Of a stretch of DNA of 64,000 bases, positions 1-64,000 are shown piece after piece. The stretch is taken from NCBI RefSeq assembly GCF_003546865.1, contig NZ_CP023434.1:1116001-1180000 (forward strand), read 5' to 3'. This DNA is from Suicoccus acidiformans (GTDB lineage: Bacteria > Bacillota > Bacilli > Lactobacillales > Aerococcaceae). Within the stretch, counting starts at the first letter, position 1; the number at the start of each line of letters is the position of its first letter. The notes under the pieces are model-generated. The model was not told where the DNA came from and searched no databases. It saw only the letters and a list, made by a program, of their open reading frames with translations. A program made the translations under genes and the position numbers.

Positions 1-263
1 AGAACTATCCAACTTTGTTCATAGTATAAAAGTACTATAATTTATTATAAAATTGAAATAATATAACTAGATTGAAACGTCAATAACCAAGGACTAATAT
101 CAATGGACTTAGCGAATGATGGCTAGTTATCAAAGTTACGAACTAATACCATTGAACTAATCCGTGCAAAAAAAGATAATTCTATGCAATGGCAAATTTT
201 GATTCCATTAATAGGAAATAGATGCTAAAATTGACATCAGTTGAAAGAAGGGAGTTGGTCTGT

Positions 264-1433
264 TTGTCCAACTGGAAGCAATTAGATCGCTTGATTGGGA
301 AATATCTTCTCATCGGCGCAATTGCCGTTATTGTTATTATGAATTACAAGAATATACTGCAATTATTAGAGTATATTTGGATCGTTGCCAAGCCTTTGGT
401 TATCGGCGCGTGTATAGCTTACGTCTTAAATATTCTGATGAATCTCTTTGAGCGGTATTTGTATCCGAATGCTGAAAGTAAATTGGCGAATGCAACCAGG
501 CGACCTGTAGCCATTCTTCTTGCCCTTATTGTTATTGTGGCAGTTATTTCCTTCGTATTGTATTTGATCATTCCCCAAATTATTTCTGTTATCCAAGAAA
601 TCATCAAAGTACTGCCAATGATTGGTCAATCGATTGAATACTTGATACATGAGAGCGAAAAATTGTGGCCATTCCTCGATGATTACGTCAATTTGGACTC
701 CTTGAATGTTGAGGCGATAACCCGCCGCATCTTGAACTTCTTGAACGGCTTAACATCTAATGTGATTGGCACCACGGTATCAACAGTATCGTCTGTCCTT
801 TCCTTTGTGATTAATATCTTCTTGTCGCTTATTTTCGCCCTATATATTCTACTCGGGAAGGAACGCTTTGGCCAGCAATTCCGCCGTTTGTCACAAGCGT
901 ATTTACCAGTGAAAGGGCATAATCTGTTAATGTATGTCTTACAAATCTTTGATCAATCATTCCATAGCTTTATTACAGGCGAAGTGATTGAAGCCTTTAT
1001 TTTAGGGGCTATGGTTGCGATTGGTATGTTTATCTTCCGCTTCCCATATGCAGCCATGATTGGTGCCTTGACGGGGGTTACTGCTTTAATCCCAATTGTA
1101 GGGGCATACTTATCCGGTGCAGTCGGTTTCGTACTGATTGCGGTGCAAAATCCGCTGCAAGGTTTACTGTTTATTGTCTTTATCGTCGTCGTCCAGCAAA
1201 TTGAAGGAAACTTGATTTATCCTCGGGTTGTTGGAGACTCTATTGGACTACCTGGTATTTGGGTTCTTGCAGCGGTAACGGTCGGGGGCGGCCTCTGGGG
1301 AATCCCTGGTATGTTAATGGGAGTACCACTGTCATCGGCTGTTTATCGCCTCATTCGAAATGATGTTGCCTTGCGTGAAGAAGTGAAACACCAAGCAGAC
1401 GAGGATCGTAACCATCGTTTCCACGAAGCTTAA
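264..1433 (+). CDS. AI-2E family transporter (permease)
   Basis: Polytopic membrane protein of the AI-2E/PerM-like family; members export small molecules or act as ion antiporters, and the substrate cannot be told here. About eight hydrophobic segments are visible, with the family's conserved C-terminal stretch (IPIVGAYLSG, then YPRVVG and GLPGIWVL). I choose TTG at 264 (389 aa) rather than the upstream ATG at 222, because GAAGGGAG at 247-254 lies 9 nt before 264 and the extra 14 residues are not membrane-like. The gene stands alone and is followed by a terminator. Family assignment is firm; function is not. Confidence 0.85.
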   Translation: MSNWKQLDRLIGKYLLIGAIAVIVIMNYKNILQLLEYIWIVAKPLVIGACIAYVLNILMNLFERYLYPNAESKLANATRRPVAILLALIVIVAVISFVLYLIIPQIISVIQEIIKVLPMIGQSIEYLIHESEKLWPFLDDYVNLDSLNVEAITRRILNFLNGLTSNVIGTTVSTVSSVLSFVINIFLSLIFALYILLGKERFGQQFRRLSQAYLPVKGHNLLMYVLQIFDQSFHSFITGEVIEAFILGAMVAIGMFIFRFPYAAMIGALTGVTALIPIVGAYLSGAVGFVLIAVQNPLQGLLFIVFIVVVQQIEGNLIYPRVVGDSIGLPGIWVLAAVTVGGGLWGIPGMLMGVPLSSAVYRLIRNDVALREEVKHQADEDRNHRFHEA

Positions 1434-1438
1434 TGATG

Positions 1439-1475
1439 AACGCACATTCTCAAAGAACAGGATGTGCGTTTTTGT
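1439..1475 (+). terminator. Rho-independent terminator of the AI-2E permease gene
   Basis: A 9-bp stem AACGCACAT (1439-1447) pairs with ATGTGCGTT (1462-1470) and is followed by T residues. Confidence 0.8.
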
Positions 1476-1613
1476 GATGATAAAGGATAGAATGTCTATG
1501 AAATTTAGCTATGAATTCGCGTAAATTCCATAATATTGCTATAAATCTTTGCCGCATATATGTATAATGGATATAGATGAACTGTATGCAAAAGACTAGA
1601 AAGAGGTGAGTTT

Positions 1614-2216
1614 ATGTTATACGCACTCATGTTTATTGGCCTAGCCTTTGTAGTTTGTGGTGTGTTTCTGCAGCGCAAATGGCTCTGGTTCCTAGCCTCA
1701 GCCCTGACATTTGCCGGCTTCTTCTATGTAAGTCAGGGGACTTTACTTTTATTTCTCATATTCGTTCTCGGTATTATCTTAATTATCGCAGAATTGTATA
1801 TACCAGACTTCGGCATACTCGGACTTCTAGGCTTGGCAGCTTTAATGGCCTCCCTCTTCCTCAATGGCCAAACGATTGAACAAATTATATTACTGCTCTT
1901 AGGCGGACTGGTCGTGATAGTTGCCTTAGGCTGGTTGTTCATTAGGGCTGATAAGACCGTGAATATTGGTCCGGGCCTAGTTCTCGAGACAGCACTCGAT
2001 GAGCAATCGGGTTACCAAAGCCACCGCGATTACTCAGATTTAACAGGCCAAATAGGGATTGCTATAACCGACTTAAGGCCGGTCGGCCGTGGGGAATTTG
2101 CCGGACAAGCCTATCAAGTTAATAGTATAGAAGCATTTATTGCACAAGGAAGTACCATCCAAGTCCAACGTGTCAGCCAGGGATCTATTTACGTAAGGAG
2201 TGTTCAAAATGGGTAA
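1614..2216 (+). CDS. NfeD family membrane protein
   Basis: A 200-aa membrane protein with about four N-terminal hydrophobic helices (residues 1-125) and a C-terminal NfeD OB-fold (about 140-200: GQIGIA..LRP.G, then [10 protein letters not shown]). NfeD proteins are partners of flotillin-type SPFH proteins in membrane organisation. The stop lies within the first codons of floA, so translation is probably coupled. An AGAGGTGAG ribosome binding site precedes ATG 1614. This is the short NfeD form, without the N-terminal ClpP-like protease domain. Pairing with FloA supports the call. Confidence 0.85.
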
Positions 2217-3231
2217 TACACCAATTCTATTGCAAGCTAACCCTGAATCATTTGTCGCTATCGGTATTATTGCTGTGATTATCTTTATTCTACTTATACT
2301 ATTCTTCCGCTTTGTGCCGGTAGGCTTGTGGATTACAGCCTATTTCTCTGGAGCGAAAGTATCAATTGGTAATTTAGTGGGCATGCGTTTGCGCCGGGTA
2401 ACCCCTTCAGCAATCGTTCAGCCACTGATTAAAGCAACGAAGGCCGGGCTAATTCTTGATACGAACCAGTTAGAAGCCCACCATCTTGCAGGTGGCAATG
2501 TCAATCTCGTTGTGGACGCTTTAATTGCGGCCCAGCGCGCCAATATCGACCTTGAATTCGAGCAGGCGGCGGCCATTGATTTGGCAGGCCGGGACGTATT
2601 TGAGGCAGTCCAAGTGTCGGTTAATCCGAAAGTAATTGAGACCCCGGTTATTGCGGGTGTAGCCATGAATGGGATTGAAGTCATGGCTAAGGCCAAGGTG
2701 ACGGTCCGGGCTAATATTGAGCGCCTCGTAGGTGGGGCCGGAGAAGAGACCATTATTGCCCGGGTTGGTGAAGGGATTGTAACCACCGTTGGTAGTTCAG
2801 AAACCCATTCGGTTGTCTTGGAAAACCCGGATGCGATTTCCCAAACGATTTTGCGGAAGGGGCTAGATTCGGGCACAGCATTTGAAATTTTGTCGATTGA
2901 CATCGCAGACGTGGATGTCGGACGTAACATTGGGGCGAAATTACAAGCTGACCAAGCCGTGGCAGATAAGAATGTGGCCCAAGCAAAAGCCGAGGAACGC
3001 CGTGCCTTTGCGGTCGCGGAGGAACAAGAGATGCTCGCAGAAGTTCAACGTATGCGTGCGAAAGTTGTTGAATCAGAGTCGCAAGTACCGCTGGCTATTG
3101 CTGAAGCCTTCCGCCAAGGAAATTTAGGCGTCATGGACTACTATAAATTACGCAACATTGAATCGGATACAAGTATGCGCGATGCGATTGCCGGTGAAGG
3201 CAAGACTAATAATTCAACAGAACCGAGTTGA
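2209..3231 (+). CDS. floA: Flotillin-like membrane scaffold protein FloA
   Basis: A 340-aa SPFH/flotillin protein that forms functional membrane microdomains. A hydrophobic N-terminal segment (about residues 14-40) is followed by the SPFH domain (about 45-240) and an Ala/Glu/Lys-rich coiled coil (about 245-310), then the conserved tail with [22 protein letters not shown] 2209 is preferred over GTG 2200 because AAGGAG at 2195-2200 is spaced 8 nt from 2209, while GTG 2200 would overlap the ribosome binding site. The gene overlaps the upstream nfeD by 8 nt, the usual arrangement. Confidence 0.93.
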
Positions 3232-3237
3232 TAAAAG

Positions 3238-3822
3238 ATGGAAATAATCATTCTTCTGGTGTGGCTATTTCTGTTCTCTTCTGCCAGGCTTAAGAATAAA
3301 GCAGAAACGAAAGATAAAACCACATCTATGGAAGCAAAGACCCAAGAATCACCCAAACTTAAGCAAGACCGAATCGAACGAGCGCCAAAAGACCTTCTAG
3401 CATTTGGTAAACCGGAAACCAAGCGACGAAATGTCCATAAGCAACGTTCTAAGCGCAAAGATGCTAAAAAAGCAAAGGCTCCATTATCGCCGGTAAGTCT
3501 TGCGGAAGATATTGAGTCGAAGAAAGCGAGGCTGGCTCAAGGAAGCAACGCAAGGCTTGATGAGCGAGCAAAGGCGATGCCAAGAACTCATCAAAGGCAA
3601 GCGCAAGCGAAGTCTGCAGAAGTTCTCAGTGATTTAGTCATTGATGAAAGTATTTCAGCCCTTCAGCAGGAATTCACCATTCAAGTAGAGCGAAGGGCAG
3701 AACAAAGCCAGAAAGAATTACCAGTCAGACAGCCTAATAGCTATTCCTGGCGCCAAGCGATGGTCTTAAAGGAGATCCTGGATAAACCAGTTGCTTTACG
3801 GCAGGATCAGCAAGATTGTTGA
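3238..3822 (+). CDS. Hypothetical membrane-anchored, highly charged protein
   Basis: A 194-aa protein I do not recognise. One N-terminal hydrophobic segment (residues 2-17) is followed by a Lys/Arg/Glu/Gln-rich, low-complexity, probably helical or disordered body. It starts 6 nt after floA and ends just before a strong terminator, so it is the third gene of an nfeD-floA unit. Cotranscription suggests a membrane-microdomain accessory role (inference only). No catalytic motif is visible. Confidence 0.65.
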   Translation: MEIIILLVWLFLFSSARLKNKAETKDKTTSMEAKTQESPKLKQDRIERAPKDLLAFGKPETKRRNVHKQRSKRKDAKKAKAPLSPVSLAEDIESKKARLAQGSNARLDERAKAMPRTHQRQAQAKSAEVLSDLVIDESISALQQEFTIQVERRAEQSQKELPVRQPNSYSWRQAMVLKEILDKPVALRQDQQDC

Positions 3823-3838
3823 GAGAACTATGTTAAAT

Positions 3839-3884
3839 AGCCCCATAAGAACTGTGTTAAGTCGGTTCTTATGGGGCTAATTTA
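3839..3884 (+). terminator. Strong hairpin terminator ending the nfeD-floA unit
   Basis: Arms AGCCCCATAAGAAC (3839-3852) and GTTCTTATGGGGCT (3865-3878) are perfectly complementary over 14 bp. The site lies between convergent genes and may serve both strands. Confidence 0.85.
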
Positions 3885-3943
3885 TATGTGTATACTTGAG
3901 TGCGATGATTTTAGGCATATTATTCGAGTTGTGCCGATGGCGG

Positions 3944-5194
3944 TTACTTTCTTAACTCACTGCCGCGGCTAATAAGCCGTTGAATTTGTTCGGATACACT
4001 GGTCCGTCCTTGGTGCATCCGTAAGAAATCATAGAACATCCGGGACAATGGGTCCATTTGGTAGCGGGGGAGGCGATCCAATTCGCTACTATAAGTATCG
4101 GCAATCGTGCGGATCAGCCGACTGGCGTCTCCGCCAACTTCGCGGAATAAATTTTTCGTTTGCTGAGGGAGTTGCCGGTAGCTCGTCAGTAAATTATTAA
4201 GGGTTTGGATAGTATTCTGGGAGAATTCGTTCAGTGAGGTGACTTGAGCGTCATTGAATAGATCGCGTAAGGCGGTCACAAAGGCCAATAAGCGCTCAGG
4301 ATTCGTTTGCTCAAGGACGAGGTCAAAGCCCTGGCTGATAATCCGGCTTAGGCTACTAAACTGCTCGGCGCGCTCTAAAGCGAAATCTGCCACATGCCAT
4401 TGATATAAATTGTGAACGTACAGGCCCATCCCGTCACCCTTAACAATCGTTGGCTTAATCGGGTAATCTCCGAGCAGCCCAAAGATAGTGTATTCAGGCA
4501 CGAAATAATGTAGCACATTGGTAAGAAACTTTTGCTTTACAGGCTGGACCAGACTTTCAGGCAAACTCGGCCCATCGAAAAAATACAAACCCCGCAAGTT
4601 GGTTAGTGGGTAGTCGGCCCATTGGGCAGCATACATCGCCAAATTAGCCCCCTTGGAATGGCCGCAGATAACAAATGGGCCGCTCCAAGTCCCAGCGTGG
4701 GCTTCTAAGGCGTGCGCTGAGGAAGTTTGTGCTGCCGCCGGTTCTTCGTTGAAAAGCAATAGGTCTTCCAGCCAGCCGATTAGCGAATCATCCGTCCCCC
4801 GGAAGGCATAAATGTACTGTACGTCGCTTGCTTCAGTAATGCGGTAAGTCATCAGGCAGAATTGTTCGATTGCATCTTGTTGAATATGTTGCTTCACGGA
4901 AATAAGCTCAATGGGTGCAAAGCGAAGACTTTGACTGGCAGCCTTCAGAAGTACCAGACGCTGGTCAACATTCAAGAAAGGATTGGTTTCTTGTAGCCGC
5001 TGCCAGTCTACAAGCTCATGTAGCTCGTAGAGGGTTACACCCTCGCTTTGGTGCTTCTGCCATAGATTACTCGCTTCGAAAGTCAAGTAGGCTAAATCTG
5101 TTAGAATTAGAGCATCCACTTCGCCAAAAGGACGTTCGTGCCAAGAGTCTTGAGTGGTGGCTTCAATATAGCGTTGAATACTGGAGTGGACCAT
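3944..5194 (-). CDS. Mbeg1-like (DUF2974) alpha/beta hydrolase
   Basis: A 416-aa lipase-like serine hydrolase of the Mbeg1-like family. The nucleophile elbow GHSKGAN places the catalytic serine near residue 180, and FRGTDDS (about 131-137) forms the typical oxyanion region. No signal peptide is seen, so it is likely cytoplasmic. The long C-terminal part (about 270-416) is helical with no recognised motif. GGAAG/CCTCCC lies just before the ATG at 5194. It is transcribed alone and divergently from rpsB. Substrate unknown. Confidence 0.8.
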   Translation of the reverse strand: MVHSSIQRYIEATTQDSWHERPFGEVDALILTDLAYLTFEASNLWQKHQSEGVTLYELHELVDWQRLQETNPFLNVDQRLVLLKAASQSLRFAPIELISVKQHIQQDAIEQFCLMTYRITEASDVQYIYAFRGTDDSLIGWLEDLLLFNEEPAAAQTSSAHALEAHAGTWSGPFVICGHSKGANLAMYAAQWADYPLTNLRGLYFFDGPSLPESLVQPVKQKFLTNVLHYFVPEYTIFGLLGDYPIKPTIVKGDGMGLYVHNLYQWHVADFALERAEQFSSLSRIISQGFDLVLEQTNPERLLAFVTALRDLFNDAQVTSLNEFSQNTIQTLNNLLTSYRQLPQQTKNLFREVGGDASRLIRTIADTYSSELDRLPRYQMDPLSRMFYDFLRMHQGRTSVSEQIQRLISRGSELRK

Positions 5195-5332
5195 GGGAGG
5201 CTTCCTTTCTGAGAGTAAGATTGATGTAAGGTAAGTTTACCATATTTTGTTAAATTTAGGCGATTATTTGCATGGACTTTACAAGAGTGCCTTCACGATG
5301 ACTTAACCTATATTTAAGTTATTGCATCCTTC

Positions 5333-5361
5333 TTTACCCGGCAAAAGCGAAGGATTATAAT
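5333..5361 (+). promoter_or_regulatory. Candidate distal sigma-A promoter of rpsB
   Basis: TTTACC (5333-5338), 17-nt spacer and a perfect TATAAT (5356-5361). It is located about 95 nt upstream of a second promoter. Confidence 0.5.
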
Positions 5362-5455
5362 AACGCAAGAAAGAGGTGGTGTTATCGCGGGAGTTTTCCC
5401 TAGATGAGAATTCCCTAAGAATCCACGGCTTTAGACATTTATGTGGCAAATGACC

Positions 5456-5484
5456 TTGCATTCAGCGAATAAATCATGTATGAT
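5456..5484 (+). promoter_or_regulatory. Proximal sigma-A promoter of rpsB
   Basis: TTGCAT (5456-5461), 17-nt spacer, TATGAT (5479-5484). Transcription would start near 5491 and produce a structured leader of about 110 nt. Confidence 0.7.
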
Positions 5485-5510
5485 AACATACGGTATTAAA
5501 CCAAAACACA

Positions 5511-5572
5511 CGTTTGTAGATACCTACTAGGGTGCTTTCTCTCGGGAGTCTAGTAGGTAACCGACACAAACG
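5511..5572 (+). promoter_or_regulatory. Structured 5' leader of rpsB, possible ribosomal-protein autoregulation site
   Basis: Two nested helices are perfect: outer CGTTTGT (5511-5517) with ACAAACG (5566-5572), inner TACCTACTAG (5521-5530) with CTAGTAGGTA (5550-5559). The outer helix ends at the first GGAGG, so folding could mask or expose ribosome binding. Autogenous control is an inference. Confidence 0.55.
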
Positions 5573-5600
5573 GAGGAAAAACCAAATGGAGGAATTGAAT

Positions 5601-6392
5601 ATGTCAGTAATTTCTATGAAGCAATTGCTTGAAGCAGGTGTCCACTTCGGTCACCAAACACGTCGTTGGAATCCTAAGATGAAGAAATATATCTTTACAG
5701 AGCGTAATGGTATTTACATCATCGACCTACAAAAAACAGTGAAACTTGTTGACGATGCCTACAACTTTGTACGCGATGAGTCAGCAAACGGTGCGATTAC
5801 TTTGTTCGTTGGAACTAAGAAACAAGCACAACAATCTGTTGAAGAACAAGCGAAACGTGCTGGTCAATTCTACATCAACCATCGCTGGTTAGGTGGCTTA
5901 TTAACGAACTGGGAAACAATCCAAGCAAGTATCCGTCGCTTGAAAGCCATCGAGAAAATGGAAGAAGATGGAACATTTGACGTACTACCTAAGAAAGAAG
6001 TCCTACAATTACGTAAAGAGTGGGACCGTTTAGAACAGAACTTGGGCGGTATCAAAGATATGCCACGTATCCCAGACATCATCTATATCGTTGACCCACG
6101 CAAAGAGCATATTGCAATCCAAGAAGCACACAAATTGAACATCCCAGTTGTCGCAATGGTTGATACGAACTGTGATCCAGACGAAGTGGATTACGTTATT
6201 CCATCAAACGACGATGCCATTCGTGCAATTAAATTAATTACAACAGCAATGGCAGATGCTATTATTGAAGGTAACCAAGGTCAAAGCCAAGACACAGGCT
6301 CAGAAGAACAATCGGATAAAGAATTCTTCGATAACCTATTCGATGATAGTGAAGCAGCCGAAGCAAACGAAGAAGCAACTTCAGCTGAATAA
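5601..6392 (+). CDS. rpsB: 30S ribosomal protein S2
   Basis: Ribosomal protein S2, a late-assembling small-subunit protein. The N-terminus [19 protein letters not shown] and [12 protein letters not shown], the FVGTKKQA block and the [15 protein letters not shown] block are diagnostic. The 263-aa product carries an acidic C-terminal tail of about 35 residues. I choose ATG 5601 by homology. A second in-frame ATG at 5586 has its own GGAGG at 5572-5576, while 5601 has GGAGG at 5588-5592, both 8-9 nt away. Followed by a terminator/attenuator and tsf. Confidence 0.97.
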
Positions 6393-6415
6393 TCATTTGT
6401 TTAAGTAATCTAAAT

Positions 6416-6478
6416 GCTAGCTTAATTCAGGTATAATCCACAGGCTCAGACCTAGGTCCTGTGTTAAGTTAGCTTTTT
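6416..6478 (+). terminator. Terminator or attenuator between rpsB and tsf
   Basis: GCTAGCTTAA (6416-6425) pairs with TTAAGTTAGC (6464-6473), and CACAGG (6439-6444) with CCTGTG (6458-6463) extends the helix, followed by a T-run. It may set the rpsB:tsf ratio. Confidence 0.75.
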
Positions 6479-6498
6479 TATCAAAAAGGAGGCTTTTC

Positions 6499-7380
6499 AT
6501 GGCTAAGATTAGTGCACAACAAGTAAAAGAATTACGTGAAATGACAGGTGTTGGAATGATGGACGCGAAGAAAGCGTTAGTCGAAGTAGACGGAGATATG
6601 GATAAAGCCGTTGACTTCCTTCGCGAGAAAGGTTTAGCGAAAGCTGCTAAGAAAGCAGACCGCATCGCTGCAGAAGGTTTAACTGCAACTTATGTTGATG
6701 GTAACACTGCTGCTATCGTGGAAGTAAACTCTGAAACAGACTTCGTTGCCAAAAACGAACAATTCCAAAACTACGTTCAAACAATCGTTAAGGCAGTTGC
6801 TGAAAACAAACCAGCAGACATGGATGAAGCAAATGCTATTGAAGTAGATGGTCAATCAATTAGTGACCTTGTACTTGAAGCAACAAACAAGATTGGTGAG
6901 AAAATCTCATTCCGTCGTTTCGAAGTATTAACGAAAGAAGACGGCGATGTATTTGGTGTATACCAACATAATGGTGGTTTAATCTCAGTTCTTGTAAAAA
7001 TTGCTAATTCATCTGATGAAACGGTTGCGCGTGACGTTGCTATGCACATCGCTGCAATTAACCCACAATACGTAAGCCCTGAACAAGTACCTCAAGATGT
7101 TATCGAGAAAGAAGAAGCCATCCAGAAAGAAATTGCTTTAAACGAAGGTAAGCCAGAAAATATCGTTGAGAAGATGATTAAAGGCCGTATGCAGAAATTC
7201 TTGGCTGAAATCAGCTTAACAGAGCAACCATTTGTTAAAGATGGTGACGTAACAGTTAGCCAATACGTGAAACAAGCGGGTGGTGAGGTAGAAAACTTTG
7301 TTCGCTTCGCTGTAGGTGAAGGTATCGAGAAACGCGAAGAAAACTTTGCGGATGAAGTAGCTTCACAAATGAATATCTAA
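6499..7380 (+). CDS. tsf: Elongation factor Ts
   Basis: EF-Ts, the guanine-nucleotide exchange factor for EF-Tu. A UBA-like N-terminus ([22 protein letters not shown]) is followed by [18 protein letters not shown] and the TDFVAKNE contact motif near residue 80. At 293 aa it has the length of the normal two-subdomain core form. AAAAAGGAGG precedes ATG 6499. It belongs to the rpsB-tsf-pyrH-frr translation block, with terminators on both sides that allow partial read-through. Confidence 0.97.
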
Positions 7381-7400
7381 TCATTGCACAAGTTAGATGA

Positions 7401-7426
7401 AGCCCCAGGTGACTGGGGCTTTTTGT
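7401..7426 (+). terminator. Terminator after tsf
   Basis: AGCCCCAG (7401-7408), a GTGA loop, CTGGGGCT (7413-7420), then TTTTT. pyrH has no obvious promoter of its own in the remaining 20 nt, so it probably depends on read-through. Confidence 0.85.
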
Positions 7427-7443
7427 GAGAAAGAGGGAGAAAG

Positions 7444-8190
7444 ATGGTTCAACCGAAATATGAGCGCGTTGTCTTGAAATTAAGTGGTGAGGCAATTGCA
7501 GGAGAGAAGGGCTACGGTATCGATCCAGCGACGATTGATGTTATGGTCCAGGAGATTAAAGAAATCTACGAACTTGGTGTTGAAATTGCGATTATCGTAG
7601 GTGGCGGTAATATTTGGCGTGGGCAAATTGGTGAAGAGATGGGTATGGAACGGGCGCAAGCCGATTATATGGGCATGTTGGCTACTGTGATGAATGCTTT
7701 GGCCTTACAAGATGTTCTGGAGAATAATGACGTGCCAACCCGGGTACAAACATCCATTGAAATGCGTCAAATTGCTGAGCCTTATATTCGTCGCAAAGCT
7801 ATTCGTCATTTAGAGAAAAGCCGGGTTGTGATTTTCGCCGGGGGTACAGGTAATCCTTACTTTACCACGGATACAACGGCTGCCTTACGGGCTGCAGAGA
7901 TTAATGCGGATGTGATCTTAATGGCCAAGAATAATGTGGATGGAGTTTATGACTCCGATCCGTCGATTAACGTTGAAGCGAAGAAATTTGATGAATTGAC
8001 CCATTTAGATGTGATTGCTAAAGGCTTGAAGGTTATGGATTCAACTGCCAGCTCTTTAAGTATGGATAATGATATTCCATTAGTTGTATTCAATCTAAAT
8101 GAACCTGGCAATATTAAACGAGTGGTTCTCGGAGAGAACATCGGTACGACCGTTCTTGCCAAGTATGATACACAAGATAGCGACAAATAA
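7444..8190 (+). CDS. pyrH: Uridylate kinase (UMP kinase)
   Basis: Converts UMP to UDP with ATP in pyrimidine nucleotide synthesis; cytoplasmic hexamer of the amino-acid-kinase fold. The 248-aa product shows [10 protein letters not shown] near the N-terminus, [10 protein letters not shown] (phosphate binding), and [19 protein letters not shown] around residue 140. GAGGGAGAAAG precedes ATG 7444. It lies in its usual place between tsf and frr. Confidence 0.97.
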
Positions 8191-8216
8191 TAATTTTTTA
8201 TTTCCATAAGCTGTGG

Positions 8217-8222
8217 TATACT
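8217..8222 (+). promoter_or_regulatory. Extended -10 promoter element for frr
   Basis: TATACT (8217-8222) preceded by TGG gives a TGn extended -10 box, 32 nt before the frr start. No good -35 is seen. Confidence 0.4.
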
Positions 8223-8253
8223 AAGATTAATTAGATTAGCAGGAGGATTCATT

Positions 8254-8814
8254 ATGACACCAGGAAATTTAATCCCAACTACGCGCGATCGAATGAAGAA
8301 ATCGATTGAAGCATACCAACGTGAAGTTTCAACAATTCGTGCCGGTCGTGCGAATGCAAGTATTCTTGACCGTGTAAGTGTATTATATTACGGTGTACCT
8401 ACACCTTTAAATCAACTGGCCAGTATCACCATTCCAGAAGCACGCATGCTTGTGATTTCGCCTTATGATAAAGGTAGCTTAGGCGATATTGAGAAAGCGA
8501 TTCAAACGAGCGATATTGGTATTACTCCGAACAATGATGGCGAAGTGATTCGCTTAGTTATCCCAGCCTTAACGAAAGAGCGCCGGGAGGAGTTAACGAA
8601 AGTCGTCAACGCTGAGCAAGAGAATGCCAAAGTCAGTGTGCGTAACATTCGTCGTGATATGATTGATGAAGCGAAGAAACTCGAGAAGAATAATGAGTTA
8701 ACAGAAGACGACGTACGTCAATATGAGAAAGATATTCAAACTGAGACTGATAAAGCGATCGCTGAAATTGAAGAGATTACGAAAGCGAAGCAAGATGAAA
8801 TCATGAATGATTAA
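8254..8814 (+). CDS. frr: Ribosome recycling factor
   Basis: Splits post-termination ribosomes together with EF-G. The 186-aa length is typical. Diagnostic stretches include [17 protein letters not shown]-like residues 25-40, the PLNQLASI block and the C-terminal [18 protein letters not shown] helix. GCAGGAGG precedes ATG 8254. A terminator follows. The usual next gene, uppS, is displaced by about 3.6 kb by a flavoprotein gene and an ISL3 element. Confidence 0.97.
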
Positions 8815-8827
8815 TCTTCAAAGAAAT

Positions 8828-8872
8828 AACCACGATAAGCTTAGATTTATTGAGTTTATTGTGGTTTTTTCG
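8828..8872 (+). terminator. Terminator after frr
   Basis: AACCACGATAA (8828-8838) pairs with TTATTGTGGTT (8856-8866, one wobble), followed by TTTTT. Confidence 0.8.
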
Positions 8873-8956
8873 TCTATGTAAGTATATTTATGATTAATTT
8901 TACTTACATAATATTACATAGACTTTCCTCTTATGTTAGACTATTTGTGATATAAT
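8873..8956 (+). promoter_or_regulatory. Operator-like repeats and extended -10 promoter upstream of the flavoprotein reductase
   Basis: GTCTATGTAA (8873-8882) is perfectly complementary to TTACATAGAC (8914-8923), and TATGTAAGTA (8875-8884) to TACTTACATA (8901-8910). Three TATGTAA half-sites thus precede the extended -10 box TGATATAAT (8948-8956). This looks like a regulator binding array; the regulator is unknown. Confidence 0.55.
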
Positions 8957-8974
8957 GAACAAGGAGGATACTAG

Positions 8975-10741
8975 ATGTTGAAGAAGTTTCTTAAGACGGT
9001 CTTAAGTAGCGCATTAATTTGTTCGCTTGCTGCTCCAGGAGCGAGTGTACTAGCAGAGACCGTGACGGCCGAAGGGTCTGGGACAGGAGCCCATGGCGAG
9101 GTAAAAGTTGAGGTAAGTTTCGAAGGAAATCGAATTACTGGTATTGAAATTCTGGAAGAACAGGAGAATGAGACCTTAGCTGAACCTGTCTTTACAGGAT
9201 TAAAAGAAGAAATTATCGCGCGAAATTCTATCGATGTGGATGTGGTAACGGGCTCAACCCAGTCGAGCGAGGCATTGATTACTGCTGTTGAAGAAGCCAT
9301 AAAAGCAGCCGGCATAACTTTGGTTGCCGTCTCTACTGAGGATGAAGCAGAAGGCGATGCTTCGGATGAATTAGCAGCGCAAGAATATGATGTTGTGGTA
9401 GTTGGTTCAGGTGGTGCAGGTTTCAGTGCTGCCATTGAAGCTGCTACAGCTGGTAAATCAGTTATTTTGCTTGAGAAATTACCGATTGTCGGAGGGAATA
9501 CACTTATCAGTGGGGGCGAGATGAACGCGCCAGGTAACTGGGTCCAAGAAACACTGGGTATCGAAGACAGTGTGGAGTTATACTATGAAGACACGGTGAA
9601 GAGCGGCGAAGATAAAGGGGTACCTGAGCTGGTGCAATTAATGGCAGAAAGTGCGCTTGAATCAGCTGAATGGCTTCGAGATGAGATTAACGTAGAATTC
9701 TACGACGATCAACTATTCTATTTCGGTGGACATTCGGTGGAAAGAGCTCTTATTCCTCTAGGCCACACAGGTCAAGAGATAATTACTAAATTCCAAGCAA
9801 AAGCTGATCAATTAGGGATTGATGTGATTACTGAAGCGGGCGCGGAAGAATTACTGCAAGATGAGTCGGACCGCATCATTGGTGTGAAGGCCAATACCAA
9901 AGATGGTTTTCAAGACTTCTTGGCTAAAGACGGGGTTATCCTTACTACCGGAGGTTTCGGAGCCAATGAAGAATTACGGGTGAAATACAACCAAGAATAT
10001 GATGACCGCTACTTAGAAACAGTCAGCCCAGGTTCACAAGGTGATGGGATTGTTATGGCCGAAGCAGTTGGAGCAGACTTGATGAATATGGAATATATCC
10101 AAACATATCCAGTCGCGGATCCGGAAACAGGACGCATTTCACTTTTAGCAGATACTCGTTTCGATGGGGCGATTCTGATTAATCAAGAAGGCGAACGTTT
10201 CGTTGAGGAATTAGAACGTCGCGATGTTATCTCCCAAGCTATCTTAGCTCAGACTGGTGGATATGCTTATCAGTTATGGAACGATGCATTGGACCAAGTT
10301 TCAAACTCGAAAGAATTACACCAAGCTGAGTATGAAAGCTTACTTGAGCGTGGCCTCTTGGTAGAAGCAGATTCGATTGAAGAGGTAGCTGAAGCCTTTG
10401 ATATTCCAGTAGATAACTTAAAAGCTACCTTAGAGAAAGTTGCGGAATATGCTGAAACGGGAGAAGATAAAGACTTCAATCACCGTAAAGGCTTAGTCAA
10501 TATGGATGAAGGACGTTACTACTTGATGAAATGTAAGCCATCGATTCATCATACTATGGGTGGCTTAGTCATTAACGGAAAGGCTGAAGTACTCAATACA
10601 GATGGCGAGCCAATTGAAGGCTTGTATGCCGCTGGTGAATTAACGGGGGTCATCCACGGGGTTAACCGCCTTGGTGGTAATGCGATTACCGATATTATCA
10701 CCTTCGGTCGGATTGCAGGGCAAACTGTCGGAAATAATTAA
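8975..10741 (+). CDS. Secreted FMN-binding/FAD flavoprotein reductase (fumarate reductase-like)
   Basis: A 588-aa extracytosolic reductase of the flavocytochrome c/fumarate reductase flavoprotein family. A Sec signal peptide (residues 1-27, cleavage after VLA) has no lipobox. An FMN_bind domain (about 35-115) carries DVVTGST at 89-95, matching the ApbE flavinylation pattern with Thr95 as likely FMN acceptor. The FAD domain starts at YDVVVVGSGGAGFSAA (about 139). Catalytic-type residues appear in ERFVEELERRD, HHTMGG and GVNRLGGNA. Acceptors in this family include fumarate, urocanate and others; the substrate cannot be decided here. AAGGAGG precedes ATG 8975. It forms a single-gene unit between terminators. 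Confidence 0.88.
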   Translation: MLKKFLKTVLSSALICSLAAPGASVLAETVTAEGSGTGAHGEVKVEVSFEGNRITGIEILEEQENETLAEPVFTGLKEEIIARNSIDVDVVTGSTQSSEALITAVEEAIKAAGITLVAVSTEDEAEGDASDELAAQEYDVVVVGSGGAGFSAAIEAATAGKSVILLEKLPIVGGNTLISGGEMNAPGNWVQETLGIEDSVELYYEDTVKSGEDKGVPELVQLMAESALESAEWLRDEINVEFYDDQLFYFGGHSVERALIPLGHTGQEIITKFQAKADQLGIDVITEAGAEELLQDESDRIIGVKANTKDGFQDFLAKDGVILTTGGFGANEELRVKYNQEYDDRYLETVSPGSQGDGIVMAEAVGADLMNMEYIQTYPVADPETGRISLLADTRFDGAILINQEGERFVEELERRDVISQAILAQTGGYAYQLWNDALDQVSNSKELHQAEYESLLERGLLVEADSIEEVAEAFDIPVDNLKATLEKVAEYAETGEDKDFNHRKGLVNMDEGRYYLMKCKPSIHHTMGGLVINGKAEVLNTDGEPIEGLYAAGELTGVIHGVNRLGGNAITDIITFGRIAGQTVGNN

Positions 10742-10751
10742 GCCATCCCCA

Positions 10752-10790
10752 GAGCTTAGAAGCAAAGGCATTGCTTCTAGGCTCTTTTTT
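10752..10790 (+). terminator. Terminator after the flavoprotein reductase gene
   Basis: GAGC-T-TAGAAGCAA (10752-10765) pairs with TTGCTTCTA-G-GCTC (10771-10784), then a T-run. Confidence 0.85.
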
Positions 10791-10873
10791 AATGAAATGT
10801 GCGGGTGAGTGATATTTGGGCTAGTGGTTAATGTATCTTTTGCATGATGGAGTAAATTATTTATGTTTATTTC

Positions 10874-12346
10874 GGTTCTAAAATAAATACGGTTGATGGA
10901 AATTTCTCGACCGTTTTTAAGTGCAAAAAACGCAGATGTTCTTTAATATTAAAGTTGACCCAATAATAAAGGAGAACATCTACGTATGAATCATTTTATC
11001 GAAAAAACCTTCCAATTAAAAGACAAAAACATTGAAATCGATATGGATTATTGTGAAGAGATAGAATTCAAAGGGCGAACATCGCTCTTTTATCGAGGAA
11101 CATTGGCATATAAACCGGAGGCTTGTCCTCATTGTGGCATTGCCAATAATGATTATGTCATTGTCAGTAATGGAAAACGCTCCTCTCGTCTGACATTAAC
11201 AGCCAAATCAGGCTTACCTGCTTACTTAATCCTAGCTAAGCAACGCTTTTTATGCAAAGCCTGTGGGCGGTCATTTACAGCGAAGACATCCATCGTTAAT
11301 CCTGACTGCTATATTACGAATCAAGTCAAACAACAGATTATGGACCGCGCCACAAGAGTCACTTGTGAAACAGATATCGCCAAAGATACTTTTGTATCAC
11401 CAAATACAGTCCGACGGGTGATTCATGAAACCGCTCGAGCTATTCGAATACGGTCCACTGAACAGTTGCCTAAGCATCTATCCTTTGATGAATTTAAAAG
11501 CGTTAAGTCGGTTAAAGCAGCGATGAGCTTCATCTGTTGTGATACACTGTCACATAAAATCGTAGATGTGGTCGAAGACAGAAAAACACACTCACTCAGT
11601 GCTTATTTCTCAAGGTTTAGTCGCCAAGCACGTTACCAAGTTCAAACCATTACGATAGATATGTACGAACCATACATGCACCTGGCAAAGCGATGGTTTC
11701 CAAATGCAAAGATTATTCTTGATCCGTTCCATTTAATTCAAGCCTTAAATCGCGAATTAGATCGGACACGAATTCGTTACATGAACGAGGTTCGTTATAA
11801 AGATTCAAGACTCTATAATAAACTTAAGCGTTATTGGAAATTAATACTCAAACCAAAAAGCGACTTAATGTCTACTGAATACCATCGCTTCCCACTGTTT
11901 GATTGGTTAACCAATACTCGTAGCATTGTGGACTATCTCATTCAGCACGACGACGTCTTGAAGGATACCTATCAAATGGTGCATCAATTGGGCGATGCCT
12001 TAAGGGATAGGAACTGGCAACGATATCAAGAGATTTTGGCACAAAGCCGGTCCATGACACTTTCAAAAGGCTTAAGGCGTGTATTAAGGACGTTCAGAAA
12101 GTATGGGGAATATATCCATAACACACTCACACATGCAGGCCTTAGTAATGGTCCTATCGAAGGGATTAATAATAAGATTAAACTACTCAAACGCAATGGT
12201 TATGGTTACAGAAACTTCAGTCATTTTAGAGACAGAATATTACTCATGTGCCGACTTTATGAACCTAAGAACAAAGAAAAAGATCAAGCAACAAATTTAG
12301 TCGCTTGACCTTAAATTTACTCATCAACCCTATTTGACAAAGAGCC
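10874..12346 (+). mobile_element. Complete ISL3-family insertion sequence
   Basis: About 1.47 kb. The left end starts GGTTCT and contains GGTTGATG at 10891-10898; the right end, read in reverse, starts GGCTCT and contains GGTTGATG too. The two imperfect inverted repeats agree at most of 24 positions. The 7-bp sequence TTATTTC occurs directly before the left end (10867-10873) and directly after the right end (12347-12353), consistent with a target duplication. One transposase gene fills the element. Confidence 0.85.
10986..12308 (+). CDS. ISL3-family transposase
   Basis: A 440-aa transposase, full length and uninterrupted. An N-terminal zinc-finger region shows CPHCG and CKACGRSF. A helix-turn-helix segment (FVSPNTVRRVIHE) follows, then the DDE domain with LSFDEFKS, TIDMYEPY, DPFHLIQALN and the C-terminal SNGPIEGINNKIKLLKR block. 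It is probably still functional. The terminal repeats and a 7-bp flanking duplication are present, so insertion looks fairly recent. Confidence 0.95.
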   Translation: MNHFIEKTFQLKDKNIEIDMDYCEEIEFKGRTSLFYRGTLAYKPEACPHCGIANNDYVIVSNGKRSSRLTLTAKSGLPAYLILAKQRFLCKACGRSFTAKTSIVNPDCYITNQVKQQIMDRATRVTCETDIAKDTFVSPNTVRRVIHETARAIRIRSTEQLPKHLSFDEFKSVKSVKAAMSFICCDTLSHKIVDVVEDRKTHSLSAYFSRFSRQARYQVQTITIDMYEPYMHLAKRWFPNAKIILDPFHLIQALNRELDRTRIRYMNEVRYKDSRLYNKLKRYWKLILKPKSDLMSTEYHRFPLFDWLTNTRSIVDYLIQHDDVLKDTYQMVHQLGDALRDRNWQRYQEILAQSRSMTLSKGLRRVLRTFRKYGEYIHNTLTHAGLSNGPIEGINNKIKLLKRNGYGYRNFSHFRDRILLMCRLYEPKNKEKDQATNLVA

Positions 12347-12437
12347 TTATTTCTTGCTTTGTATAAAATAGCGGAAATTTACGGCTTTAAATAATTCTAT
12401 GTTTTTCTTAGATTGTTTATACATCGATTAGTTTATT

Positions 12438-12446
12438 TGCTATAAT
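12438..12446 (+). promoter_or_regulatory. Extended -10 promoter of uppS
   Basis: TGC-TATAAT (12438-12446), within TTTATTTGCTATAATA, the same 16-mer as in front of truB. No convincing -35 hexamer is visible; the TGn element may compensate. Confidence 0.6.
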
Positions 12447-12482
12447 AGACGAAGTTATGACTCATACAAGGAGTGAGTATTT

Positions 12483-13217
12483 ATGGAGAAAGACCAATTA
12501 GAAATTCCTCAGCACATTGCTATCATAATGGATGGGAATGGCCGTTGGGCGAAGAGACGGATGATGCCACGAGTATACGGGCATAAGAATGGTGTTGAAG
12601 CCATCAAGAAAGTTACCATCCGCGCCCACCAACGAGGCATTAAGATGCTGACGCTGTACGCTTTCTCGACTGAGAATTGGGGACGTCCTGAACAAGAAGT
12701 TAATTATTTAATGAATTTACCGAAGGAGTTCTTCAATAGCTTCTTACCACAAATTATGGAGAACAATGTTAAAGTGGAAGTCATCGGTGATTACGCCAAT
12801 CTGCCTGAAAGCACCCATGGTATCTTACATGAGGTATTGGAGAAGACGAAGGATAATACAGGACTAATCTTAAATTTCGCCATTAATTATGGGGGCCATC
12901 AAGAAATTACTTATGCAGTTCGTCAAATTGCTGAGCAGATTAAAGCGGGTACCCTTCAGCCGGATGAGATAAATGAAGATGTGGTGCAGGCGCATTTGAT
13001 GACGGGTAAGTTCGGTGAACTAGCCCAGGTGGATTTAATGATCCGCACCAGTGGTGAATTGCGGACGAGTAATTTCCTGCCATGGCAACTTGCCTACAGT
13101 GAATTTTATTTCACTGATTCGTATTGGCCGGACTTCGACGGCGATGCATTGGACGAGGCGATTATTGAATATAATCGAAGAAATCGACGCTTCGGCAAAT
13201 TAGATGAAACGAGTTAG
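12483..13217 (+). CDS. uppS: Isoprenyl transferase (undecaprenyl diphosphate synthase)
   Basis: cis-Prenyltransferase making the C55 lipid carrier for peptidoglycan precursors. The 244-aa product shows the IIMDGNGRWAK signature with catalytic Asp17, the LTLYAFSTENW block (about 59-69) and the C-terminal MIRTSGELRTSNFLPWQ and AYSEFYFT motifs. ATG 12483 follows AAGGAGTGAG. It heads uppS-cdsA-rseP; cdsA begins 9 nt after it. Confidence 0.97.
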   Translation: MEKDQLEIPQHIAIIMDGNGRWAKRRMMPRVYGHKNGVEAIKKVTIRAHQRGIKMLTLYAFSTENWGRPEQEVNYLMNLPKEFFNSFLPQIMENNVKVEVIGDYANLPESTHGILHEVLEKTKDNTGLILNFAINYGGHQEITYAVRQIAEQIKAGTLQPDEINEDVVQAHLMTGKFGELAQVDLMIRTSGELRTSNFLPWQLAYSEFYFTDSYWPDFDGDALDEAIIEYNRRNRRFGKLDETS

Positions 13218-13226
13218 GAGACGGAT

Positions 13227-14021
13227 ATGAAAGAACGAGTTTTGGGGGCCTTAATGGGGCTCGCTGTCTTTCTGCCGTTAATTTATTTAGGTGGCGGATA
13301 TTTTGCTTTTTGTATGTTGGTGCTTGGAATTCTGGGTCTGGCGGAGTTAGCGGCCATGAAGGGAATTAACTATAAAAGTCACATTGGGGTATTATCTTCC
13401 GTAGGTTTGGCTTCTGTGTTAATTCCAGCGCGTTACTTCCCAGGTTTCCTTGCAGGGATGAATGTGGAAATTATCTATTATATTATTGCAATTATTCTCC
13501 TGGTGATAACGGTATTTCAACACGAAAGCTTTGATATTGAAGATGCCGCGCTATTAATGTTTGGTGCGATTTATATAGGCTTTGGCTTTCGTTTCTTGAT
13601 TGAAATTCGCGATATGGGTCTGGAGACGATTATTTATCAATTCATTGTTATCTGGTCGACCGATATTGGCGCCTATTTATTTGGGCGACGTTTCGGCAAG
13701 CGACAGATGGCGCCGCAGGTGAGTCCTAATAAGACTTGGGAAGGCTTCTTCGGAGGGACCTTGCTTGCTTTAGTGGTTGGAAGTCTGTATATTTACCTTA
13801 TTGACCCTAATTTAGGTTCGATTAATAGTGTTTGGATTGTTACTTTATCGATGGCGATTACAGGGCAACTGGGTGATTTGGTTGAATCTGCTTATAAACG
13901 CCACTTCAAAGTTAAAGATTCGGGCAATTTTTTACCGGGTCACGGTGGAGTGCTCGATCGTTTTGATAGCACTATTTTTACGAGTTTTCTATTTATGATT
14001 TGGTTGAATTTATTTAGATAG
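13227..14021 (+). CDS. cdsA: Phosphatidate cytidylyltransferase
   Basis: Makes CDP-diacylglycerol from phosphatidate and CTP for phospholipid synthesis. Integral membrane protein of 264 aa with about seven hydrophobic segments. The family signature is near the C-terminus: YKRHFKVKDSG, then LPGHGGVLDRFDS. SPNKTWEGFFGG (about residues 168-179) is also typical. GGAG precedes ATG 13227, and rseP follows within 10 nt. Confidence 0.96.
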   Translation: MKERVLGALMGLAVFLPLIYLGGGYFAFCMLVLGILGLAELAAMKGINYKSHIGVLSSVGLASVLIPARYFPGFLAGMNVEIIYYIIAIILLVITVFQHESFDIEDAALLMFGAIYIGFGFRFLIEIRDMGLETIIYQFIVIWSTDIGAYLFGRRFGKRQMAPQVSPNKTWEGFFGGTLLALVVGSLYIYLIDPNLGSINSVWIVTLSMAITGQLGDLVESAYKRHFKVKDSGNFLPGHGGVLDRFDSTIFTSFLFMIWLNLFR

Positions 14022-14031
14022 GATTTGAGTG

Positions 14032-15294
14032 ATGAAGACAATTATTACTTTTCTGTTTGTATTCTCTGCCATTGTTGTCTTTCATGAATTTGGGCATTAT
14101 TATTTCGCCCGTAAGGCTGGCATTCTCGTTCGAGAATTCTCCCTCGGCATGGGTCCCAAATTATTCGGACATCAAGGCAAAGATGGGACAACTTATACCG
14201 TTAGGATGTTGCCACTGGGAGGCTATGTGCGTTTGGCTGGTTTGAATGAAGAAGATGAATTAGAACCAGGTATGGAAGTAACTCTATTTATTGATGAGAA
14301 TGATCAGGTGTATTTGATAGATCTCACAGAAGATGGCGATTACGAAGCTTTGCCTGTTCGAGTGGACTATGCCGATTTGGCGGAAGAGATGATTATTGAA
14401 GGCTTCCCGATGGGCTCGGATACTTTAACCCGTTACTCTGTATCTAAGACAGCCCAAATTAAAGAACAAGATGGTACGCTTGTCCCTGTAGCACCGATTG
14501 AGTCGCGCTATGAAAGTGCCAGCGTCTCTCGCAAAATGATGACCAATTTCGCGGGGCCGATGAATAATTTCATCCTATCTGTCCTTGTCTTTATGCTTGT
14601 TGGCTTTCTTTTACCGGGGATTCCAACGAATGAGAATGTAGTCGGTGAATTAATTGAAGATATGCCAGCGATTGAAGCAGGTTTACAAACGGGCGACCGC
14701 ATTCTAGCCGTTGATGGTGTGGAGGTTAGTAATTGGCAGGAATTATCGACCGAAATTGCGCGTCATCCAGGTGAAGCGGTGAACTTCCAGGTTGAACGTG
14801 ATGGCCAAGCCTTTGACCAAAGCGTTCAAGTAGATTCTGTAAGTCATGAGCAAACCGGTGAAGTCAGTGGTGCGATTGGCATCGTGCGCCCTCAAAGAAC
14901 CGGTTTCTTTGACCGGGTGAAATACGGCTTTACTGAAACCTGGGCGATTATGACTGGTGTCGTGAGCGCCTTATATCATTTAATCTTCCGTGACTTTAAT
15001 CTCAATATGCTTGGGGGTCCAGTTGCTATGGCCCAAATGACCGGTGAAGTTGTTGACTATGGCTTCATTGCGATTCTACAACTAATGGCCTACTTAAGTG
15101 CGAATTTAGGTATTGTCAACTTATTCCCTCTCCCTGCCTTAGATGGCGGTAAGCTTGTGTCGAATGTGATTGAAGGCATTCGCGGTAAGCCAGTGAGTCA
15201 GGAAGTGGAAGGAATCATCACCATTGTAGGGGTGGCGATTCTCGTATTGCTAATGCTAGCTGTTACGTGGAATGATATTACCCGTTTATTCTAG
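14032..15294 (+). CDS. rseP: RIP metalloprotease RseP (site-2 protease family)
   Basis: Intramembrane zinc protease (Eep-like in lactic acid bacteria) that cleaves anti-sigma factors and pheromone or lipoprotein signal peptides. HEFGH at residues 18-22 is the zinc site. A PDZ domain lies at about 200-270 (GELIEDMPAIEAGL, GDRILAVDGV). NLFPLPALDGG near residue 365 supplies the third ligand. ATG 14032 is chosen over GTG 14029 for spacing to AGGA. The product is 420 aa. A strong hairpin follows; proS, which often comes next, is absent here. Confidence 0.95.
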   Translation: MKTIITFLFVFSAIVVFHEFGHYYFARKAGILVREFSLGMGPKLFGHQGKDGTTYTVRMLPLGGYVRLAGLNEEDELEPGMEVTLFIDENDQVYLIDLTEDGDYEALPVRVDYADLAEEMIIEGFPMGSDTLTRYSVSKTAQIKEQDGTLVPVAPIESRYESASVSRKMMTNFAGPMNNFILSVLVFMLVGFLLPGIPTNENVVGELIEDMPAIEAGLQTGDRILAVDGVEVSNWQELSTEIARHPGEAVNFQVERDGQAFDQSVQVDSVSHEQTGEVSGAIGIVRPQRTGFFDRVKYGFTETWAIMTGVVSALYHLIFRDFNLNMLGGPVAMAQMTGEVVDYGFIAILQLMAYLSANLGIVNLFPLPALDGGKLVSNVIEGIRGKPVSQEVEGIITIVGVAILVLLMLAVTWNDITRLF

Positions 15295-15364
15295 TTAGCC
15301 CATTTTTAGTTAAATGGGCTTGGGGCAAATAACTTGAATTCTTGCAGGACAGACTGATCATTAG

Positions 15365-15402
15365 AGGATGTTTCATCAATTCGTTGGTGGACATCCTTTC
15401 TG
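15365..15402 (+). terminator. Terminator ending uppS-cdsA-rseP
   Basis: AGGATGT (15365-15371) with ACATCCT (15391-15397), extended by CATCAA/TTGGTG around a TTCG loop, then TTTC. It separates rseP from polC. Confidence 0.8.
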
Positions 15403-15554
15403 TTTTCTTTTAGACTAGGATGGATGAAGAAATATTTAAAGTTCTGTAGGAATGCTGTTCTTTAAAAGGAGTAGCTCCTGCGCGCTAAGACACAGGGATA
15501 CATATAAGTTTATCCATAACATTCATTAGAAATTATCTAGAAAGGAGTCTGTAT

Positions 15555-18500
15555 ATGGCAGATCAGCGGGATTTGTTCGTTTATTTACTTGACCAGATTC
15601 AATTACATAATGAAGATATTCGCGCACATTTAAGTGATGTGGAGGTTGACCATGTGGATATTCTTGTCAATTCCAAGCGATGGGTCTTCTATTTCAATCG
15701 GCCTGAACGCATTTATCCGGATGCTTACGAAATCTTCCAAAAGCAAATCGTTAATGCTTTTAAAGACATTGCAGAGATAGAAGTTTGGTGGCAATTTGAC
15801 CAATTAGAGCTGGATGAAGCAGATATCGAAAATTACTTTGCTGCGGTGGTGCGTCGCCTATCAGATGAGAAGCCTTTTGTTAAGGCATGTATGGAGAATG
15901 CACAATTTCATTATGAGGTAGGTAAGGTAAGTATTGGCTTGTCTAGTCCCCAATCCGTCGAGATGGTCCAAGGTAAATACCATGAAATACTCCAAATGCG
16001 CTTGAAGCAAATGGGTATCGAGAATTTAAGCTTGGAATATTATGTCGATGAAGCATTGCGGTCGCTTGAAGAAAGTACGATTAATGAGCGCAAAAGTCAG
16101 GAAGATGAGGCGAGCCTTTTAGAAGCCTTGCGCCAGCAAGAAGAGCGCCAGGAACAACAAGCTCGAGCCGAAATGGAACAGGCTTCAGATGTGGAGCCCA
16201 TCGGCAAGGATATACCACCGACAAGTCCAACTCCTATGAAGGAATTGGAAGATAATCAATTCAAGCAAGTAATCGAAGGTTATGTCTTCTCTAAAGAAGT
16301 CAAGGAATTACGGGGCGGCAACCTACTCATGATCCTAGGGGTGACCGATTACACGAGTTCCGTAACAGTTAAACTTATTTCAGGACGCAGAATTAAGGCG
16401 ACTTCCTTCGATTTATACAACAAGGGCGACTGGGTACGTATGGAAGGCGATATGGTGCCGGATAATTATACGTCGGAATTATATTTCCGGCCAAGAAGTA
16501 TGCGCAATATCGCTCCCAAATACGTCCGCTATGATAAGGCACCAGAAGGCGAACGCCGAGTTGAATTGCATGCCCATACGCAAATGAGCCAATTAGATGC
16601 GACCAATTCTGCAGCGGATATTATTAAACAAGCGGCTGCTTGGGGCCATCCGGCTGTAGCGATTACCGATCATGCTGGCGTGCAAGCCTTTCCGGAAGCT
16701 TTTAACATGAGTAAGCAGTTGGGGATTAAAGTCATTTATGGCTGTGAAATTTACTTGGTGAATGATGGCGAGCCGGTGGCATATAACGAAGCGGCCATCC
16801 CCTTGAAAGATGCTACTTACGTTGTATTTGATGTGGAGACGACAGGTTTATCCAATGTATATGATGATATTATAGAACTTGCCGGGGTGAAGATGAAGGA
16901 AGGGGAGGTCATCGATCGCTTCGAGCGTTTCGTTCATATCGATCGCCCACTCTCTTCCTTTATTACCGAGCTAACGAGTATTACAGATGACATGCTCAAA
17001 GATGCTCCAGACTTAAAGTCGGTGATGACAGATTTTAAGGCCTTTTGTGAGGGATGTATTCTTGTAGCGCATAATGCTAGCTTTGACATGGGCTTTATTA
17101 ATAAGGGCTATCAGAAAGTGGGCCTAGAGCCAACTGATGCGCCGGTGATTGATACCTTGGAACTATCACGAACGGTTAATCCAGAGTTCAAAACGCATGG
17201 TTTAGGCGTATTAGCTAAGCGTTATAATATTACGCTTGAACAACACCACCGGGCCATCTATGACTCAGAAACGACCGGTTATATTCTCTTTAAGATGCTT
17301 GCCCAAGCTAAGGAAATGTATGGGATGGTCGAACATCAGGATTTAAACCAACAAATGGGCCAGAACGATAGCTACCAGCAAGGCCGGCCTATGCATGCGA
17401 CCTTATTAGTTCAAACCCAAATCGGCTTAAAGAATCTCTTTAAGATTGTCTCCGAAGCGAATGTAAATTACTTTTACCGCACGCCTCGGGTGCCACGCAG
17501 TCTCCTGAAGAAATACCGGGAGGGCTTGCTCGTTGGGACTGCCTGTGCTGAGGGTGAAGTGTTTACCGCGATGATGCAGAAAGGTTACGATGAAGCACGC
17601 GATCTAGTTGATTTCTATGATTATATTGAATTGCAACCCAAAGCAATATACCAAACGTTAATTGCTGATGAAGTGATTCGTGATGAGGCCACTTTGGAAG
17701 AGATTATGCGTGATATGGTGCGCCTCGGTGAAGAAACTGGCAAGACAGTGGTCGCAACGGGTGATGTGCACTACATTGATCCGAAGGACCAAATTTACCG
17801 GGAAGTACTTTTACGCTCTATGAAAGCCAATGCTAACCGTAAGCTCAATCTTGCGCCAGCTCATTTCCGTACAACGGATGAGATGTTGGCAGAATTTGCC
17901 TTTTTAGGTGAGCAAGAAGCCTATACCTTAGTTGTGGAGAATTCTTTGAAAATCGCTGACAGCATCGAAGAGATCGAAGTAATTAAGAAAGACTTATATA
18001 CCCCGATTATTGAAGGGGCTGAAGAGGAAATTAAAGCGATGACTTATGGCAAGGCCCATGAAATGTACGGCAATCCGCTGCCGACCTTGATTGAAGAACG
18101 CTTGGAAAAGGAATTGACCAGTATTATCTCGAATGGATTTGCTGTAATCTATTTAATTTCACAGAAGCTGGTCTTAAAAAGTAATGAAGATGGCTACTTA
18201 GTTGGTTCGCGGGGCTCAGTAGGTTCAAGCTTGGTCGCGACCTTAACCGGGATTACAGAAGTTAACCCGCTAGCCCCTCATTATTATTGCCAAAAGTGCC
18301 ACCATAATGAATTCTTTACGGAAGGTGAGTATGGTTCAGGTTATGATTTGCCAGATAAGGCGTGTCCAGAATGCGGTGAGCTGATGCAGAAGGACGGGCA
18401 AGATATTCCTTTCGAAACCTTCCTAGGCTTCTATGGGGATAAAGTTCCTGATATCGATTTAAACTTCTCTGGGGACTATCAAGCGCGGGCTCATGCTTAT

Positions 18501-19868
18501 ACAAAAGAGCTTTTCGGTGAGGATTATGTATATCGAGCTGGGACTATCGGTACGGTCGCTCAAAAGACGGCCCTAGGCTATGTGCGGGGCTATGAAGAGC
18601 ATACCGGTGAGATGTTGCCACAAGCTGAACGCGAGCGTCTAGCCTATGGCATTGAAGGGGCGAAGCGGACGACCGGGCAGCATCCAGGCGGTATTATTGT
18701 TATTCCGGATAATATGGAAGTGTATGACTTTACGCCGATTCAATATCCAGCGGACGATAATAATGCGGAGTGGAAGACGACGCATTTTGATTTCCATTCG
18801 ATAGATAATAATGTATTAAAGCTTGATATTCTTGGACACGATGACCCGACTATGATTCGCATGTTGTTCGATTTGACGGGGGTTGATCCGCAGAAGATAC
18901 CAGCAGTTGAAGAGAAGGTCATGCAAATCTTCCAGGGGACTGAAGTCTTAGGTGTTACACCGGAACAAATTTACTCTGAAACGGGGACACTGGGTGTACC
19001 TGAATTCGGGACTAACTTCGTCCGTGGTATGGTTGCGGAGACGAAACCAAGTAACTTTGCTGAGTTGCTTAAGATTTCCGGCCTCTCGCATGGAACAGAC
19101 GTCTGGTTAGGTAATGCCCAAGATTTGATTCGCAATAATGTCATCGAATTCTCTGAGGTGATTGGTTGTCGAGATGATATTATGGTGAACTTGATTCACT
19201 ATGGCTTGGAAGATGGTCTCGCCTTTAAGATTATGGAAAGTGTCCGGAAAGGGAAGGGAATTCCTGATGATTGGCAGGCCGAGATGCGTGCCCATAATGT
19301 ACCTGAGTGGTATATTGAGTCGTGCTTGAAGATTAAATACATGTTCCCTAAAGCACACGCGGCGGCCTACGTCTTAAATGCCTTGCGGATTGCATATTTC
19401 AAGGTATACTATCCCATCCAATATTATGCGGCCTACTTCTCAATTCGGGCTAAAGATTTTGACTTGACTGCCTTTTACCAAGGGAAAGAGATGGTTAAGC
19501 GGCGCATTCGGGAAATAAACGATAAAGGCTTTACCGCGACCAATAAAGAAACCACGCTCCTAACGGAGTTGGAGATTGCTAATGAGATGCTGGAGCGGGG
19601 GTATCGTTTCCAAATGGTGAATTTGGAGAAATCCGATGCAAGAAATTTCGTAATTGATGGCGATTCTTTAATTCCACCGTTTCGGGCCATCCCTGGCTTA
19701 GGTGCCAACGTCGCCGATCAAATTGTTAAAGCCCGAGAAGAAGCAAGCTTCTTGTCGAAAGAAGATTTGCAGAAACGTGGGAAAGTTTCCAAGACTATTA
19801 TGGAATATATGGATTTAAACGGCGTATTAGAAGGCTTGCCGGAGGAGGATCAGTTGAGTTTATTTTAA
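15555..19868 (+). CDS. polC: DNA polymerase III alpha subunit, PolC type
   Basis: The replicative polymerase of low-GC Gram-positives, 1437 aa. An N-terminal domain is followed by an OB-fold (about 235-330), a PHP domain split by the exonuclease (ELHAHTQMSQLDATNS at about 337) and a DEDD 3'-5' exonuclease (VVFDVETTGLS at about 424, AHNASFD, HHRAIYDSE). The polymerase core has PDIDLNFSGDYQ and GTVAQKTA. ATG 15555 follows AAAGGAG. It is transcribed separately from rseP and ends in its own terminator. Confidence 0.98.
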   Translation: MADQRDLFVYLLDQIQLHNEDIRAHLSDVEVDHVDILVNSKRWVFYFNRPERIYPDAYEIFQKQIVNAFKDIAEIEVWWQFDQLELDEADIENYFAAVVRRLSDEKPFVKACMENAQFHYEVGKVSIGLSSPQSVEMVQGKYHEILQMRLKQMGIENLSLEYYVDEALRSLEESTINERKSQEDEASLLEALRQQEERQEQQARAEMEQASDVEPIGKDIPPTSPTPMKELEDNQFKQVIEGYVFSKEVKELRGGNLLMILGVTDYTSSVTVKLISGRRIKATSFDLYNKGDWVRMEGDMVPDNYTSELYFRPRSMRNIAPKYVRYDKAPEGERRVELHAHTQMSQLDATNSAADIIKQAAAWGHPAVAITDHAGVQAFPEAFNMSKQLGIKVIYGCEIYLVNDGEPVAYNEAAIPLKDATYVVFDVETTGLSNVYDDIIELAGVKMKEGEVIDRFERFVHIDRPLSSFITELTSITDDMLKDAPDLKSVMTDFKAFCEGCILVAHNASFDMGFINKGYQKVGLEPTDAPVIDTLELSRTVNPEFKTHGLGVLAKRYNITLEQHHRAIYDSETTGYILFKMLAQAKEMYGMVEHQDLNQQMGQNDSYQQGRPMHATLLVQTQIGLKNLFKIVSEANVNYFYRTPRVPRSLLKKYREGLLVGTACAEGEVFTAMMQKGYDEARDLVDFYDYIELQPKAIYQTLIADEVIRDEATLEEIMRDMVRLGEETGKTVVATGDVHYIDPKDQIYREVLLRSMKANANRKLNLAPAHFRTTDEMLAEFAFLGEQEAYTLVVENSLKIADSIEEIEVIKKDLYTPIIEGAEEEIKAMTYGKAHEMYGNPLPTLIEERLEKELTSIISNGFAVIYLISQKLVLKSNEDGYLVGSRGSVGSSLVATLTGITEVNPLAPHYYCQKCHHNEFFTEGEYGSGYDLPDKACPECGELMQKDGQDIPFETFLGFYGDKVPDIDLNFSGDYQARAHAYTKELFGEDYVYRAGTIGTVAQKTALGYVRGYEEHTGEMLPQAERERLAYGIEGAKRTTGQHPGGIIVIPDNMEVYDFTPIQYPADDNNAEWKTTHFDFHSIDNNVLKLDILGHDDPTMIRMLFDLTGVDPQKIPAVEEKVMQIFQGTEVLGVTPEQIYSETGTLGVPEFGTNFVRGMVAETKPSNFAELLKISGLSHGTDVWLGNAQDLIRNNVIEFSEVIGCRDDIMVNLIHYGLEDGLAFKIMESVRKGKGIPDDWQAEMRAHNVPEWYIESCLKIKYMFPKAHAAAYVLNALRIAYFKVYYPIQYYAAYFSIRAKDFDLTAFYQGKEMVKRRIREINDKGFTATNKETTLLTELEIANEMLERGYRFQMVNLEKSDARNFVIDGDSLIPPFRAIPGLGANVADQIVKAREEASFLSKEDLQKRGKVSKTIMEYMDLNGVLEGLPEEDQLSLF

Positions 19869-19872
19869 GGGT

Positions 19873-19905
19873 AGCCAGCATTTCCTGAGGGGGTGCTGGT
19901 TTTTA
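19873..19905 (+). terminator. Terminator after polC
   Basis: AGCCAGCA pairs with TGCTGGTT around a 13-nt loop, followed by T residues. Confidence 0.75.
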
Positions 19906-19928
19906 TAACACTGACTTATCTTATATCA
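19904..19928. repeat. Dispersed intergenic repeat, copy 1
   Basis: It shares TATAACACTGACTT plus an 11-nt extension with 26157-26181. 21 of 25 positions agree, and all four differences are transitions. A GAAAAAT/GTC block follows about 16 nt downstream in both. It may be the decayed end of a mobile element. Confidence 0.45.
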
Positions 19929-20181
19929 AGATACAATGTAGGTTGAAAAATCTAGTCGAATTAACCTTTAGTCATCATTCGATTCATTGAGGTGGATTTT
20001 TTGGGAGTTTAGCTTATTAATAGGCATTTTGCCTTGTTTAATCTGGACGGGGAGATATGTACTTTGCATGATGATTCGTATTTAAACAAAGCAATGCATA
20101 TTTCTTGCAATTAATTCGTTTTCGAACTAATATATAGATAGTTTAAAGATGCTGATGAATTGAAGAAAGGAAACGATAATT
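19929..20181. other. Intergenic region upstream of the FMN reductase
   Basis: About 250 nt without a supported gene. It holds the tail of the dispersed repeat and AT-rich sequence. GAAAGGAAACG just before 20182 is the ribosome binding site. No convincing promoter is seen. Confidence 0.5.
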
Positions 20182-20730
20182 ATGACAAAAGTTGGTGTAC
20201 TTGTAGGAAGTTTAAGAGAGGGTTCATATGCGCGAAAGTGGGCTGAGGAATTTACGAAATTATTGCCAGAAGATTTCGAAGTGACTTTCCTTGAAATTGG
20301 TAATTTACCTTTATATAGTGAAGAATACGACGAGAATGAGCCAGCTGAATATGCAAGTTTTCGGGCAGAAGCCAAAGCGCAAGATGCAATTGTAATCTCG
20401 ACACCTGAATACAACCGTTCAACGTCTGCTGTATTGAAGAATGCTTTAGATGTAGGTTCACGCCCTTATGGTTCAAGTGTATGGGACGGTAAGCCAACCA
20501 TTATTATTGGCCACTCCATTTCTAATATTAGTGGAGCGAATGCTATTCAAAGCTTACGTCCAACCCTTGCTTTCTTGAATATGCCTGTGCTACCGCAACC
20601 TGAAGTACAATTAGCTAACTCTCAAAAGTATTTCGATGATGCCGGTAATTTGAATAATGAAGGCACGAAAGATTTCTTACAAGGGGCAGCCGATGCCTAT
20701 GTTGCCCATGTCAAACGTTACGTGGACTAA
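20182..20730 (+). CDS. NADPH-dependent FMN reductase family protein
   Basis: A 182-aa flavodoxin-like oxidoreductase (chromate/azo/quinone-reductase type). GSLREGSYAR at residues 8-17 is the FMN phosphate loop, and TPEYNRSTSAVLKNALD (about 75-91) is the family signature, with an IIGHSIS loop near 112. Cytoplasmic, usually dimeric. It stands alone between polC and the rimP operon, with a terminator-like hairpin downstream. Physiological substrate not determinable. Confidence 0.88.
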   Translation: MTKVGVLVGSLREGSYARKWAEEFTKLLPEDFEVTFLEIGNLPLYSEEYDENEPAEYASFRAEAKAQDAIVISTPEYNRSTSAVLKNALDVGSRPYGSSVWDGKPTIIIGHSISNISGANAIQSLRPTLAFLNMPVLPQPEVQLANSQKYFDDAGNLNNEGTKDFLQGAADAYVAHVKRYVD

Positions 20731-20787
20731 GCCTCTTGCAAGCGATAGCTTGATGTGTTACAATTAATAACGGAATAAGTCGGAAAG

Positions 20788-20816
20788 GAGTGAGCGATTT
20801 TCGCTTGCTCTTTTTT
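20788..20816 (+). terminator. Terminator after the FMN reductase gene
   Basis: GAGTGAGCGA (20788-20797), a TTT loop, TCGCTTGCTC (20801-20810, two wobbles), then TTTTTT. Confidence 0.85.
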
Positions 20817-20890
20817 ATGCGAATTTTCTAATGCATAGAGATACCTGCAGATGAATACTTAGGTGAAATTATTCTTAGAAGGGGTGAAGT

Positions 20891-21364
20891 ATGAGCGCTA
20901 TTGTTAAAGCTTTGCAACCAATCATTGAACCTATTGTCCAAGAGCATCATTGTTATTTAGTTGATATGGAATATGTCAAGGAAGGTCCGAACTGGTTTCT
21001 ACGTGTATACGCTGATAAAGAAGGTGGCATCGATCTGGATGATTGTGCGGCCATTAGTGAAGACGTAAGTGTTGCCTTAGATCAACTTTCGGAAGATCCG
21101 TTTCCAGATGCATACTATTTAGAAGTTTCTTCGCCTGGGGCTGAGCGTCCCTTGAAAGATGAAGCGGCAATTGAAGGAGCTGTAGGTGAATACGTTCATT
21201 TCGCCTATTATGTCCCACAACATGGGGAAAGCTTCCATGAAGGAACGCTTTTACGTGTCGAAGCGGATGCTTATATTCTAAAAGTAAACCTTAAAGGTCG
21301 CATAAAGGAACTTGCGATCGATAAAAATGCCGTGTCTCATGCGCGCTTGGCAATTAAATTTTAA
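20891..21364 (+). CDS. rimP: Ribosome maturation factor RimP
   Basis: Assists 30S subunit assembly. The 157-aa product has the N-terminal alpha/beta domain (LVDMEYVKEGPNWFLRVYAD, with D.DDC.A.SE) and the YYLEVSSPGAERPLK motif, then a C-terminal SH3-like domain. AGAAGGGGTG precedes ATG 20891. First gene of the rimP-nusA-ylxR-ylxQ-infB-rbfA operon, with nusA following after 20 nt. Confidence 0.95.
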   Translation: MSAIVKALQPIIEPIVQEHHCYLVDMEYVKEGPNWFLRVYADKEGGIDLDDCAAISEDVSVALDQLSEDPFPDAYYLEVSSPGAERPLKDEAAIEGAVGEYVHFAYYVPQHGESFHEGTLLRVEADAYILKVNLKGRIKELAIDKNAVSHARLAIKF

Positions 21365-21384
21365 TAATTAGAGGTGAAATACAC

Positions 21385-22725
21385 ATGAGCAAAGAACTTG
21401 TTCAAGCAATGGATTTATTGGAAGAGGAGAAAGGTATCTCCCGTGACGTCATCAAAGAAGCATTAGAATCTGCGCTTGTCTTGGCCTATAAGAAGAATTA
21501 TGACAGTGCTCAGAATGTGGAAGTAGATTTTGACGTGGAGGAAGGAACCATCAAAGTCTATTCCGTTAAGGAAGTCGTTGAGACGAACTATGACAGCACC
21601 TTGGAAATTAGTCTTGATGAAGCCTTGAAAATTAATCGTGCTTATGAAATTGGTGATAAGATTAAATTTGAAGTAACGCCTTCAGATTTCGGTCGCATCG
21701 CTACCCAAACGGCGAAGCATGTTATTCTGCAACGCTTACGGGAAGCAGAGCGCGAGATTGTCTATAATGAATACATTCAGTATGAAGATGAAATTCTCAC
21801 AGGAACCGTTGAGCGACAAGATGCTCGGGCCGTTTATGTCAACTTAGGGAACGTTGAAGCGATTATGCCTCAACGCGAACAAATTCCGGGTGAGCAGTTC
21901 ACCATGGATCAGCGCATTAAAGTTTATGTAGCTAAAGTTGATAAAACAACCCGCGGGCCGCAAATTGTGGTCAGTCGGGCGCATCCAGATTTCTTGCGTC
22001 GTTTATTTGAACAAGAGGTGCCAGAAATATATGATGGTGTTGTTGAAATTATGAGTATTGCCCGTGAAGCTGGCGACCGCTCTAAGGTGGCCGTTCGTTC
22101 GCGCGATGCAAACGTAGACCCAGTCGGTACTTGTGTTGGACCAAATGGCCAACGGGTACAAACGATTGTTTACGAATTAAATGGCGAGAACATGGATATT
22201 ATAGAATACAGCGATGATAAGGAAGTTTTCATCCGCAATGCCATGAATCCTGCTGAAGTTGTAGACGTGATTTTTGAAGAAGAGGGAAGCAGCGAAGCGA
22301 TTGTTGTTGTACCAGAATACCAATTATCATTAGCCATTGGTAAGAAAGGGCAGAATGCCCGCCTCGGTGCGCGACTAACCAACTGTAAGATTGACATCAA
22401 ATCGGAAGAAGCCTATGCATCTTACCAAGCCAAGAAAGAAGCTGCCCGCTTAGAAGCAGAAGCTTTAGCTGCCAAAGACGAAGCGTCAGCAGCCGTAGCG
22501 GATGATATCGCAAGCATCGAAGATTTAGAAGCTATTCCAGGTGAAGGCAGCGTTGAAGAAGCGATTCAACAAGCAGATATTGCCGAGAATAACTACGATT
22601 CGGAAGATGTAGAAGAAGCCATTGGCGAAGTGGAAATCGATGGCGAGCAGACGTATGATGAACTTGTCGAAGAAGTCGCATACGATGAATTAGCCGTCAT
22701 TGATGAAGAATTAACAGAAGAGTAG
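21385..22725 (+). CDS. nusA: Transcription termination/antitermination protein NusA
   Basis: RNA polymerase-associated factor controlling pausing, termination and antitermination. Layout: N-terminal domain (1-125), S1 domain (about 130-200; ILTGTVERQDARAVYVNLG), two KH domains (about 205-345; VDPVGTCVGPNGQRVQ and LAIGKKGQNARLGARL). An acidic C-terminal extension of about 95 residues is rich in E, D and A. The length of 446 aa exceeds the B. subtilis form because of this tail. AGGTGAAA precedes ATG 21385. Confidence 0.96.
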   Translation: MSKELVQAMDLLEEEKGISRDVIKEALESALVLAYKKNYDSAQNVEVDFDVEEGTIKVYSVKEVVETNYDSTLEISLDEALKINRAYEIGDKIKFEVTPSDFGRIATQTAKHVILQRLREAEREIVYNEYIQYEDEILTGTVERQDARAVYVNLGNVEAIMPQREQIPGEQFTMDQRIKVYVAKVDKTTRGPQIVVSRAHPDFLRRLFEQEVPEIYDGVVEIMSIAREAGDRSKVAVRSRDANVDPVGTCVGPNGQRVQTIVYELNGENMDIIEYSDDKEVFIRNAMNPAEVVDVIFEEEGSSEAIVVVPEYQLSLAIGKKGQNARLGARLTNCKIDIKSEEAYASYQAKKEAARLEAEALAAKDEASAAVADDIASIEDLEAIPGEGSVEEAIQQADIAENNYDSEDVEEAIGEVEIDGEQTYDELVEEVAYDELAVIDEELTEE

Positions 22726-22733
22726 GTGGACGC

Positions 22734-23033
22734 ATGAGTAAACAAGGACGTCAACGCAAGATTCCCATGCGTAAATGTATTGTCTCTCAAGAAATGTACC
22801 CGAAGAAAGAACTCGTACGCGTAGTCAAAACCAAAGAGAACGAAGTCTTTCTTGACCCAACTGGCCGCCAGAATGGCCGGGGTGCTTACATTGCCCTCGA
22901 TCCCGAATTGGCTAAGAAGGCAAAGAAAGAGCGCACCTTTGATAAAGCTTTTGGCATAAAGATTGCCGATGAATTCTACGATGAGCTCTATGCCTATGTT
23001 GACCATCAGAAAGCGCGTCAAGAGCTCCTATGA
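22734..23033 (+). CDS. ylxR: YlxR (RnpM) family protein
   Basis: A 99-aa DUF448-type small basic protein. RKCIVSQEMYPKKELVRVV and GRGAYI are family hallmarks. B. subtilis YlxR/RnpM is reported to bind RNase P RNA. The gene lies 8 nt after nusA and overlaps ylxQ by 4 nt (ATGA), as usual in this operon. Confidence 0.93.
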   Translation: MSKQGRQRKIPMRKCIVSQEMYPKKELVRVVKTKENEVFLDPTGRQNGRGAYIALDPELAKKAKKERTFDKAFGIKIADEFYDELYAYVDHQKARQELL

Positions 23034-23350
23034 AAGAAAGAGACAAAGCTATAAACTTTCTTGGTCTCTGTCAACGCGCAGGGAAATTGGTCAGCGGCGA
23101 TGAACAGGTAGAACAAGCGACAAAGTTTGGTCAAGTCTATGTTCTTCTATGCGCCAGTGATGCCAGTGAGAGTGCCAAGAAGCGTTACCAGAATTTATCC
23201 GAAAATTATGATATTCCATTGTATACGCAGTTTACTCGGGAGGAATTATCCAACGCAATCGGCAAAGCGCGAACAATGTTGGGGATTCAAGACCGTGGAA
23301 TGGCCAAGAAATTTATGTCTTATGAAGATGGAGAAGAAACAATGAACTAA
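23030..23350 (+). CDS. ylxQ: L7Ae-family ribosomal-like protein YlxQ
   Basis: A 106-aa kink-turn-binding protein of the L7Ae/L30e/Gadd45 fold. LGLCQRAGKLVSGDEQV at the N-terminus and the VLLCASDASESAKKRY block fit the family. The start ATG overlaps the ylxR stop. Role probably in RNA binding or ribosome biology; exact function unsettled in the family. Confidence 0.92.
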   Translation: MKERDKAINFLGLCQRAGKLVSGDEQVEQATKFGQVYVLLCASDASESAKKRYQNLSENYDIPLYTQFTREELSNAIGKARTMLGIQDRGMAKKFMSYEDGEETMN

Positions 23351-23375
23351 ACACATATAACAGGAAGGTGATTGT

Positions 23376-25607
23376 ATGACAGCAAAACGCATTTACGAAT
23401 TTGCTAAAGAAAACGACATGACCAGTAAAGCCATGTTAGAGTTAGCTAAAGACGCCGGTTTAGAATTCGGCAGCCACATGTCATCTATTAGTCCAGAAGA
23501 GCAAACGACTTTAAAGAAAGCGATGGCAAACCCAGGCAAGTCTAAACAAGAGCAGAAGTCGACCCAAAAGCCTCGTCAAGAGAAAGGCCAAGGCCAATCT
23601 GCCTCTAAAGGTGATCAGAAACGTCAAAATCAGAATGATCGCCGCCAAGGTAATCAAGCGAAGGATAAGCCGAAGAATAATAAACGACGCAATAAGTCAG
23701 GTAATAATCAAGCGACTCAACAAGGCAACCAAGATAGTAACCAAGAAGGTGGGCGTCGTCGCAATCGTCGCAATCGCCGTCGCAATCGAAATCAGAATCG
23801 CAACCATAACCAACCGCAATCTAAAGGCATTACCCAGCGTAAGTATAAAGACTTACCAGAGTCTTTCGAATACTCAGAGGGTATGAATATTCAAGATATT
23901 GCGAAGATTTTCCACCGGGATGCAACGGAAATTATTAAACGCCTCATGATGCTAGGAGTCATGGCTAACCAGAACCAAGCTTTATCCAAAGACATTATTG
24001 AATTAATTGCTATGGAATACGGCGTAGAAGCCATTGAGAAAGTGGAAATTGACGTTTCAGATCTTGAGCAATATTTCGAAGCGCCGGAAGGTGCCGAAGT
24101 GACGTCTCGTCCACCAGTTGTGACGATTATGGGACACGTTGACCATGGTAAGACGACTTTACTCGATCAATTACGCCATACCCGCGTCACCGAAGGTGAA
24201 GCCGGAGGTATTACCCAACATATTGGTGCTTATCAAGTCGAAGCGAGTGGTCAAATGATTACTTTCTTAGATACACCAGGTCACGAGGCCTTTACAACCA
24301 TGCGGGCACGGGGTGCCGATGTTACTGACATTGCTATTATTGTCGTAGCAGCTGATGACGGGGTTATGCCGCAAACTGTAGAAGCAATTAGTCATGCTAA
24401 AGCGGCGAATGTGCCAATTATTGTAGCAATTAATAAGATTGATAAGCCTGAAGCGAACCCTGACCGCATTAAGAATGAAATGACTGAACATGAACTCATT
24501 CCAGAAGAATGGGGCGGGGACACCATCTTTGTTGAGATTTCAGCTAAGAACAATACAAACATTGATGAATTATTAGAGATGGTCCTACTTGTCGCTGAAG
24601 TTCAAGAATTGACGGCTGTAGCTGACCGCCTGGCTGTAGGTTCAGTCATTGAAGCACGCTTGGATAAAGGTCAAGGGGCGACGGCTACCTTGCTAGTTCA
24701 AGAAGGGACGCTGAATGTAGGTGACCCAATTGTTGTAGGGAATACTTATGGCCGGGTACGGACGATGGTGAATGACCAAGGTCGTCGCATCCGTGAAGCC
24801 GGACCAGCCACACCCGTTGAAATTACTGGTTTAAATGACGCACCTCAAGCCGGGGATTTATTCGTCGTCTATGAAGATGAGAAGACGGCACGTCAAGCTG
24901 GAGAAGAACGTGCTAAACAAGCACTCTTAGAAGCGCGTAATGCCAGCCAGAAAGTCACCTTGGATAATCTATTCGAAACGCTTCAAGAAGGCGAATTGAA
25001 ATCGGTGAATGTAATTATTAAAGCCGATGTTCAAGGTTCAGCTGAAGCACTTAGCGCAAGTCTACAGAAGATTGATGTAGAAGGCGTTAAGGTGAACATC
25101 GTTCACTCGGCAGTTGGGGCTATTAACGAGAGCGATATTTCCTTGGCTGCTGCCTCAGGTGCAATTGTCATCGGCTTTAACGTTCGTCCGACCCCACAAG
25201 CGCGTCAAGAAGCTGAAGCAGAAGAAATCGATATTCGTCAATACCGGGTCATCTATGATGCGATTGATGAAGTCGAAACAGCTATGAAAGGTCTATTAGA
25301 CCCAGAATTCAAAGAAGAAGTGCAAGGTCAAGCTATCGTCCGCGAGACATTTACGGTGTCGAAATTGGGAACAATTGCCGGATCTTTTGTCACCGATGGC
25401 TATATTGCAAGAAGCAGTCAAGTTCGTCTAATTCGGGATAATATTGTTATTTACGAAGGTGACTTGAAGAGCTTGCGTCGTTTCCAAGACGATGTGCGGG
25501 AAGTTACGAAAGGTTTCGAATGTGGAATTATGATTGAAGGGTATAATGACATCAAGATTGATGATGTGATTGAAGCCTTCCATATGGTTGAAGTTAAACC
25601 TAGCTAA
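23376..25607 (+). CDS. infB: Translation initiation factor IF-2
   Basis: GTPase that places initiator tRNA on the 30S subunit; 743 aa. N-terminal IF2_N helix ([17 protein letters not shown]), then a low-complexity Q/N/R/K-rich linker (about 50-150). The G domain has GHVDHGKTT at about 251, DTPGHEAFT and NKIDK. Domains II-IV include [17 protein letters not shown] and the fMet-tRNA-binding C-terminus. GGAAGGTG precedes ATG 23376. Confidence 0.97.
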
Positions 25608-25621
25608 AAGGAGAAAGTAAC

Positions 25622-25975
25622 ATGGCTAAATATCGAGTTGGCCGCGTTCGCCAAGAGATTCTACGTGAGGTCAACGACATCTTGATGAAAGAGGTCAAGG
25701 ACCCACGTGTAGATGGTGTCACGATTACAGACGTTGACCTAACGGGAGATTTATCTCAAGCAACGATTTACTATAGCACTTTATCTGACCTAGCCGGTCA
25801 AAGGCAGAAAACTGAGGATGGCTTACAAGCTGCTACAGGTATCGTACGCCGTGAATTAAGCAAAAGATTAAGCCTATATAAAGTGCCAGAAATCGCATTT
25901 GAACGCGATCCATCGATTGACTATGGTAGTCGTATCGATGATTTATTAAAGCAAATCCAAGAAGATGATGTCTAA
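25622..25975 (+). CDS. rbfA: Ribosome-binding factor A
   Basis: KH-fold 30S maturation factor, 117 aa. RVRQEILREVNDILMKEVKDPRV and the VTITDVDLTGDLSQATIYYS block are diagnostic. AAAAGGAG precedes ATG 25622, and the gene starts 14 nt after infB. Last gene of the operon, closed by a terminator. Confidence 0.96.
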   Translation: MAKYRVGRVRQEILREVNDILMKEVKDPRVDGVTITDVDLTGDLSQATIYYSTLSDLAGQRQKTEDGLQAATGIVRRELSKRLSLYKVPEIAFERDPSIDYGSRIDDLLKQIQEDDV

Positions 25976-25983
25976 TTATCTGA

Positions 25984-26009
25984 AGTCCAGGGGAAACTCT
26001 GGGCTTTTT
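25984..26009 (+). terminator. Terminator of the rimP-rbfA operon
   Basis: AGTCCAG (25984-25990) pairs with CTGGGCT (25999-26005, one wobble), then TTTT. Confidence 0.75.
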
Positions 26010-26377
26010 ATTTTGCACCATAAATTGCTTCTATTTTATACACGTCAATTTCAAGTTTAAATTATTCGCTGTAAGTATTTTGCACATACTTTGAACTGTG
26101 GCAATCGAAATTAGACTTTGTGAATCTAAGGTGACATTTATAGGTCAAAAAATATGTATAACACTGACTTGCCTTGCATCATTATTCAACCTATGGGAAA
26201 AATGCGGTCATATCAACGTTTCATAATCATTATATTAATTCTACCTTAAATTTACCTAGCCATAGTGCGTTTGCTTATTTGAGTTACTTATGTTTGAGTA
26301 TTTATATATTTTGAAGAAAAGGACCTCCATTGAGGCAGGGACCACATTACCTCTTAGTAGAGCTTTGTTCATTTATT
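26010..26377. other. Gene-free intergenic region between rbfA and truB
   Basis: About 370 nt of AT-rich sequence with stops in all frames. The only notable content is the dispersed repeat at 26157-26181 and the truB promoter at its right edge. In most relatives these genes are closer, so it may be a scar of a lost element (inference). Confidence 0.5.
26157..26181. repeat. Dispersed intergenic repeat, copy 2
   Basis: Same orientation as copy 1 at 19904-19928; 14 identical leading bases, then four transitions in 11 bases. Confidence 0.45.
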
Positions 26378-26386
26378 TGCTATAAT
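26378..26386 (+). promoter_or_regulatory. Extended -10 promoter of truB-ribF
   Basis: TGC-TATAAT inside TTTATTTGCTATAATA, identical over 16 nt to the uppS promoter. Confidence 0.6.
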
Positions 26387-26414
26387 ATGTTTAGTTTATA
26401 TTAGAGGTGTAAAT

Positions 26415-27323
26415 ATGTACGATGGACTTTTGCCTGTTTGGAAAGCTGCTGGTATGACGAGTCATGATGTGGTTTTTAAGGCACGTAAGATATTAGGAAT
26501 GAAGAAGATTGGTCATACTGGAACCTTGGATCCTGCTGTGGAAGGGGTTCTTTTGTTATGCCTTGGGAAGGGCACCAAGCTTGTTGAGCTGTTGATGGAT
26601 GGTGAGAAGGTCTACCAAGGTGAAGTGACCTTTGGTGTGAGTACGGAAACGGAAGATGCTGAAGGGACTGTAGTAGAAGAACAGCCTGTTGAGACAGCAA
26701 TCCCAGATGAGACGATTGACCAGGCTATGCAGGAATTGACAGGTGTTATTACGCAAATTCCACCGATGTATTCAGCAGTGAAAGTGAAGGGACGCCGTTT
26801 ATACGAATATGCTCGGGCGGGAGAAGTGGTTGAACGTCCTAAACGTCAAGTGAGTATTGATCGCTTCGAGCGAATGCAGCCATCCATCTATGATGAACAA
26901 AGCAAAATGCAGCGTACAGTATTTATGGTTCATTGTGGTAAGGGGACGTATATCCGCACTTTAGCCGTAGATTTAGGGCGAAAGCTAGGTTATCCTGCCC
27001 ATATGTCTCAGTTGATACGCTTGTCAACTGGAGGTTTTGGCAAGGAAGATGCGGTAAGCTTAGAGGAGCTCGCCGAGGCGGTCCAGACTGGCGCAGAGCT
27101 TCCTTGGATCCAGCCCATTGAAACAGGCCTCAAGCATCTGCCTCGCCTAGACATTCAAGGGGAAGCTTTGATTAAAGTTCGAAATGGCCAAGTGCTCGAG
27201 GAAGATTATTTCGGGGCGACCATTAAGGAAGCAACGGTAGTCTATAATGACGGTCACGCCATAGCTATATATGCGCCCCATCCAAGTAAAGCCGGCCTGA
27301 TTAAACCACAGAAAATGTTCTAA
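26415..27323 (+). CDS. truB: tRNA pseudouridine(55) synthase TruB
   Basis: Makes pseudouridine 55 in the T loop of tRNAs. The 302-aa product has the catalytic GTLDP motif (Asp39), KIGHTGTLDPAVEGVLLL, and PMYSAVKVKGRRLYEYAR. The C-terminal PUA-like segment is shorter than in E. coli, as in other Firmicutes. AGAGGTGT precedes ATG 26415. It is followed 16 nt later by ribF. Confidence 0.96.
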   Translation: MYDGLLPVWKAAGMTSHDVVFKARKILGMKKIGHTGTLDPAVEGVLLLCLGKGTKLVELLMDGEKVYQGEVTFGVSTETEDAEGTVVEEQPVETAIPDETIDQAMQELTGVITQIPPMYSAVKVKGRRLYEYARAGEVVERPKRQVSIDRFERMQPSIYDEQSKMQRTVFMVHCGKGTYIRTLAVDLGRKLGYPAHMSQLIRLSTGGFGKEDAVSLEELAEAVQTGAELPWIQPIETGLKHLPRLDIQGEALIKVRNGQVLEEDYFGATIKEATVVYNDGHAIAIYAPHPSKAGLIKPQKMF

Positions 27324-27339
27324 AAGAAAGGATTGCATG

Positions 27340-28287
27340 ATGCAAGTTATTCAACTCCACCATCCTTACCGACCGGATGATATTATTGATGAGTCAATTG
27401 TTCTAGCTTTGGGCTTCTTTGACGGGGTCCATTTAGGCCACCAGGCAGTGATCCAAAGAGCTCAACAAGAAGCTCAATTGCGAGGAATCAAGCTCGCAGT
27501 CATGACCTTTAATCAACATCCTAAGATTATTTACTCTAATATTGATTCCCAGAGCGTGAAGTATCTTTCAACGACTGATCGCAAGTTAGAATTATTTGAA
27601 GGCTTAGGTGTAGACGTGACCTATTTAATTGACTATACGCTTGACTTTGGCATGCAAAGCCCGCAAAGCTTTGTCGATGAATATATTGTTGGCTTGAAGG
27701 CTGAGGTCGTTGTGGCAGGTTTTGATTATACTTACGGCAAGAAAGACATTGCGAATATGCAGACGTTAGAGGGGCACGCTAAAGGTCGCTTTGATATTAT
27801 TGAAATATCTGAGTTGACAATGCATGAGCATAAAGTTGGCTCTACTAGCATTAAGGATTTACTCACCCATGGTAATTTAGAAGAAGCCAATCAGCAATTA
27901 GGCTATATCTACCAGACCAGTGGTTATGTGGTCCCAGGAGATCAAAGGGGGCGGGATATGGGTTATCCCACGGCGAATGTGAAGACAAATCCACAGGAAT
28001 TACTTCCAAGTATTGGGGTTTATTCGGTAGAAATTCACGTGGATGGCCAGTGGCATCAGGGGATGGCTTCCATTGGTTATAACGTTACCTTTGAGGGAAT
28101 TCGTGACTTGCGCTGTGAGGTCAATATCTTTGATTTTGACCGTGATATCTATGGTCAGCAGGTTCAGATACGTTGGCACCATTATTTACGCCCAGAGATC
28201 AAATTTGCCTCGGCTGAAGCGCTGATTGAACAACTCCAACAAGATGAAGTAGATAGCCGTCATTTCTTTACAGAACCGAATTACTAA
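27340..28287 (+). CDS. ribF: Bifunctional riboflavin kinase/FAD synthetase
   Basis: Makes FMN, then FAD. The N-terminal adenylyltransferase domain has LGFFDGVHLGHQAVI and GFDYTYGK; the C-terminal flavokinase domain has GRDMGYPTANV (about residues 205-215) and the YNVTF..LRCEVNIFDFDRDIYG block. Two adjacent ATGs are possible; 27340 is preferred because AAAGGA (27327-27332) is 7 nt away, against 4 nt for 27337. The product is 315 aa. It is followed by a hairpin that also forms a CIRCE box. Confidence 0.94.
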   Translation: MQVIQLHHPYRPDDIIDESIVLALGFFDGVHLGHQAVIQRAQQEAQLRGIKLAVMTFNQHPKIIYSNIDSQSVKYLSTTDRKLELFEGLGVDVTYLIDYTLDFGMQSPQSFVDEYIVGLKAEVVVAGFDYTYGKKDIANMQTLEGHAKGRFDIIEISELTMHEHKVGSTSIKDLLTHGNLEEANQQLGYIYQTSGYVVPGDQRGRDMGYPTANVKTNPQELLPSIGVYSVEIHVDGQWHQGMASIGYNVTFEGIRDLRCEVNIFDFDRDIYGQQVQIRWHHYLRPEIKFASAEALIEQLQQDEVDSRHFFTEPNY

Positions 28288-28293
28288 AGATTT

Positions 28294-28320
28294 TTAGCAC
28301 TCATTTGTGGCGAGTGCTAT
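28294..28320 (+). promoter_or_regulatory. CIRCE operator 1, doubling as ribF terminator
   Basis: TTAGCACTC-N9-GAGTGCTAT matches the HrcA operator TTAGCACTC-N9-GAGTGCTAA at 17 of 18 positions. The same hairpin is followed by a T-run (28320-28326), so it should also terminate ribF transcripts. It ends 27 nt upstream of the hrcA promoter -35. Confidence 0.85.
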
Positions 28321-28347
28321 TTTTTTGATGTTTGTTGACCTTTTCCC

Positions 28348-28376
28348 TTGACTTTAACTAGGAAGGGGTGTATGAT
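28348..28376 (+). promoter_or_regulatory. Sigma-A promoter of the hrcA-grpE-dnaK-dnaJ operon
   Basis: TTGACT (28348-28353), 17-nt spacer, TATGAT (28371-28376). It lies between two CIRCE elements. Confidence 0.85.
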
Positions 28377-28387
28377 AGAAGCATAGG

Positions 28388-28414
28388 TTAGCACTTATCC
28401 TATCTGACTGCTAA
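28388..28414 (+). promoter_or_regulatory. CIRCE operator 2 at the transcription start region
   Basis: TTAGCACTT-N9-GACTGCTAA, 16 of 18 consensus positions, starting 12 nt after the -10 box. This is the usual CIRCE position for HrcA repression. Confidence 0.85.
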
Positions 28415-28436
28415 TCTACCTAAAAGAGGTGAAGGA

Positions 28437-29453
28437 ATGCTAACGCCAAGACAAGAAGAAGTTTTGCGATGGATTATTCAACTTTATCGGCAATCGGGTG
28501 AACCTATTGGTTCAAAGACCTTGCTGCAGGAAAGTCAACTGCAAGTGAGTCCTGCGACAATTCGCAATGATATGGCCGCCTTAGAGCAAGCGGGTTTCTT
28601 AACGAAAGCCCATAGCTCGAGTGGGCGCATCCCTTCAGGTGATGGATATCGCTTTTGCGTCCAACAAATCATCGATCATCCTGAACGCATCAAGCTGGCA
28701 CCGGAAGATGCCCAGGCCTTTGAAGAAATTCTTCAAGCAAGAAATTATGATGCCTACAAACTCACGCAACTGAGCGCTGACATGCTTGTGTCCCTCACGG
28801 GTTATACTGCGATTGTGTTTGGCCAAAGTCAGGATGTGCATCATTTCGATGAGATGCGCCTGGTTCTGACAGATGAACGTCAGTTGATTACACTATTAGT
28901 GACAGATCAGGGCCATATAGAGAATGAATTATTCCAAGTTCCGGCGTTACTTTCGCGTGAAGATATACAGCGGATGATGACGCTCATCAATAGCGAACTC
29001 AAAGGATTGACCTTGCAAGATGCGTATCAACGGATGAAGCTATCCATTCCTCTACAGACGCAGAAGGCAATTGGTTATCAATTTGATTTCTCGCCTTTAA
29101 TTGAGAAAGCTATTTTCCATTTGAAGACTCATACTTACTGGGTCAGTGGCAAAAGCAATATCTTTGACTTAATTGATGGGCGAATGGAACCTGATGCGAT
29201 GAAATTACTATTTAATTTAGTCGACGGTTCGCGAGACATGCTCGAAGTGCTTGAAAATCAAGATACGGGTGTCCATGTCCTTTTCGGAGATGAATATGCA
29301 CCCGAGCAACTCGATCACATTAATTTAGTGACCGGAACTTTCAATACATCTTCGGACAAAATGACAGTCGGCCTCTTAGGTCCTGTTATGATGCCTTATG
29401 AACGTATCATCGCGACCATGACCACCTTAGTTGATAAATTAGCTAAGATTTAG
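28437..29453 (+). CDS. hrcA: Heat-inducible transcription repressor HrcA
   Basis: Represses class I heat-shock genes by binding CIRCE; activity is tuned by GroE. The 338-aa product begins with a winged helix (LTPRQEEVLRWIIQLY, SPATIRNDMAALEQAGFL) followed by the SSSGRIPS.GYR motif (about 60-72). A GAF-like dimerisation region and the C-terminal VGLLGPVMMPYERIIATM block complete the family layout. AAGAGGTGAAGGA precedes ATG 28437. Two CIRCE elements upstream indicate autoregulation. Confidence 0.97.
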   Translation: MLTPRQEEVLRWIIQLYRQSGEPIGSKTLLQESQLQVSPATIRNDMAALEQAGFLTKAHSSSGRIPSGDGYRFCVQQIIDHPERIKLAPEDAQAFEEILQARNYDAYKLTQLSADMLVSLTGYTAIVFGQSQDVHHFDEMRLVLTDERQLITLLVTDQGHIENELFQVPALLSREDIQRMMTLINSELKGLTLQDAYQRMKLSIPLQTQKAIGYQFDFSPLIEKAIFHLKTHTYWVSGKSNIFDLIDGRMEPDAMKLLFNLVDGSRDMLEVLENQDTGVHVLFGDEYAPEQLDHINLVTGTFNTSSDKMTVGLLGPVMMPYERIIATMTTLVDKLAKI

Positions 29454-29469
29454 TAAAGGAGGGATTCAA

Positions 29470-30066
29470 TTGTCTGAGAAAGAATTGAATGAAGAAGTGA
29501 ACGAACAAACAGATATTGATACTGAAAAAACAGAAGAAGTCCCAGAGACGGATGCAATGAATGAAACGAATTCAACGGAGGGGGCTACGGAAGAAGTCCT
29601 ACAACCGGAGGAAGAAGACAACTATGCAGTTTTGCAAGCGGAGAATGAGCAACAAGCCGATCAAATTCTACGGTTGCAAGCAGAGATTGCTAACATTCAA
29701 CGTACGAATGCACGTAATCAGCAGAATATAACGAAGTATCGCTCCCAGCAGCTGGCAACTAGCTTATTGGATGTGATTGATAACCTTGAACGTGCTCTTG
29801 AAACAGAGGTAACGACTGAGGACGCTACCGCCTTGAAGAAGGGTGTAGAGATGGTGCTCAATCAATTCAAAGCAGCTTTTGAGAGCGAGAAGATTACCGC
29901 AATCGACCCGTTAAATGAGCCTTTCGACCCGAACTTTCACCAAGCAGTTAGCATGATGCCTGCTGGTGATGGTCAAGAAAGCAACACGGTGATACAGGTC
30001 TTGCAGAAAGGCTATGTCCTTGAAGACCGTGTTATTCGCCCAGCGATGGTCATTGTGGCCGAATAA
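29470..30066 (+). CDS. grpE: Nucleotide exchange factor GrpE
   Basis: Cofactor that releases ADP from DnaK. The start is TTG 29470, 6 nt after AAAGGAGGG (29456-29463). The 198-aa product has an acidic N-terminal tail of about 55 residues, a long coiled coil, then the beta-domain signature EPFDPNFHQAVSMMP and LQKGYVLEDRVIRPAMVIV. It lies between hrcA and dnaK as expected. Confidence 0.96.
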   Translation: MSEKELNEEVNEQTDIDTEKTEEVPETDAMNETNSTEGATEEVLQPEEEDNYAVLQAENEQQADQILRLQAEIANIQRTNARNQQNITKYRSQQLATSLLDVIDNLERALETEVTTEDATALKKGVEMVLNQFKAAFESEKITAIDPLNEPFDPNFHQAVSMMPAGDGQESNTVIQVLQKGYVLEDRVIRPAMVIVAE

Positions 30067-30095
30067 ATAAGCTAATTCTAAATAAACGACAATAA

Positions 30096-31946
<1,851 letters not shown>

Positions 31947-31970
31947 TGCCTAGCTTATCATAACTGCCTG

Positions 31971-32005
31971 AAGCCAAGGGGTTATTCTAATATCCCTTGG
32001 CTTTT
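31971..32005 (+). terminator. Hairpin terminator between dnaK and dnaJ
   Basis: AAGCCAAGGG (31971-31980) pairs with CCCTTGGCTT (31994-32003), then T residues. Partial read-through would feed dnaJ, which has no evident promoter in the next 20 nt. Confidence 0.8.
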
Positions 32006-32026
32006 ATTTAATGAAGGAGGAAACGC

Positions 32027-33196
32027 ATGGCAAATAAGCGCGATTATTATGACGTCCTAGGCATCTCAAGAGATGCTTCAGATGACGAAATTAAGAAAGC
32101 CTACCGCCGTTTATCCAAGAAATATCACCCGGATATCAGCGATGAGCCGGATGCGGAGGAGAAATTTAAGGAAGTTGCGGAAGCTTATGAAGTGTTAAGC
32201 GACGACCAGAAACGTGCTGCCTACGACCAATATGGCCACGCTGCCAATGATCCGAACTTTGGTGCCGGAGGCTTTGGTGGTTTTGGTGGTTTTGGTGGTT
32301 TCGGCGGTGGCGGAAGCTACAGCGGTGGCTTTAGTGATTTTGACGATATCTTTAATACATTCTTTGGTGGTGGCGTTGGCGGACGCAGTCGCCAGCAACC
32401 CAATGCACCCCAAAAAGGGGCCGACTTACAATACCGGATGACGCTTACCTTTGAAGAGGCGATTTTTGGTAAGGAGACAACTATCCGCTATAATCGGGAT
32501 GAAGAATGTCATACGTGCCACGGTACCGGTGCAAAAGAAGGGACCCAACCTACAACCTGTCATAAGTGTCATGGCTCAGGGACTATTCAAGTGGAACAAA
32601 ACACACCTTTCGGCCGTGTGATGACCCAATCCGTCTGTGATGTCTGTGGTGGTACAGGAGAAGAAATTAAAGAAAAATGTACAACGTGCCACGGTTCTGG
32701 TATCGAAAACAAATCACATAGTGTGAAAGTATCGATTCCAGCCGGTGTAGAAGGTGGCCAACAAATTCCACTACGAGGCCAAGGGGAAGCCGGCCGCAAT
32801 GGCGGACCTTATGGTGACTTATACATCTTAATTCAAGTGCAAGCAAGCGAGCAATTTGAGCGCCAAGGCACCGAAATTTACTATGAACAACCGATTACCT
32901 TCGCACAAGCTGCCCTTGGCGATGAAGTTAAGGTGCCAACAGTGCATGGAAATGTTAAATTAAGAATTCCAGCTGGAACCCAGACCGGTACCGTCTTTAG
33001 AATGCGCGGTAAAGGGGCCCCTCGCGTCGGTGGCGGTGCTCAAGGTGACCAACATGTAACGGTCAAAGTAGTCACGCCAGAGAAGTTAAGCGCAAAAGAG
33101 CGTGAACTGTTCGAAGAGTTAGCTAAAGAGTCTGGCCAAGAAGTGAAAGAAAGTGGTTTCTTCAACCGCGTCAAAGATATGTTCGATAATGATTAA
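32027..33196 (+). CDS. dnaJ: Chaperone DnaJ (Hsp40, type I)
   Basis: 389-aa DnaK cochaperone. J domain (1-70) with the HPD motif in KKYHPDIS; Gly/Phe region (about 80-125) built of repeated GGFGGF units; four zinc-binding motifs [24 protein letters not shown] and CTTCHGSG; then the C-terminal substrate-binding domains. GAAGGAGG precedes ATG 32027. All classical elements are intact. Confidence 0.98.
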
Positions 33197-33204
33197 CATA
33201 AGAT

Positions 33205-33243
33205 AAGTCCTCAACGCTTTTGGAGCTTGAGGGCTTGTTTTAA
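33205..33243 (+). terminator. Terminator after dnaJ
   Basis: AAGTCCTCAA (33205-33214) pairs with TTGAGGGCTT (33227-33236, one wobble); GTTTT follows. Confidence 0.75.
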
Positions 33244-33349
33244 TGGGCTTCTAGCGGATATTTTTAGCGCGATAGGCTATCATTTTGGCGCGATTTTTGA
33301 TAAGATTAGGTGTGATGATTTCAGTAGACAATCAAGGATGTGATAATGA

Positions 33350-35176
33350 ATGGACCTCAATGAAATGAAAGAGCGTCAGAAACATACCCGTAATTTCTCG
33401 ATTATTGCCCACATTGATCATGGCAAATCTACACTAGCTGACCGTATCCTACAAAAGACGGATAGCGTCGCTGAGCGTGATATGGCGGATCAATTGCTGG
33501 ATAATATGGATTTAGAGCGTGAGCGCGGAATTACGATTAAATTAAATGCTGTTGAGTTAAGTTATGAAGCAAATGATGGCAATGAGTATATCTTCCACTT
33601 AATTGATACCCCTGGTCACGTCGACTTTACTTATGAGGTGTCTCGTTCACTTGCTGCCTGCGAAGGAGCGATATTAGTTGTGGACGCAGCCCAAGGAATT
33701 GAAGCGCAGACCTTGGCGAATGTGTATTTAGCAGTCGATAATGATTTAGAAATCCTACCCGTTATTAATAAGATTGACTTACCGGCCGCTGATCCTGAAC
33801 GAGTCCAGAATGAAATTGAAGAGATTATCGGGATTGATGCAAGTGAAGCTGTACATGCAAGCGCCAAAGCTGGCATCGGTATCGAGGAGATCTTAGAGCA
33901 GATTGTAGAGAAGATCCCTGCGCCAAGTGGGGATATTGAAGCACCCCTTAAGGCCTTAATATTTGATTCCGCTTACGACAACTATCGCGGGGTGGTATTG
34001 AACGTCCGCATTATGGACGGAGTGGTTAAGCCGGGTGATACAATCCAATTGATGAGTAATGGCAAGAATTTCGATGTGGTTGAAGTGGGGGTATTCGGCC
34101 CGAATCCGATTAAACGTGATTACCTAATGGTAGGGGACGTAGGTTACATTACCGCTAATATTAAAACCATTCAAGATACCCGCGTTGGTGATACGATTAC
34201 ACTTGCCGATAATCCAACGCAAGAGCCGTTAGATGGGTATCGCCAAATGAATCCGATGGTCTTTGCTGGCTTGTACCCGGTCGATTCTAAGGATTATAAT
34301 GACTTGCGTGAATCCCTTGAGCGCTTGCAATTAAATGATGCGGCCTTACAGTTCGAACCGGAGACGTCACAGGCCTTAGGGTTTGGCTTCCGAACTGGCT
34401 TTTTAGGACTTTTACATATGGATGTTATCCAAGAGCGCTTAGAGCGTGAATTTGACCTTGATTTGATTATTACCGCACCTTCAGTTATTTACCGCGTCTT
34501 AAAGACAGACGGGACCGAAGTTGAAGTGGATAATCCATCTCAGATGCCAGATCAAACAGAAGTCGAACAAATCTTTGAGCCATACGCAAAGGCATCAATT
34601 ATGGTTCCAAGTGAATACGTAGGGGCCGTCATGGAGCTGTGTGAACGTAAGCGTGGGGACTTCGTGACAATGGAATACTTGGATGAATATCGGGTAAATG
34701 TCATTTACGAAATTCCTATGGCAGAAATTATCTTTGACTTCTTCGACACCTTAAAATCCAACACGAAAGGTTACGCCTCGCTAGACTATGAAGTGATTGG
34801 CTATAAGACGTCTAACTTAGTTAAATTGGATATTATGCTAAATGGTGAAATTATTGATGCCTTTAGTACCATTGTACATAAGGATTTCGCCTTTAACCGC
34901 GGTAAAGCTCTGGTTGAGAAACTTAAAGAGATTATTCCGCGCCAAATGTTTGAAGTGCCTGTCCAAGCGGCTATTGGCAACAAGATTATTGCCCGTTCAA
35001 CGATTAAAGCTTACCGCAAGGATGTTACGGCTAAGTTATACGGCGGAGACGTAAGTCGCCGTAAGAAACTCTTAGAAAAGCAAAAAGAAGGGAAGAAGCG
35101 GATGAAGTCCGTTGGTTCTGTAGAGATTCCTCAGGAAGCCTTTATGGCAGTCTTAAGCATGGATGATGAAGATTAA
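33350..35176 (+). CDS. lepA: Elongation factor 4 (LepA)
   Basis: Ribosome-associated GTPase that back-translocates or rescues stalled ribosomes. The 608-aa product has [13 protein letters not shown] (about 20-32), [14 protein letters not shown] and NKIDLP, then the LepA-specific C-terminal domain ending in [27 protein letters not shown] lies about 11 nt before ATG 33350. It follows dnaJ, a common order in Lactobacillales. Confidence 0.97.
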
Positions 35177-35197
35177 TACGTGAACACATAAATATGA

Positions 35198-35236
35198 GCA
35201 AGTCACTAACCTAGAGCTGGTGACTTGCTTTTCTTT
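35198..35236 (+). terminator. Terminator after lepA
   Basis: GCAAGTCAC (35198-35206) pairs with GTGACTTGC (35220-35228), then TTTTCTTTT. Confidence 0.85.
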
Positions 35237-35314
35237 TGCAAATTTTGCCCATTTGAGGGAAGTTTTTGCTACAATACGAAAGGTTTGAATCTAGTTAGAA
35301 ATGAGGATAGATGT

Positions 35315-36619
35315 GTGGAATATTTAGGGATGATAGGCGTTATTTTAGCCTTATTGACAATGATTTTTATGATTACCCGGGGCTATCATGCCGCTTTTGC
35401 TGGTTTAGTAGCGTCAAGTATCTTAATTGTAGCCAATGATATGCCACTATTGGAAACATTGGTAGGGCCCGAAGCGTCTTTTGTAGCCGAGATGGGTGGC
35501 TTCATTATCGAGAATTATATGGTTGTGCTATTGGGCTCCGTTTTGGCGACATTGCTTGAACGATCGGGTGCAACGTATACGATTGCTCAGAAAGTGATTG
35601 AAATTGTCGGTGCCGATCATCCATATTCCGTAATGCTAGCCATATTCTTAATTGCTTGTATTTTAACTTATGGCGGGGTGAGCTTCTTTGTGGTTATATT
35701 TATGGTTCTACCAATGGCACGTCCCTTGTTCAAGACTTTGAATATTCCATGGACCTTGGTTACTATTCCTATTTTCGGTGGGATGTCCACTGTAACGATG
35801 AGTATGCTACCGGGAGCTCCGTCCATTCCGAATATTCTTCCGGCTAATTACTTAGGGACACCCTTAACGTCTGAAGCCTTTCTAGGTATCGCAGCATCTG
35901 CTGGGGCGGTTGTCTTTATCTTATTATGGATGCGCTACGCCCTTAAGCAATCGTTGAAACGTGGAGAAGGCTATGTAGATGTTGAAGAGCAGGCTGGCAC
36001 GCTCATAGCAGTTGCAGAGGATTTACCTTCGATTGGTCGCAGTGTCCTTCCGATTATTAGCTTAATTCTTGTTATCATTATCTTTGGGGATGTTCCTTAT
36101 ATTGCGCTTACTGCCTTAGCGTGCGCCATTCTTATTGCTGTGGTTTCTATGCAGAGCTATATCCCAGACGTCAAAGAAACGTTTAATGATGGAATTCACG
36201 CTTCCTTTAGTACTATTATGGTCACAGCTAATACGAATGCCTTTGCTTTAATGATGACCTATGCACCGGATTTTCAAGCTTTTGCAGCTAACTTATGGCA
36301 ACTGTCTCTTTCGCCCGTTATAAAATTAAGTATTGCCTGTGTCCTATTAAGTTTCCTGACGGGTTCCGCCATTTCAGCGACGAAAGTTTCACTGGAGCAA
36401 TTTGCTCACTTAGCGCTCGATGCGGGCTTGCAGGCGCCATACTTACACCGTTTAATTGTCATTGCGTCCTCAAGCTTTGGGGTAATGCCCCATACGGGGT
36501 CACTGGTCACGTATGCGACTCTCTCAGGTTTAGGCCATAAGGAGAGTTTGAAGTATAGTTTGCCTACAGTTACAGGGGCCAATATTGTCGGCTTAATCGT
36601 CTTTCTGCTTCTTTCTTAG
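35315..36619 (+). CDS. GntP-family permease
   Basis: A 434-aa polytopic membrane protein of the gluconate/hydroxybutyrate (GntP) type. About 11-12 hydrophobic segments; the GVSFFVVIFMVLPMARPLF block and the PGAPSIPN loop are typical. GTG 35315 is chosen because GAGG (35303-35306) is 8 nt upstream and earlier codons would overlap the lepA terminator and promoter (extended -10 TGC-TACAAT at 35267-35275). It is an isolated gene; the carboxylate substrate cannot be inferred. Confidence 0.82.
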   Translation: MEYLGMIGVILALLTMIFMITRGYHAAFAGLVASSILIVANDMPLLETLVGPEASFVAEMGGFIIENYMVVLLGSVLATLLERSGATYTIAQKVIEIVGADHPYSVMLAIFLIACILTYGGVSFFVVIFMVLPMARPLFKTLNIPWTLVTIPIFGGMSTVTMSMLPGAPSIPNILPANYLGTPLTSEAFLGIAASAGAVVFILLWMRYALKQSLKRGEGYVDVEEQAGTLIAVAEDLPSIGRSVLPIISLILVIIIFGDVPYIALTALACAILIAVVSMQSYIPDVKETFNDGIHASFSTIMVTANTNAFALMMTYAPDFQAFAANLWQLSLSPVIKLSIACVLLSFLTGSAISATKVSLEQFAHLALDAGLQAPYLHRLIVIASSSFGVMPHTGSLVTYATLSGLGHKESLKYSLPTVTGANIVGLIVFLLLS

Positions 36620-36802
36620 GCTAGTTGGGTCTTAGTAGGGATACAGCCTAAAGACTAACAATTTGATTGGAAGCTATAAGGGTCGTAGGGTATACAAGGA
36701 TAAGTAAGAAAATTTAGGCTAGGCATAAATAAGAAGCATATTACTTGAGATTATTATTATTTATTAGTAAAATTATATTAGTAAATGAAGGAGGTATGTA
36801 TC

Positions 36803-37264
36803 ATGGCAAACCAAGCAGTTCAAACATTCTTGAATAAGATTGTGGCAACCCAAGGTCAATTCTATATTCGCTTACATCAATTTCATTGGTATGTGAAAGG
36901 CTCGAATTTCTTTGCACTCCATGAGAAATTTGAAGAAATGTATGATGAAACGACAGAGAATCTCGATGAGGTAGCGGAACGCTTATTAGCTATCGGTGGA
37001 GAACCCTATTCAACCTTACAGGAATTCATTGAGCATTCTGTCTTAAGTGAGAATCCTGAAGACAAATATTTATCGCAAGAGGACATGGTCAAGGCTGTCA
37101 TAAAAGATTTACAGACAATTGTAACGTCCTTAGATGAAGGAATTGCACTGACTGATGAAGCAGGGGATAATCCTTCCAATGATTTATTGATAGGTATGAA
37201 AGAATCGGCTGAAAAGAATATTTGGATGTTAGAAGCTTACTTAGGCGACGCAGTCGATGCGTAA
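36803..37264 (+). CDS. dps: Dps family ferritin-like protein
   Basis: Mini-ferritin that stores iron and protects DNA from peroxide. 153 aa from ATG 36803, 8 nt after AAGGAGGT; the upstream ATG at 36785 would precede this site. Ferroxidase ligands appear in LHQFHWYVKG (His) and HEKFEEMYDETTENLDEVAER (Asp, Glu). The four-helix-bundle length is typical. Transcribed alone, terminator downstream. PerR control is common in the family, but no clear box is seen. Confidence 0.93.
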   Translation: MANQAVQTFLNKIVATQGQFYIRLHQFHWYVKGSNFFALHEKFEEMYDETTENLDEVAERLLAIGGEPYSTLQEFIEHSVLSENPEDKYLSQEDMVKAVIKDLQTIVTSLDEGIALTDEAGDNPSNDLLIGMKESAEKNIWMLEAYLGDAVDA

Positions 37265-37281
37265 CGATAACATTTAACCAT

Positions 37282-37316
37282 AAAGGCCAAGAGGAAATAG
37301 CCGCTTGGCCTTTTTT
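37282..37316 (+). terminator. Terminator after dps
   Basis: AAAGGCCAAG (37282-37291) pairs with CTTGGCC (37304-37310), followed by six T residues. Confidence 0.85.
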
Positions 37317-37535
37317 AATTTAGACAAAATATATTTTTAAATAGTGGCAACATCACCAATAAAAACTATTGAAATGATTAATAGTACACATATTCTGCTA
37401 ATAAAGATAAGTATGTAATATTACTATACATGACGTTGAACTCTATTTAATAATGAAGGTGTCTTGGCTTTAGACTTGTGACATATTGGACTTTGCCTTA
37501 AACTAGAGTTAAATGATTGAAGGAGAAGAATTCTC
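37317..37535. other. Intergenic region upstream of the CoADR-like gene
   Basis: AT-rich, no gene. A weak promoter candidate TTGGAC-N17-TTAAAT ends about 23 nt before ATG 37536. Confidence 0.4.
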
Positions 37536-39230
37536 ATGACAAATAAGCAAATTGTTATTGTCGGTGCGAATGCTGCCGGTGTTAGTGCAGCTTTAAAACT
37601 AAGACGGTTGGATGATTTCGCTGAGATTATACTATTGGAGCAAGCAGAAGTTATCAGTACAGCTAATGATGCCTTAACAGATACCTTGCGTGAAGATATT
37701 CCCTTTGCTTCTATGCAACAATATCAACCCATCCAATTGAATCGATTATATGGAGTCGATGTTAGAGTGGGGCATCGGGTGCTGAGAATTAATCGGAGCG
37801 AGCAAAGGGTGCAAGTTGAAAAGATTAAGTCCGGCGAAATCTTTGAGATAGCTTATGACCGGTTAATTTTAGCCACCGGCGTGAAGGTTGATGTCAGTTG
37901 TTTGCCACAAGGGAGTCATTTACCCCATGTCTTTTATTGGGACCATATTCATGCGGTTGAAGACTGGCGAGCATTTAAGCAGCAGAATAAAGTAAATCGT
38001 GTGGCGATTCTAGGATCGGGTAAAGAGGCGATTGAATTGGCCTTCTACATGAATAATCTTGGCACAAAAGTTATCCTGCTTACACGGGAGGCCCAATTAT
38101 TGCCTGAATTCTCAAAAGATTTCCTTTCAATCTTAGGTAAAGAACTGTATGATGCGAGGATTGAGGTTAAGTTAAATGCGCAAGTCAAGGAAATTACTGA
38201 CCAGGCGCTTTTACTTGAATCGGGGGAAGTAATCAGCCAAGAAGCGGTGTTTATTATTCCAGAGCTTGTTCCCAATGCCGAATTAGCAGAAGCCAGCGGC
38301 TTAGCTATAACGGCAGCAGGTGCGATTCGCGTAGACGAGCATTACCAGACAAGTGATGCATATATTTATGCAGCAGGTGCCATTGCAGAAGAGTTGGATG
38401 CTTTAACTATGGAACCTGTATTAAGGATGTCTCCAGGCTTCGCCCAAAAGCAAGGCCGTAAAGTAGCCGCGGCTATATTAGGCCAAGACGTTCAACCGTT
38501 GAACAGCTGGCCAGTGACCCTTGTGCAAGTGAATGAGGCTAAATTGGGTCAAGTAGGTTATGAAGCGAAGACTTTAGACCAAACAGATTATCGGTATGAT
38601 TCGATTTATATCATTCCTCATGACCGCGCTTGGTTCATGCCGACTGCTCAGCCCTTGCATATTAACTTATATTTCGAAAAGGGAACGGGGCGTTTGTTCG
38701 GCGGTCAATTATTTGGTCGAGGCCAGATCGAACGACGTTTAGACGTTCTAGCGACACTGATTCAGCAAGGTGCGACGGTTAATGATTTAGCTGATATGGA
38801 ATTTAGTTTCAATGCGCAAACGACGGCGCCGAAAGATCCGCTTAATACCGCAGGACTTGTCGCCTTAAATAGATTGGAAGAAGCTTACCGCCAAGTTCCC
38901 GTGCATGACGTTCGGAGTCTCTTCGAAGCAGGGGCGAATTTTATTGATGTTCGTGAGGTGGAAGAATATGAACTGGGTCATATTAAAGGGGCTGTGAATA
39001 TTCCGATGAGCCAATACCGCGAACGGATGGATGAATTGGCTAAGACTGAGACTTATTATATCTATTGTCGTTCTGGTCATCGCAGTTACAACGTAGTGAA
39101 GGCTCTTCAACAGAGAGGTTTCCGGGTGTATAATGTGGCTGGCTCATTTCTAGGCATTTGCATTTATGAATATGTGACGGATCAAATGACGGGTCGCGAA
39201 CCTATAGTAACGGCTTATAATTTTACGTAA
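37536..39230 (+). CDS. CoA-disulfide-reductase-like flavoprotein with C-terminal rhodanese domain
   Basis: A 564-aa FAD/NAD(P) pyridine-nucleotide oxidoreductase (CoADR/NADH oxidase type; N-terminal VGANAAG, LILATG, LGSGKEAIE). A rhodanese domain (about 450-550) has an intact YCRSGHRS loop, Cys511. Family members carry redox Cys in SFANCGLPY; here the aligned stretch is STANDALTD, with Asp45 in place of Cys. The usual YAPP motif before KDPLN is also lost (FNAQTTAPKDPLN). So the classical thiol chemistry at Cys43 is not possible, while the rhodanese cysteine remains. Reading frame intact, GAAGGAG ribosome binding site. The following broken gene starts 13 nt later. Confidence 0.8.
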   Translation: MTNKQIVIVGANAAGVSAALKLRRLDDFAEIILLEQAEVISTANDALTDTLREDIPFASMQQYQPIQLNRLYGVDVRVGHRVLRINRSEQRVQVEKIKSGEIFEIAYDRLILATGVKVDVSCLPQGSHLPHVFYWDHIHAVEDWRAFKQQNKVNRVAILGSGKEAIELAFYMNNLGTKVILLTREAQLLPEFSKDFLSILGKELYDARIEVKLNAQVKEITDQALLLESGEVISQEAVFIIPELVPNAELAEASGLAITAAGAIRVDEHYQTSDAYIYAAGAIAEELDALTMEPVLRMSPGFAQKQGRKVAAAILGQDVQPLNSWPVTLVQVNEAKLGQVGYEAKTLDQTDYRYDSIYIIPHDRAWFMPTAQPLHINLYFEKGTGRLFGGQLFGRGQIERRLDVLATLIQQGATVNDLADMEFSFNAQTTAPKDPLNTAGLVALNRLEEAYRQVPVHDVRSLFEAGANFIDVREVEEYELGHIKGAVNIPMSQYRERMDELAKTETYYIYCRSGHRSYNVVKALQQRGFRVYNVAGSFLGICIYEYVTDQMTGREPIVTAYNFT

Positions 39231-39243
39231 AGGTGCGAGGAAT

Positions 39244-39993
39244 ATGGCAATAGAAGGAAAAGTCGAGATGCTTACAGGGGCTTCTTCGGGGATTGGCGAA
39301 GCAACCGCTTATAAGCTCGCTCAAGTTGGTGCTAAAATTGTTTTGGCTGCCCGTCGGGAGGAGAGACTCCAAGAAATATCTCAAGCGATTCGCGCTTCTG
39401 GCGGTGAGACCATTTATCAAGTGGCCGATGTTTCAAGTCGCGAAGACAATTAAGCCTTAGCCCAGTTGGCCAAAGATACCTATGGTAAAGTGGCTGTGAT
39501 GTTCTTAAATGCAGGCTTAATGCTGAGCTCAGATTTTGCGGCTTCATTAGGCCAAATGATTGAATGGTATTGCGGCCGTCCTGCAAGAGTTCTGATTCCT
39601 AAAGTCCGGGCAAATAATTGCATTGCTTTCTGTGGCTGCTTTAAAGCATTATCCTGGAGGACTATTTATATAGGGCAACCAAGTGAGCGGTGAAAGATTT
39701 AATGGAAGTTCCACGGCTCGAACAAGACCATGACGCGATGAATACTCACCCCTTAGTCATTATCCGGGTGCAGTCAAATCCGAACTCGTCGATCATATTA
39801 AGAATCCCAAAGAGTATACGCCAGCGAAGCAACTGTATGATACTTATACATTTCCTGCTGAGCGAGTTGTCGATGTGCTTGCCTTTGCGATTGTTGCACC
39901 GGAAGATACGAATATTGCTGAAATTACGTTAGGTTCCGTTAATCAACCTTGGTTAGATGGCAAAAAAGCAGCCTTTGGGCTGCTTTTTGAATG
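39244..39993 (+). pseudogene. Broken short-chain dehydrogenase/reductase
   Basis: The first 69 codons give a clear SDR N-terminus (TGASSGIGEATAYKLAQVGAK, AARREERL). An in-frame TAA follows at 39451-39453. The next block (ALAQLAKDTYGKVAVMFLNAGLM) is readable, but the central catalytic Ser/Tyr/Lys region is missing or frameshifted. A C-terminal SDR tail (GAVKSELVDHIKN, PAERVVDVLAFAI, ITLGSVNQPW) is in another frame. At least one nonsense change, frameshifts and an internal deletion are needed to explain it. Confidence 0.85.
39964..39986 (+). terminator. Terminator after the SDR remnant
   Basis: AAAGCAGCC pairs with GGGCTGCTTT around a 3-nt loop, followed by T residues. Confidence 0.75.
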
Positions 39994-40042
39994 AGGATTT
40001 AGTGTTGGCTTACAGGCGTTGTGTCTTATCGTCAATTTCAAG

Positions 40043-40803
40043 TTATTCACGACGTTCTGTCTTCTCAACAGATTGGGTGGATGTTTCAGTTGATTTGCTG
40101 ATTTCAACTTCATCTGTTACTTCCACTTGACGGTCTACTACAATTTCATCTTCAGAAAGTGGTACGACGATTTTTTCTTCAACAAAAGCATTTTCTATAA
40201 TGGACCCATAGTTCTGTACAACTCTTGAGAGCAGTTTTTATCTTGTGTACAATTCATGACGGCTATTTTTTATGAACAGGGGTGAGAAAATATTTTTTAT
40301 ACACAAGCGAAGACATAAGGAGCAATCAATACGGTTCAAAAAACTTTACCAATGAACAACGTGAGTATCTTGAGAAATCACCCTATCTTAATGCAGTCTA
40401 TGCGAACCGTGTATCCTATAGCGATGCCTTTATACAGCTGTATATAGAACGCGTTCAACGCAAAAATGTACTGGACATGGGGGTCAGTTTATTCACCGTC
40501 AACTACACCTTCTGTTGGCTCAACATGGCAGATATATAGCTCTTCGTGTTCTACAGGAACTTCGACAGTTTCTACATCGGTTACAACTTCCATACTGAAG
40601 AAACGTTGGAACCAGTTGCGGTTGTCTTGGCCTAAATCTTCGTAATCTAAGAAATTCCCTTCGCCTTCGTAATGCTCTTTAACGAGCTCATTGGCGACGA
40701 CAGTAATGTCGCCTGAATACATGCCTCGTTTGATTAAGTCATTGACTGCTATAGCTGCTTGATTAACATCCGAGAATACACCATATACATAATTTGTTGC
40801 CAT
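40043..40803 (-). pseudogene. Stress protein gene (Gsp17M-like plus DUF2382) split by inserted DNA
   Basis: Minus strand. The start ATG 40803 gives MATNYVYGVFSDVNQAAIAV, a general-stress-protein-17M type domain of about 100 aa, ending at a TAA near 40490. The missing C-terminus is recognisable at 40043-40200 (FVEEKIVVPLSEDEIVVDRQVEV, then SVEKTERRE), a DUF2382/YsnF-type domain. About 290 bp of foreign DNA lies between. GAGGAG precedes the start. The domain assignments are from recognition of sequence pattern; the split is seen directly. Confidence 0.75.
40282..40470 (+). mobile_element. IS3-type OrfA N-terminal fragment
   Basis: Reads FTNEQREYLEKSPYLNAVY followed by RVSYSDAFIQLYIE, resembling the start of IS3-family OrfA/helix-turn-helix proteins, then fades out of homology near 40470. 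It lies inside the split stress gene, so it is probably the residue of the insertion that broke it. Confidence 0.55.
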
Positions 40804-41013
40804 AATAAACATAACTCCTCATTTTATTGACTTCGGTTATCAACAACTTAATTATATAACGTGACGGAAAGAAGCCCAAATATAATTAATTATATTTACT
40901 TAAATATTTTGCAATAATTATTTTAGACTCATGTATATAAAAATGAATAAATCAATTAATTTGCTCGGGTCACATTTAAGTGGATTGCTTAAAAAAAGTA
41001 TTTTTTTGCTTTT
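40804..41013. other. Divergent intergenic region
   Basis: AT-rich spacer between the split stress gene (minus) and the EamA unit (plus). Poly-A/T runs at 40991-41008 lie just upstream of the promoter for the plus-strand unit. No gene seen. Confidence 0.5.
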
Positions 41014-41041
41014 TTGACTAAATGATGGGCTTTGTTATAAT
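41014..41041 (+). promoter_or_regulatory. Sigma-A promoter of the EamA-amidohydrolase unit
   Basis: TTGACT (41014-41019), 16-nt spacer, TATAAT (41036-41041). Confidence 0.75.
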
Positions 41042-41205
41042 GGATGTAGTATGTAGTTCTATTGCGGAAGGATAGAGCTGTAGGAGAAGGGTGGTGAAGT
41101 GAAATCGAAGAGAACGCTGTTTATCAGAAGCGATTTAACATCGGCTATCTTCTAGTCTTTCTTGCCGGCGCTGGCTGGGGTACTGGAGGCATTTGGATTA
41201 ATCGC

Positions 41206-42018
41206 ATGACGGCCTTGGGGGCAAGTTCTTTTATGACAGGGTTTGTGGGTCATTTTTTCGCCTTTCCCATGTTAGCGATTGCCTTATTGGCTACTCGAGG
41301 TAGTGAGGGTTTTCAGATCTCGCGTAGAGGTTTAATTGCTTCAATGATTATGGGTATTGTCACCAAAGGCTTCTTCAAGATGGCTTACGATACATCAATA
41401 GCGGTAGCTGGAGTATCAACTGCAGCTGTGCTGCTCTATACGTCTCCCGTATTTGTAGCGGTCATGTCACGTTTCGTGTTTAAAGAGCACTTGGCGAAGC
41501 ATCAATTCCTAGCCCTGGCTATGAACTTAGTGGGGGTCTTTTTGATGGTAACCTTAGGTGATATATCTAATTTAAATATACAACCTATCGGTATCTTACT
41601 GGGTCTTACGGCAGCTTTCTTGCATGCTTCGAATACCATTATGGCGAAATTTGCAGGAGGTTCAGACGATCCATTGACGATGACTTTTTATATGCTGTTA
41701 TTCTCAGCGATTACCCAGTCGTTTGTAGCTCAGCCATGGTCTGCTCATAATTTAGCACTATTTGCTAGTGGAGAATTTTTACTTTTTGCCTTTGTGAATG
41801 CCTTAGTTACTGGGGCATTGGCGAATCTGTTGTATTTAAAAGGGATGTCCATGGGTGTGGAAGCTTCCAAGGCTCCGGTACTTTCTTCTGTAGAAGTGGT
41901 TGTTGCAACCCTGAGTGGGGTGTTATTATTTAGTGAGGCGATGAATTGGATAGGAATCGTTGGAATTGTGTTAATGGTCTTATCGATTTATTTGATGAAT
42001 CGACCTACCAAAGCTTAA
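41206..42018 (+). CDS. EamA/DMT family transporter (N-terminus uncertain)
   Basis: Drug/metabolite-type permease with two EamA repeats and about nine visible hydrophobic helices. From ATG 41206 it is 270 aa, short for the family. The same frame is open back to 41098 and encodes a good first transmembrane helix (FNIGYLLVFLAGAGWGTGG), but contains no ATG, GTG or TTG. GTG 41099, placed after AGAAGGGTGG, is in another frame. So either a frameshift has cut off the first helix or a rare start is used. It forms a two-gene unit with the amidohydrolase 20 nt downstream, suggesting uptake or export of that enzyme's substrate. Confidence 0.75.
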   Translation: MTALGASSFMTGFVGHFFAFPMLAIALLATRGSEGFQISRRGLIASMIMGIVTKGFFKMAYDTSIAVAGVSTAAVLLYTSPVFVAVMSRFVFKEHLAKHQFLALAMNLVGVFLMVTLGDISNLNIQPIGILLGLTAAFLHASNTIMAKFAGGSDDPLTMTFYMLLFSAITQSFVAQPWSAHNLALFASGEFLLFAFVNALVTGALANLLYLKGMSMGVEASKAPVLSSVEVVVATLSGVLLFSEAMNWIGIVGIVLMVLSIYLMNRPTKA

Positions 42019-42038
42019 ATCTCAAGGAGGAATTATAG

Positions 42039-43295
42039 ATGAAGAAATTTATCAATGCGACGATTTATGGTCATGAAGATGCAACAGAAATCTTGGTTGA
42101 AGATGGGAAATTTAAAGCCTTCGGCACAGATTTAGGTGACGCGGATGAAGTCATTGATTTAGAGGGACGTTTAGTCATTCCGCCGTATGTTGATTCGCAT
42201 TTACACTTGGACTACTATATGACAGGCAAAACAGATGAAGCGAAGAACGAAACGGGTACGCTTTTTGAAGCGATTGACATTTGGAACGACTTCAAAAAAG
42301 GCACAACGAAAGAAGAAATGAAAGAGCGTATGTATCAAGCTGTTCATGACGTGGTGAGCTATGGTACCCAATATATTCGTGCACAAACAGACTGTACCGA
42401 TCCGAACTTAACTGGAATTAAAGCAGCTTTAGAAGTTCGAGATGAATTAAAGGATAAAGTGACCATTCAAGTCGTCGCTTTCCCTCAAAATGGGATGTAT
42501 TCTTTTGAAGAAGAGGGCAAAACTGGGCGTGATTTAGTCGAAGAAGCCTTACAATTAGGCGCAGACTGTGTCGGGGGTATTCCGCACAATGAATGGTGCC
42601 GGGCCGATGGCGAGAAGGCAGTGAAAGAAATCGTCCGTCTCGCGGTAGAATATGATAAGTTAATTGATGTCCACTGTGATGAAACGGATGATACCCATGC
42701 TCGTTTTGTTGAAGCATTGAACGCTGAAGCAATGCGCGTGGGACGTGGCGACTTGACGACAGCTTCTCACACATGTTCTTTTGGTTCAGTGGATGATGCT
42801 TATGCCTTCCGTATGATGGGCTTATTCCGTCAATCGGGCATAAACTTTGTAGCCTGCCCAACAGAAAACTTATTCTTACAAGCTCGCCAAGATACATATC
42901 CGAAGCGTCGTGGTTTAACCCGCGTGAAGGAATTTGTGGATAATGAGATTAATGTGGCTTTCGGGCAAGACTCCATTGTAGACTTATGGTACCCAGCTGG
43001 GAACGGTAATATGATGAATATCTTAGATAACGGTATTCATGCAGCGCAGCTGATGCGCGAAGAAGACTTCCCGCGTAACTTTGATTTAATTACATATAAT
43101 GGGGCGAAACTCATGAAGATTGAAGATGAGTATGGCCTAGACGAAGGTAAGCCAGCAAACTTTATCGTCCTTGATGCACCGGATGCCTTTGAAGCCCAAA
43201 GAAACCGCGTCGAGTGTATGGCTTCCATTCGTGAGGGAGAATATCTCTTCAAGAAACAACCGCGTGTATACGACGTTGAAGTAAACTTAAAATAA
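42039..43295 (+). CDS. Cytosine-deaminase-like amidohydrolase
   Basis: A 418-aa metal-dependent hydrolase of the CodA branch. DSHLHLDYYMTG places metal ligands His54 and His56; HCDETDD, SHTCS and the catalytic Asp in FGQDSIVDLWYP follow in the expected order. Cytosine or a related N-heterocycle is the likely substrate, with ammonia released. AAGGAGG precedes ATG 42039. Cotranscribed with the EamA permease. A terminator is shared with the convergent dehydrogenase. Confidence 0.82.
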   Translation: MKKFINATIYGHEDATEILVEDGKFKAFGTDLGDADEVIDLEGRLVIPPYVDSHLHLDYYMTGKTDEAKNETGTLFEAIDIWNDFKKGTTKEEMKERMYQAVHDVVSYGTQYIRAQTDCTDPNLTGIKAALEVRDELKDKVTIQVVAFPQNGMYSFEEEGKTGRDLVEEALQLGADCVGGIPHNEWCRADGEKAVKEIVRLAVEYDKLIDVHCDETDDTHARFVEALNAEAMRVGRGDLTTASHTCSFGSVDDAYAFRMMGLFRQSGINFVACPTENLFLQARQDTYPKRRGLTRVKEFVDNEINVAFGQDSIVDLWYPAGNGNMMNILDNGIHAAQLMREEDFPRNFDLITYNGAKLMKIEDEYGLDEGKPANFIVLDAPDAFEAQRNRVECMASIREGEYLFKKQPRVYDVEVNLK

Positions 43296-43306
43296 TTAAC
43301 CAACAA

Positions 43307-43342
43307 CAAAGCTCTCAGCGTGTTTCGTGCTGAGAGCTTTTG
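43307..43342. terminator. Bidirectional terminator between convergent genes
   Basis: AAAGCTCTCAGC (43308-43319) pairs with GCTGAGAGCTTT (43329-43340); A-rich and T-rich flanks suit both directions. Confidence 0.85.
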
Positions 43343-43356
43343 TAATATTATTTAGT

Positions 43357-44733
43357 TTATGCTTCTTTTGGTGTATAGATTAAATGTTCATTTAAGAAAG
43401 CTGTAAAGCCAAGTTCACTCAATTCACGGCCGTAACCTGAGTTCTTCACGCCACCGAACGGCAATTCAGGTAGAGAGGCCCAGCCAGAGTTAATGAATGA
43501 CATACCGGTTTCTACTTGCTCGCCAATTTCGCGGGCGCGGTCTTTGTCAGTGCCAAAGACAGAGCCGCCTAGGCCGTAGCTTGAATCGTTGGCCATTTCA
43601 ATGGCTTCTGCCTCATCTTTAACTTTATGAACGCGGGCAACGGGACCAAAGATTTCTTGGTCATAGATTGGATTATCTTTCGTAATATCTGTTAGAATCG
43701 TAGGCATGACAAAGTTACCCGGATGGTCAATTGGCTCATTACCAATCGCAACTGTTGCACCATTATCTACAGCTAATTTAATTTGCTCTAGAACGTCTTC
43801 TTTGGCTGCAGCAGAAGAAAGGGGAGCTAATTCTGTTTCTGGATCCATTGGATCGCCCCATTTAACGTCCGTGAAGCTTTCGACTAGAATTTCCATAAAG
43901 GCGTCGTAGTTCTTCTCAGTAACGATGAAGCGTTTCGAAGAAGTACATACTTGACCTGCATTGTATAGACGTACGTCTGGAAGTAATTTCTTCAATTCAT
44001 CCATATCCGCATCATCCATCACGATAAAGGCATCGTTACCACCTAATTCCAAGGTAGATTTCTTTAAATTACGTCCGGCAGATTCAGCAATACTTGCCCC
44101 GCCACGTTCAGAACCAGTTAAACATACACCTGTTACACGCGGATCGGCGATGATGTTATCGACTTGGTCGTATGATGCGAATAAGTTCTTATAAGAACCT
44201 TCTTCCATACCGGCTTCCTTAGCTAAATCTTCAAAGGCTTGGGCAGAGCCTGGACAGATGGATGCGTGCTTTAAGACCATCGGATTTCCAGCAACAAAGT
44301 TAGGAGCAAAGACACGCATAATTTGGTAATAAGGGAAGTTCCAAGGCTCAACGGCCATAATAACACCTGTTGCTTGGCGAACGACATAAGCTTCGCCCGT
44401 ATCCGTTTCAAACGGAATTGGTTTTAAGAATTCATCTGCTTTTTCGGCATAATAATCCGCAATGGCAGCTGATAACTCCACCTCACCTTTCGCTTCTTCA
44501 AAGAGTTTACCCATGTCTTTCGTCATAATTTCAGCGTACTTATCCATGTCACGTCTGAGAATTTCGGCCATTTTATGAAGTTGGGCTTTACGATCTTCTA
44601 AGTAATCGTCCTTGCGCCATTTCTTATAAAGTTTATGTCCATTCTCTAAAGCTTGTTCAATTTCTTGATCAGTAATATTATCGTAACTTGCTAATACTTC
44701 GTTTGTATAAGGATACTTTGTTTCATATGCCAT
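43357..44733 (-). CDS. NAD(P)-dependent aldehyde dehydrogenase (succinate-semialdehyde type)
   Basis: A 458-aa ALDH. It begins like the Gram-positive succinate-semialdehyde dehydrogenase group (YPYTNEVLASYDNITDQEI). PWNFPYYQ and GSERGGASIAE shape the cofactor site; the general base Glu is in LELGGND and the nucleophile Cys in NAGQVCTSSKRF. GAAGGAGGAA lies before the ATG at 44733. It is transcribed alone toward the amidohydrolase terminator. Substrate specificity is not proven by sequence. Confidence 0.85.
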   Translation of the reverse strand: MAYETKYPYTNEVLASYDNITDQEIEQALENGHKLYKKWRKDDYLEDRKAQLHKMAEILRRDMDKYAEIMTKDMGKLFEEAKGEVELSAAIADYYAEKADEFLKPIPFETDTGEAYVVRQATGVIMAVEPWNFPYYQIMRVFAPNFVAGNPMVLKHASICPGSAQAFEDLAKEAGMEEGSYKNLFASYDQVDNIIADPRVTGVCLTGSERGGASIAESAGRNLKKSTLELGGNDAFIVMDDADMDELKKLLPDVRLYNAGQVCTSSKRFIVTEKNYDAFMEILVESFTDVKWGDPMDPETELAPLSSAAAKEDVLEQIKLAVDNGATVAIGNEPIDHPGNFVMPTILTDITKDNPIYDQEIFGPVARVHKVKDEAEAIEMANDSSYGLGGSVFGTDKDRAREIGEQVETGMSFINSGWASLPELPFGGVKNSGYGRELSELGFTAFLNEHLIYTPKEA

Positions 44734-44773
44734 GTGAAAATTCCTCCTTCATTTGATACTCATAATGTAACAT

Positions 44774-46135
44774 GAATGAGCTTACACTTTCAAGCATATT
44801 GCAACCGATTATGAGAGAAAAAAATAACCCCGAAAAATTGCTGGGTGAATATTGTGCAATTTCCTTGTTAGCTTATTGGATTATCCAGTTAAGGCCGAGG
44901 CACAAGCCTACCGCACGCGAATATTTGTGCGCAAGCCGGTTAAGCCAGCAGATTTCTCTGGTAGGATGTATTTGGATATTTATAATGCGTCTAATGGCTA
45001 TGGTATTGAAGATGTGTGGCGTCGTTCATACCAGTATTATATAGAGAATGGTCATATTTATATCGGCATCACCTCTAAGCCGGTTAACGTCCAATCGCTC
45101 GAAAAAATTGACTATAATCGCTATAAAAGCCTTTATTGGGTGAATATTCAAGCAGAGGACGTACCGGAGATAATCAATCCAATCAAAGCTATCCCTGGCA
45201 CGGAAGAGGGGCTGATTTGGGATATGTTATCGCAATTAGGCTATCTAATTAAGACCAATCAAGCCCCATTCTTAGCGAATTATGCTGTTGAAGAATTATA
45301 TATGACTGGTCAATCGCAATCGGGTATTTACTTGAATACCTATGTGTATTTCTTCCATTCATATGTCCAGGAGATTTTTGATGGCTTCTTGACCGTACTT
45401 GGGGCAGGGCGGATGCGCGACTTGCGCCAGAAAGAGCGACGTGTTTCTTTGGCTGGTATACGTGATCAGTTGATCGCAAATACAGAGATTCCATTTATCT
45501 TGCTGTCATCTCACGGGGATATAAATTTATTTCGGAGTAAGACACACATTTTGCAAGACTTAGCAGATTGCTATCCTAAGATACGGCATTATGAATTAGC
45601 CTCATCACCTCACACCGATCCGACTTTACCGATGAAACCAGCAGGTAGTGAAGTAGCTAAAACTGTCGATTCGTCAAGATTACTTGGTGGCAGTTATGAT
45701 TATAAAGTTAACTTCATACAACTAGCCTACTATGTCAATGCCGCCAGGAATTTCTACATTAATGGGCTGTCAATGGCAAGGAACCGCCAGCTTCCCGCTT
45801 AATTGCTCGAAATAAGCATCAGAAAGTTCTCACAGACCAGCATGGTAACGCTCGCTCAAGGTGGCTTACTCAGTCCATATGTAGACATACCGATTGCGAC
45901 TTATCAGCCGAATGAAGCAACGAAATTAAGCAAGCTTGGTTTAGAAATTGGTGTGAATGGTTCCATGGATTATTTCGATCGTGACTAGTTGAAGCAATTA
46001 TTTTGGGGTCCTGAAGATTACCTCCGCCAATTTAAGCAAGCGGTCGACCAGCAAATAGCAGAAGGCTGGCTCCTACCAGCTGATGCCAAGCGAATGCTTC
46101 AGTGGTCCCAAGCTATGGCCGAAGAGCTTTTCTAA
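44774..46135 (+). pseudogene. Broken alpha/beta hydrolase domain protein
   Basis: A long frame from 44852 (316 codons) shows the nucleophile elbow YMTGQSQSG and family blocks (RTRIFVRKPVKPADFSGRMY, SSPHTDPT). The N-terminus is truncated or out of frame (44774-44850). The frame is stopped by TAA at 45800-45802 and again by TAG at 45986-45988, although coding similarity runs on to TAA at about 46135. I read it as a decayed hydrolase of about 450 residues. Confidence 0.75.
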
Positions 46136-46299
46136 AGGCTAATGGCAGTGTTTTATACGTAAATGGCTTATATTTGCATTTGAAATGCTTGTGATTGTGT
46201 ATTGTTGCCTTCAATTATGTTACATAATCAACCGAGGAGGATTACTTGCCTTGCGGATAAATTAAGTCTATAGTGGCCTTAGAAGGGAGTTAGATATAG

Positions 46300-46950
46300 A
46301 TGAAACAATTCGAAAATAAGCAAAAAATTCTGGCACTCGCTGTGCTTTTATTTGGCCTAAAGGCAATAAATTTCCAGTCGACTGCAACCATTTACGCCGA
46401 AAGTAATGAAGCAAGTCAGGCAAGCCACGAAGCTGATAGTGGACATCACGGTGAGGGGCACGGGCATGGCCATGCTCATCATCATGGCGATATGGAGCAT
46501 AACCGGAATGAAACGAAACCTATCAACATGACGGAGGTTGAAAATCCTAAATACCCTGTAGGTTCAAAGGTTATTATTACGGATGCACATATGGATATTA
46601 TGCAAGATGTGGAAGCGGAAGTATCTGGTGCGTATGATACGACCTTATATACTGTAACTTATGATGATGGCTCGATGGTCATGGCAGACCATAAGTGGGT
46701 GGTTCAAGAAGAAATCGAAAGCGCCAATGATTCTTATGAAATTGGCGATGCGGTTATACTCAAAGCCCAGCATATGGAAGGTATGGAAGGGCAAGAGGCT
46801 GTCATTACGGGAAAATTTAGAGGACCAGCTTATATGGTCAACTTTGAACCTAATGATGGGAGTGAGCCTTTCACCAATCATAAGTGGGTAAGTGAAATCG
46901 AAATAACTGCAGCAGACAAGCCTGCAAAAGAAAACTCCAGTCTTGAATAG
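46300..46950 (+). CDS. YdhK-type (DUF1541) secreted His-rich protein
   Basis: A 216-aa extracytosolic protein: N-terminal signal segment (about 1-33), a His/Gly-rich stretch (about 46-68, HHGEGHGHGHAHHHGD) and two DUF1541 repeats (about 78-140 and 145-205, each with VG/IGD start, TVTYDDGS or MVNFEPNDGS and NHKWV). The His-rich segment suggests metal binding (inference). No lipobox is seen. AGAAGGGAG precedes ATG 46300. The terminator overlaps the last codons. Confidence 0.82.
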   Translation: MKQFENKQKILALAVLLFGLKAINFQSTATIYAESNEASQASHEADSGHHGEGHGHGHAHHHGDMEHNRNETKPINMTEVENPKYPVGSKVIITDAHMDIMQDVEAEVSGAYDTTLYTVTYDDGSMVMADHKWVVQEEIESANDSYEIGDAVILKAQHMEGMEGQEAVITGKFRGPAYMVNFEPNDGSEPFTNHKWVSEIEITAADKPAKENSSLE

Positions 46951-46966
46951 GCTGGAGTTTTCTTTC
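46931..46966 (+). terminator. Terminator overlapping the end of the YdhK-type gene
   Basis: AAAACTCCAG (46931-46940) pairs with CTGGAGTTTT (46952-46961); TCTTTC follows. Confidence 0.8.
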
Positions 46967-47036
46967 ATTATACGTCACTGCGCCCGACCTTTTGGACGTT
47001 TGACGCAGGGGCTTATCTTCGCTAATCATTAAGTGA

Positions 47037-47216
47037 TTATTTCTGAGGTGTTGACCCTTCATGAAAGTCTTCAGGTTCAATATCAGAATAGAGAATCTTA
47101 ACGTTCTCACGTTTAGCAAAACCTTGTTCTTCCATCAATTCAAAGATAGCTTCAGCTAACTTTTCTTTCTGCTCAGGTGTTCTTCCGGACTTGAGTTGAA
47201 TATTAAGAATTGGCAT
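47037..47216 (-). CDS. 4-oxalocrotonate tautomerase family protein
   Basis: A 59-aa tautomerase-superfamily subunit. The third of three consecutive ATGs is chosen so that Pro is residue 2 and becomes the catalytic N-terminal proline after Met removal (MPILNIQLKSGRTPEQKEKL). AAGGAGG is 7 nt from this ATG. The reaction in vivo is unknown. Monocistronic. Confidence 0.85.
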   Translation of the reverse strand: MPILNIQLKSGRTPEQKEKLAEAIFELMEEQGFAKRENVKILYSDIEPEDFHEGSTPQK

Positions 47217-47495
47217 CATCATTCCTCCTTTTATAGCCTTATCATGGATGCATTTATTGTACCTTAATTTAGGCTATTGGAAAAGTGTGATCATCGCTAA
47301 ATGAAATATTTGTAAAGTCTAGTGAATTCGAATTGTATTGTGGCTTGTTTCGGGATTTAATAGAGGTAGTAGTGATAGTGATTATAATTAGGGGAAAGAA
47401 ATATGAAACAAAGAATAAGGCTAATCTCTTTCGTGTTGCTATAAACGAAGAATGTTAATCGCTAAACTATAAATAGGCTTAGGAAGATTATAAAT

Positions 47496-47534
47496 AAACT
47501 AGGGTTTGAGAGCCGTAACCTCAAATCCTAGTTT
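47496..47534. repeat. 15-bp inverted repeat (hairpin)
   Basis: AAACTAGGGTTTGAG (47496-47510) pairs with CTCAAATCCTAGTTT (47520-47534), one wobble. No long T-run follows, so a terminator role is uncertain. Confidence 0.6.
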
Positions 47535-47613
47535 GTTGTGATATAAGGGGGAGGAGCGTAGGATAGCCTGTATTTTCGATGGAGATATAATCTAATTTAC
47601 GTTAGTTTACATA

Positions 47614-47703
47614 ATATATATTATCAGAAAAATAAAAAAGTAAAAAATAATAAAGGCTTGATACCTTAGACTACTTTTACTGGATTTTTCTGATAATATA
47701 TAT
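47614..47703. repeat. Long perfect inverted repeat, MITE-like or terminator-like
   Basis: The 20-nt arm at 47614-47633 is perfectly complementary to 47684-47703 (core TTATCAGAAAAAT / ATTTTTCTGATAA), separated by 50 nt. The AGTAAAA/TTTTACT pair extends the inner part. Confidence 0.55.
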
Positions 47704-47985
47704 CATTAAACGATATGTTTTAGTTGTTTGATTTTTCGCTCGATTCTAAATCATTAGAATGTCTTGGCGTCTCCGAATGGCTCGCTGTTGTAAATAGGTC
47801 TTGGCACATTCATAGCTGATCTAGGTGAGTATCTATTTACCACCAATATCTTTCACAGCTTTGCAGCTTGTTTCGACAAGCAATAGTCCGTCCTTTCCGA
47901 CCGACTGCTTATTCCTACTTAAAAAGCTAAAGGCTAATTTAAATAGAGGGGAGCTAACCCCTTTTCAGCAGCTTCCCAGACTGCT

Positions 47986-48673
47986 CTAGGTTGTCAATGA
48001 GCGATTGAGGTTTCCCTCTACCCTGATTATACCATGTATATTTTTGTTGTCCATACCTTTTTGAACATTCGTTCCCTTTTTATTTATTTTCAATAAATCT
48101 ATAAGAAATTCAGATGTTGTATAAGTGCTATTTTCATTCATCAAATCAAGAACTCTAGTTCTTGAATAAGCATCTATAGCTGTGATTTGATAGTATCGTT
48201 TATGGTTACTGGCAAAACCTATAGAATGAACAGGAACGTACTTCACATCGATTTGAACTAATTCTCCTGGATAGGAATAGTTGGGTTTATTTTTTTCTTG
48301 ATTCGCCTTTTTTCTTTTTAGAAGGAGGTTTTAAGTTCATTTTCCGTATTTGACGACACATAGAATCATAGCTTCTAGTATAGCCCTTATCCCTACATTT
48401 ATGATAGACTTGGGCTAATCCTCGATGCCTATGGTATCGATAGTTATGCTTGATTAACTCTAATTCAGTCTGTGTGTGCTGATTAGGATGAGATTTAGGG
48501 CGAGTTGACTTCTTTCGAAGGGATTCAATCGTCCCATCGTATCGCTTCCGCCATCTTTGAACATATTGACGGGATGTGTGATACTTTCTCGCTGCAAGAG
48601 CATTATTATTCACTTTTATAGCATACTTAACAATTCGTTCGCGATGTTTCATTCCTTCTGTTATAATAGACAT
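47986..48673 (-). pseudogene. Truncated IS481/IS3-like DDE transposase
   Basis: Minus strand. ATG 48673 opens a 128-codon frame with a helix-turn-helix (ALAARKYHTSRQYVQRWRKRY) and STRPKSHPNQHTQTE. The frame breaks at an A7 run (48290-48296). In the -1 frame the DDE domain starts (ELVQIDVKYVPVHSIG, AIDAYSRTRVLDLM, HSTYT-like) but ends in unrelated sequence after about 48100, so the second and third acidic residues are missing. A7 could be a programmed slip site, but the truncation makes the element dead. Confidence 0.75.
48058..48100. repeat. 43-bp direct repeat, copy 1
   Basis: Same orientation and, apart from one extra T, the same sequence as 48775-48818. It contains the near-palindrome GAACATTCGTTC. 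It sits where the transposase remnant loses its homology. Confidence 0.8.
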
Positions 48674-48774
48674 ATGAGAGATCCTCCTTGGATGATTTTT
48701 GATTGCACATCTATCATACCAAAGGAGTCTCTTTTTTTGTTTGTTTTATGTCGCAAATGTATTATCTCCTAATA

Positions 48775-48818
48775 TTTTTGAACATTCGTTCCCTTTTTAT
48801 TTATTTTTCAATAAATCT
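48775..48818. repeat. 43-bp direct repeat, copy 2
   Basis: Covers the last codons and 3' flank of the HTH gene at 48797-49108 and abuts the 5' flank of the transposase remnant. Confidence 0.8.
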
Positions 48819-49108
48819 TGAGACTCTCTATAAGCTTCAAGGAAGTTTAAATAGTTGACAATATCTTGATAGTAAAAAATATAATGTTGTGTTTGCTTAT
48901 GCGTTGTATACTTATACAGGGGTTCAGAGATTCGCCCTGATTTTACCAGTCGTTTCAGATGGGAAGTGTTAATGTCTAAAATTTCTGAAGCTAGTGTTTG
49001 GTTAACCGTGTATTCATTTAAGAGGGAATGTATCAAATCTTTTCTTTCCTCTGTTGATAATAATGCAATGTCTGACTTTAGTTTGATAAGGCTTCTTTTC
49101 TTTGACAT
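48797..49108 (-). CDS. Small helix-turn-helix DNA-binding protein
   Basis: A 103-aa protein with an excisionase/MerR-like helix-turn-helix (TVNQTLASEILDINTSHLKRLVKSGRI, about 34-60) followed by YYQDIVNYLNFLEAYRES. Its ATG at 49108 lies 95 nt inside the end of the recombinase-like gene, in another frame, with AAGGAG 10 nt upstream. Such a long overlap suggests coupled expression. Its last codons form one copy of a 43-bp direct repeat. Function unknown; DNA binding is likely. Confidence 0.65.
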   Translation of the reverse strand: MSKKRSLIKLKSDIALLSTEERKDLIHSLLNEYTVNQTLASEILDINTSHLKRLVKSGRISEPLYKYTTHKQTQHYIFYYQDIVNYLNFLEAYRESQDLLKNK

Positions 49109-49973
49109 TTTCGTTATTCTCCTTAATCTTAAATGTTTTAGTTGAAAGTCTACTATTGACCCTCATTAGATTTACTTTTTCTTTTACTGAATGAACGTAT
49201 CCTGGGGTAAAAGGCATGAATTCAGTCACTCTTTTAATATCGGTAATCCCTACATAATCTCTAACAGCAAGTATGTTTTTTGATCTATCAAGAAAATCGA
49301 TAATAAACTGATTACGAGCAAGTCTGGGAGTGATGTGTATATTGTGTTCGATATTTAGTTTTTTAAACAGATACCATATCTGATCACTAGAAATTGCCTT
49401 CCCCTTTTTGCTGAATAAAGGTTCATTACTTTCCTTCCTAATAATTAATCGATTAATTTTATTCCTTAATTCCCCTTTGAAATCAATCCTAACTTGCGAG
49501 TAGGGATAGTTGATCATTAAATAGCTCTCTTTCTTATTAAAGTTTGACACTTTGATTGAACTAATTGTACTTCCCTTTAATCCATGGTAGCTGATTAGGT
49601 ATACGATGATAGAAGTTAGGTCATCATCTATATCTTTGGATAGACGCCGTAGAATTTCTGCGTGTTTCCCGTTAGGTTTTTTTGGTAAATAATAGCAATA
49701 GTTGTGATGGATATAGTCCAAACCTTTCAGGATCTGCCTATCGTGATATAATCCTAAATATTTTATAAAGTTTTTTAAAGCGCTTTTCATGGCATTTATG
49801 GATCGGTTAGAGATATTTTTGTTAATCCACCTTGAAAACAATTTATGCAGCCTTTTTCTAATCGGTAAGTTATGATCAGTTTCTATAAACTCTTTTGCTA
49901 CTCTAGTATAAAGCCTGATTGTATGCTTTGAATAGTTATTCTTAATCATATAGTTATAGTAATCTGTAAGCAT
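49014..49973 (-). CDS. Tyrosine-recombinase-fold protein lacking catalytic residues
   Basis: An intact 319-aa frame with a SAM-like N-terminal core-binding domain (1-95) and a catalytic-domain-like half. Aligned to integrases, GLR becomes GLK, HxLRH becomes RLARN (only the second Arg kept), LGH becomes VGI, and the nucleophile Tyr position holds Phe (about 252, VTEFMPF). It therefore should bind DNA but not cleave. The C-terminal 54 residues are basic and overlap the HTH gene. An extended -10 box TGA-TATTAT lies at 49992-50000. Possibly a domesticated regulator or accessory factor. Confidence 0.65.
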   Translation of the reverse strand: MLTDYYNYMIKNNYSKHTIRLYTRVAKEFIETDHNLPIRKRLHKLFSRWINKNISNRSINAMKSALKNFIKYLGLYHDRQILKGLDYIHHNYCYYLPKKPNGKHAEILRRLSKDIDDDLTSIIVYLISYHGLKGSTISSIKVSNFNKKESYLMINYPYSQVRIDFKGELRNKINRLIIRKESNEPLFSKKGKAISSDQIWYLFKKLNIEHNIHITPRLARNQFIIDFLDRSKNILAVRDYVGITDIKRVTEFMPFTPGYVHSVKEKVNLMRVNSRLSTKTFKIKENNENVKEKKPYQTKVRHCIIINRGKKRFDTFPLK

Positions 49974-50239
49974 TTTATCACCTTCTGATCAATAATATCA
50001 CAGAATTTTTATTGGTATTTCTTGCTTGTTTCTTCTGTAGGTGACTTTAAGTATGCTTATGTTTTTAAGAATAGGTTCTTTTTAAGAGGCTGAACGATAT
50101 TTCTAGGTAGCTATCGATTTAAATAAGGATCAAATGAGGACTGGATGCTAAATAAAAATGAATACTCTTTCTTTAAATTCCTTTGTTTGTTATACAAACT
50201 TAATAAATGTCATCATTTTGTAACATTAAATTCTATACT
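49974..50239. other. Intergenic region upstream of the recombinase-like gene
   Basis: About 265 nt without a gene. It holds the extended -10 box for the minus-strand gene and a small GTTTGT/ACAAAC hairpin around 50188-50202. Confidence 0.45.
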
Positions 50240-50334
50240 GAATGCCCTTTTTATCTGTTTTTTGCATAAAGGAACCTCTTGCCACGCTAGCAAGAGGTTA
50301 AATAATTATTGGATGTAGAGATCTAGAACGGCTT
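50240..50334. repeat. 95-bp direct repeat, copy 1
   Basis: Nearly the same as 55718-55812. It contains the hairpin AACCTCTTGCCA/TAGCAAGAGGTT and the last codons (AVLDLYIQ-type) of the beta-lactamase-like fragment on the minus strand. Confidence 0.8.
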
Positions 50335-50512
50335 TTCCAAAATGATTAAAGGCAGGAGGTTGTTGTGATTCACGTCCATTTTCTGACATTACAATTAATG
50401 AGAATGTTCCTTTGTTTGTTTTGAGCATAGCTGCATCCCCTAATACGCCGTAGTTTGCAAATTGGCCAGATTTGCTAAAAACATCCACAGTATTAGGGAG
50501 AAAAGATGCCAA
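50306..50512 (-). pseudogene. C-terminal fragment of a serine beta-lactamase-like hydrolase
   Basis: 68 codons showing the KSG box (VFSKSGQFANYGVLGDAAM) and the strand FSLIVMSENG, typical of the C-terminal part of class-A-like beta-lactamase/serine hydrolase domains. The N-terminal part with the SxxK serine is missing; it ends at about 50490 where IS1182-like sequence begins. A hairpin terminator follows at 50272-50299. Confidence 0.75.
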
Positions 50513-50860
50513 AGAAAATCAACGTGAGGTCTATTTCTTTGATGTGGAGAAATGTAAGATATGTCCAATTCAAGAAGATGTTATAAAGTAGGCGCGAAGT
50601 CCAAATCATATTCTGTAACCATTCAAAGTAACTTACATCGACATCAAGCGAATTTCCAGGAAACAGATCGATTTAAAGAGAAGGCTAAGATGCGCTATAT
50701 GATTGAGGCCAAGCATGATGAATTAAAGAACCGACATGGTATGAAACAAGCCAAAAGTGTCGGTTTATTAGGCGTGACTTTACAAGTAGGTGCAACTATA
50801 TTCATAACGAATATGAAGCGAATAATCAAATTAAAGGAAGAAAAAGAAGCAAATAAGTAA
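50487..50860 (+). pseudogene. IS1182-family transposase C-terminal remnant
   Basis: Reads REVYFFDVEKCKICPIQED then, after a frameshift, CYKVGAKSKSYSVTIQSN, RFKEKAKMRYMIEAKHDELKNRHG and LGVTLQVGATIFITNMKRIIKL, the usual end of IS1182-type transposases. The N-terminal two thirds are gone. Confidence 0.8.
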
Positions 50861-50867
50861 AAATAAT

Positions 50868-50920
50868 AGAGGCAATGAGTCACACGATTGAATTTGTGAA
50901 ACTCATGCTCTCTTTTTTTT
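50868..50920 (+). terminator. Hairpin after the IS1182 remnant
   Basis: AGAG-GCA-ATGAGT pairs with ACTCAT-GC-TCTCT and is followed by eight T residues. It could be the IS end or a terminator. Confidence 0.6.
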
Positions 50921-50965
50921 ACGATTGTTGGGTCCCGCTCATAGAAATACACGTGAGGTTTATCA

Positions 50966-51172
50966 GCAGTCTCGTCCGAAAACTGCCTATTTTTATCTTT
51001 CTGCACCTTTGCTATGGTCTTTCTTATTTGACTTAGCTTTGTCATCTATCTTAAAGTTTTATTTTCCCTAATATGGACTTTTTATCTTTATTTTGACTCT
51101 TTACTTGTTCTTTTGCTTTTAAAAGCTTAGAAGACAAAATACGAACATTTTTATGTTCCTTTCCGTTGTTGT
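50966..51172. repeat. About 205-bp direct repeat, copy 1 (left of the ABC cassette)
   Basis: Highly similar, same orientation, to 53863-54066. It contains the 3' end of a minus-strand reading frame and the palindrome GAACATTTTTATGTTC. Confidence 0.8.
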
Positions 51173-51345
51173 AAATACTTGTTTTTACTTGTCCAAATTT
51201 TTTAACAATATCTCCTTGTTTTAGGTTCTCTAAATCTTTTGTATTATCTCCATAGGATAAACAATTAGTGTAAGCATTGTTCCTATCGTCATCTTTTGCT
51301 AAATCTATTACATTTTCATAATATTGTTCCTATTGCCAAGTAAGT
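51051..51345 (-). pseudogene. Fragment of a mobilisation/plasmid-type protein (OB-fold-like)
   Basis: Readable minus-strand frame without start: EQYYENVIDLAKDDDRNNAY, LSYGDNTKDLENLKQGDIV and NNGKEHKNVRILSSKLLKAKEQ. The GDIV..FGQVKTS..NNGKEHKNVRI pattern looks like an OB-fold. I cannot name the family with confidence. A 2-nt deletion near the end relative to the second copy shortens this copy's tail. Confidence 0.5.
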
Positions 51346-51388
51346 TGTAATAGTTTATTTATTTTTCAGTTGTCATTTTATTTAAAAA

Positions 51389-51487
51389 TTACTCATTATC
51401 TTTTTTATTTTTCAGCCACAAATAAATTAATCTAATTATTGGAATTGCAATTAAAATATACACCCATACTGTAGGTATTTTACCCAT
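51389..51487 (-). CDS. 32-aa single-helix membrane microprotein
   Basis: MGKIPTVWVYILIAIPIIRL plus a YLWLKNKKDNE tail: one transmembrane helix and a charged end. AAGGGGGG lies 8 nt before the ATG at 51487, and the gene begins 14 nt after the DUF3592 gene stop, so it is probably the last gene of the GntR/ABC operon. No homologue recognised. Confidence 0.6.
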   Translation of the reverse strand: MGKIPTVWVYILIAIPIIRLIYLWLKNKKDNE

Positions 51488-51501
51488 ATCCTATACCCCC
51501 C

Positions 51502-51879
51502 TTAAAGTAAGTTAAATTTACCAACAATAAATAACACAACAGAAACTGCGCACAGCACAAAGGCTCTTGTTAGCGAAAAACTATATATTTTTTCAGGATC
51601 TTTCTTGCTATATTTTATTTTCTTTATATCTCCCATTTCCATGCTCATAGGCACTTGAATTTTATTTTTTGATACATAATTCTTCCCATTTATTGAATAT
51701 TCAAATTGTGCCCATTTTGAATTGCCTTTTTTTACTGATTCAGGATTAGGTTGCCATATTGATATTACCTTACCGACAGTATATTCAGTATTATTTCTCA
51801 ATATATAACTTCGCCCTAAATCTACTAATCCAAAAACTAATAATATTGTCGCTGAAATATAAATAAATTGTTTTTCCAT
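51502..51879 (-). CDS. DUF3592-like membrane protein
   Basis: 125 aa with a transmembrane helix at each end (about 5-25 and 100-122) and a soluble beta-rich middle (YTVGKVISI, SKWAQFEYSINGKNY, PMSMEMGDIKKIKYSKKDPEKIYSF). This layout fits the DUF3592 family. It follows the ABC permease gene by about 30 nt in the same direction; a role alongside the transporter is inferred. Confidence 0.65.
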   Translation of the reverse strand: MEKQFIYISATILLVFGLVDLGRSYILRNNTEYTVGKVISIWQPNPESVKKGNSKWAQFEYSINGKNYVSKNKIQVPMSMEMGDIKKIKYSKKDPEKIYSFSLTRAFVLCAVSVVLFIVGKFNLL

Positions 51880-51912
51880 GAAATTTCCTCCTAACTAATA
51901 AAAATTATGTTT

Positions 51913-52545
51913 TTAATATTGTTTTTTCTCCATAATTTTAATTGATATTTTTATGGAAATTCCAAGGACTATAAGGAATAAAACTATTATACATATGGTT
52001 GTTATATTAAATGAATATAGGCTGAATGTATCAATTAAATTTGGTATGATATCCAACTTTTCTTTTAGTAAATTAGATATGGCAAATATTATCAAAAATG
52101 TTATCATAACAATAATTCTGCCCTTTTCCGCACCAAATTTAAGAATGAAAGGTAACTGAATTGCAGGCAATAAATTTATTGATACAATGCTCAAAAGTGA
52201 TAATATTATTATTTTATCTAAACCAAGACTTCCTTCTGTCAATAGATATATAAAAATAATAATCGATGCAACTAAACTAAATGCAAATGCAAAGAATAAT
52301 TTGCTAAAAACATATGAACTTTTTTTAATTGGCATTGAAAAAGCAAACTGTTCAAATTTAGATTGTACATCGTAACCAAAAGCTATAGAATTTAAAATTA
52401 ATGGCATGAAAGCACACATCAAGGGAATCATAATTAATGTCTTACTATATATGGCATAAGCACTTAGTGCAATACATATTACAAAGGATAATAGAAATGT
52501 CTTTTTCAAAGTTGCTATATCTTTTATAATTAAAGCGGTCATCAT
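51913..52545 (-). CDS. ABC-2 type permease
   Basis: A 210-aa membrane protein with six hydrophobic segments and the small-permease motif FGYDVQSKFEQFAFSMPI..SSYVFSKL, as in permeases paired with YtrA-type regulators. ATG 52545 overlaps the ATPase stop (ATGA), with AAAGGAG 7 nt upstream. It should form the exporter with the ATPase. Substrate unknown; bacitracin- or peptide-stress export is common in such sets. Confidence 0.8.
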   Translation of the reverse strand: MMTALIIKDIATLKKTFLLSFVICIALSAYAIYSKTLIMIPLMCAFMPLILNSIAFGYDVQSKFEQFAFSMPIKKSSYVFSKLFFAFAFSLVASIIIFIYLLTEGSLGLDKIIILSLLSIVSINLLPAIQLPFILKFGAEKGRIIVMITFLIIFAISNLLKEKLDIIPNLIDTFSLYSFNITTICIIVLFLIVLGISIKISIKIMEKKQY

Positions 52546-53390
52546 TTATTCTCTCCTTTCACAAAGTATATCATTATATCCTCAATTGACGGCTTTTGTA
52601 ATGTTATTCCATTTGGAACAAGATTTCTCTTAACCAATAGTTGTTGACCAAAAGAATGCACTCTTCTTCCTACAATTGCTTCATCATCAATGTTTTCCAC
52701 TTCTTTATCTGATAAGTTACAAAGCGCATAATTCTCTTCTAGTTCCTCTTTTGTTTCAAAGAATAAAACTTTACCTTCATGTATAAAAGCAATATAATCA
52801 GCAATTTTTTCTAAATCTGATAAAATATGTGATGATATTAGTATTGTGTGATTTTCATCTTGCATATATTCCAAAAGTAAATCTAATATTTCTTCTCTTA
52901 CAATAGGATCCAATCCACTTGTCGGTTCATCTAATATAAGAATTTCAGCATTATGTGATAAAGCTATTGCTATTGAAAGTTTCATCCTCATTCCTCGAGA
53001 ATAATTTTTTATCATTTTTTCTGATGGCAAATTAAACTTGTCTTTCAACTTATTAAAAAAAACTTTATCCCATTTTGAATAAACTCTAGAACAAAATCTT
53101 TCAACATCTAATAATGTCATCTCATCAGGAATTAACAAATCATCAAACACTACACCTAAACTATCTTTTATTTGAATAGTGTTATAATCTTGATTATCAA
53201 ATATTTTAATAATTCCAGAATCCTTGTTTAACAAGCCCAATAATAATTTTATGGTTGTACTCTTCCCAGCACCATTTTGACCTATAAATCCAACAATTGT
53301 TCCTTTTGGAATAGAAATATTTATTGGTCCTAATTTAAAATCGTTAAATTCTTTTACTAAATTCTGAATCTCAATTGCGTTATTACTCAT
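52542..53390 (-). CDS. ABC transporter ATP-binding protein
   Basis: 282 aa from ATG 53390 (GGAGGG 5 nt upstream); the ATG at 53405 would extend it into the regulator gene. Walker A GQNGAGKST, signature NYSRGMRMKL, Walker B ILILDEPTSGLD and the switch His in LISSHILSD are all intact. The C-terminal accessory domain is about 70 aa. It overlaps both the regulator and the permease genes, so the three are translated from one mRNA. Confidence 0.93.
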   Translation of the reverse strand: MSNNAIEIQNLVKEFNDFKLGPINISIPKGTIVGFIGQNGAGKSTTIKLLLGLLNKDSGIIKIFDNQDYNTIQIKDSLGVVFDDLLIPDEMTLLDVERFCSRVYSKWDKVFFNKLKDKFNLPSEKMIKNYSRGMRMKLSIAIALSHNAEILILDEPTSGLDPIVREEILDLLLEYMQDENHTILISSHILSDLEKIADYIAFIHEGKVLFFETKEELEENYALCNLSDKEVENIDDEAIVGRRVHSFGQQLLVKRNLVPNGITLQKPSIEDIMIYFVKGENK

Positions 53391-53763
53391 AATTACCCTC
53401 CACATAACTTTTTAGCATATTTATCAATTCCTCAATCGATATATCTGCGATTTCTGACAATTCAACTGATTTTTGTAACATTGATTCAATTTCCTTTAAG
53501 TATTCTTCACGTATAAGTTCTTTATTTTGGGGAGCAACAAAATTTCCCTTACCTTGTACCGAATTAATGAAACCATCCATTTCCAATTCATCAAAAGCTC
53601 TTTTAGCTGTTAGCATACTTATTCTTAATTCTTTTGCTAAAAACCTTATCGAGGGTAGCTGTTCCCCAACTACTAGCTTTCCAGAAATTATTTGTGCCTT
53701 AATTTGATTTTTGATTTGTAAATATATGGGATCATCACAGGAATTATTTATTTGTATATCCAT
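53383..53763 (-). CDS. GntR/YtrA-family transcriptional regulator
   Basis: 126 aa from ATG 53763 (AGGTGG 5 nt upstream). A winged helix occupies residues 5-75 (PIYLQIKNQIKAQIISGKL, GEQLPSIRFLAKELRIS, AKRAFDELEMDGFI, GKGNFV). The short C-terminal dimerisation helix is typical of YtrA regulators, which repress their own ABC operon. An operator with 10-bp arms overlaps the promoter upstream. Confidence 0.9.
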   Translation of the reverse strand: MDIQINNSCDDPIYLQIKNQIKAQIISGKLVVGEQLPSIRFLAKELRISMLTAKRAFDELEMDGFINSVQGKGNFVAPQNKELIREEYLKEIESMLQKSVELSEIADISIEELINMLKSYVEGNYE

Positions 53764-53790
53764 TTTAACCACCTACTGTTATTTCTGTTT

Positions 53791-53830
53791 TAACTGTTAT
53801 TATTATGATATAACAGTTAAGTTTTGTCAA
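53791..53830 (-). promoter_or_regulatory. Promoter and operator of the GntR-ABC operon
   Basis: Minus-strand promoter: TTGACA (complement 53825-53830), 17-nt spacer, CATAAT (53802-53807). The perfect inverted repeat TAACTGTTAT-N9-ATAACAGTTA (53791-53819) covers the spacer and -10, so binding of the GntR protein would block transcription. Confidence 0.8.
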
Positions 53831-53849
53831 CTTTCCATAGAAGTAATTT

Positions 53850-53882
53850 TAAAAAAATAAAGGCAGTCCGAAGACTGCCGAT
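53850..53882 (-). terminator. Minus-strand terminator after the OB-like fragment, copy 2
   Basis: GGCAGTC-TTCG-GACTGCC read on the minus strand, followed by TTTATTTTTTT. Confidence 0.75.
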
Positions 53883-54066
53883 ATTTACCTCTCTGCACCT
53901 TTGCTATGGTCTTTCTTAGTTGACTTAGTTTTGTCATCTGTCTTAAAGCTTTTTATTTGCCCTAATAAGGACTTTTTATCTTTATCTTGACTCTTTACTT
54001 GTTCTTTTGCTTTTAATAGCTTAGAAGACAGAATACGAACATTTTTATGTTCCCTTCCATTGTTGC
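53863..54066. repeat. About 205-bp direct repeat, copy 2 (right of the ABC cassette)
   Basis: Partner of 50966-51172 in the same orientation. Homology stops abruptly near 54066. Confidence 0.8.
53885..54066 (-). pseudogene. C-terminal fragment of the mobilisation-type protein, copy 2
   Basis: Reads GNNGREHKNVRILSSKLLKA, KSQDKDKKSLLGQIKSFKTD and DHSKGAER. The N-terminal part is missing. The tail is longer than in copy 1 and probably closer to the original. Confidence 0.5.
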
Positions 54067-54158
54067 CAATAAATTAATTTATTAAAATATTTATTTTGTT
54101 TATATGCAACTTGTTGAAGTAAGCCAGCCAAACTGGTAAACAGAAAGGAAGGATAACA

Positions 54159-54494
54159 ATGTTTGCTTATTACATGGAAAGACCGAATACCCCTGCTCCA
54201 ATCATTACTGAAACAGAAAATTTTATGGTTAAACATCATCTAGAGCATTTGATTCCTACAATTGAAGAACTATGGTATTTTTTAAGAGCTTATAAAGAAC
54301 CGCCCCACTTTTTTAATTGTTATGCTTGTTTATTATTTGCTAATTTGGTTAATGGGTTAGTGTTGGAATATGACTTAAAAGAAGAGGATTTTGACTATTA
54401 TATCAATGGTTTAGATACGCATTTATATTATCAAGGAGAAGAGGATTTTTTTAATAAGCTTGAAGAAATCATGGTAAAAAAGCAATGTGTTTAA
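54159..54494 (+). CDS. Unknown 111-aa protein linked to rpn, copy 1
   Basis: No family recognised. Begins MFAYYMERPNTPAPII; rich in aromatic and acidic residues, probably helical (EHLIPTIEELWYFLRAYKE, FANLVNGLVLEYDLKEEDF). AAGGAAGG precedes ATG 54159. A hairpin terminator follows, then rpn 81 nt downstream. The second copy at 62847 differs by one residue (Glu18 to Lys). Repeated linkage to rpn is due to the duplication, so a functional link is only a hypothesis. Confidence 0.65.
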   Translation: MFAYYMERPNTPAPIITETENFMVKHHLEHLIPTIEELWYFLRAYKEPPHFFNCYACLLFANLVNGLVLEYDLKEEDFDYYINGLDTHLYYQGEEDFFNKLEEIMVKKQCV

Positions 54495-54500
54495 CAATCA

Positions 54501-54535
54501 TTCACTTCTTGCCACGGTGGCAAGAAGTGAAAAAT
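54501..54535 (+). terminator. Terminator after the 111-aa gene, copy 1
   Basis: TTCACTTCTTGCCA (54501-54514) pairs perfectly with TGGCAAGAAGTGAA (54518-54531). Confidence 0.75.
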
Positions 54536-54575
54536 TCATAGAACCATGGTAAAATAATAATTAAGAGGTGACGAC

Positions 54576-55421
54576 ATGGAAATTACACCTACACATGATT
54601 TACTGTTTAAGAAGATTTTTGCGAGTGAATCGAATAAACATATTCTAAAACATTTTGTAGAGGATATTTTAGAGATTCAACTTGAAACACTGCAGATTAT
54701 GAACCCTTATCATATTAGTGAATTTAAGAATATAGATGAGGACAATATTGACTATACAGAAGTTGATATTCTTGCACAAACAGAGGGCGGTTAACGGATC
54801 ACAATTGAATTACAATTAGCTAATCATAAAAGTTTTTTAGAGCGTACCCTGTACTACGCCTGTAAATCCTATATTGATAATTTCAATAATCCTGAACTAA
54901 TGACGAATCGCTATAAATATTCTAGCTTACGGAACACGTATGCCATTAGTATTTTAGGATTTCATCTTTTTGACAATACCTTCCCAACGGTTACCCATTT
55001 TGATTTTAAAGAAAGAGAGACTCATTTCTTGTTAAGTGAAGCGAGGATGCACACGATTGTTCTTTCTTATTTTACATTATCGAATGGCAATTTTAATAAT
55101 AGACAAGTTGAATTTTGGCAAAAATATTTTACAAATCAGGAAATTACAGATGAGATGCCGACTTATATTCAAGAAGCCAAACAATTAGCCCATCAAAATA
55201 ATTTGAGCAAGGAGGAATTAGAGATGGCAGAAGCACTATCTAAACGTCAACAGATTCAAATGGCAAGAGAAGAGTTTGTTCGTGATGAGGGAATTGAACA
55301 AGGAAAAGAAGATTTGATTTTCCTTATGTATAAAAAAGGAACTGAATTAACAGAAATTGTTAAATTGACCGATTATACAGAAGAAGAGATTAAAAGGATT
55401 TTGAAAAAATATAATCAATAA
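54576..55421 (+). pseudogene. rpn family PD-(D/E)XK nuclease gene with in-frame stop, copy 1
   Basis: Rpn/PDDEXK_2 (recombination-promoting nuclease, putative transposase) gene of 281 codons. It starts MEITPTHDLLFKKIFASES. TAA at 54792-54794 replaces what is probably a sense codon (CAA is one change away) between the catalytic Asp strand (TEVDILAQ) and the ExQ strand (RITIELQLA). The same frame continues intact to 55421. The active nuclease cannot be made without read-through. A C-terminal internal start is intact (see 55224). AGAGGTG precedes ATG 54576. Confidence 0.88.
55224..55421 (+). CDS. Candidate internal product of rpn (65-aa C-terminal domain, RpnS-like)
   Basis: ATG 55224 is in the rpn frame and has a consensus Shine-Dalgarno AAGGAGG (55209-55215) 8 nt upstream, unusual inside a coding region. 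The product MAEALSKRQQIQMAREEFV... is a charged helical peptide with GIEQGKED and an EEEIKRILKKYNQ end. In E. coli RpnA an internal start yields a C-terminal inhibitor of the nuclease. The same site is kept in copy 2. Expression is an inference. Confidence 0.55.
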   Translation: MAEALSKRQQIQMAREEFVRDEGIEQGKEDLIFLMYKKGTELTEIVKLTDYTEEEIKRILKKYNQ

Positions 55422-55427
55422 GCATTA

Positions 55428-55462
55428 GCGCCCTACTTCTTTATTGAAGTGAGGGTGTTATT
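55428..55462 (+). terminator. Terminator after rpn copy 1
   Basis: CCCTACTTC pairs with GAAGTGAGGG (one bulge/wobble), then TTATTTT. Confidence 0.65.
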
Positions 55463-55483
55463 TTACGATAGTTAAATCAACTC

Positions 55484-55717
55484 ATTGTACTACGCCTGTA
55501 AATTCTATATTGATAATTTCAATAATCCTGAACTGATGACGAATCGCTATAAATATTCTAGCTTACGGAACACGTATGCCATTAGTATTTTAGGATTTCA
55601 TCCTTTTGACGATACCTTCCCAACGGTTACCCATTTTGATTTTAAAGAAAGAGAGACTCATTTCTTGTTAAGTGAAGCGAGGATGCACACGATTGTTCTT
55701 TCTTATTTTACATTACC
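55484..55717 (+). pseudogene. Internal rpn fragment
   Basis: About 78 codons of the rpn middle part (LYYACKFYIDNFNNPELMTN to LSYFTLPN), nearly the same as 54849-55082 but with several substitutions. No start, no nuclease core. It ends exactly where the 95-bp repeat begins. Confidence 0.85.
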
Positions 55718-55812
55718 GAATGCCCTTTTTATCTGTTTTTTGCATAAAAGAACCTCTTGCCAGCGTGGCAAGAGGTTAAATAATTATTGGATGTAGAGAT
55801 CTAGAACGGCTT
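55718..55812. repeat. 95-bp direct repeat, copy 2
   Basis: Second copy of 50240-50334, here with a perfect hairpin CCTCTTGCCA/TGGCAAGAGG and the AVLDLYIQ-type tail on the minus strand. Confidence 0.8.
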
Positions 55813-56066
55813 CGTACTCTCCAATTAATTCACTGTAGCTTGGATTGTAATAAAAGCCGTCAATAATTCGCTTGATTTTTTCATCATCTACTAGTCATTT
55901 CAATACCTGTCTAACTGTAGTATTTGATGCAATATCTAAAAAAGTCATTTGCAAAAAACACTTTATGTGAGTCAAATCTTTTTATTTTGTCTGATATTCT
56001 TTCCATATATGAACTCATTGCCTCTTTTGATTTATCTAATAATTCATTTGAGATTGATCTGCCCAT
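55813..56066 (-). pseudogene. Decayed DUF6088/AbiEi-like antitoxin N-terminal region
   Basis: Minus strand from ATG 56066: MGRSISNELLDKSKEAMSSY, KVFFANDF, then after a T-run slip LDIASNTTVRQVLK, a TGA where Arg is expected, and LVDDEKIKRIIDGFYYNPSY and ELIGEY. This is the winged-helix start of DUF6088/AbiEi-type antitoxins (type IV AbiE-like systems). The rest is replaced by the 95-bp repeat, giving a chimeric end. No AbiEii-like toxin gene is seen nearby. Confidence 0.6.
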
Positions 56067-56081
56067 AAAACTCCAATCTAA

Positions 56082-57551
56082 TTATAGTCCTAATACTTCT
56101 TTATTCATGATGTTAATAGCTTCTTGTTCTTGTTTATAAGCTTTATATCTTAATTCATTCGCCTTAAAAGCAATATTATTTATTAGTTCAATTTTTTTAA
56201 TATCTTTTAAAAATGGTACAGATACTTTTTTCAGTTGAATAGGCTCTATAGCGTTCACAACACCACCATATTTTTGTCTATATATTAGTTTTTCCCCATA
56301 TATAGAATTTAAAAAAATATATATATAACCTACATAGTCTTTTTCACATTGCATTTGAATTAAATTATCACTTATAGCACATTTTCCTATTTGATGAGGC
56401 ATAGCCATCATTACAGATCCTAATGTACCTCTTGATGGTAATATAATTGAATTTTCTTTTATGAGTAATTCTTTTTCCAACCTATTTTTATGAGCTTTTT
56501 TGGATAAGTATTTTCCTGTTTCTGACTTTAACTGAAATAAATCTTTACCTCCTATGAATGGAACTCCATGTTCTTTTGCAACATATATTCTAGTGAATCT
56601 TCCAGGCAAAATAATATCTTTTACTAAAGCTTTGTCTTCTAGACACTTTAAATTGGCATGTTTACTCATATGTTTTTCTATAACATCTATCAATGGAATA
56701 TGATAATTTCCTTCAAGTCTTCCATTTAAATCACTTAGCTTAGTTGAAAAGGAATTAATATTTTTACTATAAGAAAAAGCTTCTTTCTTTAATTCTTCAA
56801 TTGGAGGTAATTCTAGCTCATCAATCATAATTTTAGTTGCTTCATCAATAAGTTTATTTGATTCATCTCTTTTAGCATATGATTGAAGAATTAAATCGTG
56901 AATTTTTTTCTTAATCATATCTGGAGGACTAGGAATAGGCATGTTTTTTAATGCTTCTGGTTCAATTTCTAATATTACTGATCCAAATTTCTCTGCATGC
57001 AATAAATTTTGTGCAATATCGGTTTTAAGATAGGCATATACATATCCAGGGAATTTATCAATAACTAACCTTATTGCATGTTCACTAACTAAATATTTTG
57101 CTAATGACTTATTTACAAAAGTTACATTACCTATAGTTCCAGATCGAGATATCAAAATTATTTCTTCACTCAAAGAAAGTTGTTTAACCATAGGATTATC
57201 GGGAGAAACATATTTTATTGGTTTAGGATAAATATCTAACATTTCTGAACTTCCAAGAAACCCTATAGACGTACTATCTATATCTCTTAAATAATTTCTT
57301 TTTGCACGTGGACCATAGTAGCAATCATTAAACCCAATATTATCTGTTCCTAAAGTTATTACTTCATATTTACTATTATTTAATAGCTGTAATGCATGAT
57401 CTCTATCTATATTAAATGTTGATGCTTCTAGTCGTTTATCTCTAGTTAAAATATCGCTCAAAGTAACACTAGACCAGTTAATATCATCCTTAGGTACTTC
57501 AACTATTTCTATTAGTTCTTTTTCTAATTTTTTAGCTGCTGAATTTACCAT
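56082..57551 (-). CDS. Restriction-modification specificity subunit (HsdS-like)
   Basis: 489 aa with two target-recognition halves: 1-250 ending in KKKIHDLILQSYAKRDESNKLIDEA helix, and 265-489 ending in a similar helix (AFKANELRYKAYKQEQEAIN). Motifs ISRSGTIGNV and LPSRGTLGSV are typical TRD loops. ATG 57551 overlaps the methylase stop (ATGGTAA). The frame is intact, unlike its partner subunit, so it is probably an orphan specificity protein now. Confidence 0.85.
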   Translation of the reverse strand: MVNSAAKKLEKELIEIVEVPKDDINWSSVTLSDILTRDKRLEASTFNIDRDHALQLLNNSKYEVITLGTDNIGFNDCYYGPRAKRNYLRDIDSTSIGFLGSSEMLDIYPKPIKYVSPDNPMVKQLSLSEEIILISRSGTIGNVTFVNKSLAKYLVSEHAIRLVIDKFPGYVYAYLKTDIAQNLLHAEKFGSVILEIEPEALKNMPIPSPPDMIKKKIHDLILQSYAKRDESNKLIDEATKIMIDELELPPIEELKKEAFSYSKNINSFSTKLSDLNGRLEGNYHIPLIDVIEKHMSKHANLKCLEDKALVKDIILPGRFTRIYVAKEHGVPFIGGKDLFQLKSETGKYLSKKAHKNRLEKELLIKENSIILPSRGTLGSVMMAMPHQIGKCAISDNLIQMQCEKDYVGYIYIFLNSIYGEKLIYRQKYGGVVNAIEPIQLKKVSVPFLKDIKKIELINNIAFKANELRYKAYKQEQEAINIMNKEVLGL

Positions 57552-58145
57552 GATATTCCCTCATTAATCTTCCATTTTCTAAAAATATCTGGCACAAGAA
57601 TTGTTTGATCGTCAACAATTTTCTCTCTACTTTCCATTTGGGCTGTTTTATCTCCTGCTGATGTTTCATCTAATCTATAGACATTTTGTTTTTCAGGAAC
57701 CATTATCTCATTTCCTTCATTATCTCTTTTAAAAAGGGTGTTTCCTCTTTTATCATGACCAATTTTGTCAACTATTGCCATATAAATGTTGTAATCAGCC
57801 ATTTGTCCAGTAGATTCTTCTTTGGATGTTTCTTCTTTTGTTTTCTTTTGTAAGATTAACACTGATGTTTGAGTACCATTTCTTGGTTGGAATGTATCTT
57901 CGTGTAAATCGATACTTGCAATAATCTTTGTATTTTTAATTAGCCACTCTCTTATATAGCCAGTGCCTGGTGAACCCAATAGAGCATCAGGAAGAACTAT
58001 ACCCATTCTTCCACCTGGTTTTAAAAATTGATAGCATCTTTCTATAAATAATATTTCAGGGGAAACAGATGATTGGTACCTTTCAGTCATTGTCCATTTA
58101 CCTGTTTTTTTATCCTGATTCCATATTTGTAAATGCTAAACTAAA
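57545..58145 (-). pseudogene. C-terminal part of the RM nuclease-methyltransferase subunit
   Basis: From the IS21 junction: HLQIWNQDKKTGKWTMTERY, SSVSPEILFIERCYQFLKPG, GRMGIVLPDALLGSPGTGYI and HEDTFQPRNGTQTSVLILQKK, the second half of a HsdM/N6-methyltransferase domain. An ATG at 58090 opens the frame, but this part alone lacks the SAM-binding and NPPF motifs, so it is inactive. Confidence 0.85.
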
Positions 58146-58242
58146 GTTACCAGTTTCTGCTAATTAAGTTTTTCCACTTTTGCTACTCATTTACTGGATC
58201 ATCTTGTACAATATTATTTTCAATATTGAATGAGGTGAATCT

Positions 58243-59799
58243 ATGATAGGAGCAAAATTAATGCTATATATTCAAGTTAAGCAGCTTTATGAGAAAAAGA
58301 TGAAGATTTCTCAAATAGCTAAGACACTCGGTCTATCCAGGCCAACAGTCCGGAAATATTTAAGTATGTCCTTTGAGGAAGCAGAAGACTGGAGTCATAA
58401 GCAAGGAAAGCGTAAGAAAATTCTTGATGAGTACCAAGAGTGGATACTCGAATGGTTGAGGGAATACCCTCATCTTAGCAGTGCTCAAGTCAAGGATTGG
58501 TTATTGGAACGCTTTCCGGATTTGAAAGTCGGTGATAGTACTGTGCGACTATATGTCACGCACCTTAGAGAGGTACATCAAATACCTAAGCAGGAAAGTC
58601 CGCGACAGTATCAAGCAGTGCCCGAACTGCCAATGGGCCAACAAATACAAGTAGATTGGGGTGAGAGTACACAGAAGACAGATAAAGGAACAAGCATTAA
58701 GCTATACGTAATGTGCTTTATTCTGTCGCATTCTCGATACAAATATATGTATTGGCTAGACCGTCCCTTCACAACTCAAGATGCCATTCGTGGCCATGAG
58801 TTAGCCTTCCAGTACTTTGGTGGACGAACTGAAGAGATTGTCTATGACCAAGACCGGATCATATCTGTATCAGAGAATGCGGGAGATTTAATATTAACAT
58901 GTCGCTTTCAACAGTATGTCAATGAAAGAGGCTTTAAAGTCAGCTTGTGTCGTGCAGCGGATCCTGAATCTAAAGGAAAAATTGAAAGTATGGTGAAATA
59001 TGTAAAACAAAACTTTGCTGATAGTCGCGTATATTCTAATCTTGATAATTGGAATAAACGTGCCATCCGATGGCTCGAGCGAACAGGCAATGAGAAGAAA
59101 CATGAAGTAACGAAAAAAAGACCCAGAGAAGTATTCGCTACCGAAAAAGAATACTTAATCCAGGTCCCTCAATTAAACACATTTCCAGATGTGATTAACA
59201 CAAGTATAACAAGAAAAATTAGTAAAGACAATACAGTCATGTATAAGAGTAATCGATATTCCGTTCCGCTTGGAACGTATGGCGCATTGCCTCACAATCA
59301 ATGCTTAGTGTCACTGACTGATGAAGAACTATCAGTGATACATCCTGTTACACAGGAAGTGATAGCCACGCACAAATTAAATCAAGGAAAAGGAGCATTA
59401 ATCCAAAAGAAAAGCCACTGTCGTGACAAAAACCGAAGTTCACAACATTTGAAAGAGTCATTACTAAAGCAGCTTCAAACAGATACGATTGCGACTCGCT
59501 ATGTGAAGACCGTTTGTAAGAACTATCCTCGTTATCAAATTGATCAACTGACGATGATTCAATCGGTTGTAGATGACGATATAAACATCGCTATTAAAGG
59601 GATACACCAATGTGACAAGCTCAACTTATACAGCGCAAATGATCTACGCTTGATAGTTCAATCTTTAAAGCAGCGCGAAGCATCTGAACGCATTGATATT
59701 GATGGATCTAGTGATAATACAATGAGGGATACCTATTATGTAACGACTAGACCCATGTCAATATATACAGACATTCTGAAAGGGAGTGAACACAAATGA
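58243..59799 (+). CDS. istA: IS21-family transposase IstA
   Basis: 518 aa. An N-terminal helix-turn-helix (KISQIAKTLGLSRPTVRKYL) is followed by the DDE domain: QVDWGE (first Asp), YDQDR (second Asp) and DPESKGKIESMVKYVK (Glu). The C-terminal beta-barrel (SITRKISKDNTVMYKSNRYSVP type) is complete. The stop overlaps istB ATG (ATGA). Appears functional. Confidence 0.95.
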   Translation: MIGAKLMLYIQVKQLYEKKMKISQIAKTLGLSRPTVRKYLSMSFEEAEDWSHKQGKRKKILDEYQEWILEWLREYPHLSSAQVKDWLLERFPDLKVGDSTVRLYVTHLREVHQIPKQESPRQYQAVPELPMGQQIQVDWGESTQKTDKGTSIKLYVMCFILSHSRYKYMYWLDRPFTTQDAIRGHELAFQYFGGRTEEIVYDQDRIISVSENAGDLILTCRFQQYVNERGFKVSLCRAADPESKGKIESMVKYVKQNFADSRVYSNLDNWNKRAIRWLERTGNEKKHEVTKKRPREVFATEKEYLIQVPQLNTFPDVINTSITRKISKDNTVMYKSNRYSVPLGTYGALPHNQCLVSLTDEELSVIHPVTQEVIATHKLNQGKGALIQKKSHCRDKNRSSQHLKESLLKQLQTDTIATRYVKTVCKNYPRYQIDQLTMIQSVVDDDINIAIKGIHQCDKLNLYSANDLRLIVQSLKQREASERIDIDGSSDNTMRDTYYVTTRPMSIYTDILKGSEHK

Positions 59800-60554
59800 C
59801 ACAGTCTGTCAGTGACCTTCAAGAGAGCTTCAAGCAGCTGAAATTAGGTGAAACAGCGCAACAGTTACCGATACTGTTAAGGCAAGCAGAGCAAGACAAC
59901 TTGACCTATTTGGAATTTTTAACGGAGTTGGTAAGATACGAACAAACACAACGAGACGCCAAGCGTGTAGAACGGTATATGAAATGGGCACAATTTCCCT
60001 ATCATAAACGTTTGTCACAATTTGATATTCAGGCTCAACAGAGTCTAAGCCAGCGACAATTAAAGCAATTAGGCGAACTAACTTGGATTGATGACCAGTT
60101 CAATTTGATTTTACTGGGACCTCCAGGCGTTGGCAAGACGGCTTTAAGTGTAGGCCTTGGCATTGAGGCGATTGAACAAGGCTATCGAGTGATGTTCGTG
60201 ACTATGGGGCAATTAATGACCTATTTAAAAACTGAAGAATTCACACGCAAATCGCAAATTCAACTGAACCGCATACGCCAGGCCGATTTAGTCATCGTTG
60301 ATGATTTAATGTATATGGCGATGGAAACTTATGAAGCGAACTTGTTTTTCCAGTTGATAAGTCAATTATATGAACATTCATCGCTAATAATTAGCTCAAA
60401 TAAAGCCCCAGATCACTGGGGTGAGCTAATTGGTGATCCTGGCATTACAACGGCTATATTAGACCGAATTTTACACAGAGTAGAGGTGATTAATCTAAAC
60501 GGTGATAGTTACCGCATGAAAAATAATCAGAAAATTTTTTCCGCTGAAACTTAG
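59796..60554 (+). CDS. istB: IS21-family helper ATPase IstB
   Basis: 252-aa AAA+ ATPase related to DnaC. Walker A GPPGVGKTALSVGL (about 108-121), Walker B LVIVDDLMYM, sensor ISSNKAP. It loads onto DNA and directs IstA to target sites. GAAAGGGAGTG precedes ATG 59796. Full length. Confidence 0.95.
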   Translation: MTQSVSDLQESFKQLKLGETAQQLPILLRQAEQDNLTYLEFLTELVRYEQTQRDAKRVERYMKWAQFPYHKRLSQFDIQAQQSLSQRQLKQLGELTWIDDQFNLILLGPPGVGKTALSVGLGIEAIEQGYRVMFVTMGQLMTYLKTEEFTRKSQIQLNRIRQADLVIVDDLMYMAMETYEANLFFQLISQLYEHSSLIISSNKAPDHWGELIGDPGITTAILDRILHRVEVINLNGDSYRMKNNQKIFSAET

Positions 60555-60608
60555 CAGAAGTGGAAAATATTATTTAGCAAAAAGTGGAAAATTTTACTTG
60601 ACGGTAAC

Positions 60609-61304
60609 AATATTCTGGCAAGCTCAAATTGAGATAATATAGCATGATCTTTTATTGGGATTTTACTACCAAATGGTGGATTAGTTACAATTACATCAAA
60701 AAATCCTATATCATATTGATTTATAATTAATTTTTTATCAATTTGTAAAGCTGACGATAATCTTGTTTTAAAATCATCTGTCCATTCATGAGGAGGTAAG
60801 AGGGAATTTGTTTGAAGAATATTTCCGCTACCATCATTATTCATAACCATGTTCATCTTTGTCGCTTTTACCAAATCTGGATTTATATCAAATCCAAAAT
60901 AGTTATTTTTTGCCATATCAGAAATTTTATCTTGGAACGCTTTTTTTTCATAATCATTCCAGTTTTCTTTATCTTTTCCAATATATTTTGTAAATTCTGA
61001 CCTTAATTGCTTCATGGCATGAGTCATAGCAGTTACAAGAAATCCCCCCGTTCCACAAGATGAGTCCAAAACTTTCTCATCAATAGTAGGATTAATCATT
61101 TCAACAACCATCTGCATTACATTTCTAGGTGTGAAAAATTCACCACGATCGCCCCTTAGGTTAGCACCAACTATTTCTTCATATGCTTTTCCCTTTATGT
61201 CTATTCTTGTATTCAATAAACTATATTTTTGTAATTCACTTACAATATAGGATAGTGTTCTTGGGTGAAGATTTATTCCATCGTTCGCTTCAAAAATTTT
61301 TGCA
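60609..61304 (-). pseudogene. Methyltransferase core of the RM fusion subunit (SAM and NPPF motifs)
   Basis: In the frame downstream of the A7 slip: KIFEANDGINLHPRTLSYIV, RIDIKGKAYEEIVGANLRGD, EFFTPRNVMQMVVE, motif I LDSSCGTGGFL and catalytic NPPFGSKIPIKD. The host sequence ends at LSQFELAR where IS21 is inserted; an IS-derived tail closes the frame at 60551. N6-adenine methylation is the family reaction, but the domain is cut. Confidence 0.85.
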
Positions 61305-62055
61305 TTTTTTTCTCTTTTTTTACTCTTTCAAATATTTTTTCTATCCTATTTTTTACAGTTAATTGGCCGTCTCCATTAGATCTTTCTTCACTTGTTGCAT
61401 AAAACTCTAATGGTTTTGGTATATTTCTCTCATCTTCAATTTTACAAAAAATAACTTTTAAAAGCTCAAAAAAAGCAGGTTGTTTTTGCATTCCTTCATT
61501 CACATAAATATGGTTATGACATGTTTTGAATGTGAATAACAAATTGTCATCTGATGCGTTTTTTAGAGTTGTTCTTTTAGGTCTATTAATATCATCTAAG
61601 CTTCCATCAGCTGATGGAATGTCATTATAATCCATGAATTGTATAGATCCAGTATCATCTATATATTTTTTGAACACAAACTTTTCTTTACTATTTGTCC
61701 ACATGCCCCATTCTGCATTGGAACAGGCTGACATATATGATTTTAATTGAGCAACCCCATCTTTAGAGTTACTAGCTTCAATTTTTTCACTTTTACATTC
61801 AATAATAATTTTTATGTTTTCTTGTATTTTATCAACTTTTCCATCAGGAAATATAACTATGTCTGCTCTCTTTTTACCAGAACCAATTTGAACTGTATAT
61901 TCAATGCTTATTTGATCTCGATTATATTTATGTTCGTTTATTAGTCTTTTTTCAATAGTTTGACGTACATATTCTTCTGGCGTATCTTTTCTAAATTTTC
62001 CATCTATATAATCACATATCTTACCTTCAGGTATAACTATTACTTTTGATTCCAT
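61273..62055 (-). pseudogene. N-terminal nuclease-like domain of the RM fusion subunit
   Basis: 260 codons from ATG 62055. An HSDR_N-type PD-(D/E)XK fold is visible: KKRADIVIF (Asp65) and IIIECKSE (Glu86, Lys88). A helical linker to the methyltransferase follows. The frame slips at A7 (61305-61311 on the plus strand shows T7) just before the methyltransferase part and stops at 61273. An unbroken gene would be about 700 aa, a nuclease-methylase fusion as in BcgI-type enzymes. Confidence 0.8.
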
Positions 62056-62279
62056 TTAAAGTTCTCCTTTATTTCTTTGCAATTTAATAAGATCGCCAAC
62101 TTCGACATTTAGCGCTATACAAATTCTTGCTAATACGTCAAGATCTATTCGTTTTACTTTATTATTTACATATGAGTTTAATTGACTTCTTTGTAAATTA
62201 GCATTTTCTTCAAGCCAATTCTTGCTAATATTTTTTCATTAAGTACTTCATTTAACGTAAATATAATTTCATTGCTCAT
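62056..62279 (-). pseudogene. XRE-family regulator of the RM locus, frameshifted
   Basis: Starts MSNEIIFTLNEVLNEK at ATG 62279; after an A6 run (62231-62236) the homology continues one frame over as ISKNWLEENANLQRSQLNSY and VNNKVKRIDLDVLARICIAL, then NVEVGDLI, a typical HTH_26/controller-like XRE protein of about 74 aa. One additional A would restore it. Its stop abuts the RM start codon, so the genes are one operon. Confidence 0.8.
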
Positions 62280-62282
62280 TAT

Positions 62283-62375
62283 TGGACCCCTATATAAACA
62301 CATATATAATATCAAATAAAATAAGTTTCTACAACTGTACATATAGACAGCTCTATAAACTTATATAGCTTGTTT
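62283..62375 (-). promoter_or_regulatory. Promoter and palindromic sites upstream of the RM operon
   Basis: Minus strand: TTGTAG-N17-TATTAT candidate promoter. The palindromes TATAGA-GCTG-TCTATA and the near-palindrome AGCTCTATAAACTTATATAGCT (halves AGCTCTATA / TATATAGCT) lie just upstream and could bind the XRE regulator. Confidence 0.5.
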
Positions 62376-62581
62376 CTTTCTTAATAAAAAGGAATGTATA
62401 TCCCATGATTCTTTTGACAATTATTCTGTTTTTTTCTTTTATATAATTAATATCTTCCTTATAAATAACGCCAGTTGTATTAGTCGCTTTTGCAATCTGG
62501 TTTATGTTATTCGTTACATTTGAAATCAGCTATTGTAGATCTCTAAATAGTTCTAGGTCTACAACATAAATTTCTTTTTTC
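62353..62581 (-). pseudogene. MobC-like mobilisation protein remnant
   Basis: Minus-strand frame IYVVDLELFRDLQ-stop-LISNVTNNINQIAKATNTTG then VIYKEDINYIKEKNRI. NxNQIAKxxNTTG is the core of MobC-type relaxosome proteins. An in-frame TAG (62530-62532) and loss of the N-terminus make it inactive. It is evidence that a mobilisable plasmid or element once lay here. Confidence 0.65.
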
Positions 62582-62601
62582 TAATACACATTCTCTAAAG
62601 A

Positions 62602-62655
62602 TTACATGACGAATCGCTATAAATATTCCAGCTTACGAAATACCTATTCCATTAA
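62602..62655 (+). pseudogene. Short rpn fragment
   Basis: About 18 codons MTNRYKYSSLRNTYSIN matching rpn residues near 109-125, with substitutions. Fourth rpn trace in the window. Confidence 0.7.
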
Positions 62656-62695
62656 TATAGTGAATACGGTTGACTTGCTCCGCAAGTCATTTGAT

Positions 62696-62800
62696 AAGTA
62701 GCATAATTTCAAAAAAGCACAAGGGTAAATACACTAGAATTCGTACGACTAAAGGTCTACGACTTCTACGCCCTTGTGCTTTTTTGAAATCACGCTACTT
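62696..62800. repeat. MITE-like 105-bp element with long terminal inverted repeats
   Basis: AAGTAGC (62696-62702) matches GCTACTT (62794-62800) in reverse; the adjacent 20-nt arms 62706-62725 and 62771-62790 (core AAAAAAGCACAAGGG / CCCTTGTGCTTTTTT) are perfectly complementary. The 45-nt centre is non-coding. Its right end coincides with the start of the 1.2-kb repeat. Confidence 0.65.
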
Positions 62801-62846
62801 GTTGAAGTAAGCCAGCCAAACTGGTAAATAGAAAGGAAGGATAACA

Positions 62847-63182
62847 ATGTTTGCTTATTATATGGAAAGACCGAATACCCCTGCTCCAATCATTACTAAA
62901 ACAGAAAATTTTATGGTTAAACATCATCTAGAGCATTTGATTCCTACAATTGAAGAACTATGGTATTTTTTAAGAGCTTATAAAGAACCGCCCCACTTTT
63001 TTAATTGTTATGCTTGTTTATTATTTGCTAATTTGGTTAATGGGTTAGTGTTGGAATATGACTTAAAAGAAGAGGATTTTGACTATTATATCAATGGTTT
63101 AGATACGCATTTATATTATCAAGGAGAAGAGGATTTTTTTAATAAGCTTGAAGAAATCATGGTAAAAAAGCAATGTGTTTAA
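62847..63182 (+). CDS. Unknown 111-aa protein linked to rpn, copy 2
   Basis: Same as the protein at 54159 except Lys for Glu at residue 18. Same ribosome binding site and same downstream hairpin (63189-63219). No family recognised. Confidence 0.65.
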   Translation: MFAYYMERPNTPAPIITKTENFMVKHHLEHLIPTIEELWYFLRAYKEPPHFFNCYACLLFANLVNGLVLEYDLKEEDFDYYINGLDTHLYYQGEEDFFNKLEEIMVKKQCV

Positions 63183-63188
63183 CAATCA

Positions 63189-63223
63189 TTCACTTCTTGC
63201 CACGGTGGCAAGAAGTGAAAAAT
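63189..63223 (+). terminator. Terminator after the 111-aa gene, copy 2
   Basis: Perfect 14-bp stem TTCACTTCTTGCCA / TGGCAAGAAGTGAA, as in copy 1. Confidence 0.75.
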
Positions 63224-63263
63224 TCATAGAACCATGGTAAAATAATAATTAAGAGGTGACGAC

Positions 63264-64000
63264 ATGGAAATTACACCTACACATGATTTACTGTTTAAGA
63301 AGATTTTTGCGAGTGAATCGAATAAACATATTCTAAAACATTTTGTAGAGGATATTTTAGAGATTCAACTTGAAACACTGCAGATTATGAACCCTTATCA
63401 TATTAGTGAATTTAAGAATATAGATGAGGACAATATTGACTATACAGAAGTTGATATTCTTGCACAAACAGAGGGCGGTTAACGGATCACAATTGAATTA
63501 CAATTAGCTAATCATAAAAGTTTTTTAGAGCGTACCCTGTACTACGCCTGTAAATCCTATATTGATAATTTCAATAATCCTGAACTAATGACGAATCGCT
63601 ATAAATATTCTAGCTTACGGAACACGTATGCCATTAGTATTTTAGGATTTCATCTTTTTGACAATACCTTCCCAACGGTTACCCATTTTGATTTTAAAGA
63701 AAGAGAGACTCATTTCTTGTTAAGTGAAGCGAGGATGCACACGATTGTTCTTTCTTATTTTACATTATCGAATGGCAATTTTAATAATAGACAAGTTGAA
63801 TTTTGGCAAAAATATTTTACAAATCAGGAAATTACAGATGAGATGCCGACTTATATTCAAGAAGCCAAACAATTAGCCCATCAAAATAATTTGAGCAAGG
63901 AGGAATTAGAGATGGCAGAAGCACTATCTAAACGTCAACAGATTCAAATGGCAAGAGAAGAGTTTGTTCGTGATGAGGGAATTGAACAAGGAATTGAACA
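63264..64000 (+). pseudogene. rpn family nuclease gene with in-frame stop, copy 2 (cut by window end)
   Basis: Carries the same TAA (63480-63482) between the catalytic Asp and ExQ strands as copy 1. The frame then stays open to the window end. The C-terminal part has at least two GIEQ units (EGIEQGIEQ) where copy 1 has one. Confidence 0.88.
63912..64000 (+). CDS. Candidate internal rpn product, copy 2 (partial)
   Basis: ATG 63912 with AAGGAGG 8 nt upstream, the same internal start as at 55224. The reading frame is open to the window end. Confidence 0.5.
   Translation, partial: MAEALSKRQQIQMAREEFVRDEGIEQGIE

Follow-up and report, generated by a model that had tools for sequence, protein, structure and literature searches.

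The chromosomal dif site of Suicoccus acidiformans marks one end of a low-GC island, and beside it stands a module composed of a gene for an Xer-like protein which has lost most of its catalytic residues, an overlapping gene for a small excisionase-like HTH protein, and a putative structured noncoding RNA. Dimers of circular chromosomes are resolved at dif. We regard it as very probable that the island is an element integrated at dif, with the module at one of its ends. Positions given below are those of the window, i.e. the whole analysed stretch of 64,000 nucleotides, unless another sequence is named. We found no report of a dif-linked Xer-like/HTH/RNA module among the open-licence PMC papers that our searches listed.

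The Xer-like protein has a recombinase fold and lacks most catalytic residues

The initial annotation described an intact 319-aa frame with integrase architecture, and this description holds. The Xer-like gene lies at 49014-49973 on the minus strand, and its product matches the Pfam integrase domain (20.9 bits, gathering cut-off 27.1) and a SAM-like domain (19.5 bits, cut-off 22.3), both below threshold. Its top NCBIfam match is XerA (E 8.5e-18; 64.9 bits, below the cut-off of 220), and the family models group the protein with XerA, XerC and XerD, under their cut-offs. Structural superposition, which had been suggested as a check, gave a consistent picture. The AlphaFold model (mean pLDDT 71.9, falling below 50 after residue 255, i.e. 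of low confidence around Y259) matched XerA and XerH in Foldseek (best E 1.8e-9) as well as in VIA-align (XerA: Z 16.2, rmsd 10.0, 250 residues aligned; XerH: Z 15.9, rmsd 8.7, about 250 residues). The fold of an active Xer/tyrosine recombinase, with its SAM-like and catalytic domains, is present in this protein according to Pfam, AlphaFold, Foldseek and VIA-align.

To read the catalytic columns we aligned the window frame with 53 other Xer-type frames, in which some genes are present twice (e.g. L005 = L013) and from which L006 (no recombinase frame) and the repeat loci L008, L009, L043 and L046 were omitted. The R/H/R/H/Y set is retained in 50 of these 53 frames; the window protein carries K133/R217/R220/I243/F252 at the same columns. 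The four substitutions named previously (the first Arg, the His of HxxR, the His of LGH and the nucleophilic Tyr) are thus confirmed as K133, R217, I243 and F252. The accompanying statement that all catalytic positions were changed went too far, however, as the second Arg (R220) is kept; from the set R, K, H, R, H, Y it is the only residue retained. The GKGxK hairpin motif is also gone from the window protein in this alignment.

A first protein profile, run against 395 genomes of the order, placed the family in four genomes: the window's own, Hutsoniella sourekii (G019; 74% identity to the window protein), Ruoffia tabacinasalis (G031; 28%) and G246 (22%). It needs to be mentioned that this profile was insensitive: it missed a fifth member, recovered through the RNA search described below, which was among the same 395 genomes (G009; 266 aa, 18% identity), and non-detection elsewhere does not equal absence. 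Arg I, His II and His III are missing and Arg II is invariant in all five members. The Tyr-to-Phe change that was to be looked for in homologues occurs in three of the five (window, Hutsoniella and Ruoffia), while G246 and G009 keep the Tyr. A Tyr in the nearby TPGYVHS motif had been pointed out as a potential replacement. This residue, Y259, is situated seven positions past the Tyr column and is conserved in precisely the three members with Phe (G246 has Arg there), but its use as an alternative nucleophile is unlikely, because Arg I and both His are absent, a judgement tempered by the low confidence of the model in this region.

When the profile search was widened to the class (398 genomes, E 1e-14), the window gene was recovered along with eight Xer-type genes; these eight, from seven genomes, have the full catalytic set. 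Plasmids, phages and two viral-contig scans yielded no protein relative, except that the G246 protein weakly matched two plasmid proteins that are annotated as recombinases, and PADLOC had no match for the Xer-like protein. In another family of the order, a separate Xer-like frame (L034 1408-2304) has several catalytic positions altered and the Tyr kept; this is perhaps a separate degenerate Xer lineage.

The Xer-like gene overlaps a gene for an excisionase-like protein

The HTH gene (48797-49108, minus strand) encodes a MerR-like winged-HTH, excisionase-like protein of 103 aa. As originally annotated, it overlaps the Xer-like gene by 95 nt in a different reading frame, with its own AAGGAG preceding the ATG. 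The overlap is 107 nt in Hutsoniella and again 95 nt in Ruoffia. The same overlapping gene, sought in homologues, is therefore found in three of five members, and no HTH gene was seen adjoining the Xer-like gene in G246 or G009.

The HTH protein matches an excisionase in PHROG (E 8.9e-5) and mad1 in PADLOC (E 0.011). Its model (pLDDT 88.5) consists of an HTH, a wing and a long helix; the top Foldseek row was RacA (E 0.024), with BldC among the next and nothing at E ≤0.001. A small winged-HTH protein encoded beside att is what one would look for in an excisionase or RDF, and the HTH gene answers to it, with fold matches that are weak. A profile search with the HTH protein found it in six of the 395 genomes, namely the three gene pairs, G091, G150 and G001. 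In G150 the relative is separated from dif by about 100 bp and has no RNA beside it, and G001 holds a 52-aa HTH remnant 3.4 kb from dif.

Both genes are under selection

Comparison of the window with Hutsoniella, a single genome pair, gave a dN/dS of 0.126 for the non-overlapping part of the Xer-like frame (285 codons, dS 1.14) and of 0.017 for that of the HTH frame, and both genes are therefore under selection. Within the overlap (about 30 codons) the ratios are 1.1 for the Xer-like frame and 0.10 for the HTH frame, which suggests that the HTH gene carries along the last 30 residues encoded by the Xer-like frame. It could be supposed that the Xer-like gene is a pseudogene, the decaying integrase of a stranded element, since its catalytic residues are gone and a relic of an IS481-like transposase stands in the locus. 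This explanation is extremely improbable in view of the two dN/dS values, the frames that stay open, the identical losses in divergent homologues and the 95-nt overlap which is the same in the window and Ruoffia; neutral decay, which had been named as something that would refute a selected role, was set aside accordingly. The earlier proposal that the gene is selected for a non-cutting role is supported by the substitution ratios and by the same Arg and His losses in four homologues. The initial annotation did not extend to the features that unite the family, namely the RNA and dif on the 3' side of the gene pair and the island which begins there.

A putative structured noncoding RNA lies between the two genes and dif

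Beyond the HTH gene we found a putative structured noncoding RNA, whose presumed extent is 47635-48020 on the minus strand (start and end are both inferred) and whose conserved core at 47798-47912 (minus strand) contains three helices with compensatory changes. The ORF list of the window has no long open frame in the presumed extent. DNA identity between the window and Hutsoniella is 79% and extends about 500 bp beyond the Xer-like and HTH genes. Upstream of the RNA stands a promoter-like TGGACA-16-TATAAT with an extended -10 (48026-48053, minus strand), the same in Hutsoniella and scoring 11/12 in both, which is to be taken as a consensus match only, the number of promoter-like sites in the two RNA regions being not above that in shuffles. 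A terminator-like hairpin between the RNA and dif was found by the scan in Hutsoniella only; in Ruoffia and G246 the scans gave neither a promoter-like site upstream of the core nor a terminator.

The RNA stretch folds better than its shuffles in the window (z -6.0) and in Hutsoniella (z -8.4), partly owing to a 3' inverted repeat, and only weakly better in Ruoffia (z -1.96) and G246 (z -1.57). A core pattern, CGGACTATNG...CTGC...GCNNTGAAAGATA, is present in all four loci, occurs once in the window and appeared in none of 100 shuffles. When the four were aligned by sequence only, both sides had changed in 8 of the 15 predicted pairs (0/500 shuffles); with twelve members, aligned by fitting to the RNA model, the figure rises to 12 of 15, with 37 cells showing such changes (0/500 shuffles). 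Rfam 15 has no match on the core: the window stretch gave one match outside it (E 2.9), matches of the Ruoffia and G246 loci at E ≤2 lie elsewhere than the RNA, and the Hutsoniella locus gave none. The RNA probably represents a new family.

The RNA model matched 17 of the 395 genomes at E ≤0.05 and 12 at E ≤1e-4. The five weaker matches excluded from the twelve (G272, G221, G010, G368 and G030; E 0.002-0.04) are surrounded by stretches in which every dif-like site has at least 8 mismatches, and in L124 a further match (E 0.056) is found at a distance of 4 kb from dif. The RNA pattern was found in no viral contigs, and neither the RNA nor the HTH-RNA DNA matched plasmids. The model also had no match in 36 genomes of the family of G150, a set with no known positive, so that little is shown by this result.

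In the window, the HTH gene and the RNA are separated by the relic of an IS481-like transposase (48101-48774, minus strand), which is missing from the Hutsoniella locus. The transposase is incomplete, and end pieces of the relic recur at several other sites in the window's genome. Two copies of a direct repeat of 43-44 bp flank it (48058-48100 and 48775-48818), a length that exceeds the target duplication typical of IS481.

The module is linked to dif

The chromosomal dif, TTTTCTGATAA-TATATA-TTATGTAAACT, lies at 47604-47631 on the minus strand and forms the junction of the island. An inverted partial dif-like copy (47686-47713, plus strand; 6/28 mismatches to the window's dif) follows 54 bp away; it has a counterpart in Hutsoniella and was not seen in Ruoffia or G246. 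The 18-bp dif core occurs as one copy per genome in 38 of 76 genomes of the bacterial family. GC skew in the window is predominantly positive up to about 43 kb; to the right of this point it becomes mixed or negative, a pattern that fits a terminus without proving one.

In all four loci (window, Hutsoniella, Ruoffia and G246) an Xer dif follows the RNA, and the inactive Xer-like gene adjoins RNA and dif in 5/5 members. Among the twelve best RNA matches, nine have dif 127-358 bp past the 3' end of the core, this end always pointing toward dif; among matches independent of model building, dif adjoins five of eight. The association with dif thus holds for both the RNA and the HTH gene in genomes other than those we started from. 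In seven of the nine loci the module is located on the side of the XerD arm of dif, the exceptions being the window and Hutsoniella, where it is on that of the XerC arm. We also compared 28 of the 35 other genomes with an exact dif core, and the RNA is beside dif in only three of these 28 neighbourhoods; it is thus not a general part of dif. Nor is the inactive Xer-like protein always present with the RNA, since four loci with the RNA beside dif (G002, G011, G071 and G047) have no such gene in the scanned stretches, the G002 contig stopping 0.5 kb further on.

Three of the twelve best RNA matches have no dif nearby. In G091 the RNA follows a RepA_N gene and an HTH relative, on a contig that has a T4SS coupling gene and no dif that we could see; in G060 a ParA gene is downstream of the RNA, and in G079 the RNA is at a contig end. 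The G091 arrangement could be taken to mean that the RNA has the leading role, either acting in cis or regulating the replication or copy number of the element, and that both proteins serve its expression or bind it. The RNA is indeed the most widespread part of the module (12 of 395 genomes at E ≤1e-4, against four family genomes reached by the first protein profile), and it has a promoter-like site upstream in the window and Hutsoniella. On the other hand, replication control alone leaves unexplained why nine of twelve RNAs lie beside dif in one orientation, and we find an RNA-centred unit decidedly unlikely.

Other genes were noticed around dif. Nine genomes of two genera (L129, L132-L139), with a dif neighbourhood that lacks the module, have a tyrosine-recombinase-like gene of 183-184 aa about 4-8 kb from dif; the one tested matches the Pfam integrase. 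Two genomes that belong to different families have genes for ABC transporter ATPases in the vicinity of the dif-linked RNA (L071 4119-5033 and L121 9476-10072), and ABC-like frames were seen by eye at 51913-53405 in the window.

Islands with plasmid genes lie between dif-like sites

The window contains the first part of the low-GC island (47632-64000), which runs to a second dif-like site outside the window (G000:C1:1216575-1216602). The island spans 52,944 bp between the two sites, which are in direct orientation, and its GC content is 0.343 compared with 0.426 and 0.423 outside. The second site has 6/28 mismatches to the window's dif, and 20 block shuffles gave 8-9 at best.

Comparison with an empty dif of the same genus covers Ruoffia. 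Ruoffia and a genome of the same genus, G088, are 91% identical exactly from dif outward, with no match on the other side over 60 columns, and the other flank of G088 resurfaces about 41 kb off in Ruoffia, beside a degenerate dif. When the outer arms of the two Ruoffia sites are combined, they give AAGTTCGATAA-TATATA-TTATGTAAACT, identical (28/28 each) to the dif of G088 and G020, two empty sites of the same genus. The far site of Ruoffia has 8 mismatches to the near site, inside the range of 10 shuffles (6-10), so the case for an island there rests on the flanks and the empty sites. A second att was not found for Hutsoniella, where the contig ends 11 kb away. The inferred element site is divergent in one of its arms, which is that of XerD in the window and that of XerC in Ruoffia.

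A domain scan of 23 proteins, a subset of the proteins of the two islands, identified ParA, ParB, RepA_N, MobL (a partial match) and Toprim in the window's island, and ParA, ParB, MobL, Toprim and a T4SS coupling protein in that of Ruoffia. ParA and ParB are near the far dif-like site in both; in the window's island about 2.6 kb, containing two additional frames, separate them from it. The recombinases among these 23 proteins were two tyrosine recombinases in the window's island and one resolvase-domain protein in Ruoffia's. Their gene content gives the islands the appearance of mobilizable or conjugative plasmids inserted at dif.

The two tyrosine recombinase genes of the window's island are found with a third frame at G000:C1:1196857-1201939 (L154:2857-7939), a group that looks Tn554-like. 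Adjacent genes encode domains of resistance type, one an aminoglycoside adenylyltransferase and one an rRNA adenine dimethylase. The island further has two near-identical copies of a 111-aa frame (54159-54494 and 62847-63182) and other frames with shared sequence at about 54900-55796.

The presence of MobL relaxase genes in both islands also bears on whether the covarying hairpins act as RNA at all. They might be folded single-stranded DNA, a structured att used at single-strand entry as is the attP of CTXphi. The two inverted dif-like copies around a hairpin in the window and Hutsoniella, 54 bp apart in the window, resemble the attP1/attP2 fold of that phage (PMC5357621). The inverted pair was not seen in Ruoffia or G246, however, the covarying core is 127-358 bp distant from dif, and the Hutsoniella region is framed by promoter-like and terminator-like sites, all of which make folded single-stranded DNA a very unlikely explanation.

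Possible control of host Xer recombination by the module

The explanation that we put forward, and to which we give roughly even chances, is that these islands are IMEX-like (integrative mobile element exploiting Xer) plasmid elements of Lactobacillales, in which the non-catalytic Xer-like protein, the Xis-like HTH protein and the RNA control integration and excision by host Xer. The host XerC and XerD would carry out the cutting at dif (a XerC-like gene with a complete catalytic set, L002, is encoded in the window's own genome), and the Xer-like protein of the element would serve as an accessory or directionality factor that binds a dif-type arm but does not cut it. By occupying the divergent arm of the element's att, this protein might permit, block or direct the reaction. 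The Xis-like HTH protein, together with the RNA made toward dif, would assist it, and integration and excision would occur only when the element allows. The part assigned to the HTH protein is suggested by its position, which is where Xis proteins stand. A more specific version, that the RNA and the inactive Xer-like protein might form an RNA-protein complex on dif-type sites which gates host Xer on mobile plasmids of Lactobacillales, seems to us unlikely.

The main rival explanation, which we consider less probable, is that the Xer-like protein is a repressor which regulates transcription of the element (its replication, its transfer or its own operon), and that dif merely happens to be near the element's control region. 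MrpR of phage SPbeta, an inactive tyrosine recombinase fold that acts as a repressor, is a direct precedent (PMC10516654); compared with Table 3 of that source, the Xer-like protein likewise has a tyrosine recombinase fold with lost catalytic residues. The protein is basic as well (63 K+R vs 28 D+E). The link to dif is nevertheless tighter than a general repressor requires, with 5/5 genes beside it, and MrpR is not among the 32 PDB sequence matches (E ≤10) of the five-member profile, although kinship below detection is possible. The VIA-align list for the Xer-like model is also without MrpR, which excludes nothing.

If control of host Xer by the module is true, a non-cutting Xer-like protein and an RNA at dif would show how Gram-positive plasmids use, and perhaps govern, this site. 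The RNA, which has no Rfam 15 match and is mostly dif-anchored, provides a marker for such dif-integrated elements.

Comparison with known systems

In the int-xis modules of phages and ICEs, which adjoin att, a recombinase gene precedes one for a small winged-HTH protein. The module described here has the same order, an Xer-like gene and then a small winged-HTH gene beside an att-type site. It differs in that the recombinase-like gene is without the cutting residues and in being directed at the Xer site of the host itself.

Elements that exploit the host Xer system at chromosomal dif include CTXphi, VGJphi, TLCphi, GGI, EludIMEX-1 and LME-1, and the GGI, 57 kb in size, carries T4SS genes (PMC5357621, PMC9765430). 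The islands resemble these IMEX in being lodged at dif and in the one divergent arm of the inferred element site, which recalls the divergent XerD arms of difGGI and of the TLCphi attP (PMC5357621). In contrast, the examples given in the available parts of PMC5357621 and PMC9765430 are Gram-negative, and those parts describe no inactive Xer-like protein with an HTH protein and a structured RNA beside dif. An element-encoded factor acting on host Xer recombination is known in XafT of TLCphi, a XerD-activating factor, to which the module can be likened by the description in PMC9765430.

The closest parallel for the Xer-like protein itself is MrpR (YopR) of the Bacillus phage SPbeta, which has a tyrosine recombinase fold, has lost the catalytic Arg and His, does not recombine, and represses the phage by binding a repeated element (PMC10516654). 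The Xer-like protein also keeps the recombinase fold without the catalytic Arg and His, and under selection. MrpR retains Tyr and Lys, however, whereas the window protein has neither; it is absent from the PDB sequence matches of the Xer-like profile at E ≤10, and no link to dif or to an RNA is described in the available part of PMC10516654. The Xer-like protein would join MrpR as a relative of tyrosine recombinases that has turned to a non-cutting role.
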